Origin: Bacillota bacterium
GTDB lineage: Bacteria > Bacillota > DTU030
NCBI GenBank assembly: GCA_012518435.1
Contig: JAAYSG010000036.1
Location: forward strand, 1 to 44,255
Reading direction: 5' to 3'
Length of the DNA stretch: 44,255 nt
Shown one piece after another: positions 1 to 44,255 of the stretch. The translations under genes were made by a program, and so were the position numbers. Position 1 is the first letter of the stretch. Each line of letters opens with the position of its first letter. The notes under the pieces were generated by a model that was not told where the DNA came from, did no database searches, and saw only the letters and a program-made list of their open reading frames with translations.

Positions 1-20
1 AAACTAGCGGAAAAGCGATA

Positions 21-335
21 ATGTCTCATTAGACGACAAGGGAAAATGTCCCGGGCGAAGAAAACAATCCCGTTGGATTATTTCACGGCGGGGTGAGTCT
101 AATGAGAAGGGTCGTATTAACTATGACAGAACAACAAAAGTATAAGACTATCAAGAAGTTAGTTGAAACGAATGGGAACAAGAATCGGGCTGCCATTGAA
201 CTAGGTTGCAGCCGACGTCATGTTAACCGTCTAGTCAAAGGGTATAAAGAGCAAGGGAAAGTATCCCATTGGGCAACGGAGGAAAATGCCATTAAGAAGG
301 AAAACAATCCGGTGGGTTTTTAAAGGGTGGGGCAT
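21..335. repeat. Imperfect direct repeat, copies at ~21-95 and ~261-335 (offset 240 bp), flanking the transposase fragment
   Basis: GGAAAATGtC...GAAGaAAACAATCCcGttGGattatTT versus GGAAAATGcC...AAGGaAAACAATCCgGtgGGtttTT. Confidence 0.6.
123..323 (+). pseudogene. Truncated transposase N-terminus (helix-turn-helix, ISNCY/IS1202-like) remnant
   Basis: MTEQQKYKTIKKLVETNGNKNRAAIELGCSRRHVNRLVKGYKEQGK resembles the N-terminal HTH of ISNCY-type transposases; the ORF stops before any catalytic domain. Confidence 0.6.
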
Positions 336-459
336 CCATCCCCTTGCGGGAAAAATGGGGGGACTATTGTAGGAGAATTGTGGCCGTGTGTAGAAATAAC
401 CCCTGAAGTGAAGCAATAGTAAGACAATGGGCCATTATTATCTGTATGGAGGGCGAGGT

Positions 460-1485
460 ATGAAGAAAAAATTTGTAGCGGATCTTAACGTGGGAGATTT
501 AGTAGCCGATGTATTTCTTGTGGTTGGAAAGAGTCTTCACAAGTATCAGAAGGCCAATACCGGGGGGGAGGGGGAATTTCTCCGCTTGGTGTTGGGAGAT
601 AATTCCGGTACTATAAATGCGGTGATGTGGGAGGGAGCAGGGGCGGCATATCGCTCCTGCGAAACCAGCCCCCTAGTTAGGATTACGGGACGGGTTACAA
701 CCTACCGGGAGCAGCCCCAGGTTACTGTGGAAGGTCTTACTGCGGTAAATAAACAAAAGGTAAATTTGGCTGATTTCCAACGGGCTTCAGAAAGGGACAG
801 GCGGGAGATGGTGGAGGAAATACAAGAATTGGCCAGGGAACTGAATAATCCCTTTCTTCGGGAGTTGATCTTTTCCTTTATCCAAGACCGCCAGTTTCTA
901 GTTGCCTTTGCCGATGCCCCGGCTGCCAAAGCAATTCACCATGCCTATGTGGGGGGCTTGTTGGAACACACATTGGAAACAGTGGCAATATGTCTGGAAA
1001 TTTTTACATTGTACCCCCGATACTTAAATCGGGATCTCTTGGTGGCGGGGGCTATTTTGCATGACATAGGTAAAATTAAGGAGTATGACGCCCATGCTCT
1101 TAACTTCGAAATAACCGATAGTGGTAAGTTATTTGGTCATATCGTTTTGGGACACCAGATGGTTAAAGAGAACATGGATAAGATAGATGGTTTCCCTCCC
1201 GATTTGGCAGTGGAGTTGTTACACATGATCCTTTCCCATCATGGGCAAAGGAGCTGGGGTTCCCCCGAACCCCCAAAGACCATGAACGCCTTTGCTTTAC
1301 ATCATGCTGATTACCTTGGAGCTCAACTAAACTATTTCCAGGGGCTGATGGAAAAAAACATGGGCAGGGGAACAAATTGGACCCCCATGGATTATAAACT
1401 GGAACGTAGCGTTTTTTTGGGGTTTTTGCCTGAAGGAGCGCCCATGCCACCTGCGGATAACACGAGCGGATATGTAAAGGGGTAA
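460..1485 (+). CDS. yhaM: YhaM-like 3'-5' exoribonuclease (OB-fold + HD domain)
   Basis: N-terminal OB-fold (VADVFLVVGKSL...LRLVLGDNSGTINAVMW), HD motif (GGLLEHTLET...AGAILHDIGKIKEY, LSHHG); RBS ggagggcgagg before ATG at 460. Confidence 0.85.
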   Translation: MKKKFVADLNVGDLVADVFLVVGKSLHKYQKANTGGEGEFLRLVLGDNSGTINAVMWEGAGAAYRSCETSPLVRITGRVTTYREQPQVTVEGLTAVNKQKVNLADFQRASERDRREMVEEIQELARELNNPFLRELIFSFIQDRQFLVAFADAPAAKAIHHAYVGGLLEHTLETVAICLEIFTLYPRYLNRDLLVAGAILHDIGKIKEYDAHALNFEITDSGKLFGHIVLGHQMVKENMDKIDGFPPDLAVELLHMILSHHGQRSWGSPEPPKTMNAFALHHADYLGAQLNYFQGLMEKNMGRGTNWTPMDYKLERSVFLGFLPEGAPMPPADNTSGYVKG

Positions 1486-1654
1486 TGGCTTCTATTTTAG
1501 GCTTTGGCGCAAAATTGCCTGCCATGCGTTAACTGCATTAGGCCCAGGCCTGAGTAGAGTTATAGAGTCGTTCTACACCCATGCGCCAAAATTGCCTTGA
1601 CATACCCCCGGAATAGACCTAAAATGGAAAGAAATTTCCCCATGGGGTGGTAAG

Positions 1655-1870
1655 ATGCCAATCTATGAATACCGCTGTTTAGATTGTGGCTCACATTTTG
1701 AGATTCTCTGCAAGGCGGAAGAAAAACAAGATTCACCGGTCTGCCCCTGGTGTGGTAGTGCAACTTCGGAAGGGATTTTCGCGGGCTTTGGTGTTTTAGG
1801 TGGCAAGCGGACAGCGGGAAATACGGGGTGCAGTGGCTGCAAAGGCGGCAAGTGTAGTTCTTGTCATTAA
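1655..1870 (+). CDS. FmdB family zinc ribbon protein
   Basis: MPIYEYRCLDCGSHFE...CPWCG signature; Cys-rich tail. Confidence 0.9.
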   Translation: MPIYEYRCLDCGSHFEILCKAEEKQDSPVCPWCGSATSEGIFAGFGVLGGKRTAGNTGCSGCKGGKCSSCH

Positions 1871-2043
1871 TACCCCCATCAGATGAATATATATATCGAG
1901 ATTGTTGCAGTGAATATTACATGGGGAAAAGGTTTTGCGTTGAAAAAGTGCACCCTACCCATGTCAATAATCCGTGGGGTGAAAAAATGTCGGAATATGT
2001 ACTTTTACGCCGAAAAAGCTAATCTTTACAGCTATTTCCTCTA

Positions 2044-2073
2044 TTGGACTTTTTCCCGGATTTGGTGTATAAT
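2044..2073 (+). promoter_or_regulatory. SigA-type promoter for the NSS transporter
   Basis: TTGGAC - 18 nt - TATAAT. Confidence 0.6.
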
Positions 2074-2132
2074 ATAAGTTAAGGGTTTTATACCTTTATT
2101 TCTACTATTATAACAAAGGAGGGAATTGTTTA

Positions 2133-3548
2133 ATGCAAGGGGAAAGAGTGCAAAGGGAAAATTGGGGAACGCGGTTCGGATTTTTGATGGCAGCGGCTGG
2201 TTCCGCTGTAGGTTTGGGGAATATTTGGAGATTTCCCTACCTGACTGGTGAAAATGGTGGTAGTGCATTCATTATAATCTACTTAATTAGCATACTAGTA
2301 GTTGGGCTTAGCATTATGATTGCTGAATTTGCAGTGGGGAGAAAAACCTCCCTTGCCGCCGTTGGTGCCTACAAATCGCAAAATAGAAGTTGGACCTTTG
2401 CCGGGGTATTGGGGGTATTGAGTGCATTCTTTATCATGGGTTTTTACCCGGTTGTTGGTGGATGGTCCTTGGCTTATATGCTTAAGTCTGTTACTGGCCT
2501 TCTTGCTGCTCCGGAAGCAATTGGGGATGTTTTTGGAGCCTTTATCAGTGCTCCTGTTGAACCACTGGTGTGGACCCTTCTCTATATGGTACTTAATGTG
2601 GTAATAGTTGCCAGGGGTATAGCTGGTGGTATAGAAAAAGCAAGTACTGTTCTTATGCCTACACTTTTTGTACTTCTTATTATAATTATCTTTAAAGGGG
2701 TTAGCCTTCCCGGTGCAGCCGCTGGTTTGGCTTACCTATTTAAACCCGACTGGTCTGAGGTGTCGGGCGCAACCTTGTTGGCTGCCTTAGGTCAATCCTT
2801 TTTCACCCTCAGCCTAGGCATGGGTTGTATGATTACCTATGGAAGCTACCTTAAAAAAGATGAGAATATCCCCAGTAATGCTGTAACGGTAGTATCATTG
2901 GATACATTGGTTGCCATTATGGCCGGCCTGGCCATGTTTCCGGCCATGTTTGCCTTTGGATTGGAACCTGACGCAGGTCCCGGACTTGTTTTCGTAGTGG
3001 TGCCGGCTATCTTTGCCCACATGGGAGCAATAGGCCCGCTAATGTCTGTTATATTCTTTGCTGCTTTGACCATCGCGGCCCTCACATCCTCTATTTCTTT
3101 GCTTGAGGTTGTAGTTGCCTATCTGATTGATGAGCAAAATCTGGATAGAAAACCTGCAACTTGGTTCACTGCTGGGGTTATGACTGTGTTTTGTACACTT
3201 TCTTCACTATCCATGGGCGTTATGTCAGGTGTCACCGTTTTTGGCGTTGGTTTCTTCGACCTCTTTGATATACTGACAGATAAGATCTTTCTGGGTATTG
3301 GTGGAATGCTCTTAGCCATCTTCGTTGGCTGGTTTATGAAGAAGGAAGACCTTAAAAATGAAATTACCAATGATGGCACAGTTAGCTTTGGTCTTTTTGA
3401 GGTATGGTACAATGTCATCAAATATGTTATCCCGGTAGCAATATTTATTGTTGCTGTTATGGGGATTATTGATATTCCGCAGAGGGGCCTAATGTTGTTT
3501 GGGTTGGCAATTATTGCGGCACTTATGGCTTTTTCGAAAAAACTATAA
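2133..3548 (+). CDS. Sodium:neurotransmitter symporter (NSS) family transporter
   Basis: WGTRFGFLMAAAGSAVGLGNIWRFPYLTGENGGSAF signature of NSS TM1; multiple TM segments. Confidence 0.95.
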   Translation: MQGERVQRENWGTRFGFLMAAAGSAVGLGNIWRFPYLTGENGGSAFIIIYLISILVVGLSIMIAEFAVGRKTSLAAVGAYKSQNRSWTFAGVLGVLSAFFIMGFYPVVGGWSLAYMLKSVTGLLAAPEAIGDVFGAFISAPVEPLVWTLLYMVLNVVIVARGIAGGIEKASTVLMPTLFVLLIIIIFKGVSLPGAAAGLAYLFKPDWSEVSGATLLAALGQSFFTLSLGMGCMITYGSYLKKDENIPSNAVTVVSLDTLVAIMAGLAMFPAMFAFGLEPDAGPGLVFVVVPAIFAHMGAIGPLMSVIFFAALTIAALTSSISLLEVVVAYLIDEQNLDRKPATWFTAGVMTVFCTLSSLSMGVMSGVTVFGVGFFDLFDILTDKIFLGIGGMLLAIFVGWFMKKEDLKNEITNDGTVSFGLFEVWYNVIKYVIPVAIFIVAVMGIIDIPQRGLMLFGLAIIAALMAFSKKL

Positions 3549-3590
3549 AAAGGGAAGGGAAACCTTATTAAACAGTAAGTTTCATCCTTG

Positions 3591-3637
3591 AATGCCGGGC
3601 GGTGGGCCATTAAGGGGCCGCCTGGCATTTTTTTATT
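3591..3637 (+). terminator. Rho-independent terminator downstream of NSS transporter
   Basis: AATGCCGGGCGG / CCGCCTGGCATT stem followed by TTTTTTTATT. Confidence 0.9.
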
Positions 3638-3776
3638 CACCTGGTGAGCAAGGGGGAAAATCCCCGCCCGGGGCACAAGAACCTGTAAAAGAGAATTTCA
3701 GCCATATTATTGCCGGCACACTTATATTATAATAATATATTATGGTGTTTGAACAAACCATGGGCTGGCATTTACT

Positions 3777-5039
3777 ATGAATAGGGATATAAAGTGTTTA
3801 AAGGGGTATATTCCCATGGGTAATAATTTGTATCAGTTAAATTATACCGCAATTATTCTATCGTCCTTATCAATAATTTTGTTGGCGGGTTTCCTTTTGA
3901 CACGTGTTACAAAGGCGGTGAAACTACCCAATGTAACGGGTTATATTTTGGCCGGTGTTTTAATCGGCCCTTATGTTTTAAAATTAATCCCCCGTGAGCT
4001 GGTTGAAAATATGGTATTTATTAGCGACATTGCGCTGGCCTTTATTGCTTTTGGTGTGGGTCGTTTTTTTAAAAGGGAGATCTTCCAGCAAACGGGCTTG
4101 GGGGTTATTACCATAACCTTGTTGGAATCATTGTTGGCCGGCCTATTAATTGCATTATCTATGCATTATGTATTCCATTTGGATTGGGATTTTTCCCTAC
4201 TACTGGGGGCCATTTCCACGGCCACCGCGCCTGTCAGTACAATAGTTACCATTAGGCAGTATCATGCCCGGGGAGACTTTGTAAATATCCTCCTTCAAGT
4301 TGTGGCACTTGATGATGCGGTATGCCTTATCGTTTTTAGTATTGCCATCGCTATAATAAATACCGGGGCAAATATCTCAATAGGGGAGATTACCCAACCC
4401 ATAATCCTGAACATGGGAACATTGGCAATAGGTTTATTAAGTGGGCTTATTCTCAGTAAATTGGTGACTCCCACCAGAAGTGAGGATAACCGTTTGATAT
4501 TGACAGTTTCCTTCTTGCTTGGGATTGCGGGCTTATGTGCTGCTATTGATATTTCGCCTTTATTGTCCTGTATGCTTTTCGGTACTATATATATCAATAT
4601 GACCAAAGACAAGGGTCTCTATAAACAAATAGATAGATTTACCCCTCCAATCCTATCGATATTCTTTGTGGTGTCTGGGATGAATTTGGATTTAACTTCC
4701 CTAAGCGCCTCCGGTGTAATGGGTGTTTCTTATTTTTTCACTCGGATAGTGGGAAAGTATCTTGGGGCCTATATTGGCTGTGTTATAATGAAAATGCCGA
4801 AAAATATACGCAGCTATCTGGGCTTGGCCCTAATTCCCCAGGCGGGCGTTTCAATTGGCCTGGCCTTTTTGGGTAAAAGGGTTTTGCCCCATGATACGGG
4901 TACCATTTTATTGACAATCATATTGTCCTCTTCAGTCTTGTACGAATTAACTGGGCCGGCATGCGCAAAACTGGCCTTGATTTATTCAGGCTCCGTAAAG
5001 GGGAAGGAGACAGTAAGGGGTGAGGGACCAAAACCTTAG
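3777..5039 (+). CDS. Cation:proton antiporter (CPA/Kef-type NhaP-like); start may be internal at 3816
   Basis: ISTATAPVSTIVTIRQY...ALDDAVCLIVF antiporter core motif; ~12 TM helices. Confidence 0.85.
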   Translation: MNRDIKCLKGYIPMGNNLYQLNYTAIILSSLSIILLAGFLLTRVTKAVKLPNVTGYILAGVLIGPYVLKLIPRELVENMVFISDIALAFIAFGVGRFFKREIFQQTGLGVITITLLESLLAGLLIALSMHYVFHLDWDFSLLLGAISTATAPVSTIVTIRQYHARGDFVNILLQVVALDDAVCLIVFSIAIAIINTGANISIGEITQPIILNMGTLAIGLLSGLILSKLVTPTRSEDNRLILTVSFLLGIAGLCAAIDISPLLSCMLFGTIYINMTKDKGLYKQIDRFTPPILSIFFVVSGMNLDLTSLSASGVMGVSYFFTRIVGKYLGAYIGCVIMKMPKNIRSYLGLALIPQAGVSIGLAFLGKRVLPHDTGTILLTIILSSSVLYELTGPACAKLALIYSGSVKGKETVRGEGPKP

Positions 5040-5092
5040 TAAGGATCGGCCTAGTCGCCTTGGGAACCAAGTACCATTAAATACCATGCCCC

Positions 5093-5121
5093 TTGACTTT
5101 TTAGAGGCCATGTTTTATAAT
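5093..5121 (+). promoter_or_regulatory. tRNA-Trp promoter
   Basis: TTGACT - 17 nt - TATAAT directly upstream of tRNA. Confidence 0.8.
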
Positions 5122-5132
5122 AAAAAATGCGG

Positions 5133-5208
5133 AGGGGAGTAGCTCAATTGGCAGAGTGGCGGTCTCCAAAACCGTTGGTTGCAGGTTCGAGTCCTGTCTC
5201 CCCTGCCA
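5133..5208 (+). tRNA. tRNA-Trp (anticodon CCA)
   Basis: AGGGGAG...CTCCCCT acceptor stem, CT-CCA-AA anticodon loop, GGTTCGAGTCC T arm, encoded CCA. Confidence 0.96.
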
Positions 5209-5210
5209 TA

Positions 5211-5248
5211 AAAAATGCCTGTCGGGGTAATCCCCACAGGCATTTTTA
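5211..5248 (+). terminator. Rho-independent terminator after tRNA-Trp
   Basis: AAATGCCTGTcGGGGtaaTCCCCACAGGCATTTTT. Confidence 0.9.
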
Positions 5249-5331
5249 TTTACACCATTTCAGGGTGTCCCTAAGGGGATGATTTTCCCGCCGGCAACGA
5301 TGAAGGGGCTGGGAAATGGGGGGATTTTTAA

Positions 5332-6030
5332 ATGAGGTTTGGCATAATAGGGGCTATGGAAGGGGAAATATCCCAACTTAAATCCCTTATGGAGATTGAC
5401 AATCAGAGGAAAATTGGGGGTATGATGTTTAAACAGGGCCTCTTAGAGGGGATAAAAACCGTCCTTGTTCAAAGTGGTATTGGGAAGGTTAACGGCGCCC
5501 TTTGTGCCCATATTCTCATTAATGTCTATCGGGTGGATTGTGTAATATTCACCGGTGTAGCGGGAGCCCTTTTGGCACAGCTTGATATTGGTGACATTGT
5601 AATATCCGCGGATTCAATGTACCACGATGTGGATGTTACGGATTTTGGCTACCCCCTGGGACAGATTCCCCGTCTTCCGGTTCGGGCTTTCCCGGCCGAA
5701 CCAAGGTTAATTGAACTGGCCAGGGAAACTGCGGAAAGGAAGCTAAAGAGGCGGGTAATTGTTGGCCGTGTTCTGACGGGTGATCGATTTATTGCCGATA
5801 AGGCAGAAGCCCAAAAACTAGGAACTGAGCTGGCGGGGGTTTGTGTGGAAATGGAAGGGGCCGGAGTGGGGCAGGCCTGTTATATGAACAAAATCCCCTA
5901 TGTACTAATCCGCTGTATTTCGGATAAGGCTGATGGAACGGCTCCCAGTGATTTTAATTTATTTTCCCAGCAGGCGGCTGATTGTGCAGCGGAAATAGTT
6001 TGTGGTATTCTCAGAAACTATACCGGATAA
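5332..6030 (+). CDS. mtnN: 5'-methylthioadenosine/S-adenosylhomocysteine nucleosidase
   Basis: MRFGIIGAMEGEISQLKS..., FTGVAGAL, DVTDFGYPLGQIP, VEMEGAGVGQACY, IRCISDKAD motifs. Confidence 0.95.
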   Translation: MRFGIIGAMEGEISQLKSLMEIDNQRKIGGMMFKQGLLEGIKTVLVQSGIGKVNGALCAHILINVYRVDCVIFTGVAGALLAQLDIGDIVISADSMYHDVDVTDFGYPLGQIPRLPVRAFPAEPRLIELARETAERKLKRRVIVGRVLTGDRFIADKAEAQKLGTELAGVCVEMEGAGVGQACYMNKIPYVLIRCISDKADGTAPSDFNLFSQQAADCAAEIVCGILRNYTG

Positions 6031-6080
6031 AACCTGGGATGGTCTAGTTAGCCGGACGAATATTAGTTAGCCCTAAGGCT

Positions 6081-6120
6081 AAAAATGCCCCCAAAATTAA
6101 TTTTCCTTTGGGGGCATTTC
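6081..6120. terminator. Terminator between mtnN and convergent stress-protein gene
   Basis: AAATGCCCCCAAA ... TTTGGGGGCATTT hairpin. Confidence 0.8.
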
Positions 6121-6153
6121 CTACTGGGGCCTACCATGTCTTGCTACTTGTAT

Positions 6154-6627
6154 TTAGTGGCTTTCCACATCCCGGGCACCCGACTCCCTAAGAATTTGTG
6201 CACATTGATCAACTGTATCGTCTTCTGCCTTAATTACAGCCAGTATTTGCCCCTGTTTTACTTGTTCCTCATAATATTCTCCCCGTTCCTCCGGGATTCC
6301 CCAATCAATGAGCCCGCCTGCAATACCGCCGGCCGCCGCCCCCGATAGGATGCCCGCCAGGGGGCCCGCAGCAATTAGAGGGCCGATCCCCGGTATAACC
6401 AGAGCCCCCGCTCCAGCGGCTAGCCCTGCTAATCCCCCCAGCACTCCCCCGGTGGTTACCCCTTCGCCAATATCTTCCCCACCGAAGGTGTCCCCCCCTT
6501 GGTCTACACCGCCTTCGCCCTTAGCCACAAGGGAAATTTCATTGTCATCGAACCCGCCCTGTTTAAGGGCACCAATGGCTCTTTGTGCTTGGTCCTCTGA
6601 ATTGAAGACCCCGATTACTGTTTTCAT
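6154..6627 (-). CDS. YflT/general stress protein 17M-like protein with Gly/Ala-rich central segment (DUF1269-like)
   Basis: MKTVIGVFNSEDQAQRAIGALKQGGFDDNEISLVAK N-terminus; Gly-rich LGGLAGLAAGAGALVIPGIGPLIAAGPLAG. Confidence 0.75.
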   Translation of the reverse strand: MKTVIGVFNSEDQAQRAIGALKQGGFDDNEISLVAKGEGGVDQGGDTFGGEDIGEGVTTGGVLGGLAGLAAGAGALVIPGIGPLIAAGPLAGILSGAAAGGIAGGLIDWGIPEERGEYYEEQVKQGQILAVIKAEDDTVDQCAQILRESGARDVESH

Positions 6628-6822
6628 ACCCCTAAGCCTCCTTATAGAAATTTGACATTAATAGTATTGCCTACCTTCTTTTCTCTATCCCTGGTACATT
6701 AAGGGAATACTAAAACCTTACTGGTAAAATGTTTTCTCCCTGGATTTAAACCAAAATGAAAATAGCATTTATGGTATTTCGTTTTTCTGGGGAAAGTAAG
6801 TGTAGTAAAGGAGGTTGGGCCA

Positions 6823-7062
6823 ATGCCGAAGGATGAGAAGCATGAAGAGATAAGTCAGCGGAAAACACAGGCGGATAATGAGTATTTTATTGGGTTATTC
6901 AACTGGGGCGCCACACCAAGGGAAACAGAAATTGCCGCGGAGGAATATGTGTATTTCAAGGGTGCAATGGATCTGACTGAAGCCCACGACCACAAAGATG
7001 ACAGGTGGGAGCGATTTAAACAAAGAATACCAGCGGGTGATAATGATGTAGAAAAGGGATAG
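6823..7062 (+). CDS. Small hydrophilic conserved-looking hypothetical protein
   Basis: 79 aa ORF with RBS aaaggaggttgggcc ATG; no recognised domain. Confidence 0.6.
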   Translation: MPKDEKHEEISQRKTQADNEYFIGLFNWGATPRETEIAAEEYVYFKGAMDLTEAHDHKDDRWERFKQRIPAGDNDVEKG

Positions 7063-7159
7063 AAAAAAATTGTTTAGCCCCCCTGGGTGGGGGTGGTGGG
7101 GGAGGGGCTAGGGGCATATGGGGAAGATTCCACGGGGGAAAATCAGAGGAAAAACTGGT

Positions 7160-7188
7160 TTGCAAACAGTCGCCGAATGTGGTAAACT
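7160..7188 (+). promoter_or_regulatory. tRNA-Arg promoter
   Basis: TTGCAA - 17 nt - TAAACT. Confidence 0.55.
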
Positions 7189-7215
7189 AATGTTTGCCAG
7201 GGAATATGAAATTAC

Positions 7216-7290
7216 GCGCCTGTAGCTCAGGGGATAGAGCACTGGCCTCCGGAGCCAGGAGCGCAGGTTCGATTCCTGCCAGGCGCACCA
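7216..7290 (+). tRNA. tRNA-Arg (anticodon CCG)
   Basis: GCGCCTG...CAGGCGC acceptor, CT-CCG-GA anticodon loop, GGTTCGATTCC T arm, encoded CCA. Confidence 0.96.
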
Positions 7291-7296
7291 TAACTT

Positions 7297-7327
7297 CTCA
7301 CCTTCTTAATATAGGGTGAGATTTTTT
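7297..7327 (+). terminator. tRNA-Arg terminator
   Basis: CTCACC...GGTGAG followed by ATTTTTTG. Confidence 0.75.
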
Positions 7328-7372
7328 GTAAGCTACACTAAGGCTAATCTACGGGGGAAGGGGAGGCCTGGG

Positions 7373-7795
7373 ATGGATTTGGATATGGCAATTCAAGAAC
7401 TAAGAAAAGGCTCCAGTGTTGTTGTGGTAAAGGATGGAGAGATCATTGCCCGGAAAAAGGGTCGCGGCATTTCTCCCTTCTTGGAAATAATAGAAGATGG
7501 GCGCTTGAAACTTAAAGCTGCTAGCATGGCGGATAAGGTGATCGGGCTTGCAGCCGCCCATCTGGTGCTTTTTAGTGGGATTGGGGCTGTGTATGCCGAT
7601 GTAATTAGTGAAAGGGCCCTGACCCTGCTTGGGAAAAATAAACTAAGGGTGGTTTATAAAGAGCTTACCCCCAATATCTTAAATAGGGATAAAAACGGTA
7701 TTTGCCCCATGGAAGATGCCGTGGCCCAAGCCCGGTCTCCGGAAGATGCTTACTGCAATATTAAAAAAAGGCTGGCGCAACTTAGGCAAGGGTAA
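7373..7795 (+). CDS. DUF1893 domain protein
   Basis: MAIQELRKGSSVVVVKDGEIIARKKGRGISPFLEI...ADKVIGLAAAHLVLFSGIGAVYADVIS; start moved to 7373 (RBS ggggagg) because 7316 lies inside the tRNA terminator. Confidence 0.75.
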   Translation: MDLDMAIQELRKGSSVVVVKDGEIIARKKGRGISPFLEIIEDGRLKLKAASMADKVIGLAAAHLVLFSGIGAVYADVISERALTLLGKNKLRVVYKELTPNILNRDKNGICPMEDAVAQARSPEDAYCNIKKRLAQLRQG

Positions 7796-7955
7796 ATGTA
7801 AATGGGCGGAGGCCAACAATAGACACCATTCCCAAGATGCTTTGATCAAGGGGTGTGAACCACTGTTGACCTCCAACTATATAATAACCCGGTTGAAGGC
7901 CAATTATACACCTTGGCCATATACGCCGGGGGTAATTGTAATATGAAGGGTGGAG

Positions 7956-8588
7956 ATGGAAGAGATGGGCCCCTATGGAAGGATTAAGAAATATATAAAA
8001 TTAATATTCAATAGACCTTACATTCCGCTGGGAATAACACTGGGCAAAAATCCCCTTTTATTGCATATTAGTGATACCCCCCGGGAGATATATCCCTATA
8101 TAATTCGCTTCATCGAATTATTGCAACCAGACTATATAGTGCATACTGGTGATTTAATTGACAATGTAAAGTTAGAAACTAGACCAAATGGCGTGGCGGA
8201 GTATAGGGATTTGTTGAATGTATGGCTACCGCGGCTGGAGAATAGTAGTGATGCGGTAATATATTATGTGATGGGCAACCATGACAAACCTAGTATAGTC
8301 AGAGAAATAAGCAAAAAGGGAGTGCTGCCCAGGGGAAAATATATTAACATTGAAGGAATTGAATTCTATGTGGACCATTATCACTCCACCGGGGAGGGGA
8401 AGGCCGACTACTATTTGTATGGACATAGTTTCGAACCCTATAGCCATAAAAAGGGGAAAGGGGTATTTTTAAATGGCTTAAATTTTATAAACGTTATAGA
8501 TTTGGGTCAGGGGCAAGTGTATAATTTGCCTTACCCCCTGGAAACCAATACCCTTCGCCGGATGACAAACAAAAGGGTCCTCCTTTAA
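7956..8588 (+). CDS. Calcineurin-like metallophosphoesterase with degenerate metal-1 ligands
   Basis: HISDTP, HTGDLID, MGNHDK, DHYHS, YGHSFEP motif series. Confidence 0.8.
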   Translation: MEEMGPYGRIKKYIKLIFNRPYIPLGITLGKNPLLLHISDTPREIYPYIIRFIELLQPDYIVHTGDLIDNVKLETRPNGVAEYRDLLNVWLPRLENSSDAVIYYVMGNHDKPSIVREISKKGVLPRGKYINIEGIEFYVDHYHSTGEGKADYYLYGHSFEPYSHKKGKGVFLNGLNFINVIDLGQGQVYNLPYPLETNTLRRMTNKRVLL

Positions 8589-8627
8589 TTTGTTACCATC
8601 CAACATCTGCTAAAAGGAGGGAATACC

Positions 8628-9632
8628 ATGCAATTTATAAGGATGGGTCCCAGGTTGATATTTATCAGAGGTTGTCAAATTAGTAAGACAAAGGATATCC
8701 TTCTGGACATGTTCCATGCCAAAGAAAGGGAATTTCTTCTGGGTATAGAGGAGGCTACTGAAAACAGCAGCCTATTATTTATTACCGGTTTGGGTCATGT
8801 TAAAACCGCAGTGGAGGATGCCCAGTCTATATTATTGGTAGACCAACCAGCTTCGGTTTGCCTATCAGCAATAATTAATAACAAGTTAACGGACCTGATA
8901 GAAAGGGTGGATTTGGGTCCCTCATTGATGTTTATGCGCATAGCTGGAGATGAAAAAGATGTGGTGGCCGATATACAAAAAATGTATGGGGGTAGAATAC
9001 TACCAATAAGGGAGGCCATTAGGGAAGGGGGGAAGGATAACACAATTTTGTTTTTCACAAAAAAACAACTTTCCGCTGTACTTTCTATAAAGGATGTCTT
9101 AAATACCCATTTACTTTTGCCTTATCCTTCAGCAGAAATCAATAAAAGGTTGAGAAGTGAAAGCATCTTATTTATTACGCGGCACCTTGAGGAACGGAGA
9201 TGGTTTGAACTTAGAATAAATATATACGATATATACGGAAGGTACAAGGAACATTATGAGCGGTTAATTTTTGTTTTAACCCAACTTGAAGTGGGGATGG
9301 TGTTGGAGGAAAGGTGGACCAAGGATCATGCCTTGGTCTTGCTATCCGTACTTGCTTATCAGATTAGATTATTTACCCTATATGAGCCCAAGGAAATTAA
9401 GAAAATATTATTGGGACTTGAATACGATGATAGGGGAAAAAGATGGGCAGATTTTGACCTATACCACAGGAACAAAAAAATATCATGGTTGGATATCGAT
9501 AGGGAGAAGAAAAGGCGAAATAAAATTGAGGAGGCTATACTTCATAGGCAAAGGTTACTTGCCGAGCTGTCACCATCGGCAGTGGAAAAATTACTAGAAA
9601 TGGAGAAGACCCTAAACAAGCGGCGAAAATAA
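8628..9632 (+). CDS. Uncharacterised protein with internal duplication; no recognised family
   Basis: 334 aa ORF, strong RBS AAAAGGAGGGAATACCATG, 39 nt downstream of the metallophosphoesterase. Confidence 0.8.
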   Translation: MQFIRMGPRLIFIRGCQISKTKDILLDMFHAKEREFLLGIEEATENSSLLFITGLGHVKTAVEDAQSILLVDQPASVCLSAIINNKLTDLIERVDLGPSLMFMRIAGDEKDVVADIQKMYGGRILPIREAIREGGKDNTILFFTKKQLSAVLSIKDVLNTHLLLPYPSAEINKRLRSESILFITRHLEERRWFELRINIYDIYGRYKEHYERLIFVLTQLEVGMVLEERWTKDHALVLLSVLAYQIRLFTLYEPKEIKKILLGLEYDDRGKRWADFDLYHRNKKISWLDIDREKKRRNKIEEAILHRQRLLAELSPSAVEKLLEMEKTLNKRRK

Positions 9633-9682
9633 CTTAACTTTACATAATATATATTATAGGACCCAATAAAATAAAGTAAGAG

Positions 9683-9710
9683 CCGGCACCATACCATATT
9701 GGGTGCCATT
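9683..9710. terminator. Hairpin between convergent genes
   Basis: GGCACCataccatattgGGTGCC followed by T-rich attcttatttcttttt. Confidence 0.6.
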
Positions 9711-9711
9711 C

Positions 9712-10014
9712 TTATTTCTTTTTGGGAAGCAATAATACCTGGCCGGGATAAATCATCGGTGACTGTAATTCATTAAGGCGGCCTATCTCATATACCAATG
9801 GCCGTATATCACCCTCAGGCCCTTGGTATTCCTTGGCAATTGACCACACAGTATCACCTGCTGCCACTACAACTTCCACAGTATCATGTTCATAAGTATC
9901 ATGTTCATATTCTCCTTGGGCCATATACCCCCCCAGAACAGTATTCATTCCGATTAAGAATAGGCCTATTACAAAGAAAGAAATAAACCAGCACTGATTT
10001 CTAAGCCACAGCAT
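9712..10014 (-). CDS. yneA: LysM-domain membrane protein, YneA-like cell-division suppressor
   Basis: N-terminal TM, EVVVAAGDTVWSIAKEYQGPEGDIRPLVYEIGRLNELQSPMIYPGQVLLLP LysM; divergent to lexA with SOS box in its promoter. Confidence 0.8.
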   Translation of the reverse strand: MLWLRNQCWFISFFVIGLFLIGMNTVLGGYMAQGEYEHDTYEHDTVEVVVAAGDTVWSIAKEYQGPEGDIRPLVYEIGRLNELQSPMIYPGQVLLLPKKK

Positions 10015-10056
10015 TTTTTTCCCCTCCTACTGGTAATTGTAAGGGCTCCTATTCTT

Positions 10057-10086
10057 ATTATAGGTTCGAACGGGTGTTCGAGTCAA
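10057..10086 (-). promoter_or_regulatory. yneA-like promoter containing SOS box 1
   Basis: Minus strand TTGACT - 18 nt - TATAAT; SOS box CGAACGGGTGTTCG at 10067-10080 fills the spacer. Confidence 0.85.
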
Positions 10087-10104
10087 GCTTTTTTCCCATT
10101 TTCC

Positions 10105-10143
10105 CGAACATATGTTTGCTATATTATATGTATATGTTATAAT
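10105..10143 (+). promoter_or_regulatory. lexA promoter with SOS box 2
   Basis: CGAACATATGTTTG at 10105-10118 overlaps -35 TTTGCT (10115-10120), 17 nt, -10 TATAAT (10138-10143). Confidence 0.85.
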
Positions 10144-10178
10144 ATTTACGAAGGGAAAAGCCGTTAGGTGGTGATGTA

Positions 10179-10778
10179 GTGTCAAAATCTTTAACACCAA
10201 GACAAAGGCAGGTATTACAGTTTATTAGGGAAGAAGTTATGACCCGTGGTTATCCGCCTTCCGTAAGGGAAATATGCAGTGCTTTAGGCCTCCGCTCCAG
10301 TTCCACCGTCCATTCCCACCTCTCCCAATTGGAAGCAAAGGGATATATTCGCCGCGACCCTACTAAGCCGCGTGCCATCGAGGTTTTGGTTGATCAAAGG
10401 GAAGATGTAGTCCCAGTTCCGATAATTGGCCGTGTTACCGCCGGTGAACCAATTCTGGCTGTGGAAAACATGGAGGGCACCCTACCCCTTCCCGAAAGCT
10501 TTGTCGGCAGTGGAGATGTATTTTTGTTGCGAGTAAGGGGTAATAGCATGATGGGAGCCGGAATATTTGATGGAGATTATGTTTTGGTTAACCGTCAGGA
10601 ATCGGCAGACAACGGGGATATTATTGTTGCCCTCTTGGATGAAGAAGCTACTGTGAAAAGATTTTTTCGGGAAAAAGAGAACATTCGCCTCCAACCGGAG
10701 AACGATATGCTGGAACCCATTATCACCCGAGATCTACGCATTTTAGGCAAAGTAATTGCGGTATTACGACAATTATAA
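10179..10778 (+). CDS. lexA: LexA SOS repressor
   Basis: [16 protein letters not shown]...[25 protein letters not shown]; cleavage site VTAGEP; catalytic GNSMMGAGI and ATVKRF. Confidence 0.97.
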
Positions 10779-10882
10779 TTGTTTTACTCACCTGGGCCAG
10801 GAATGAATTGGCTTATGTACCAGTGTATCAGGGGCGCCAACCAAGGGCTGGAATGGGTGGCGGGCAATTTTGCCCATAAGTA

Positions 10883-10908
10883 CAACGGGACCCGTTTGGG
10901 TCCCGTTG
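10883..10908. terminator. Perfect hairpin between lexA and hflX 3' ends (no T-run)
   Basis: CAACGGGACCC gttt GGGTCCCGTTG. Confidence 0.5.
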
Positions 10909-10932
10909 GGTTATGTGTGGGTAGTTTAAATA

Positions 10933-12249
10933 TCACTCTACGATATATTTTTCCACCTGGGATAATGTTATGGGGTCAAATATTCCTTCCATTATTATCC
11001 CTTTGGCAGAGAATTTTTCCTTGACTTGAAGACTGTTATTCAGAATCATACTTCTTATATTACCGGCAGAATAAGGCAGCTCTAATTTGGCCTGTTTATA
11101 TCTGCGGCTGAAATGTAGAGAGATGGATCTTAGGAGGGACGGGATTCCCTCACCGGTTAGGGCCGAAATGGCCACTCCCCCCCTCAGCTGGCGCTTTAAC
11201 CCCTCTATTGTTTGCCGATCATTTACTAGATCGATTTTATTTAGAACAATTAGCCGGGGTATTTTCGCAAGATCTAACTCAACAAGTAATTTGCCAACCT
11301 CATCATGTTGTTCCATGGCTCGGGGATGACTGCTGTCCACAATTTCAAGGAGAAGATCCGCTTGCCCAATTTCCTCCAGGGTAGCCCTAAAGGCGGCGAT
11401 AAGGTGGGCGGGCAGCTGACGTATAAAGCCAACGGTGTCAGTAAGGAGAATTTCACCCCCCAAGGGCAGGGATACCCTACGAGTGGTAGGATCAAGGGTG
11501 GCGAAGGGCTGATCGGCGATAAAAATGCGGGTACCTGTCAATGCCTTTAAAAGGGTGGATTTTCCCGTATTGGTATAACCCACCAGGGATACAACAGGGG
11601 TATATGTTTTTTGTCTCCTTTGCCTTTGAACTTTGCGCTGTCCCTTTATTTGTTTTATATTCCCTTCCAACACCTTAATGCGATGGCGGATTCTCCTGCG
11701 ATCTATTTCTAATTTTGTCTCCCCTGGCCCCCTTGTTCCAATTGTGCCCCCCAAGCGGGATAACTCTACTCCCCGGCCCGTGAGGCGGGGGAGTAAATAT
11801 CTGAGCTGGGCCAGTTCAACCTGAATTTTCCCTTCCCGGCTACGGGCTCTTTGGGCAAAAATATCTAAAATCAATTGGGTCCGATCTATAACCCGACAGG
11901 GAAGATGTCTCTCTAGGTTGCGCAATTGGGAAGGGTTCAGTTCCGCATCAAAGATAATGAGATCCGTCTCCAATTCCTGACCTAGTAAGGCCAATTCCTT
12001 TACCTTTCCCCTGCCTATGAAATGGGCGGGGTCGGGTCTAGAACGCTGTTGGATAGTCGCATATTGTATTGTTGCACCTGCTGCCTGGGCCAAATCTCCC
12101 AATTCCTCTAGGGAATCCTCGGCCTCCCAGGTATAATTACTATTCCTTGGCGGGGAAACCCCAACCAAGATAGCTTTCTCGACAATATCCTTACTAACAT
12201 GGGTTATCCTAATGGGACAGGCCTCCTTTTCTTTGCATGTATTGGCCAC
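10933..12249 (-). CDS. hflX: GTPase HflX
   Basis: [74 protein letters not shown]; annotated GTG start lacks a clear RBS. Confidence 0.95.
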
Positions 12250-12262
12250 TACTACATTATCA

Positions 12263-12478
12263 TTATAACATAAGTGAGGAGGAGGGATAAATATTTTCCC
12301 TATCCAAAGGCTCCTTGCATAGTAGGCAATATCCTTTTTCCAATGATTCTTGCCTCATTTTCAATGGGGCAATGGTATGGCCCAACTTAATCCCCTCCTG
12401 CAAACCAAGGCGCCGCCCCCAGATGTAGCCGCCCAATAATAGTCCCAGGGCTAGTACTATAAACCAGGCCAGGTCCAT
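12263..12478 (-). CDS. Small single-TM hypothetical protein with CxxC
   Basis: 71 aa, N-terminal [11 protein letters not shown]. Confidence 0.55.
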
Positions 12479-12479
12479 A

Positions 12480-13046
12480 TCAATGCGCTCCCCTCTCCTT
12501 TGAATTCCTTTGGAACAAATAATTTATAAGGGGTGTTAAGAGGAATACTACCAGTGATTTTTTCCCATCAACCAGGAGGGAAATAAGGCCGGTTATAATT
12601 ACCGAAAGCAAAACTTCAATTTTTCCCCATTGCTGGACAAGATTATGGCGGTTTTCCCGGTGATCCAGTTCTTGATCCACATAGTCATCGCCCAACTGTA
12701 CAGCAGTCATTATGGTTATGGAAGATAGCATTTCAGGATAAGGCCACAAAAGCATGCCCCCGCAGATCACCAGCAAAGATTCGCCCCAGGTTGGTAAGCG
12801 GGTGGGAAGGATAAGGTTGGGGTCCTTAACCATACCCACCACATAGGCGGCAAAAAAAAGGGTGCAGGCGGGGGCAGGGGCCAAGGATACTGCGACGGCA
12901 AAAAGTAACACTAAATAGGCGGCGATATCCCTTCCAGGTTCGTGGCTCACCGATTGGTCTAAATGATCATCAATCAATTTAATTACAATCCCCACCAAAA
13001 AAACAGCCCCAATATATCTGGTGGATTCAACAACTACGTAAGACAA
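12480..13046 (-). CDS. Polytopic membrane protein with two DDxxDQ motifs
   Basis: ~6 TM; LIDDHLDQ and QLGDDYVDQELDH. Confidence 0.7.
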   Translation of the reverse strand: MSYVVVESTRYIGAVFLVGIVIKLIDDHLDQSVSHEPGRDIAAYLVLLFAVAVSLAPAPACTLFFAAYVVGMVKDPNLILPTRLPTWGESLLVICGGMLLWPYPEMLSSITIMTAVQLGDDYVDQELDHRENRHNLVQQWGKIEVLLSVIITGLISLLVDGKKSLVVFLLTPLINYLFQRNSKERGAH

Positions 13047-13638
13047 AGCTTCTCACCTCTTTAAAACCTCGCTTATGAAGGGCGGAAATGGGGACCGTAT
13101 ATTGCCCCGGTAGTTTTTGTAAAATCTGCGCTAACCCTTCCCGGGCGCCGGGTAAATCCATTTTGTTGGCAAGGATACAATAACGCCCCCGCAGTTGAGC
13201 GAACTGTGCCACCTGGTAGTCCACTTCCCCCAATAGTGCTGGTGTACTTGTGGCATAGGGGTTATGGGCATCGATCATATGTATTATGATGTCTGCTTGT
13301 CGTATGGCGCCTAGGGTTTGGGCAATGGCTTTTCTTATTTCCATGTCCTGATGGATTGTATCCATTAGGCCGGTCGTATCTGTAATTTTCACCCTTTTAT
13401 ACCCCTTACGTGCTGGAATATTTAGGTGAATAGCCTGTAGGCAGCGGGTTTTATGGGGCCCAAGTCCGGTCAATTCCTGTCTTGCTTGGGGAATGGAATA
13501 TTGTTTTAATGTGGAAAATCCGTTGGGAAAACTTATTTTTACCTCTATGTTTTCGAAACCCAAGTACTCGGCAAAGTTAATGACAAAGAGGCTTTTACCC
13601 ACATTGGGCCTGCCAATAACCAGACATTCCTTCACCAT
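13027..13638 (-). CDS. Era/EngA-like small GTPase
   Basis: GRPNVGKS (G1), DTTG (G3), ANKMD (G4). Confidence 0.85.
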   Translation of the reverse strand: MVKECLVIGRPNVGKSLFVINFAEYLGFENIEVKISFPNGFSTLKQYSIPQARQELTGLGPHKTRCLQAIHLNIPARKGYKRVKITDTTGLMDTIHQDMEIRKAIAQTLGAIRQADIIIHMIDAHNPYATSTPALLGEVDYQVAQFAQLRGRYCILANKMDLPGAREGLAQILQKLPGQYTVPISALHKRGFKEVRSFVLRSC

Positions 13639-14639
13639 TTCCCACCACCTAAAATGTCAGCGGCAGTTATTGTCATTAGCTGTTCACGGTTCATATTTTT
13701 ATTGGTTACAAGGCGTAGTGCCTGTTGTCTGATGGCACTTTCTATAATATTACGCACTAAACGAGCATTGCCGGGGTTTTTTGTAATTGAACCAATGTTA
13801 TTTTTTAAGATCTTCGCCAGTTCCTTTCTAGCTTCAGCATCCAATTGATATTCTCGCTGCTGCAGCATAAGCTCGGCAATTTCCAACAACTCATCCAAAT
13901 TAAAATTGGGAAAGGTAATGTGAATAGGGAATCGGGATCGCAAGCCTGGGTTTGTACGTAAAAAGCGACACATTTCTTCTTCGTAGCCGGCAAGAATTAG
14001 AATTAAATTATCTTTATGATCCTCCATGGCCTTGACTAAACAGTCGATGGACTCTTTGCCAAAGTCCCTCTCTCCACCCCGAGCCAGGGAGTAGGCCTCA
14101 TCAATAAAAAGAATGCCATCAAAGGCCTTTTTCACCTGTTCCCGGGTCTTTTGGGCGGTATGGCCAATATATTCCCCCACCAGATCGGCCCTTTCCACTT
14201 CTACCAAATGACCCTTACGCAAGACACCCATATCCCGGAGGATTTTTCCCAATATCCGGGCCACCGTTGTTTTACCAGTTCCCGGGTTTCCCTTAAAAAC
14301 CATATGAAGAACCAGAGGTTCTGTGAGGAGACCCTCCTGACGTCGGAGTTGTTGCACCTGCACAAAGGCCTGTAATTCCCTTACTAGCCTTTTTACCGGC
14401 TCAAGGCCAATTAAAGCATCTAGTTCTTGTAGGGATTGTTCCAGAAGAAATTTAGATTTTTCCTCCCCGCGAAACATCACTTCCTCTTCTATCTGTCGCA
14501 GTATCTCCAATGCCTCCACAGGGCTTATTTCGCCCTTTTCCAAAAGGTAAGTGACCTTACTGACGGAAAAGGAGATCCCTCCTGTACCCCCCTTATTTGT
14601 CACCTTATGCTCCCACCCTCCGGAAACTGATATTATCAT
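13632..14639 (-). CDS. spoVK: AAA ATPase, stage V sporulation protein K-like
   Basis: LDALIGLEPVKRLVRELQAFVQVQQLRRQEGL, GNPGTGKTTVAR, ILFIDEAYSLARGG; adjacent to hflX as in Bacillus. Confidence 0.9.
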   Translation of the reverse strand: MIISVSGGWEHKVTNKGGTGGISFSVSKVTYLLEKGEISPVEALEILRQIEEEVMFRGEEKSKFLLEQSLQELDALIGLEPVKRLVRELQAFVQVQQLRRQEGLLTEPLVLHMVFKGNPGTGKTTVARILGKILRDMGVLRKGHLVEVERADLVGEYIGHTAQKTREQVKKAFDGILFIDEAYSLARGGERDFGKESIDCLVKAMEDHKDNLILILAGYEEEMCRFLRTNPGLRSRFPIHITFPNFNLDELLEIAELMLQQREYQLDAEARKELAKILKNNIGSITKNPGNARLVRNIIESAIRQQALRLVTNKNMNREQLMTITAADILGGGKW

Positions 14640-14663
14640 TATACGCCTCCAATAGCCCAGGTG

Positions 14664-14690
14664 TTAAAAAAATATACCCCAATGGGGTAT
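14664..14690 (-). terminator. Terminator of the fla/che operon
   Basis: Minus strand ATACCCCATTGGGGTAT followed by ATTTTTTTAAC. Confidence 0.85.
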
Positions 14691-14791
14691 GGCCTAGCCG
14701 GGAAATATAAATAATCCCCTTCCGTTGGGGTTTAGTCGTGGTAGGGAAAGTTTATACCGATGGCGCTGGTTCTCAAACACCGATATCTGCT

Positions 14792-15109
14792 TTAAACCCA
14801 AAGATCAAGTTTTTGGCCCCGGTCTGGATCTTGGCCCCGCGGTTGGTGTTCCTTTGTGGATTTTTTCCTTTTCAACACAGGGCCCCTTTCCCTTCGTTTA
14901 TTCCTTTCCTGTTCACTGAGGGATCTAGTTTCTTCCCCCGGATTTAATAATGGTACCCGGTGGATATTTTCGCTGTGTAGTCTTTGCTCCTCAAGGGCGA
15001 ATTGGTGCCTAAGGTGACCCTGCTGCCTTTCCAGCTCTTGATAACGGGCAGCCTTATCCATTCTGGGCAGTATTACCTGAAGGTCAGTCCTTAAGGTCAT
15101 TTTCATCAC
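14792..15109 (-). CDS. Hypothetical protein downstream of sigD
   Basis: 105 aa charged/Gln-rich; last gene of fla/che operon. Confidence 0.6.
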   Translation of the reverse strand: MMKMTLRTDLQVILPRMDKAARYQELERQQGHLRHQFALEEQRLHSENIHRVPLLNPGEETRSLSEQERNKRRERGPVLKRKKSTKEHQPRGQDPDRGQKLDLWV

Positions 15110-15126
15110 AACCCTTTCCGACCCTT

Positions 15127-15903
15127 TTATCCTCCCAGATCCTTCTTTCTAGAACCCAACCTCCCCCGCAGGCGAAGTATTGCCTTGGTATGAAGTTGTG
15201 ATACCCTTGATTCGGAAACCTCTAGAGTAGTTGCAATTTCCTTGAGGGTAAAGCCTTCGTAGTAATATAGGGAGACAACAAGGCGTTCCCTTTCCGGTAG
15301 TTTATCAATGGCCTTGGCAATTATTTCTTTTATTTCGGCTTGGGCCAGTAGGCTTTCGGGTTCCGAGGCCTGGGAGGAAGGAAACATATTAACGGCACTG
15401 GCCCCTGTACCATCCTGGTCGGGGAAGATATCATCAAGGGAAAGGAGGGTCGTCTGCCTTACCTCATGTAACAATTCCCGGAAGGCCTCTATACTCAGTT
15501 GAAGTTCATCCGCCATCTCCCTGTCGTTTGGGGAGCGCCCCAATTTGTTTGCCACTTTTTGGTAGGCCGTGTGGAGTTGACGTTCCTTTTGTCTTAAACT
15601 CCTGGGAAACCAATCGGATTTTCGCATTCCATCCAGCATTGCTCCACGAATTCGGGCCACGGCATAGGTGGTAAATTTGATGCCACGGGAAGGATCAAAG
15701 CGATCCACCGCTTGAATCAAACCAACTGCACCATAGCCAATCAGGTCCTCGGGCTCTATTGTCGGCGGTACAAAAAGGGTCAACCTTCCGGAAACATATT
15801 TGATCAGGGGGGCGTAAATTTCGATAAGCCTTTTCCGAGCAGCACGATCGCCCTTTTGCTGAAAATCCACCCATAGTTTTTCTTCGCTTTTCCCGCTGAA
15901 CAT
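15127..15903 (-). CDS. fliA: RNA polymerase sigma-28 factor (SigD/FliA)
   Basis: EDLIGYGAVGLIQAVDRFDPSRGIKFTTYAVARIRGAMLDGMRKSDWFPRSLR. Confidence 0.97.
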   Translation of the reverse strand: MFSGKSEEKLWVDFQQKGDRAARKRLIEIYAPLIKYVSGRLTLFVPPTIEPEDLIGYGAVGLIQAVDRFDPSRGIKFTTYAVARIRGAMLDGMRKSDWFPRSLRQKERQLHTAYQKVANKLGRSPNDREMADELQLSIEAFRELLHEVRQTTLLSLDDIFPDQDGTGASAVNMFPSSQASEPESLLAQAEIKEIIAKAIDKLPERERLVVSLYYYEGFTLKEIATTLEVSESRVSQLHTKAILRLRGRLGSRKKDLGG

Positions 15904-15939
15904 GGCTACCCCCTTCCTTGACCGGTTGTGGGCGGATAA

Positions 15940-16431
15940 TTAGATATGTTTTTCGCCATGGGCAATGGTTTTAACCCGTAGACTGCCAGTAAGTGTAGCA
16001 AACTCCAGGGTGCGCCCGTGATTTCCCCCAGTATCCTGGGCCACTATTCTAATCCTGGCTTTCTTCAGTGCCTCCAATGTGGCCTCCACATTCCTTTCCC
16101 CCACTCTGAGGATATCGTTGCCTCGCTTACCCTTGCTGGGGAACATTTGTGCACCGCCGGCTAGTTTGGCTTCTATACGCTTCTCAACGGCCCCCAGGTG
16201 TAATAATTCTTGAAGCAAATAGGGTACGGCGCTATCGGCATACTTGCCCGGCTTCCCCCCTGCGGAATTTTTTTGCTGGTAGGGAAGCATAATATGGGCC
16301 ATTCCACCGATTTTCATTATGGGATCATATAATGTAACCCCGACACAAGATCCCAGGCCGATTGTAATCAAGACAAGGGGAGCTTTGACAACCTGCAGAT
16401 CTGCCATTGCAACCCGAACAGCCTCCTTCAC
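15940..16431 (-). CDS. cheD: Chemoreceptor glutamine deamidase CheD
   Basis: TIGLGSCVGVTLYDP, GGMAHIMLP, KLAGGAQMF, GGNHGRT. Confidence 0.95.
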   Translation of the reverse strand: MKEAVRVAMADLQVVKAPLVLITIGLGSCVGVTLYDPIMKIGGMAHIMLPYQQKNSAGGKPGKYADSAVPYLLQELLHLGAVEKRIEAKLAGGAQMFPSKGKRGNDILRVGERNVEATLEALKKARIRIVAQDTGGNHGRTLEFATLTGSLRVKTIAHGEKHI

Positions 16432-17060
16432 CGGGAAACCACCTCCAGGTGGTGGAGGAATTCCTTTAGGTCCTGGGGCCTGGGAATAAAAAGAAAATAG
16501 CCATCCACACTTTGCTGTTGTTCATGAAATATGGTATCAATGACCAAAGCCTGTTCAACACTTTCCCCCAGGCGGGCCAGGGGAAGGTTTAGTACGGCAC
16601 CGGCCATATCTATTGCCAGGGATGGAACATGGGGGGAAAATCTAAGTTTGGTAAATTTAGATAGGGCGGTTAGAAAGGAGTTCGCCAGAATGTTCCCCAA
16701 TTCCTCCAGGGCGGATATTTCCATTTCATCTAATTCCAGAAATGAGGACTTTCCCCCGGCCAACATTATGGCTAAAATGTCTGAGGCCTGGGACCAGGGA
16801 AGTAGTAGTAGCAGGTCGGCCTGTAAATCACCGGATACCTCCAGAAGAATCCCAGCAACTATGGCATCGGCCCCCCCTGCGACATCGGCAACCTTGTCGA
16901 AGGATAGTATTCGAACTGTGGGCACTGTCATTTTTATGGGCCGCCTTATAATTTGTGCCAAGGCTGTGGCGGCATTGCCAGCTCCAATATTGGACACTTC
17001 CTTTAAAACATCGATTTGATGGGCATTTAGTTCCAAAATACTCCTGGTCATGGGGGACAC
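16428..17060 (-). CDS. cheC: CheY-P phosphatase CheC
   Basis: LKEVSNIGAGNAATALAQI and EISALEELGNILANSFLTAL. Confidence 0.95.
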   Translation of the reverse strand: MSPMTRSILELNAHQIDVLKEVSNIGAGNAATALAQIIRRPIKMTVPTVRILSFDKVADVAGGADAIVAGILLEVSGDLQADLLLLLPWSQASDILAIMLAGGKSSFLELDEMEISALEELGNILANSFLTALSKFTKLRFSPHVPSLAIDMAGAVLNLPLARLGESVEQALVIDTIFHEQQQSVDGYFLFIPRPQDLKEFLHHLEVVSR

Positions 17061-17063
17061 ACC

Positions 17064-17561
17064 TCACTCCGTAATATCTTCCGTGAGCTCCTGCAACTCA
17101 TCTAATTCAGTTACCTCAAGAACCCGTTGGGGGTTGATTATAATGAGGAGCCGTTCCTCCACCTTGCCGATACCATCTAAAAATTGGCTATTAACCCCCG
17201 TTACAATGGAAGGGGCGGGGGATATATCTTCCACGGGCAGGGATATGACCTCCAGGACAACATCAACTATCATACCCACAGTCAATTCACCTACATTAAC
17301 AACCATGATCCGGGAATTATCTGTTCTCTCCCCCGCCGTTAGTTTAAAACGGCGGCGTAGATCAAGAACGGGTATAATTTGTCCCCGGAGGTTTATTACT
17401 CCTTCTATAAAAGGGGGTGCATTGGGAACTCGGGTAATTTCCATCATCCGCTTGATTTCCTGCACCTTGAGGATGTCAATACCATATTCCTCATTACCAA
17501 GTTGAAAAATAACTAGCTGCAGTTCCCCAGTGCCTTTGTTACCTTGGGTTTGCTTTAACAT
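17064..17561 (-). CDS. cheW: Chemotaxis coupling protein CheW
   Basis: FQLGNEEYGIDILKVQEI...NAPPFIEGVINLRGQIIPVLDLR. Confidence 0.96.
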   Translation of the reverse strand: MLKQTQGNKGTGELQLVIFQLGNEEYGIDILKVQEIKRMMEITRVPNAPPFIEGVINLRGQIIPVLDLRRRFKLTAGERTDNSRIMVVNVGELTVGMIVDVVLEVISLPVEDISPAPSIVTGVNSQFLDGIGKVEERLLIIINPQRVLEVTELDELQELTEDITE

Positions 17562-19558
17562 TACATAACCTCCCTTCCTTTATTTATCCTGGTTAGAAGG
17601 CGGCTTGTATCCAAAATCAACGCCACCCGCCCATCGCCCAAAATTGTGGCCCCGGCCAAAGCCGGAATGTTGCTTAGGGGTTTATCTAGAGGTTTTATGA
17701 CAATATCCCGCTGTCCAAGGAGGCCATCAACAATTAGGGCTATTTGTTCCTGGCCCGTGTAAACTATAATAGTAAAGTAATCCTCCCTATCCAATTTTGC
17801 CTTGGGCACTCCCAGAAGCTCCTTGAGCTTAATAATGGGTAAAATATCCCCCCGGACATTTACTACCTCCCTCCCCTGAATACTGCTGATCAACACATCC
17901 TCCGTATGCCTTATCTCCAGAACCCGCTCTAAGGGCAGGGCATATACCTCAGGGCCTACAAGGACAAGGAGGGCCTGAATAATAGCCAGGGTCAAAGGAA
18001 TCTTTATCCTAAAGGCCGTGCCGTCTTTCAATTTGGTGTCAACATCGATAGTGCCATTAAGGGATTCAATTTTCGCCCGCACGGCATCCAGACCAACCCC
18101 CCTACCTGAGACGGTGTTTACCCGGGAAGCCGTGCTAAACCCTGGGGCAAAGACCAGGTCCAATATTTCCGCCTCCCCCATTTCTTGGGCTTCCTCGGGG
18201 GAAATAATACCACGTTCCAGGGCCTTTTGCCGCAATTTCTGGAGGGATATACCTCGACCATCGTCCCGGACCTCTATGACAACGGAATTGCCTTCATGAT
18301 GGGCAGTAAGGTGAATTTGCCCCGTCGGTGATTTTCCCGCCTCCTGCCTAATTGCAGCTTCCTCCAAACCATGATCAATGGCGTTGCGGACAATATGAAC
18401 AAGGGGGTCGGCCAACTCATCAATAACACGGCGGTCCAGTTCTGTGTCTTCACCACTAATTTTTAGTTCAAGGGACTTGTCCAAATCCTTGGCCAAATCC
18501 CTAATCATGCGGGGAAAGCGGTTAAATAATTGGGCTATTGGTACCATTCTGGCCCGCATTACTACACTTTGTAAGTTGGACGATATTCGATCAAGCCCCT
18601 TTAGTACCTCCTCCATTTCCGCTTCGGATTGCCTGGATGCCAGCTGTTCCAGTTGGGTTTTTGTGATGACAAGTTCACCCACTAGATTCATTAGTTGATC
18701 AAGCCGTTCAATTCCCACTCGAACCGTTTGTTGTGAACTGAGGCGCAGGCCATCACGACCACCAATCTTTAGATGTTCCTTTTTTTTGGTTTCGGCAGTG
18801 GATGTTGTTGGTAAGGGGTGCTGAAATGATGTGACGGCAAAATCCCTTATATCAGTTAAGCCGTGGATAATATCCATGATCCCTTGTTTTTCTGTACGGG
18901 ATAGCAAAAAGAGTGTAAAGTGATCGGCAAAGTTTTCCTCTTCCAGGTCTTCTATAGTGGGAACAGTTTTAATAATTTCCCCCAATAGCTCGATGTTTTT
19001 CAGGATTATATAAACACGGGCCCTTTTAAGAAGACATTCGGGGTGAAGCCAAATGTCAATTTGGAATACTTCAAATCCCTCCTCCTTGGCCCTATGTATC
19101 ACCCGACCTTCATATTCGTTAAGTTCATAGTCTCTCTTTTCCCCTTCCAGAGCAATTGGGCCGGAAGGGGGGGATTTGCCTAAGAATCCTTCCATCATTG
19201 TAATCAGATGTGAGACTTGGTCACTTTTTTGACCAGTTTTTTCCCCCACATGGGAAAGTAAATTTTCCAAAACATCAATGCTGGCAAGCAAAACATCAAA
19301 AAAAGCACCATCGGCCATGATGTTATCCTGCCTAACCCCATCCAAAAGATTTTCAAGGTGGTGGGTGAGGGTGGTAATTTCCCTTAGTTCCATGGTGGCT
19401 GCCATACCCTTTATTGTATGTACAATGCGAAATACTTCCTGTACCATATCACTATTTTCCGGCTGGTTTTCCCATTGCAAAACAATCTGGGTGAAACTGC
19501 CCAGGTACTCCCGTGTTTCCTCCACAAATTGCTTGAGATATTGGGCCCTGTCAAGCAT
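17561..19558 (-). CDS. cheA: Chemotaxis histidine kinase CheA
   Basis: Hpt FRIVHTIKGMAATM; VRVGIERLDQLMNLVGELVI; HIVRNAIDHGLE; DDGRGI; GRGVGLDAV; C-terminal CheW-like domain. Confidence 0.97.
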   Translation of the reverse strand: MLDRAQYLKQFVEETREYLGSFTQIVLQWENQPENSDMVQEVFRIVHTIKGMAATMELREITTLTHHLENLLDGVRQDNIMADGAFFDVLLASIDVLENLLSHVGEKTGQKSDQVSHLITMMEGFLGKSPPSGPIALEGEKRDYELNEYEGRVIHRAKEEGFEVFQIDIWLHPECLLKRARVYIILKNIELLGEIIKTVPTIEDLEEENFADHFTLFLLSRTEKQGIMDIIHGLTDIRDFAVTSFQHPLPTTSTAETKKKEHLKIGGRDGLRLSSQQTVRVGIERLDQLMNLVGELVITKTQLEQLASRQSEAEMEEVLKGLDRISSNLQSVVMRARMVPIAQLFNRFPRMIRDLAKDLDKSLELKISGEDTELDRRVIDELADPLVHIVRNAIDHGLEEAAIRQEAGKSPTGQIHLTAHHEGNSVVIEVRDDGRGISLQKLRQKALERGIISPEEAQEMGEAEILDLVFAPGFSTASRVNTVSGRGVGLDAVRAKIESLNGTIDVDTKLKDGTAFRIKIPLTLAIIQALLVLVGPEVYALPLERVLEIRHTEDVLISSIQGREVVNVRGDILPIIKLKELLGVPKAKLDREDYFTIIVYTGQEQIALIVDGLLGQRDIVIKPLDKPLSNIPALAGATILGDGRVALILDTSRLLTRINKGREVM

Positions 19559-19624
19559 TACTTATCCCCCTTTCAGTACCTAGCCTTTGTTTGTGGGTAC
19601 CAGCAAGTAGCATTGGGGCAGTTA

Positions 19625-20245
19625 TTACAATAATCCTCTGCGGCGCAGTTCCAGCTGTTTGGCAAATATATATTTCATGATCTTGTCTTGCTCCTGCTCG
19701 GTAATATCAATGAATTCCACCGCCCATTCCCAGAGCCCGGGGCCACGCATGGAAGGATAGGAACGGAGCACCTTGCCCAGTATTTTGGGTAGGGATGGTT
19801 TTTGCAGGGTAAGGTTAATTACTGTCCCGGGTTTGCACTTTTTCTCCATGACTAAATAAACTCCACCGGCACTGATATTGATTGCATGGCCCTGGTAACT
19901 GGTTTGGGGAGACTCGGGCAACTCTACACTGACGGCTATTAGGGTCTGCAGGCGGACAAATTGCCGCCGTTGACTCCGGTAAAAGGTAGTTGGATACTCT
20001 AATATTAATAGGGGTGGTGGGCCGGATCTTTTACCCACAACTGGGCTGCTAAAGGTATAAACAGCATAACACCCCGGATACCACAATTTCAAAATTTGCC
20101 CAAGGGGAAAGGTTATGTACTGGCCCTTATAGATTGGTGCAGCAATGGTTAGGAGTTTTTTTGTTTTTTCTGCTACATAGCTAGTGTACACCTTTTTTTG
20201 CGAAATAGGCTGCAGCTTTAACTGTTGGTTAATCTTGAGGTCCAT
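19625..20245 (-). CDS. Flagellar PilZ-domain c-di-GMP effector (YcgR/MotI-type)
   Basis: N-terminal YcgR-like domain; RSQRRQFVRLQ (RxxxR) and HAINISAGGVYL ([D/N]xSxxG). Confidence 0.85.
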   Translation of the reverse strand: MDLKINQQLKLQPISQKKVYTSYVAEKTKKLLTIAAPIYKGQYITFPLGQILKLWYPGCYAVYTFSSPVVGKRSGPPPLLILEYPTTFYRSQRRQFVRLQTLIAVSVELPESPQTSYQGHAINISAGGVYLVMEKKCKPGTVINLTLQKPSLPKILGKVLRSYPSMRGPGLWEWAVEFIDITEQEQDKIMKYIFAKQLELRRRGLL

Positions 20246-20362
20246 AAAACTCTCTCCTCCATCATATTTCCAGTTGGTCTAGGCAAGATAAGATAAGCCA
20301 AGGTAGAAGAACAGTGTCCCTTTTCTCCAAGTAGGCAGGGGATTGCCTGTTCCTTATCCCGC

Positions 20363-21250
20363 CTAGTGGAATAAACTTAACATCCGCTGAAAAAATCCTT
20401 TCAAGTTGTCCCTGTGCTGGGGTAGATCATCACCGGATGCCAGCAAAAGTCTATCTGCAACCTTTTGAAGGCACAAACTTGCCGGAGAGCGGGGGTAAAC
20501 ATAAAGGAAGGGCTCCTGGGCTTTAACAGCCCGGGATATACGTGGATCCTCCACGATATAACCCAGATCCAGAAGTTCCATGGACAAAAATTCCTTTGTC
20601 ACCAGTTTTAGCTTCTTTAGCACCTGTCTGGCTTCCCCGGGGTTTAAGGCCCTGTTTACAACCAAGCGCACCCTTGCTTCCCTATTTTTACTGGCTATTA
20701 CCTTTAATAGGGCGTAGGCATCGGTTATGGCACTGGGTTCTGGTGTGGTAACCAGGATTATATCCGTTGCAGCCAGGACAAATCCCAACACTTGGTGGGA
20801 AATCCCCGCTCCAGTATCAATAAAAATAAAATCCCCCATGCCTTCTAATTGTTGTAATTCCCGGAGAAAATTTTCCAATTGCCATTCCGGCAAGTTTAAG
20901 AATTCTTCTACACCTGAACTGCCGGCTATCAAACCGATACCATGTTCATAGACAATAATATCTTTGAAACTTTTTTCCCCTCTCACCACATGGGTCAAGG
21001 TAAGGGGAGGAATTACTCCCATGACCACATCAACATTGGCCAGGCCCCAATCGGCATCAAATATCAGTACCCGTTTTCCATAATCCTTCAGGGCTAGAGC
21101 TAGGTTAACGGTCAGATTCGTTTTTCCTACCCCCCCCTTACCACTTGTAATTGCCACAATCCGACAAGGGGGTAAGTTAAGGGTATTATGAAGTACACCC
21201 TTTTTTGTGTTTTTCGCCAACTGGCGCAATACTTTGGCTTGATCCACCAT
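20363..21250 (-). CDS. flhG: MinD-like ATPase FlhG
   Basis: VDQAKVLR (DQAxxLR FlhF-activator motif), SGKGGVGKTNLTVNLA. Confidence 0.95.
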   Translation of the reverse strand: MVDQAKVLRQLAKNTKKGVLHNTLNLPPCRIVAITSGKGGVGKTNLTVNLALALKDYGKRVLIFDADWGLANVDVVMGVIPPLTLTHVVRGEKSFKDIIVYEHGIGLIAGSSGVEEFLNLPEWQLENFLRELQQLEGMGDFIFIDTGAGISHQVLGFVLAATDIILVTTPEPSAITDAYALLKVIASKNREARVRLVVNRALNPGEARQVLKKLKLVTKEFLSMELLDLGYIVEDPRISRAVKAQEPFLYVYPRSPASLCLQKVADRLLLASGDDLPQHRDNLKGFFQRMLSLFH

Positions 21251-21252
21251 GA

Positions 21253-22386
21253 TTATATCTCCCTCAGGATCATTTTGGCAATTTTCGCAGGCTCGGCGGT
21301 CTCAATATCGTCGGGCACATTCTGTCCTGTGGTGATATGGGTTATGGGTTTTCCCGTAGCCTTGGCAATATTATATATGGAGCCATAACTGGTTGTTTCA
21401 TCCAACTTGGTAAATAAGAGGGCATCATAATTAACCCGGCGAAATTTGCTAGTGATATCCAGAAGGTCCCGATATTTTGTCGTAAGGCTCAAAACCAGGA
21501 TGGTTTTAATCTGGATTGCGGGATTTAGTATGTTTCTTAACTCTGCCAGCTGGACAATATTGCGCTGACTTCTCCCAGCCGTATCGATGAGAATAAGATT
21601 TTTGTCCTTATGCCGTTTTAGAGCCTTTTGCAAATCCTCCGTACCCAATACTACCTCCAGGGGAACATCAATTATTTCAGCATAGCGGCGCAACTGGTCT
21701 ACCGCGGCAATACGATATGTATCTGCGGTAATCAGGGTTACCCCCCGGTTTTCCAATAGGGCGGATCTGGCTGCCAATTTAGCAATAGTGGTTGTTTTGC
21801 CGACACCCGTTGGTCCAACCAAGGCAACAACCTGCTGCTTATTTTCAACCTTGGTGGGATTTGTAATCCTCAGTTCCGCTGCCAAGGCATGTAAAAGGGC
21901 CGCCTTGGCCTGCTCATAATCATCTAGTTCTTCCTTGGGCAAAAGGTTAATGACCTTCTTTATTAGGGCAACTGCGTTGTCCCTGGTCACATCATTGGAA
22001 ATGAGTAGCTTGTTAAATACGCTAAGATGCGGGTTGGAAATTAGGTAGTCCTCATTTCCTTGGTAGCCCTCTGGAGGGATTTTGGGTTCATTTTTCAAAT
22101 CCGAGACCATGCTTTTAATTTCATGCAATTCATTTTGCAAGGCTGATAGCATCTGGGGTTGTGCCTGTATGGTGGCTGGTGGAGGGGAAGGAAGGGGGCG
22201 GGGACGGATTTTGGGGGTATCTGCCACCGCTGCGGTAATTTCAACTATTTCCCTGCCAAACAACCCCCAGAGGCCGCCTTTTTTCCGGCGTTTAGTATTG
22301 AGGATTATGGCATTTTCCCCCAATTCTGCCTTAACCTTTTCAATGGCAGACTGCAGGTCACTGGATTCATAACGCTTAATTCTCAT
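21253..22386 (-). CDS. flhF: SRP-type GTPase FlhF
   Basis: MRIKRYESSDLQSAIEKVKAELGENAIIL, GPTGVGKTTTIAKLAA, DTYRIAAVDQLR, DTAGRSQRN, TKLDET. Confidence 0.97.
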   Translation of the reverse strand: MRIKRYESSDLQSAIEKVKAELGENAIILNTKRRKKGGLWGLFGREIVEITAAVADTPKIRPRPLPSPPPATIQAQPQMLSALQNELHEIKSMVSDLKNEPKIPPEGYQGNEDYLISNPHLSVFNKLLISNDVTRDNAVALIKKVINLLPKEELDDYEQAKAALLHALAAELRITNPTKVENKQQVVALVGPTGVGKTTTIAKLAARSALLENRGVTLITADTYRIAAVDQLRRYAEIIDVPLEVVLGTEDLQKALKRHKDKNLILIDTAGRSQRNIVQLAELRNILNPAIQIKTILVLSLTTKYRDLLDITSKFRRVNYDALLFTKLDETTSYGSIYNIAKATGKPITHITTGQNVPDDIETAEPAKIAKMILREI

Positions 22387-24461
22387 ATTGGGCCCACCCT
22401 TCCAATTACCTGTACTTCTATGTTTGCCTCCAATTCATTGTAGGATAATACTGGTATGCGGGGCAATTGTTTTTCCAACAAACGCCATAAATAGAACCTA
22501 ATAACCGGACTTGACAGGAGAACAGGTTGGAAGCCCTTGGACATGGCCTCCCGGTATATAGTTTCAAGGGATTGCAGCAGCCTTTCCGTCTTTTCCGGTG
22601 CAAGGGCCAGGTAGTTGCCATATTCCGACTGCTGTAGTGAGGAGCGAATTGTATCCTCAACATCGGGTGCTAGGGTTATCACCGGTAGTGGCCCGGCATC
22701 GGGACGGTATTGGTGGGAAATTTGGCGGGCCAAGGCTTGGCGCACGTATTCGGTCAAAAGGTCTGTGTCCTTGGTCAATGGGCCGTAGTCACCTAGAGTT
22801 TCCAGAATAGTAATTAGGTTGCGGATAGAAACTTTTTCCTTAAGGAGATTGACTAAAACCCGTTGGACTTGTCCTATGCTTAATACCGTCGGTACCAATT
22901 CATCGACAATTGCCGGGTAATTTTCCCGGACACCATCCAGGAGGGCTTTTACTTCCTGTCGGCCCAATAATTCATGGACATGTTCCTTGATTACCTCAGT
23001 AAGGTGGGTAGCTAAAACCGCCGGTGGGTCAATTACTGTGTAGTTGAGTGCCTCCGCCTCTTGACGGTCCTCTTCGGGAATCCACAAGGCTGGTAAACCA
23101 AAGGTGGGCTCCCGCGTTGGTATGCCATCTAGGGAATTTTCTTGTTCACTTGGCCCCATTGCCAATAAATAGCCCGGCATCAATTCGCCGTTGGCAGTTT
23201 CCAGCCCCCGTATACTAATGCGATACTGATTAGGGGATAACTGCATGTTATCCCTAACCCGGACCGTTGGGACCAAAAATCCCATCTCCAGGGCCTGTTG
23301 CCTGCGGATAAGGACAATTCTTTCCAGAAGGTCTCCTCCCTGTTGAGGATCGGCCATGGGAACCAGGGCATAGCCCAATTCAACTTCCAAGGGATCAACC
23401 TGCAAAAGGGAAGACATATCCTTTTGTTGTAAAATGGGATCGGGTTTTGCCTCCCCTTCTTCTTCTTTTTTCCTTACTCCTTCCCCTTGGGAAACATTCA
23501 AACCATAGGCCAGATAGCCGGTCAGACCAGCCAATACAAAAAAAGGAATTGTGGGTAACCCCGGAATTATGCCCAATAAAGCCAATAATATGGTGGCTAC
23601 CGTTAGCACACGGGGCTGGGACAGGAGTTGTTTAGTAAGATCCTGTCCCAAATTACTTTCGGAGGCCGAACGGGTGACAATAATGCCAGTAGCCGTTGAG
23701 ATAAGAAGGGCCGGGATCTGGGTTACTAAACCATCGCCAACTGTCAAAAGTGTATATTTTTGTAAGGCTGCATTCCAAGGCATCCCTTCCTGCAGTATCC
23801 CGATTATAAACCCAGCCCCTATATTGATGAGGGTAATTATAATGCCGGCAATGGCATCCCCCTTGACAAACTTGCTGGCACCGTCCATGGCCCCGTAAAA
23901 ATCAGCTTCACGCCTAATCTCCATGCGCTTGCTCCTGGCTTCATCCTCGGTAATAATCCCGGCATTAAGATCCGCATCTATGCTCATCTGCTTTCCCGGC
24001 ATGGCATCCAGGGTAAAGCGGGCCGCCACCTCAGCTACCCTTTCTGCCCCTTTAGTGATAACGACAAACTGTATAACAACAAGGATGAGAAAGACAATAA
24101 AACCCACCACCGGGTTGCCGCTGACAACAAATTGGCCAAAGGACAGGATAACTCGTCCCGCATAGCCTTCCAATAAAATAAGCCTTGTTGAGGAGACATT
24201 GAGGGCTAAACGAAAAAGAGTTGCCACCAGCAGGAGGGAGGGAAATACGGAAAATTCCAGGGGTTGGAGTGTGTTCATGGCTATCAATAGGACCAATAGG
24301 GCGAAGGTGATGTTAAAGGTCAACATTATATCCAGAAGAAAGGGAGGCATGGGAATAATCATCATCACAACGATGGTAATTACAACAAAGGCAATGAAAA
24401 CATCGCTGTAGCGCAGTAAACCGGCAGCTGGTCCACTTGTTGTATTAGTTGAGACCGCCAT
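22383..24461 (-). CDS. flhA: Flagellar export protein FlhA
   Basis: AERVAEVAARFTLDAMPGKQMSIDADLNAG FHIPEP signature; RBS GGGGGAG before ATG at 24461. Confidence 0.98.
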   Translation of the reverse strand: MAVSTNTTSGPAAGLLRYSDVFIAFVVITIVVMMIIPMPPFLLDIMLTFNITFALLVLLIAMNTLQPLEFSVFPSLLLVATLFRLALNVSSTRLILLEGYAGRVILSFGQFVVSGNPVVGFIVFLILVVIQFVVITKGAERVAEVAARFTLDAMPGKQMSIDADLNAGIITEDEARSKRMEIRREADFYGAMDGASKFVKGDAIAGIIITLINIGAGFIIGILQEGMPWNAALQKYTLLTVGDGLVTQIPALLISTATGIIVTRSASESNLGQDLTKQLLSQPRVLTVATILLALLGIIPGLPTIPFFVLAGLTGYLAYGLNVSQGEGVRKKEEEGEAKPDPILQQKDMSSLLQVDPLEVELGYALVPMADPQQGGDLLERIVLIRRQQALEMGFLVPTVRVRDNMQLSPNQYRISIRGLETANGELMPGYLLAMGPSEQENSLDGIPTREPTFGLPALWIPEEDRQEAEALNYTVIDPPAVLATHLTEVIKEHVHELLGRQEVKALLDGVRENYPAIVDELVPTVLSIGQVQRVLVNLLKEKVSIRNLITILETLGDYGPLTKDTDLLTEYVRQALARQISHQYRPDAGPLPVITLAPDVEDTIRSSLQQSEYGNYLALAPEKTERLLQSLETIYREAMSKGFQPVLLSSPVIRFYLWRLLEKQLPRIPVLSYNELEANIEVQVIGRVGPI

Positions 24462-24484
24462 ATATATCTCCCCCAACAGATAAG

Positions 24485-25612
24485 TCAATATCTATTTTGC
24501 AGTTGATAAACAAAGGCCAATACTTCTGCTACCGCCTGATAGAATTCGGCTGGTATTTCCTCTCCAATTTCGGCCCCCCAGTACAGCCCCTGGGCCAAGG
24601 GTCTATTCTCCACCAGGGCTATTTCATGGCTTTGGGCCAGATCTTTAATTCGCTGGGCCATATAACCTTTCCCCTTGGCCAGCACCACTGGAGCAGACAT
24701 GGTGGGGGCGTCGTACTTTAAGGCTACTGCATACTGGCTGGGGTTGGTTACAACCAAATCCGCCTTGGGTACATCTTCCATCATTCGTCTGGCAGCCATT
24801 TGCCGCTGTCTTTCACGTATCCTGGCCCTGAGTTGGGGATCCCCCTCCATGCGTTTCATTTCTTCCTTAATTTCTTCCTTGGACATCATGAGGCTCCGCT
24901 CATGTTCCCAGCGCTGATACAGGATGTCCATTAGCCCCACAATTAGCAGGGCCGCCCCACAGCCCAATCCCAGGCGCATGGCCAGATAGCCAATAACCCC
25001 GATTCCTTCTTCCATTTCCATTAAGGATAACAGCGTTATGCGATTAAGAAATTTCTTTACTAAAAGGCGCGTTATAATAAGCACAACCATCAGTTTGGCC
25101 AGGGATTTTAGAAGTTGTATTAGGGCCCGCCGGGAAAAAATACGTTTGAATCCCTCAATGGGGTTGAGGCGTTCCGGCTTAAGGTGTAATGGCTCCCCGC
25201 TCAAAATAAAGCCCGTCTGCAAGATGTTACTCATTAACCCGGTGACGAGCACCGTGGCCAGCAAAGGAAAGAGCAACTTACCAAAGGAAAGAATAATTAA
25301 GGGGTAGAAACCAATCAGTCCGGCTGGAGTTGATAGTACCCCGGGATTTAAGGATAAAACAAAGGTAAATAATTTTACAAATTCCTCTTTCATATGGGGA
25401 AGGGAAATATATATGATGGCAAAGGTGGCCAGCAAAAGAAGGGCGGAAGATATTTCCTGGCTCTTATATACCTGTCCCTTCTGCCTGGCCTCCCGTCGCC
25501 TCCTGGGTGTAGGCCTCTCAGTTTTTTCCCCGGCAAATAGTTGGCAATCAAGGGATCGCCGGGGCAACCTGGGGTTTATCCGGGGTATAAATTGTTTGCG
25601 CCCATCTCCCAT
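24485..25612 (-). CDS. flhB: Flagellar export switch protein FlhB (NPSQ cleavage motif)
   Basis: GEKTERPTPRRRREARQKGQV; VVTNPSQYAVALKYD. Confidence 0.97.
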   Translation of the reverse strand: MGDGRKQFIPRINPRLPRRSLDCQLFAGEKTERPTPRRRREARQKGQVYKSQEISSALLLLATFAIIYISLPHMKEEFVKLFTFVLSLNPGVLSTPAGLIGFYPLIILSFGKLLFPLLATVLVTGLMSNILQTGFILSGEPLHLKPERLNPIEGFKRIFSRRALIQLLKSLAKLMVVLIITRLLVKKFLNRITLLSLMEMEEGIGVIGYLAMRLGLGCGAALLIVGLMDILYQRWEHERSLMMSKEEIKEEMKRMEGDPQLRARIRERQRQMAARRMMEDVPKADLVVTNPSQYAVALKYDAPTMSAPVVLAKGKGYMAQRIKDLAQSHEIALVENRPLAQGLYWGAEIGEEIPAEFYQAVAEVLAFVYQLQNRY

Positions 25613-25673
25613 AGTGGCTCTCCTATTCACCAAACATAATATAATTCAGTCAAGAAGTGTTTTATTGCCCTGT

Positions 25674-26456
25674 TTAAAGGTAGGATTGAATCATCAAATC
25701 TACGGTGTCGAATATTTGTCTGAATAAGAACCGCAGGGAAACCGCATAAAGGGGAAGCACAACGATAATAGTCGTAACGCCAACTATAATTTTTATTGGT
25801 ATCCCCAGGACAAAAACATTCATCTGGGGTACGGTGCGGGCTATAATCCCCAGGGCCAGGTCAGACAGAAAAAGTACACCGGCCACCGGGAGGGCAATTT
25901 GTAGGGCAAAAACCAATATCTTGGTAAAAAGCCCGGCCAGATCCTGCCACACATGTATAGGGAAGGATATCATTGTGCCCGGGGGAAGGAGATTAAAACT
26001 GCCCATTAAAGCCTGTAAAAGGTAATGATGGCCATCACTTATAAGGAATAATAAGAGAGCAATCAAGTAATAAAAGTTGCCCATCATGGGTATCTGTGTC
26101 CCCGACTGGGGGTCCAAAACATTTACCATTCCAAAACCCATTTGGGTATCTATTATCTGCCCCGCCACATGAATAGCATTAAAGAGTAGTACACCCGCTA
26201 TTCCCAGAATTAGGCCAAAGACTGTTTCTTGTATCACCATAAGTATATAAGGGGAGGGCCCCAGCATAAGGGTTGGGGTCTGTTCCCAGACCAGGGGTAG
26301 GAGGACAGCACTGGTAAGAATTGAGAAGTAGATCTTAACCTGCATGGGGATAATTCTACTACTCCAAAAGGGGGCAACGCTTACCATGGCACTTATTCGT
26401 GCTAATACTAGCAGGAATAAGTGCAGCCCCTCCTGTAAGAAAATAATATCTACCAC
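25674..26456 (-). CDS. fliR: Flagellar export protein FliR
   Basis: FLLVLARISAMVSVAPFW; topology and gene order. Confidence 0.95.
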   Translation of the reverse strand: MVDIIFLQEGLHLFLLVLARISAMVSVAPFWSSRIIPMQVKIYFSILTSAVLLPLVWEQTPTLMLGPSPYILMVIQETVFGLILGIAGVLLFNAIHVAGQIIDTQMGFGMVNVLDPQSGTQIPMMGNFYYLIALLLFLISDGHHYLLQALMGSFNLLPPGTMISFPIHVWQDLAGLFTKILVFALQIALPVAGVLFLSDLALGIIARTVPQMNVFVLGIPIKIIVGVTTIIVVLPLYAVSLRFLFRQIFDTVDLMIQSYL

Positions 26457-26468
26457 CTTTTACTCCCC

Positions 26469-26753
26469 CTAGGGCACATAGTAAGGTATATTGGCCAATA
26501 TCCTATGGGCAAATTGCAGGAGTACCGTCAGCATCCATGGACCCCAAAGGACAATTGCAGCCAAAACTGCCAGGATCTTGGGGATAAAGGTCAGGGTTTG
26601 TTCCTGAATTTGGGTTGTGGCCTGAAATAGGCTTACAGCAACACCAACCAAAAGTCCTGAGGCTAGCATGGGTCCGGCGATTAGCAGTACTGTCAATAAT
26701 GCATCCTGACTGAGGGTGATGATAAAATTCTCGCTCATATGTATTTCCCCCAA
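26469..26753 (-). CDS. fliQ: Flagellar export protein FliQ
   Basis: VGVAVSLFQATTQIQEQTLTFIPKI. Confidence 0.97.
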   Translation of the reverse strand: MGEIHMSENFIITLSQDALLTVLLIAGPMLASGLLVGVAVSLFQATTQIQEQTLTFIPKILAVLAAIVLWGPWMLTVLLQFAHRILANIPYYVP

Positions 26754-26754
26754 A

Positions 26755-27528
26755 CTAATTGAAGCCCAAAATCAGTGAACGTATTACCAAGTGCCAACCA
26801 TCAACCAATACAAAGAGCAAAACCTTAAAGGGTAGTGATATCATTACCGGGGGCAACATCAACATTCCCATGGACATTAGGGTACTGGCCACAACCATAT
26901 CAATTACCAAAAAGGGAACATAAATGAGAAAACCAATTTGAAAGGCGGTTTTTAACTCACTAATCAGGAAGGCGGGAATTAAAACATAAGTGGGGATGTC
27001 TTTCGGACCCCGGGGCCTTTCCAATTTGGCAAGACTCACAATTAGGGCCAGGTCCTTTTCCCTGGTCTGTCGAAACATGAATTCCCGCACAGGTTCAACG
27101 CCTTGAACAATTGCTTCTTCATAGGGAAGCTCCCCCTGTAAATATGGTTGTAGGGATGTCTCATTAATCTGCTGCCAGTAAGGGTTCATGGTAAAAAAGG
27201 TCAGGAAAATGGCCATGGCGATAATAACCTGATTCGGTGGCATATTTTGGGTTGCCAGGGCGCTGCGAACAAAGGATAGGACAACCACAATCCTTGTAAA
27301 GGAGGTCAACATTATCATCAGTGCCGGGGCCAAGGAGAGAATTGTCAGTAGGAACAATATCCGCAGGGTTAAGGCAACCTCCTCAGGCTCCTGCTCCCCG
27401 ATGAAATCAAGGTCTAACCAAGTGGGGGCCGTGGGTTGGGCCCCGGCCACACCATTGGCGGCCAAGAGCAGAAAAAGGACAATGCTGCTTATAAAGTATA
27501 GTTTTCTTGCCCTCCTTGAGCCTATCAT
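26755..27528 (-). CDS. fliP: Flagellar export protein FliP
   Basis: MLTSFTRIVVVLSFVRSALATQNMPPNQVIIAMAIFLTFF; signal peptide; VIDMVVASTLMSMGM. Confidence 0.98.
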   Translation of the reverse strand: MIGSRRARKLYFISSIVLFLLLAANGVAGAQPTAPTWLDLDFIGEQEPEEVALTLRILFLLTILSLAPALMIMLTSFTRIVVVLSFVRSALATQNMPPNQVIIAMAIFLTFFTMNPYWQQINETSLQPYLQGELPYEEAIVQGVEPVREFMFRQTREKDLALIVSLAKLERPRGPKDIPTYVLIPAFLISELKTAFQIGFLIYVPFLVIDMVVASTLMSMGMLMLPPVMISLPFKVLLFVLVDGWHLVIRSLILGFN

Positions 27529-28085
27529 GGATTCTGTTCCCCCCCCGGTGGTGATTCTTCCTTGCCATCAACTTTGTTCCTAATTCCGCCCAGATAGGTT
27601 TCTAAAGTCTTTAGGGAGAGGAATTTGCCTTCGCCTTGGCGGGAAAGTATTTTTTCAAAGGTACCTTCCCCCACATTATGTTCTATTTCTAGCCTAGCCA
27701 ACAAGTCCCCATCCTCTATTCTTTGCAAAAGTGATATATTATCACCGGTTACACCCAAAACGAGGTAATCCTTGCCCAGGCGGATTATAAATATGTTTTG
27801 ATTGGGCCCCAGGGAAAGCCGGTCTAAAATTGCCATGTGTTCTGCTGTTCTTGAATTGGCCCACCGGGATTTTAAAAATCTGGCAGAAATATAAAAAAGG
27901 GCAACGACGATAATTAGGGAAAAGACAAGTCTGACCAAGATTTGAACCGGTTCTATTCCCTTGGGTTCCTCTGGGCCACCATAGGAGGGAAGATATTCGT
28001 CTCCATTGGTTGCGGCGACGGGGCTGCTATTACATATAAGTAGACAAAGGATAGTGGCCATTAGAAGGATGTTTTGTTTATCCAT
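27525..28085 (-). CDS. fliO: Flagellar export protein FliO
   Basis: Signal peptide, single TM, ILDRLSLGPNQNIFIIRLGKDYLVLGVTGDNISLL. Confidence 0.85.
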   Translation of the reverse strand: MDKQNILLMATILCLLICNSSPVAATNGDEYLPSYGGPEEPKGIEPVQILVRLVFSLIIVVALFYISARFLKSRWANSRTAEHMAILDRLSLGPNQNIFIIRLGKDYLVLGVTGDNISLLQRIEDGDLLARLEIEHNVGEGTFEKILSRQGEGKFLSLKTLETYLGGIRNKVDGKEESPPGGEQNP

Positions 28086-28095
28086 TATAGCCCAC

Positions 28096-28464
28096 CTATC
28101 TCAGGGCCTTCCGGACGGCTTCAATAACCCGCTCGGGTTGAAAGGGTTTGACGATGAAATCCAAGGCCCCGGCGCGAATGGCGTCAATAACCATGGCCTG
28201 TTGGCCCATTGCACTACACATAACAACCCGCGCATTGGGATCAAAGGCTTTAATTTGTTTAACCGCTTCAATTCCATCCATTTCCGGCATGGTAATATCC
28301 ATTGTAACCAGATCGGGTTTCAACTCCTTATAGCCCTCCACTGCCTTTTTCCCATCCCCCGCTTCACCGACAACATGAAAGTCATTCTTTGTGAGAATAT
28401 CCTTGAGCATCATGCGCATAAAAGCAGCGTCATCCACAATTAGTATTTTGTGCCCCATGTGCAA
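28096..28464 (-). CDS. cheY: Chemotaxis response regulator CheY
   Basis: ILIVDDAAFMRMMLKDIL, VTMDITMPEMDG, CSAMGQ, KPF. Confidence 0.97.
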   Translation of the reverse strand: MHMGHKILIVDDAAFMRMMLKDILTKNDFHVVGEAGDGKKAVEGYKELKPDLVTMDITMPEMDGIEAVKQIKAFDPNARVVMCSAMGQQAMVIDAIRAGALDFIVKPFQPERVIEAVRKALR

Positions 28465-28496
28465 TCCTCCTTAGCCATGTTTAGACTATAATTTTC

Positions 28497-29570
28497 TTAT
28501 TGCAGGGTTTTCACCCGTTCTTGCAAGCCAACTATACTTGTTACCCGCACACCGAAGTTTTCCCCAATTACTACCACCTCTCCATGGGCAATTAAAGTGC
28601 CGTTTACCAGAATGTCTACCGGTTCCCCGGCTAAATTATCCAGTTCCACTATGGATCCCACCCCAAGGGCTAGGATCTCCTTGAGGACCCGTTTTGTCCT
28701 TCCCAGCTCCACAGACACTTGGAGGGGAATATCAAGCAGGAGTTCCATATTCCCCTTCTCTCCCCCCGTTTCCTGGGGTTTAAGGGGGGCAAATTGCACT
28801 GGTTGAACCACCAAGGGTTGTTCCTGGGACGCGGGTTGTGGGGGTGTACCCTCAATCCTAGGGGCTTCATCTCTGGTTGGGGCAGGGCTGGGCATTTCAG
28901 TGGGTCCCATCAGGGTTTCAACCATCCCCTTGGCAAAGGAAATGGGAAGTACTTGCATTATTTTACTATCTATTAGACCTTCTATGGTGAGGTTAAAACT
29001 AACCTTGACAATATCCGTCACCGCACTCTCGGGTAAAATGTCCTCCAGATCCTTGGCGGCAAAGTCCACAAGTTCTACCAAGGGGGGCATAATGGTTACA
29101 ACCTTATCAAACATTGTCGAAACTGCAGTTGCTGCTGTTCCCATCATCTGATTCATTGCTTCACCAACTGCACTGATCCGTATCTCATCCAATTCAAATT
29201 CTTCCTCTGGTTCCTGACCAAGCATTAGCTGGGCGATGATATAGGCATCCCGCTCCCCCAAAATAAAAATATTAATCCCTTCTAACCCCTGACTGAACTG
29301 GACCTCGACAGTTAGGTGTGGTATTGGATAATCTCGGGAAAATGTCTTTTTATCAATGATGGAAACTGTGGGAGTAGTAATTCTAACCCTATGGCCAATG
29401 ATTTGTGATAGTGTTGTTGCGGCAGTTCCCATGGATATGTTGCCGATTTCCCCCAGGGCATCAATTTCTTCCGGAGTAAGTTTTGCGGCACCACTGGTTA
29501 CATCCCTTGGAGCCGGATCTTTTTTTAGGAGAGCATCTATTTCTTCTTGGGAAAGCAAGTGATTACTCAT
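28497..29570 (-). CDS. fliY: Flagellar switch/CheY-P phosphatase FliY (CheC domain + FliN C-terminus)
   Basis: MSNHLLSQEEIDALLKK; two IDALGEIGNISMGTAATTLS-type CheC helices; SpoA/FliN domain LLDIPLQVSVELGRTKRVLKEIL. Confidence 0.95.
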   Translation of the reverse strand: MSNHLLSQEEIDALLKKDPAPRDVTSGAAKLTPEEIDALGEIGNISMGTAATTLSQIIGHRVRITTPTVSIIDKKTFSRDYPIPHLTVEVQFSQGLEGINIFILGERDAYIIAQLMLGQEPEEEFELDEIRISAVGEAMNQMMGTAATAVSTMFDKVVTIMPPLVELVDFAAKDLEDILPESAVTDIVKVSFNLTIEGLIDSKIMQVLPISFAKGMVETLMGPTEMPSPAPTRDEAPRIEGTPPQPASQEQPLVVQPVQFAPLKPQETGGEKGNMELLLDIPLQVSVELGRTKRVLKEILALGVGSIVELDNLAGEPVDILVNGTLIAHGEVVVIGENFGVRVTSIVGLQERVKTLQ

Positions 29571-30561
29571 AGTCCTCATCCTCCTCCCTTCGCACACCGG
29601 TAATTTCAACAGCCAGTTTATTGCCCACCATCCCCGGTCGGGCACGGAATTTCGGGCGATCTACAATCAATACATCCGCATCGCCCGCCACCTTGCTATC
29701 CAGGGCTATAATATCACCCTTTTGCAAATGCAGTAATTCACCCGCGGTTATGGTCGTTCTTCCTATTTCCACCACTATTGGTATAAGGGAATTGCCGATC
29801 CTGCGTATAATATCCTTTTGCTCAGTTGCTTGAATTCCTTCTTGTTCGGAACTGGAAAACCAGTAACGGGCACTCAATTTTCCCGTAATGGGCTTAAGGA
29901 GAATATAGGGGAAACAAAGGTTCATAAGGCCATAGACCCCATTGATATTAATTTCCAAGGACACCAAGGCGACCATCTCATTTCCCGCCACTATATGAAC
30001 AAAAAGGGGATTGGTTTCCAGGCGGCCAACACGCCCCTCTATGGCCAAGATGTTGCTCCAGGCTTCTCCCAAAACTTTAACTACCTGTTTAGTCAGGCGG
30101 AGGATTATTGTCTGTTCGATCTCCGTCAAGGCACGTTTCTGTTCAGCCCCATCACTTTTTCCTCCCAAGAGACGCTCTAGGATACTAAAGGCCAAAACTG
30201 GGTTAAATTCCATGAGCATCTCCCCCCTCAATCCCTCAATTTGGAAGAGGGCCATTACCGTTGGGTTGAGGAGGGAACGAATAAACTCATCATAGGATAG
30301 TTCCTGGACTGATAGGAGGTTAACCTCAACTGCAGTACGCAAGTGGGCAGAAAAGAAGGTGGCCAACAGGCGGGCAAAATTTTCGTGTATCATTTCAATG
30401 GTGCGGACCTGATCCTTGGAAAAACGGTTGGGCCGGCGAAAATCGTAGGGCTGGATCTTGACCTCCGCCTGTTCTTCGCCAATTTTATCTGCAGTTATAT
30501 CCCCAGATGAAATACTATTTAGGAGTTCATCAATTTCCTGTTGTGTTAATATATCCTGCAT
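29563..30561 (-). CDS. fliM: Flagellar switch protein FliM
   Basis: MQDILTQQEIDELLNSI CheY-binding N-terminus; YDFRRPNRFSKDQVRTIEMIHENFARLL. Confidence 0.97.
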   Translation of the reverse strand: MQDILTQQEIDELLNSISSGDITADKIGEEQAEVKIQPYDFRRPNRFSKDQVRTIEMIHENFARLLATFFSAHLRTAVEVNLLSVQELSYDEFIRSLLNPTVMALFQIEGLRGEMLMEFNPVLAFSILERLLGGKSDGAEQKRALTEIEQTIILRLTKQVVKVLGEAWSNILAIEGRVGRLETNPLFVHIVAGNEMVALVSLEININGVYGLMNLCFPYILLKPITGKLSARYWFSSSEQEGIQATEQKDIIRRIGNSLIPIVVEIGRTTITAGELLHLQKGDIIALDSKVAGDADVLIVDRPKFRARPGMVGNKLAVEITGVRREEDEDYE

Positions 30562-30574
30562 GGTATTCAACCCC

Positions 30575-31027
30575 TCAGTGGGAGATAAGAAAGTCTGTAA
30601 AATAAACGGCATTAATACAGTCTTCGGGTAAAATACGGTTCAATCTATTCTTAAGTTCTGTCTTTAACCCCTGGTAATTTTTCTGTTCTTGCATTTCAGC
30701 CAGACTTTTGCTGCGCAACACGGCAATGATTTCGTCGCGGATAATTGGGACATGCTTTTCCACCTTTTTTTCCATTTTGGCATTGGTAAGGTTAAGGGCT
30801 AAGACAACCTTTAGCATGCTTCGACCCTGCCCCCCATCTAAATTTACATAGAAAGGTTCCAAATCGTACATCGGGCCAAGGGGCGGGGGAGCAGGGTTGG
30901 AACGTAAAGTCATAAAATAAATTGTCCCATAGATACCGCCCAAGACCAGGCACAGTGCCAGGAGGATTGCCACCACGATACGCTGCCATTGCCAGCCTAA
31001 TTTTTTAACCCCAGTATTCATCGCCAA
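30575..31027 (-). CDS. fliL: Flagellar basal body protein FliL
   Basis: Single TM, YDLEPFYVNLDGGQGRSMLKVVLALNL. Confidence 0.92.
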   Translation of the reverse strand: MAMNTGVKKLGWQWQRIVVAILLALCLVLGGIYGTIYFMTLRSNPAPPPLGPMYDLEPFYVNLDGGQGRSMLKVVLALNLTNAKMEKKVEKHVPIIRDEIIAVLRSKSLAEMQEQKNYQGLKTELKNRLNRILPEDCINAVYFTDFLISH

Positions 31028-31788
31028 CTTGCCTCCTCTTCCAGCATCTCTAATCCGGGCTCCCTAACATTTAGGGTTTCCCGCAGTATCACCAGGTCTA
31101 CCCTCCTATTTAAAGGTTGCCCGCCGGGTTTGTTTGGGGCAATGGGTCGATATTCCCCATACCCAGCTACCCCCAGTTGTGCTGGCGAAAAAGGGTAGGA
31201 ATCCAACATGGCCCGTATTACAGAGGTCGCCCGTGCACTGGATAATTCCCAGTTGGATGGATAGCGGTATGTATTGATGGGGAGGTCATCGGTATGTCCC
31301 TCGGCCCGGATATGATTGGGAAGTCCCTGTAGTACCTCAACGACACTATCTAAGATAACCAACGCATCCTCCCTGAGTTCTGCGCTGCCAAGATCAAAGA
31401 GGACACTATCTAAAAATCTTACTACTAGACCCCTTTCCTCCAGGGAAATTAAAATCTGTTCCCCCAACCCCTGCTCCTTGACAATTGCCTCCAACGTTGC
31501 CAGTAATTCCTCCAGGCGGCGTTGTTCTGCTTCCCATTCCCTATCCCTTTCCCCCGGCATACTGGTAGGTTCATAGTCAATTTCCAGGGTTGTGCCCGCC
31601 TCCAAGAGTCCCAGGGCATCCTGTAAGGAATAGAGGACCGCTTGAAATTTACTAACATCTAAGGAAGAAAAGGTGAATAAGAGGACAAAAAAGGTAAGTA
31701 GAAGGGTTACCATATCGCTATAGGTTAGCAGCCATGTTCCTGTTTCGGGTGTATTCCTCTTTTTATTTCTCCTAGAGTATTTCGCCAT
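31018..31788 (-). CDS. motB: Flagellar stator protein MotB (OmpA C-terminal)
   Basis: TWLLTYSDMVTLLLTFFVLLFTFSSLD; IRAEGHTDDLPI; ELSSARATSVIRAM. Confidence 0.95.
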   Translation of the reverse strand: MAKYSRRNKKRNTPETGTWLLTYSDMVTLLLTFFVLLFTFSSLDVSKFQAVLYSLQDALGLLEAGTTLEIDYEPTSMPGERDREWEAEQRRLEELLATLEAIVKEQGLGEQILISLEERGLVVRFLDSVLFDLGSAELREDALVILDSVVEVLQGLPNHIRAEGHTDDLPINTYRYPSNWELSSARATSVIRAMLDSYPFSPAQLGVAGYGEYRPIAPNKPGGQPLNRRVDLVILRETLNVREPGLEMLEEEASWR

Positions 31789-32581
31789 CGTCATCTCCCA
31801 TTTTTCCCATATCCCTTTCGGTTTGGAGCAGGGCCCGATCATTGGGGGCAATAAAGGCCTTTAATTTTTCCTCCACAATACGGGGATTTTCCCCTGCCTG
31901 TATGGATAGAACACCCTCGATGATCAATTCCTTTACCAGAATTTCTTGTTCACTTCTAATGGCCAGTTTCCCCGCCACCGGGATGCAGATTAAATTAGCA
32001 AAAAGGACACCATAAAAGGTGGTTATGAGGGCCAGGGCCATGCTGGGCCCAATGGCTTCTGGCGAATCCAGCTCCCGTAGCATATTGATCAAACCAATCA
32101 ATGTGCCCACCATACCGAAGGCCGGCGCCAGTGCGCCCATGGTGGTAAATATGCCCTGCCCCGAACGGTGTCTTTCCTCAAGGAAAGCCAGCTCAGTTTC
32201 CAGTATATTGCGGACCAGCTCCGGATCCGAGCCGTCTACCACCAGCTGTATCCCTTTTTTAAAGAAATCATCATCGGTATTTTCTGCTTCCTCCTCCAAG
32301 GCCAACAAACCTTCCCTTCGGGCTTTATCGGCAAAGGATACCAAAAGGTTGATAACCGAAGCAGGCCTCATCAGGTCTTTGCGAAAGGCATTGCGCAGCA
32401 CCTTTATAACACTAATGATTTGGCTCATGGGGTAATTGATAAAGGTACCAGCCAGGGTGCCGCCGATGGTAATCATCATGGAGGGTACATCCCAAAAGGT
32501 TTTCAAACTCCCGCTGGAAACAATTGCACCTACTATTAAGCCTATACCCACTACAATGCCGGTTATTGTTGCTATATCCAT
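31772..32581 (-). CDS. motA: Flagellar stator protein MotA
   Basis: MDIATITGIVVGIGLIVGAI; GALAPAFGMVGTLIGLINML. Confidence 0.96.
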   Translation of the reverse strand: MDIATITGIVVGIGLIVGAIVSSGSLKTFWDVPSMMITIGGTLAGTFINYPMSQIISVIKVLRNAFRKDLMRPASVINLLVSFADKARREGLLALEEEAENTDDDFFKKGIQLVVDGSDPELVRNILETELAFLEERHRSGQGIFTTMGALAPAFGMVGTLIGLINMLRELDSPEAIGPSMALALITTFYGVLFANLICIPVAGKLAIRSEQEILVKELIIEGVLSIQAGENPRIVEEKLKAFIAPNDRALLQTERDMGKMGDDDGEIL

Positions 32582-32656
32582 GCCTTCACCCCGTTTTTAT
32601 AGGGGGTGGGACCTGTCCAGCAGTCCCACCCTTTCTCTTCAGGTCTATTTCAAAAT

Positions 32657-33874
32657 TTATCTTTTCAGGTTGACGAGTTCTTGTAACAGCTCATCGGATG
32701 TGGTAATTATGCGGGAGTTGGCCTGAAAACCTCGTTGGGTGATGATCATGTCGGTAAATTCCTGGGCCAGGTCCACGTTGGACATTTCCAAGGAGCTGGG
32801 GCTTATGGAGCCCAGGGAGCCCTGCCCCGCCAGCCCTATTTGGGCTGGGCCGGAGTTATTTGAATCTCCAAAGAGGGTATGTCCCAAATTGGTAAGTCCC
32901 TCGGGGTTGGTGAAGGTGGCCAGGGCTAGACGGGACAGAGGGCGGCTGGAACCGTTGGAATAAACCCCCGTTACCACTCCTCCAGTATCAATTGACACTT
33001 CCACCAGGTCACCATGGGGATAACCGTCTTGGGTGAGCTCCATGTAGGACTCCCCCTTGGCTGCATATTGGGTGACGGCGGAAAAATCCAATTGGAGTTC
33101 ATTGTCGAAACCATCGATCCCAACGGTTGTTTCCAATGTACTCTCTTGGATAAGACCGGAAGCGGAAAAGATAATTTTCCCCTCTGCCTTTCCTTCACTG
33201 CCATCTAAATTATCCCAAACTGCCTCTACTGTCCACTGCTGCTCCACTCCCTCATCCTTGGTAAAAGTAAAGGTTATATCCCGGGCCCTACCAAGATTGT
33301 CAAAAATGGTTATACTGCGGATGTATCTATCCCCATCTGCTGCCAAATTGCCGGAAAAGGTAATTTCCTCCGTAGCCCGGGGTGGAGCCTTTTGATCTTC
33401 TCCGTGGAGCCTTATGTTGGTTATTTCCTGTTCCCATGTTTCCGTGATGGGATCAAAACGCTGTCCCTGTACTATTTGGCCCGCCCCGTTTACCAACATA
33501 CCACTACCATCCCAGCCAAAGGAACCGGCCCGGGTGTAGAGATGACTATCCCCAACTCCCCGGAGAACGAAGAAGCCCTCCCCGTCTATGGCCAGATCTG
33601 TAATCCGACCGGTGCCCTGCAGCCCTCCTTGGGTATGGAAGGTATCGATGGTGCCCACATTCATACCCAAGCCCACCTGCATGGGGTTGGTACCCCCCCT
33701 ACCGGCTTCCGGTCGGCTGGCACCCCGCATATTTTGGCTCAAGGCCTCCTGAAATGTTACCCGGCTCCGTTTAAAACCCGGTGTATTGACATTGGCGATA
33801 TTATGGCCGATCACATCCATACTAGTCTGGTGATTTCTCAAACCCGATACTGCGGAAAACATAGAACGCAGCAT
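32657..33874 (-). CDS. flgE: Flagellar hook protein FlgE
   Basis: MLRSMFSAVSGLRNHQTSMDVIGHNIANVNTPGFKRSRVTFQEAL; C-terminal SNVDLAQEFTDMIITQRGFQANSRIITTSDELLQELVNLKR. Confidence 0.97.
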   Translation of the reverse strand: MLRSMFSAVSGLRNHQTSMDVIGHNIANVNTPGFKRSRVTFQEALSQNMRGASRPEAGRGGTNPMQVGLGMNVGTIDTFHTQGGLQGTGRITDLAIDGEGFFVLRGVGDSHLYTRAGSFGWDGSGMLVNGAGQIVQGQRFDPITETWEQEITNIRLHGEDQKAPPRATEEITFSGNLAADGDRYIRSITIFDNLGRARDITFTFTKDEGVEQQWTVEAVWDNLDGSEGKAEGKIIFSASGLIQESTLETTVGIDGFDNELQLDFSAVTQYAAKGESYMELTQDGYPHGDLVEVSIDTGGVVTGVYSNGSSRPLSRLALATFTNPEGLTNLGHTLFGDSNNSGPAQIGLAGQGSLGSISPSSLEMSNVDLAQEFTDMIITQRGFQANSRIITTSDELLQELVNLKR

Positions 33875-33948
33875 TCTAATACCTCCCTTTTCTACCGCTT
33901 CAATCGCTCGGCGGTTATAAAGGGGCCTCCAATAGTGAGGTCCGGCCC

Positions 33949-34332
33949 CTATCTGATTACAACGGCACTGTCGATATTTGTAAAGACATGTTCCTTCATG
34001 CTCTCATCATCCATGGCCGTGATGACCGTCTTGTTCTTAATGCTAACTATAAAGGCCAGCTCATCCATTAGCACCAGTGATTCCTGCGCGCCCTTGTCGG
34101 CCGCCCTATCCACGGCCTCCTGCAAACTATTAATGTTGCCGGCTGTTAGTGCTATATCCCTTTTTTGCAAACGTTTTAGGGCATGGTGGGAGAATTTAAT
34201 CCTTCCCTGGACCCGTTTAAGAACCCCTTCGAAATCCTCCCTGGCTGAAGCCCCACTTTTTCGCTGTTCTGCCTTTGGTCCTTGTTCCAAGGGCAGTATG
34301 GGCCGTGGGTTATGGTGTATTCTGTTGGTCAC
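33949..34332 (-). CDS. TIGR02530-type flagellar operon protein
   Basis: FEGVLKRVQGRIKFSHHALKRLQKRDIAL...IVSIKNKTVITAMDDESMKEHVFTNIDSAVVI; GTG start by position. Confidence 0.9.
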   Translation of the reverse strand: MTNRIHHNPRPILPLEQGPKAEQRKSGASAREDFEGVLKRVQGRIKFSHHALKRLQKRDIALTAGNINSLQEAVDRAADKGAQESLVLMDELAFIVSIKNKTVITAMDDESMKEHVFTNIDSAVVIR

Positions 34333-34774
34333 TTTCCCCTCCCCCTTCCATTGGCGGAGCCAAGTTGATCTGAAGTACCTGTCCCATTTCAACCCTCTGC
34401 CCGTTCACCAGGAGGGAGGGCCATCCGGCCTCATAGGTAATGCCCGTCACCGGGCCAAAGGAAGTGCCTTCCTCAGTTTGAAAGTATACCTCCTTGCCTA
34501 AAAGTTGCAGTCCTTGGTAGGCTAAACTACCCTTCAATAGTAGACCAATATCATTCAAGTGCCCATTGGTTGCTTGTGTAGCCTCCAGCTGGGAGAATTG
34601 GGCCAATTGGGCAATAAATTCATGGTCTTGCACTGGATTAAGGGGATCCTGGTACTGAATTTGTGACAGAAAGAGTTTTAAGAAATTATCCAAACTACCT
34701 AGGGGTTTTTCCCTCTGGCTCGGTTCACCCCCATGGGTGTTGGTTACAGAACTGGTATAGTTATGCACATACAC
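34310..34774 (-). CDS. flgD: Flagellar hook capping protein FlgD
   Basis: LDNFLKLFLSQIQYQDPLNPVQDHEFIAQLAQFSQLE. Confidence 0.96.
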   Translation of the reverse strand: MYVHNYTSSVTNTHGGEPSQREKPLGSLDNFLKLFLSQIQYQDPLNPVQDHEFIAQLAQFSQLEATQATNGHLNDIGLLLKGSLAYQGLQLLGKEVYFQTEEGTSFGPVTGITYEAGWPSLLVNGQRVEMGQVLQINLAPPMEGGGESDQQNTP

Positions 34775-34838
34775 CTTTTGTCACCTCCTAAGTGGACCTG
34801 CAAGTTTCCAATTGCCCTACCGTGCTTCCCAATGAAAT

Positions 34839-35984
34839 CTAGATGAGGTAATTGAGTCCCCCGGCTTCCAATTCAATATCAGAATAGGTCTGGCCATGGT
34901 TACCCTTTACCTTGGGGGGAAAGGACCTGAAGGCCTGTTGCCTAGTTCCACCCTCCCCCTGTGCTGTGGTTTCATTTTCCAGGCCCTGCCCATCGACAAA
35001 GACGTCGATGTCCATGTTTTCCGGAAGTATATTCTGTTGATTGAGGGTTTCCCGCAATTCAGTAAGGTGGCTGAGGATCAACTCCCTTACCTGGTGATTT
35101 TTAGTTACCAAATGGGTAGAAACCTTCCCTTCCCTATAGAGAAACTCCAGGCGCAGCCTTCCCAGGTGCTCGGGTTTTAGTTGAATTTTCAGCTGGGTTT
35201 CGCCCTTTTCCCGCATCATTTTCACATGGGATACAAGTTCCGGGAGAAGGTTGTCTCTAGCCAGATCAATGCTAGGTGCCTCCAGTGTCTCCTGGCCCAC
35301 TTGAATATCAGCCTTGGTCGCAGGGGAAAATATCTCAACAGACTGGGAATCTTCCTGACCAAGGGGATAATCCGGAGCCCCTTTATGGGGTGTTTCCCCC
35401 TCCCCCTTGGGGGTACTTATTTTAGTCTTGAGTGTCTCGGATTCTATTTTGGTTGCCTTGTACTCAAGGGAGCCTTCACTGCTGGCTAGTTGCCTGGGTA
35501 AATGGGTTTTCTCCAAGGCCAGGTCCCGGGTACTCTCCCTTTCCTCTGGGAATATACCCAAAGCAGTTCCTCCTTCTTCGCATGGCATATCTTCCAGATG
35601 ACCGGCGGGTTCATTATCCAATTGGGAAATGGGAGTTGTGTCTGGGGCACCCCAATGAAAGGCCTCCCCTTCTCCATCTTCAGCGTTTATGTTTGCCAGT
35701 GGAGTTTCAAATGGGCCACCATCATTTATCCTTTCTATTTGTTCTTCATTGAAGTAGGGGATCACACTTTCCCCACATACAGGTTGGAAGGTTACGCCAT
35801 CTTCCGGAAGGGGGGCTTGTCCCTGAATTTCCTCTCCTAAATACAGTTTGGGTTGCTCCCCAAGTAAAGCGGCTATCAAAAGGGGAAAGGCGCTGGAAAC
35901 CGCATCTACTTTTTCTTCCTTAGGATCTAATTTGGGAGCCGTTAATAGGTCGGCCATTACCGGTAAAACATCTATTTTAATCAC
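34839..35984 (-). CDS. fliK: Flagellar hook-length control protein FliK
   Basis: LKIQLKPEHLGRLRLEFLYREGKVSTHLVTKNHQVRELILSHLTELRETL C-terminal domain. Confidence 0.9.
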   Translation of the reverse strand: MIKIDVLPVMADLLTAPKLDPKEEKVDAVSSAFPLLIAALLGEQPKLYLGEEIQGQAPLPEDGVTFQPVCGESVIPYFNEEQIERINDGGPFETPLANINAEDGEGEAFHWGAPDTTPISQLDNEPAGHLEDMPCEEGGTALGIFPEERESTRDLALEKTHLPRQLASSEGSLEYKATKIESETLKTKISTPKGEGETPHKGAPDYPLGQEDSQSVEIFSPATKADIQVGQETLEAPSIDLARDNLLPELVSHVKMMREKGETQLKIQLKPEHLGRLRLEFLYREGKVSTHLVTKNHQVRELILSHLTELRETLNQQNILPENMDIDVFVDGQGLENETTAQGEGGTRQQAFRSFPPKVKGNHGQTYSDIELEAGGLNYLI

Positions 35985-35999
35985 CTCCCTTCGGGTTGT

Positions 36000-36560
36000 T
36001 TATTTCGGGTTGCTCATTCCTTGGGTCAAGCTAGCCGCCTGCTTTGGTTCTAACTGGGCCAGGATCTGGCTTACTTGCTGGGCATCCAACAGGGCTAGGA
36101 TTGCCAGCACTTCCTCCTGGGGCAACTTTGCCAAGATGTTAGCAGCCTGTTGGGGACGCATTTTCCCGTAAACTTCCGCAACCCGGCTTTGGGATTGTTT
36201 CTCACTCTCCAATTCCCGTAATATTGTTTCCAATTCATCAAGCTCTTCCAGAAGCTCCACAACCTCATTGCTTTTTTGTCTAATTTCATTTCGTAGGGAG
36301 GTATTTTCCTCCTCTAGTTTGTTAAGTTCCCTTTGCAGGGCCTGCAATTCTGCATCAAGGGGATCCTTGGTAAGATTGTCTTCGGCCCCATTAGAGATAA
36401 ATCTTTGCTGTAAGTTCGTTTTCAATGCTCCCACATCTACAATGTTAAAGTAGCCCAGGAGAAGTACTGTTAAGTAGCTAATAATGCCCAACAGTATGAG
36501 AATTACTATCCCACTAAGTAGGATCCGCAGGCTTTTTTTCCGCCAAGTCGCCATTGCCAT
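36000..36560 (-). CDS. MotE-like (MgtE N-domain) protein
   Basis: TM + coiled coil + VYGKMRPQQAANILAKLPQEEVLAILALLDAQQVSQILAQL. Confidence 0.85.
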   Translation of the reverse strand: MAMATWRKKSLRILLSGIVILILLGIISYLTVLLLGYFNIVDVGALKTNLQQRFISNGAEDNLTKDPLDAELQALQRELNKLEEENTSLRNEIRQKSNEVVELLEELDELETILRELESEKQSQSRVAEVYGKMRPQQAANILAKLPQEEVLAILALLDAQQVSQILAQLEPKQAASLTQGMSNPK

Positions 36561-36583
36561 AGAAGTGTACCCCCAGCTTTGCT

Positions 36584-37012
36584 TTAGACCCTATTGCCCC
36601 GTAAGACCATTGCCCTACCAATTTCATCCAGCTCCCTTTGGCCTAGCATCCTTTGTCTTTCCTCTTGAACCTCCCTTCGTTTTTTTAGGAGCACTTCCAT
36701 TTTTTCCTTTTCCATGCGGCTTTCTTCCCAGTCTAGGCGGGCCTTTTCCATATCCTCCCTTTTTTCCTCCACTTGTTCCCTTTGAATTTTGATCATTTCT
36801 TCCAGTTTAGCAATGTATTTTGTATACCTCTGCCAGATATTAATTTGTAGTCTTTCTTGTTTGTGGAGTAAATCTTTAACCTGCACTAGTTCACCCCTTA
36901 AATTGTCGAGGCGGTGTGCTTCCAGTTGCCAGCATCTTAGGGCTTGGCTAAAAATACCCCTGGCTTGTTTTTCCTGTTGTTTCCTCAAATCAAGGAGACG
37001 CAGTATTTTCAC
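36584..37012 (-). CDS. fliJ: Flagellar export chaperone FliJ
   Basis: Coiled coil starting LLDLRKQQEKQARGIFSQA; between fliI and motE-like gene. Confidence 0.88.
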   Translation of the reverse strand: MKILRLLDLRKQQEKQARGIFSQALRCWQLEAHRLDNLRGELVQVKDLLHKQERLQINIWQRYTKYIAKLEEMIKIQREQVEEKREDMEKARLDWEESRMEKEKMEVLLKKRREVQEERQRMLGQRELDEIGRAMVLRGNRV

Positions 37013-37018
37013 CCTAAT

Positions 37019-38335
37019 CTAGTTCTCCTTTGCAAAAAGAGCGCGCAGCTCCCGCTGGGTATCTGTTAAACTAACCTTTTCCGTTATTCCTTGCTGCAAA
37101 AACCTTTGGATGCGGGGATATAATGATAGGGCTTCATCAAGCTTGGCATTGCTCCCCGGGATATATGCTCCTATATTGACCAGGTCTTCATTTTCCCGCC
37201 GTAGGGATAGGATTGATTTCACCCGTGCGGCTAGCCCCAATATCTCTTGGTCGACCAGATCAATCATGAGCCGGCTGGTACTGGCCAATATATCAATGGG
37301 TGGATAATGATTTGCCTGGGCCAAAGAACGTGATAAAAAGATGTGACCATCAAGTATTCCGCGGACAGCATCGGCAATGGGGTCATTGGGGTCATCACCC
37401 TCAACCAAAACAGAATATATCCCTGTTATCGAACCCTTTTCCGCAGTACCAGAGCGCTCTAAGAGCCGGGGTAGCAAGGAAAATACCGAGGGAGTATAAC
37501 CTTTACTGGTGGGGGGCTCCCCGGCAGTTAAACCAATTTCCCTTTGGGCCATTGCCAAGCGGGTAATGGAATCCATAAGTAAGAGGACATCCTGGCCCTG
37601 ATCGCGGAAGTATTCTGCTATGGAGGTGGCTAAAAAGGCACTCTTAACCCGGCAGAGGGGTGATTGGTCCGAGGTGGCAACCACTAGGACTGAGCGTTGC
37701 AATCCTTTGTCACCCAGAACCTTTTCTAAAAATTCCCTGACTTCGCGCCCCCGCTCTCCAATAAGGGCAATGACGATGACATCGGCCTCCGTGTTTTTGG
37801 CCATCATTCCCAGCAAGGTGCTTTTACCAATGCCACTCCCGGCAAATATCCCCATCCTCTGCCCCCGGCCACAGGTTAGCAATCCATCTATGGCCCTAAT
37901 ACCCACAGGTAGGGTCCTTGTGATACGGGAACGAAGAAGGGGATGGGGTGGAGTGTTTTCAAGGGGATACATGGTGCTGGTTTTGGGGGGAGGCTTTTTG
38001 TCTAAGGGTTGGCCAAAACCATCCAGGACCCGGCCCAATAATTCCGGGCCGACGCCAACGGCTAGGCGTTTCCCTGTGGCCCTCACAGGTACTCCCGGGG
38101 CTATCGCCGTCATTTCCCCCAGGGGACTTAAAAGAAGGTGATTGGCGCGAAAACCGATGACCTCCGCCCGTAATTTTTGCTGACCAATTAAACATAGTTC
38201 CCCTATACTGGCTGGGGGGCCCTGGGATTCCAATAGCGTCCCCGTCACGCGGATTATTCGGCCTAAAATCCTATGAGGGGTAGCATTTTTTAGGGCTGCA
38301 AAGTATTTTGCTGCGGAAAATGATTTATTCCTCAC
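37019..38335 (-). CDS. fliI: Flagellum-specific ATPase FliI
   Basis: GQRMGIFAGSGIGKSTLLGMMA; LIGERGREVREF; DQGQDVLLLMDSITRLAMAQREIGLTAGEPPTSKGYTPSVF. Confidence 0.98.
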   Translation of the reverse strand: MRNKSFSAAKYFAALKNATPHRILGRIIRVTGTLLESQGPPASIGELCLIGQQKLRAEVIGFRANHLLLSPLGEMTAIAPGVPVRATGKRLAVGVGPELLGRVLDGFGQPLDKKPPPKTSTMYPLENTPPHPLLRSRITRTLPVGIRAIDGLLTCGRGQRMGIFAGSGIGKSTLLGMMAKNTEADVIVIALIGERGREVREFLEKVLGDKGLQRSVLVVATSDQSPLCRVKSAFLATSIAEYFRDQGQDVLLLMDSITRLAMAQREIGLTAGEPPTSKGYTPSVFSLLPRLLERSGTAEKGSITGIYSVLVEGDDPNDPIADAVRGILDGHIFLSRSLAQANHYPPIDILASTSRLMIDLVDQEILGLAARVKSILSLRRENEDLVNIGAYIPGSNAKLDEALSLYPRIQRFLQQGITEKVSLTDTQRELRALFAKEN

Positions 38336-39035
38336 GGAGCATCACTTCTCTGAGCACCTTCTCCAGTTCCTTCAATTGGCTTGTAACCCTAGCATCAATG
38401 GTTCCCATTTCCGTATCAAGTATAAAACCTTCTTCCACCCTGGGGTCGGGTTCCAGGCGGAGCCCTTCCCCGGGGAAAATTAGTAACAGTTCCTTCTCCT
38501 GGGCCTGCAATATTGGTAAAACCTTGGGGTTAGCCCGGATCACTATTTTTTGGCCTAAATCGCCCAGCTTTATTCCCCTGAGCATGCTCAGGAGCAGTGA
38601 ATTATCAAGGTCTAATTCCCGGTGTACTATTTTTTCCGCCATGCGGAGGGCCAGGCTAATAATTTCAGGTTCCGCGGAGTTTATAATATCTATTCTTTCT
38701 CGGCGGGCGTTTTCCACAATGCTCTCCGCTTTCTTTTTTAGGCTGAGGGCTTCCTCCTTCCCTTTCTTATAGCCCTGGGAATAGCCCTCAGAGTGAGCAT
38801 TTTCCCTTATTGCCCTTGCCTCTAGGCTTGCTTCTTCCAATATGGAACGGCTTTGTTCCTGGGCGGCGTAAATTAGAGCATTTGCTTTATTTTCCGCATT
38901 GGATAAAATATGATTTCTTAATATGTGGTATTTGGTATCCTTGCATGGGGTTTTAGTCGTCAATGGGCTAGTATCTTTTTTCCCAATGGTAGAAGCCTGT
39001 GTTGTCACTTGGACACCCTTAATTATCCTAGACAA
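38325..39035 (-). CDS. fliH: Flagellar export protein FliH
   Basis: Ala/Glu-rich coil then ALRMAEKIVHRELD...LRLEPDPRVEEGFILDTEMGTIDARVTSQL. Confidence 0.92.
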   Translation of the reverse strand: MSRIIKGVQVTTQASTIGKKDTSPLTTKTPCKDTKYHILRNHILSNAENKANALIYAAQEQSRSILEEASLEARAIRENAHSEGYSQGYKKGKEEALSLKKKAESIVENARRERIDIINSAEPEIISLALRMAEKIVHRELDLDNSLLLSMLRGIKLGDLGQKIVIRANPKVLPILQAQEKELLLIFPGEGLRLEPDPRVEEGFILDTEMGTIDARVTSQLKELEKVLREVMLREE

Positions 39036-40038
39036 CTATTTCATCCTCCCCACCACGGATAATTATGACCTCACCCACTTCTTCAAGTCTCCGAATTGTA
39101 TTGACTATCCGCTGTTGGGCATCCTCCACATCCCGCAGCCGGACAGGACCCAGATATTCCATCTCCTCCTGGAGTGTCTCCACTGCCCGTTTGGACATAT
39201 TTGCAAAGATCTTCTCCTTTACACTTTCACTGGCAACCTTAAGGGCCAATGGTAGGTCATTGGCCAAGTCAACTTCCCGCAAAACTCGCATGACGGCCCT
39301 ATCATCCAATTGTATAATATCCTCAAAGGTAAAGAGTAATCGCTTGATCTCATCCGCCAGTTCTGGTTCATGCTCCTCCAGATTTTCCAAAATGGTCTTT
39401 TCGGTAGCCCTATCTACTTGGTTTAATACCTCAACCAGGGCCTCAACTCCCCCAACCCGGGTAGAATCTTGTCCCACCAGGTCAGATAGCTTATCTTCCA
39501 GTACCTTTTCTATCTCTTGTATTATTTCCGGCGAGGTACCCTCCATCAAGGCCATCCGCTTTGTCACATCCACTTGTTTTTCCGGTGGGAGGGCCGCTAA
39601 AATGGTTCCGGCCTGTTCCGGCCGGAGAAAGGCTAAAATTAAGGCTATGGTTTGAGTATGTTCACCCTGGATAAAGGTCAGAAGCTGCTGTGGATCCGTT
39701 GTGCGGATGAATTCAAAGGGTTTAACCTGTAAGGATGAGGTTAATCTGTCGATAATGCTCAGGGCCTTTTGGTTGCCCAGGGCCCTTTCTAGAATCTCCC
39801 GGGCATATTCTATGCCCCCCTGGGCTATGTACTCCTGTGCCAGGTACATATTGTATAATTCACTCAAAACAATATCCTTTTGCTCGGGATCAACCTTACG
39901 CATACTGGCAATTTCTAGGGTTAATTCTTCTATTTCATCTTCTCGCAGATGCTTAAACACCTCGGCGGATAGCTCCGGGCCCAAGGTGATTAAAGCAACT
40001 GCAGCCTTTTCCTTTCCCGATAGACTACGGCGGGCCAT
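39028..40038 (-). CDS. fliG: Flagellar motor switch protein FliG
   Basis: LSGKEKAAVALITLGPELSAEVFKHL; EHTQTIALILAFL; LFTFEDIIQLDDRAVMRVLREVD. Confidence 0.98.
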   Translation of the reverse strand: MARRSLSGKEKAAVALITLGPELSAEVFKHLREDEIEELTLEIASMRKVDPEQKDIVLSELYNMYLAQEYIAQGGIEYAREILERALGNQKALSIIDRLTSSLQVKPFEFIRTTDPQQLLTFIQGEHTQTIALILAFLRPEQAGTILAALPPEKQVDVTKRMALMEGTSPEIIQEIEKVLEDKLSDLVGQDSTRVGGVEALVEVLNQVDRATEKTILENLEEHEPELADEIKRLLFTFEDIIQLDDRAVMRVLREVDLANDLPLALKVASESVKEKIFANMSKRAVETLQEEMEYLGPVRLRDVEDAQQRIVNTIRRLEEVGEVIIIRGGEDEIVV

Positions 40039-40049
40039 ATCTAACACCC

Positions 40050-41570
40050 CTAATCTTCGGCCATCCAGGTGCTCAGTAGTTGGGCGACGGTTTCAGGCTG
40101 TTGCCGTATTAAACGCCCAACCTGTTCTAGGAGTTGCTTTCTTTCCACCGCTTCTTCATCCTCTTCCTCCACTTGCACTGCGGCTGCCTCTTCCAATACC
40201 ATTCTATAATCTTCCACCTGTCTTTGCCGTTGGCGCTGGCGGTACAATAAGAATCCAGCAATCAGCAATAACCCCGCACCAACAAGATACAGCCAAAATC
40301 CATATGGTTTTTTCGCTTCGACCAAATCCTCTAATTCCAGAAAGGGGCTATCGGCAAAGGGAAGGCTGGCCACGGTGATTTGGTCACCCCGGGAAAAATC
40401 TAACCCAACGGCCGCGCTAACAGTATCTTCTATGGCAAGCCTTTGCTCCATGGTTAAGTCATTTTCGTCTATGATCACTGCCACAGATAATCGCTTTACC
40501 TGCCCGGGGGCTATTACCCGGCGCTCATGTATTTCTGTAATGTCGTAATTTGTGGTTGTTTCCCTTTCGTAATACTCCGATTCCCCTTCCCCACCCTCCT
40601 GATAAATGGGGATGCCTCCCCCCGGGATGTTGGCATCGGTTCCGGGGACGCCCCCTCTTCCACCTTCACCATGAAAGGAACGTTCCAATTCTTGTATACT
40701 CCGGACAATACCCTCGCCAGCCTGGGTTGGCTCGAAAAATTGGGAGGTTACCTCCATTTGGTCGAAATTAATTTCTGCCTTAACCTTGGTAACCACCTTG
40801 CCCACACCAATGACCATTTCCAGCATATTCCTAAGACCCTGTTCTAGTTCCCTTTCTGTCTGCCTTTGTATTTCGAACTGGTTAGATGTTAAACCCAGGG
40901 CAGTGGTGGAACCTATGTCATGGGACAAAACCTGTCCCCTAATATCGACAACTGTTACATCCTCAGTATCCAAGCCTTCCACACTATGGGATACCAAATG
41001 CACAATACCCCGCACCTGTTCTGGTCGCAATTCACCCACAGTTTCCAGGAGGATAGCCCCGGTTGCCCTCTCCTCTTGGGATAGATAGAGGCGGGGTTCG
41101 GGTATGCTAATTTGGACCCATGCATTTTTAATCCCGGCCATGGCGGTAATTGTACGGGTTAGCTCCCCCTGAATTGCGCGGCGGTACTGGACCCGGCGTT
41201 CAAATTCCGTGGTCCCCAATTTTGTTTCATCGAAGATACCAAAATCTACAACACCACCCCGGGGGATCCCATCCATGGCAAGGCTATTTCGCACACCGTA
41301 TACATTGTCCTTGGGCACCATAATACTACTGCCATTGTCAGCCAGTTGGTAGGAAATACCCATCTCTTCCAACCGGTTCGTGATTTCCCCCGCGTCTTCG
41401 GCGGTTAGGTTAGCAAAAAGCACTTCATACCGGGGTTTGGTTACAAATAACAGGACAAGTATCACCAATAAAGCTGCCGCTAGTACAAGTGCAAATTTAA
41501 TTTTTTTTCTTCGATCCATATTGTTCCAGAAGTGATTGATTTGTTCCCTAACTTCCGGTAGACTTGCCAT
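40050..41570 (-). CDS. fliF: Flagellar MS-ring protein FliF
   Basis: VLFANLTAEDAGEITNRLEEMGISYQL; TKLGTTEFERRVQYRRAIQGELTRTI; two TM segments. Confidence 0.97.
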   Translation of the reverse strand: MASLPEVREQINHFWNNMDRRKKIKFALVLAAALLVILVLLFVTKPRYEVLFANLTAEDAGEITNRLEEMGISYQLADNGSSIMVPKDNVYGVRNSLAMDGIPRGGVVDFGIFDETKLGTTEFERRVQYRRAIQGELTRTITAMAGIKNAWVQISIPEPRLYLSQEERATGAILLETVGELRPEQVRGIVHLVSHSVEGLDTEDVTVVDIRGQVLSHDIGSTTALGLTSNQFEIQRQTERELEQGLRNMLEMVIGVGKVVTKVKAEINFDQMEVTSQFFEPTQAGEGIVRSIQELERSFHGEGGRGGVPGTDANIPGGGIPIYQEGGEGESEYYERETTTNYDITEIHERRVIAPGQVKRLSVAVIIDENDLTMEQRLAIEDTVSAAVGLDFSRGDQITVASLPFADSPFLELEDLVEAKKPYGFWLYLVGAGLLLIAGFLLYRQRQRQRQVEDYRMVLEEAAAVQVEEEDEEAVERKQLLEQVGRLIRQQPETVAQLLSTWMAED

Positions 41571-41651
41571 CCTCTCCACCCCGTTACCCAACTATATTAG
41601 AATATGATCCTTGAATATGAGCAGCGGGGAAAGCAATTTTTCCCCAGCCAA

Positions 41652-41996
41652 TTATACCTGCATCCGCATTAACTCCTGGTAGCCTTCAATTATCTTATTG
41701 CGGACCTGAACAGTTAGTAGTAATGATAGCTCTGCCTTTTCTCCTGCCAAAACTACTTGGTGGAGGTCCTCTATTTCAATTTGCCCTTGGGCAAGATTTC
41801 TGTTTGCCGCATCACTGGCCTGCAAAAGTTGATTGGTTTTGGAAATGGAATTTTTCAACATGTGGGCAAAGGATGGCATCTCCCCCTTGTTTGCTTTGGT
41901 GTCCGGCAGTGGGAATTTCTCTGGGCGGACACTAACCATTTCATTTAGCAACTGATTGTGTACTTGCATTCCCTTTCCCCTTTCCATAAAGGTCAA
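41652..41996 (-). CDS. fliE: Flagellar hook-basal body protein FliE
   Basis: SFAHMLKNSISKTNQLLQASDAANRNLAQGQIEIEDLHQVVLAGEKAELSLLLTVQVRNKIIEGYQELMRMQV. Confidence 0.97.
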   Translation of the reverse strand: MTFMERGKGMQVHNQLLNEMVSVRPEKFPLPDTKANKGEMPSFAHMLKNSISKTNQLLQASDAANRNLAQGQIEIEDLHQVVLAGEKAELSLLLTVQVRNKIIEGYQELMRMQV

Positions 41997-41999
41997 AAC

Positions 42000-42440
42000 C
42001 TAGCGGCCTATTTCCAAGGCTTGGTTGGCCATTGTTTTGAGGGCATCAAAGGCTGTTACATTGGCTTCATAGGCCCGGCTGGCGGAGATGAGATCCGTCA
42101 TTTCCATAACCACATTGACATTGGGATAGTCCACATACCCATCTTCCTTAGCATCGGGGTGTTCCGGGTTGAAGATTCGCCGGGGCGGTGTTGGGTCCCG
42201 CACAATGGCTTCAACCCTTACTCCGCCCGGGGTGGTTTTACCCAGACCTCTGGTGAATACAGGAGGTAAAAAGGGGGTGGCATCCCGCAAGGAAAATACA
42301 GGCACCTGCCGTTGATAAGGGCCACCGTCTTTGGTGCGGGTAGTATTGGCATTGGCCAGGTTATTGGCTATAAGGTCCATACGCAAACGCTGGGCCGTCA
42401 TTCCGGAAGCACTGATGTTAAAACTAGAAAATAGACCCAT
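42000..42440 (-). CDS. flgC: Flagellar rod protein FlgC
   Basis: SSFNISASGMTAQRLRMDLIANNLANANTTRT; YVDYPNVNVVMEMTDLISASRAYEANVTAFDALKTMANQALEIGR. Confidence 0.98.
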   Translation of the reverse strand: MGLFSSFNISASGMTAQRLRMDLIANNLANANTTRTKDGGPYQRQVPVFSLRDATPFLPPVFTRGLGKTTPGGVRVEAIVRDPTPPRRIFNPEHPDAKEDGYVDYPNVNVVMEMTDLISASRAYEANVTAFDALKTMANQALEIGR

Positions 42441-42443
42441 TTT

Positions 42444-42833
42444 CTATCGCCTCCCCTCACTTATGGCCATTTTTAAATTAGCCAAGGATTGGGATATTTG
42501 CCTGCTAATGCTGCGGAAATAAAGTGTGTTCCTGGCCAGTTCCGCCATTTCCAAATCGATGTCCACATTGTTATCATCATTTTTGCCAGTACTGTTTTGT
42601 AAAATTGAATCCCTAACTATGGTAGGTTCGGTATATATGGCAATATGCCTAGGGTGTGTAACCCTAGCCCTTAGGGCGGTACGGTAGTGATTGGCAAAGG
42701 TGGCATCCTTACGTTTGTAGCCAGGTGTTTGCGCATTAGCAATATTATCGGCCAACAATCTTTGCCGGAGGCCGGCATAGTTTAGGGCCTGTCCAAGTGT
42801 ATTTATACTGTTTTCCCCTTCCCAAAAAGACAT
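42444..42833 (-). CDS. flgB: Flagellar rod protein FlgB
   Basis: LGQALNYAGLRQRLLADNIANAQTPGYKRKDATF; RBS AAGGGGGG favours ATG at 42833. Confidence 0.97.
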   Translation of the reverse strand: MSFWEGENSINTLGQALNYAGLRQRLLADNIANAQTPGYKRKDATFANHYRTALRARVTHPRHIAIYTEPTIVRDSILQNSTGKNDDNNVDIDLEMAELARNTLYFRSISRQISQSLANLKMAISEGRR

Positions 42834-42861
42834 AGGCATCCCCCCTTGGTATACTTAGGGA

Positions 42862-42897
42862 TAATAAATAACCCCGGTAAATATAGTTTAACCGGGG
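42862..42897 (-). terminator. Riboswitch-associated intrinsic terminator in flgB leader
   Basis: Minus strand CCCCGGT...ACCGGGG (7 bp, extended by AAA/TTT with one bulge) followed by TTATTTATTAT. Confidence 0.75.
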
Positions 42898-42901
42898 GCA
42901 A

Positions 42902-42987
42902 ATCCCCGGCAACCCGGCTGTCTTGGTTTAGCCAAGATCCAGTGGTTTTGCGTCCCTAAGTCGCCCTAGGTTTGCCCCGGCGAGGAT
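42902..42987 (-). promoter_or_regulatory. Cyclic di-GMP-I (GEMM-I) riboswitch aptamer upstream of flgB
   Basis: Minus strand auccucgccgGGGCAAACCuagggcgacuuaggGACGCAAAACCACUGGaucuuggcuaaaccaagaCAGCCGGGUUGCCgggga matches GEMM-I core; P1 AUCCUC/GGGGAU. Confidence 0.92.
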
Positions 42988-43130
42988 ATAATTATTACAC
43001 ATCTTGCAGCATGGCAACACGTTGCACGTTGTCTGCAATTATTCTATTGTTCTACATTATAACTATACTTTCCTGCTTATATGGAAATATTTTCTGTAGT
43101 CCTTTAGTCCCTTCTTTTTCTGGGAATGGC

Positions 43131-43904
43131 CTACTTAACCTTTTGCAGTTCGGGCAAAAGGCGATCATTGAGGACCTTGATATAAGTTCCCTTCATGCCC
43201 AGGGAGCGGGATTCGATAACACCGGCACTTTCAAATTTTCGTAGGGCATTGACAATAACCGAGCGGGTAATACCAACCCGGTCAGCGATCCTGCTGGCCA
43301 CCAGCAAGCCCTCATCGCCTTTTAGCTCTTCGAAGATGTGCAAAACCGCTTCTAATTCTGAATAAGAGAGGGTTTCAATGGCTATTTGCACTGCAGCTTT
43401 TTTACGGGCTTCCTCCTCGATTTCCTCTGATTTAGATCTTATTATTTCCATTCCTACTACAGTGGCACTGTATTCAGCCAATACCAGGTCGTCCTCGGTA
43501 AAGTTTTCCTCATGTTTGGATAAAATTAAGGTTCCCAGGCGGTCACCTGCTCCATTAATGGGAACAATGGTTACCATTTGACCAGGGAACATGCATTCTA
43601 TTCCCCCATCCATAACACACTGATCGGCCTGTTTAATATTGGCGCTTGTTTCAAATATTTGCAGCAGTTGGTTGTTGTACTCATCGGAGAAACGCCCAGC
43701 CTCGATAAAATCTTCCTCCAATGCATCATAGTCATATCCCGCCAGAAGGGCTTTGCCCAGGATCTTGCCCCGACGGCTGACAACATAAATATTACCGTTG
43801 ACAAGTTCACTCAAAACAATACATATCTCTTCAAAATCTACCGGGTAGCCGGCGCTCTTCTGCAACAACTTATTTACGCGACGAGTTTTTTCTAACAAGT
43901 TCAT
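43131..43904 (-). CDS. codY: GTP-sensing transcriptional pleiotropic repressor CodY
   Basis: [17 protein letters not shown]...[29 protein letters not shown]-type GAF; C-terminal [53 protein letters not shown]. Confidence 0.98.
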
Positions 43905-43924
43905 ATTTTTTCCTCCTAAACATG

Positions 43925-44255
43925 TTATAAAATGTAACGGCTGAGATCCCGATCTTTTACAATCGCTTCCAGCTGTTCTTGAACATATGCGGCATCGATC
44001 TCTAAAACACCCTTAGTGTATTCTGGGGCAGAAAAGGATATATCCTCCAAGAGCCGTTCCAAAATGGTATGGAGACGGCGAGCACCTATATTTTCTGCCT
44101 GTTCATTAATCTGACTTGCCAGGGCGGCAATTTCTTTTATAGCATCTGTTGTAAAATGGAGTTTTATTCCTTCTGTCTCCAGTAATGCCTGGTATTGCTT
44201 TAAAAGGGCATTTTCGGGTTTGGTCAAGATCTGGACAAAGTCATCCTTTGTCAAG
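43925..44255 (-). CDS. hslU: ATP-dependent protease ATPase subunit HslU/ClpY, C-terminal part (continues beyond window)
   Basis: [65 protein letters not shown]...DLSRYIL. Confidence 0.97.

Follow-up and report, generated by a model that had tools for sequence, protein, structure and literature searches.

The window, a stretch of 44,255 nt from an uncultured Bacillota bacterium, carries on its minus strand a leader between codY (43904-43131) and flgB, the upstream gene encoding CodY and the downstream gene being the first of a long collinear series of flagellar and chemotaxis genes (Table 1). Translation of flgB most likely starts at the ATG at 42833, with AAGGGGGG upstream as its ribosome-binding site (RBS, 42847-42840). 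The fla/che operon of B. subtilis likewise starts at the codY-flgB junction. From flgB onwards the series comprises flgC, fliE, fliF, fliG, fliH, fliI, fliJ, a gene for an FlbB/FliG-like coiled coil, fliK, flgD, a PF12611 protein, flgE, motA/B-type stators, fliL, fliM, fliY, a CheY-type receiver, fliO, fliP, fliQ, fliR, flhB, flhA, flhF, a MinD/FlhG-type ATPase, a PilZ/YcgR protein, cheA, cheW, cheC, cheD, a FliA/WhiG-family sigma factor and a 105-aa protein without family. The operon length of ~28 kb given in the original prediction is right because these same-strand genes run from 42833 to 14792, an interval in which a search for strong intergenic terminators found none, up to a terminator-like hairpin at 14690-14674. 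Its further assertion that the leader controls nearly all flagellar, stator and chemotaxis genes goes somewhat too far as regards the flagellin, hook-associated and cap genes, which were not identified among the operon ORFs and could be reachable only indirectly, via the FliA/WhiG-family sigma factor (15903-15127).

Table 1. Positions in the window of the leader elements and of the operon that follows them.
Feature	Position	Strand	Basis
Sigma-H-like promoter motif GCAGGAAAG-N12-GTAGAAC, predicted leader start ~43040	43049..43076	-	predicted; motif shared by the two families of the class
c-di-GMP-I aptamer, type 2 (GYRA loop)	42905..42986	-	RF01051, 54.0 bits
P1 5' strand AUCCUC	42982..42987	-	partner strand 42902-42907; pairing in 100% of cells across four relatives
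Aptamer 5' strand CCGGGGCAAA, 5' half of alternative antiterminator, holds ligand-contact G20 = 42976	42971..42980	-	dominant in predicted ligand-free nascent fold
GCGA tetraloop of P2	42961..42964	-	sequence, Rfam alignment
P3 segment; where the tetraloop receptor would lie, CU 42936-42935 pairs with AG 42923-42922	42922..42936	-	sequence; docking putative
CCGGGG, 5' half of local antiterminator, holds ligand-contact C92 = 42909	42904..42909	-	invariant in four relatives
P1 3' strand GGGGAU	42902..42907	-	pairing with 42987-42982
UUUGCCCCCGG, 3' half of 5'-strand antiterminator, overlaps terminator 5' arm	42892..42902	-	folding
Intrinsic terminator hairpin CCCCGGU-N12-ACCGGGG	42872..42897	-	isolated hairpin -12.0 kcal/mol; kept in four relatives
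U-rich tail UUAUUUAUUAU	42861..42871	-	sequence
flgB, first operon gene	42444..42833	-	TIGR01396, 82.8 bits (cut-off 59)
fla/che operon, flgB to fliA-type sigma factor and 105-aa ORF	14792..42833	-	gene content, same strand
Terminator-like hairpin ATACCCCATTGGGGTAT, T7 tail, operon end	14674..14690	-	sequence

A cmscan of the whole window against Rfam returned three matches, namely two tRNAs and c-di-GMP-I (RF01051), the last at 42986-42905(-) with 54.0 bits (gathering cut-off 35), an E-value of 6.1e-8 and a full-length alignment to the model (positions 1-87), which bears out the c-di-GMP-I (GEMM-I) aptamer originally proposed here. The ligand-contact residues G20, A47 and C92 (PMC4744006) are present as G42976, A42949 and C42909 by manual mapping on Vc2 numbering, and from these sequence features the ligand would be c-di-GMP. 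The PilZ/YcgR gene inside the operon and four GGDEF proteins above cut-off in the genome, a 1.7 Mb draft, also count for a c-di-GMP reading. P2 is closed by a GCGA tetraloop, and no 11-nt tetraloop receptor was found in P3, which is a plain helix (UCUUGG/CCAAGA) with gaps in the Rfam alignment at that place. The aptamer thus lacks the type 1 combination of a GNRA loop with the corresponding 11-nt receptor and has the GYRA loop without corresponding receptor that characterizes type 2 (PMC11218506). It shares with type 2 the core, the ligand contacts, the GCGA loop and the missing 11-nt receptor, but adds a CU:AG helical step at the receptor position, coupled with the GYGA loop.

Among the collected c-di-GMP-I sequences, 11 of 14 GYGA-loop aptamers have a CU:AG helix in the receptor register by a strict rule, and 13 of 14 by eye; of the three that fail the strict rule, two have a shorter helix, UCUU/AAGA. 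With GAAA loops the count is 3 of 66 aptamers, and two of these three seem to be produced by the rule itself. The association with loop type has a Fisher p of ~1e-8, on sequences that are not independent, 8 of the 14 GYGA cases coming from the window's family. These counts are restricted to true four-base loops; a GUGA-loop pattern search mostly caught GGUGAAA, which represents ordinary GAAA loops. In solved RNAs GYGA loops go with AR/YU receptors and GCGA loops are always found with AG/CU, the c-di-GMP riboswitch being among the loop-helix interactions tabulated (PMC3494683), and this loop/receptor rule is therefore already known from other RNAs. Because CU:AG goes with GYGA loops and the published rule predicts such a partner, docking in the window aptamer has probably been exchanged rather than lost. 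If so, the type-2 c-di-GMP-I aptamers described as 'receptor-less' would in fact contain an exchanged loop-receptor module.

The P1, antiterminator and terminator segments of the original prediction can all be read at the positions it gave, between codY and flgB. P1 has 6-7 pairs including one U.G, G42981-C42908 being the possible seventh. Downstream of the aptamer, and before flgB, follows the intrinsic terminator with its T-rich tail, its 3' arm ACCGGGG lying at 42878-42872 and its 5' arm CCCCGG (42897-42892) doubling as partner of CCGGGG in a local antiterminator hairpin (-11.7 kcal/mol in isolation). A second antiterminator is predicted between CCGGGGCAAA and UUUGCCCCCGG. Each of the two predicted pairings excludes both the bound aptamer and the terminator, and the proposed mutual exclusion of P1 and antiterminator is accordingly supported by sequence and folding, with two such pairings instead of one. 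Both give OFF logic because each removes the terminator arm together with a ligand-contact nucleotide (G20 or C92). The bound aptamer, for its part, is compatible with the terminator because P1 (42907-42902) and the terminator stem (42897-42872) do not overlap. Without ligand, the emerging terminator 5' arm would be captured by CCGGGGCAAA (42980-42971) or by CCGGGG (42909-42904) and RNA polymerase would continue into flgB; with c-di-GMP bound, both strands would be locked in the aptamer and P1, leaving the terminator arm free to form the hairpin, and transcription would stop before flgB. OFF control by ligand-favoured termination appears to be the best reading, in agreement with the direction first proposed, and we regard it as highly probable that this type-2 c-di-GMP-I riboswitch acts on the codY-linked fla/che operon as a transcriptional OFF switch. 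The physiological effect would be that high c-di-GMP means no flagella.

The window's order comprises five genomes and its class thirteen. A c-di-GMP-I aptamer directly precedes flgB in four genomes of the window's family (G000, G004, G002 and G003) and in three of a second family of the class (G005, G006 and G007), and is absent from that position in G008, G009, G010 and G012. The four family leaders all preserve the P1 strands, CCGGGGAUUU, CCCCGGU, CCGGGG and the U-tract, and the linker just 5' of the aptamer is unalignable. P1 and the terminator pair in 98.1% of cells (slid controls 27-64%) and the local antiterminator in 100% (slid controls 35-79%), all six of its pairs being invariant. 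Substitutions in P1 are one-sided only (U.G to C-G and C-G to U.G) and the antiterminator is unchanged; no two-sided pair changes were found in the four-member alignment, and the argument therefore rests on conservation, not covariation. Covariation evidence in the close family is thin because the order and family searches cover only five genomes, and the three roles borne by the same bases (P1 3' strand, antiterminator and terminator arm) would explain its absence. The second family has different sequences on a similar plan: in G007 its terminator ACCCCA/UGGGGU has changed compensatorily to ACCUCA/UGAGGU, and pairing is possible between CUGGC, adjacent to P1, and GCCAG in the 3' arm of the terminator. 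As for the promoter, the genome contains 23 copies of the motif GCAGGA-N13..17-GTNGAA but 2 of its reversed control, and a sigma-70 promoter scan stayed at chance level.

In ligand-free window RNA extending to the terminator 5' arm, CCGGGGCAAA and UUUGCCCCCGG are predicted to form a dominant long helix that contains a single bulged C, leaving the local hairpin at P=0.005 in this nascent ensemble. The antiterminator as originally drawn, which is the local one, therefore stands as to its segments and is predicted with P=0.997-0.999 in the nascent RNA of G004, G002 and G003, but in the window RNA the 5'-strand pairing is favoured. There is a real possibility that the same OFF switch uses the local hairpin in the window too, the longer pairing reflecting a preference of the folding program: the local hairpin forms locally and early, its pairs are those invariant in the family, and its 10-bp form in G004 beats shuffles. 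Against this, a perfect CAAA/UUUG match lengthens the 5'-strand pairing in the window, and in Carboxydocella the best complement is independently of the 5'-strand kind (9 bp, UCAGGGCAA/UUGCCCUGG, matched by 0 of 300 shuffles). A 9-bp complement between aptamer strand and terminator arm is also present in G254, and in the window both antiterminator kinds have contiguous complements of 7 bp (shuffling p=0.02 and 0.04). On the folding models the 5'-strand pairing would dominate in window RNA. More tentatively, the system may comprise two antiterminators, one per aptamer-base strand and both removed by ligand, with family members differing in their reliance on each, combined with a replacement of GAAA/11-nt docking by GYGA/CU:AG. 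In the window, findpath puts the barrier to the terminator fold at 20.8 kcal/mol when the start is the ligand-free nascent fold and at 4.4 when it is the aptamer-formed fold, and the relatives point in the same direction (11.2 vs 3.6, 20.2 vs 11.3 and 12.7 vs 8.9); all these values are rough, coming from an energy model. At equilibrium P(terminator) in window RNA is 0.966 free and 0.96 with the aptamer (ligand bonus), and switching, if it works, must therefore be kinetic. The aptamer fold was not seen in the unconstrained minimum free energy (MFE) structure of the full leader, as is common for riboswitches with tertiary contacts.

The predicted predominance of the terminator fold in ligand-free RNA at equilibrium would also suit an ON switch, in which the ligand-bound aptamer prevents termination, as known for class I from Bc2 of Bacillus thuringiensis (PMC6366702). 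We consider this improbable: the terminator stem does not overlap P1, so that aptamer and terminator coexist, no terminator strand belongs to the aptamer, and the functional class I switches of C. difficile are OFF in 7 of 7 cases (PMC6366702). The direction of class I switches cannot be extrapolated between bacteria, and in other species some are ON switches or work with no terminator at all (PMC6366702). A similarly small probability attaches to a decayed or non-responding aptamer, comparable with Bc1, which by itself does not respond to c-di-GMP, in front of a constitutive attenuator. The window copy does score lowest of the genome's five c-di-GMP-I copies, is without the 11-nt receptor and has a short P1 with a U.G pair, but it preserves G20, A47, C92 and the GNRA loop, its loop/receptor pair seems to have been exchanged, not lost, and four diverged genomes retain the unit as a whole. 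Slightly less probable still is translational control, with the RBS sequestered by AUCCCU (42863-42858) or otherwise and hairpin 42897-42872 incidental; AUCCCUAA 3' of the U-tract is complementary to the RBS region and also to the UUAGGGA segment of P2, with either of which it could pair, and two aptamers of the same genome (L001 and L004) stand directly before an RBS with no terminator between. However, G004, G002 and G003 keep the terminator but lack the AUCCCU segment, flgB is much further downstream in G002 and G003, and an intrinsic terminator lies 3' of the aptamer in every flgB-linked leader examined, across many Bacillota families.

Ligand-favoured termination thus remains the preferred reading, and it has a precedent in the C. 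difficile flgB leader invoked by the original prediction, where the literature confirms that c-di-GMP acting on Cd1/Cdi-1-3 causes termination before flgB of a 23 kb operon (PMC6200980, PMC6366702). Both leaders combine a class I aptamer with a terminator before flgB and with OFF logic, predicted in the case of the window, and both head an early flagellar operon of >20 kb that encodes a flagellar sigma factor. The window belongs to a different Bacillota class and has the codY-flgB junction, and the two are likened by their arrangement. To judge from its sequence, the window element is most likely of the flgB OFF-switch kind known from C. difficile, in another lineage and with a variant sensor, and only the dual antiterminator and the swapped loop-receptor may be new. 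A paper on whole-riboswitch covariation (PMC13273304) contains nothing on c-di-GMP.

The arrangement extends well beyond the class. A phylum sample includes at least 6 further genomes with c-di-GMP-I before flgB (G087, G122, G254, G089, G028 and G106), and among 80 named flgB loci 15 have a c-di-GMP-I or c-di-GMP-I-GGC aptamer just upstream. Carriers include Carboxydocella thermautotrophica, Thermincola, Syntrophomonadaceae and Halanaerobium, whose leaders share with the window the order aptamer, terminator, flgB, whereas their expression-platform sequences are unrelated. Since unrelated expression platforms share this arrangement across many Bacillota families, direct regulation of the master flagellar operon through a c-di-GMP termination riboswitch is probably not peculiar to C. 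difficile. The flgB-linked aptamers vary in form. Three of them (L045, L048 and L099) are better matched by RF03167 (c-di-GMP-I-GGC) than by RF01051, two reach 174-187 nt through a long P3 insertion (L061, 2726-2899, Firmicutes HGW-8; L091, 2716-2902, Thermincola), and L073 (2327-2718) has two near-identical c-di-GMP-I units in tandem before flgB, each with its own terminator.

The other c-di-GMP-I copies of the window genome precede two TasA/camelysin-like genes adjoining S26-type signal peptidases, a secreted transglutaminase-like protein and a UDG-FapA pair, and one signal may therefore act on flagella and matrix via the same RNA class. Aptamers directly before TasA/camelysin-like genes are found at L001 and L003, both in the window genome, and at L008 and L013, with PF12389 in L001 and the adjoining S26 signal peptidase in L003. 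In L001 the end of the aptamer, CCGAUU, is complementary to AAUCGG at the RBS, a potential pairing that would produce an ON switch. Six loci from both families of the class (L004, L010, L012, L028, L031 and L032) have a gap of 14-16 nt between c-di-GMP-I and the start of a secreted protein, which in L004 Pfam identifies as transglutaminase-like, and these leaders leave no room for a terminator. In the second family, c-di-GMP-I also precedes a protein that by eye from its translation is HD-GYP-phosphodiesterase-like (L022, L024, L025 and L026), which would mean feedback on c-di-GMP.
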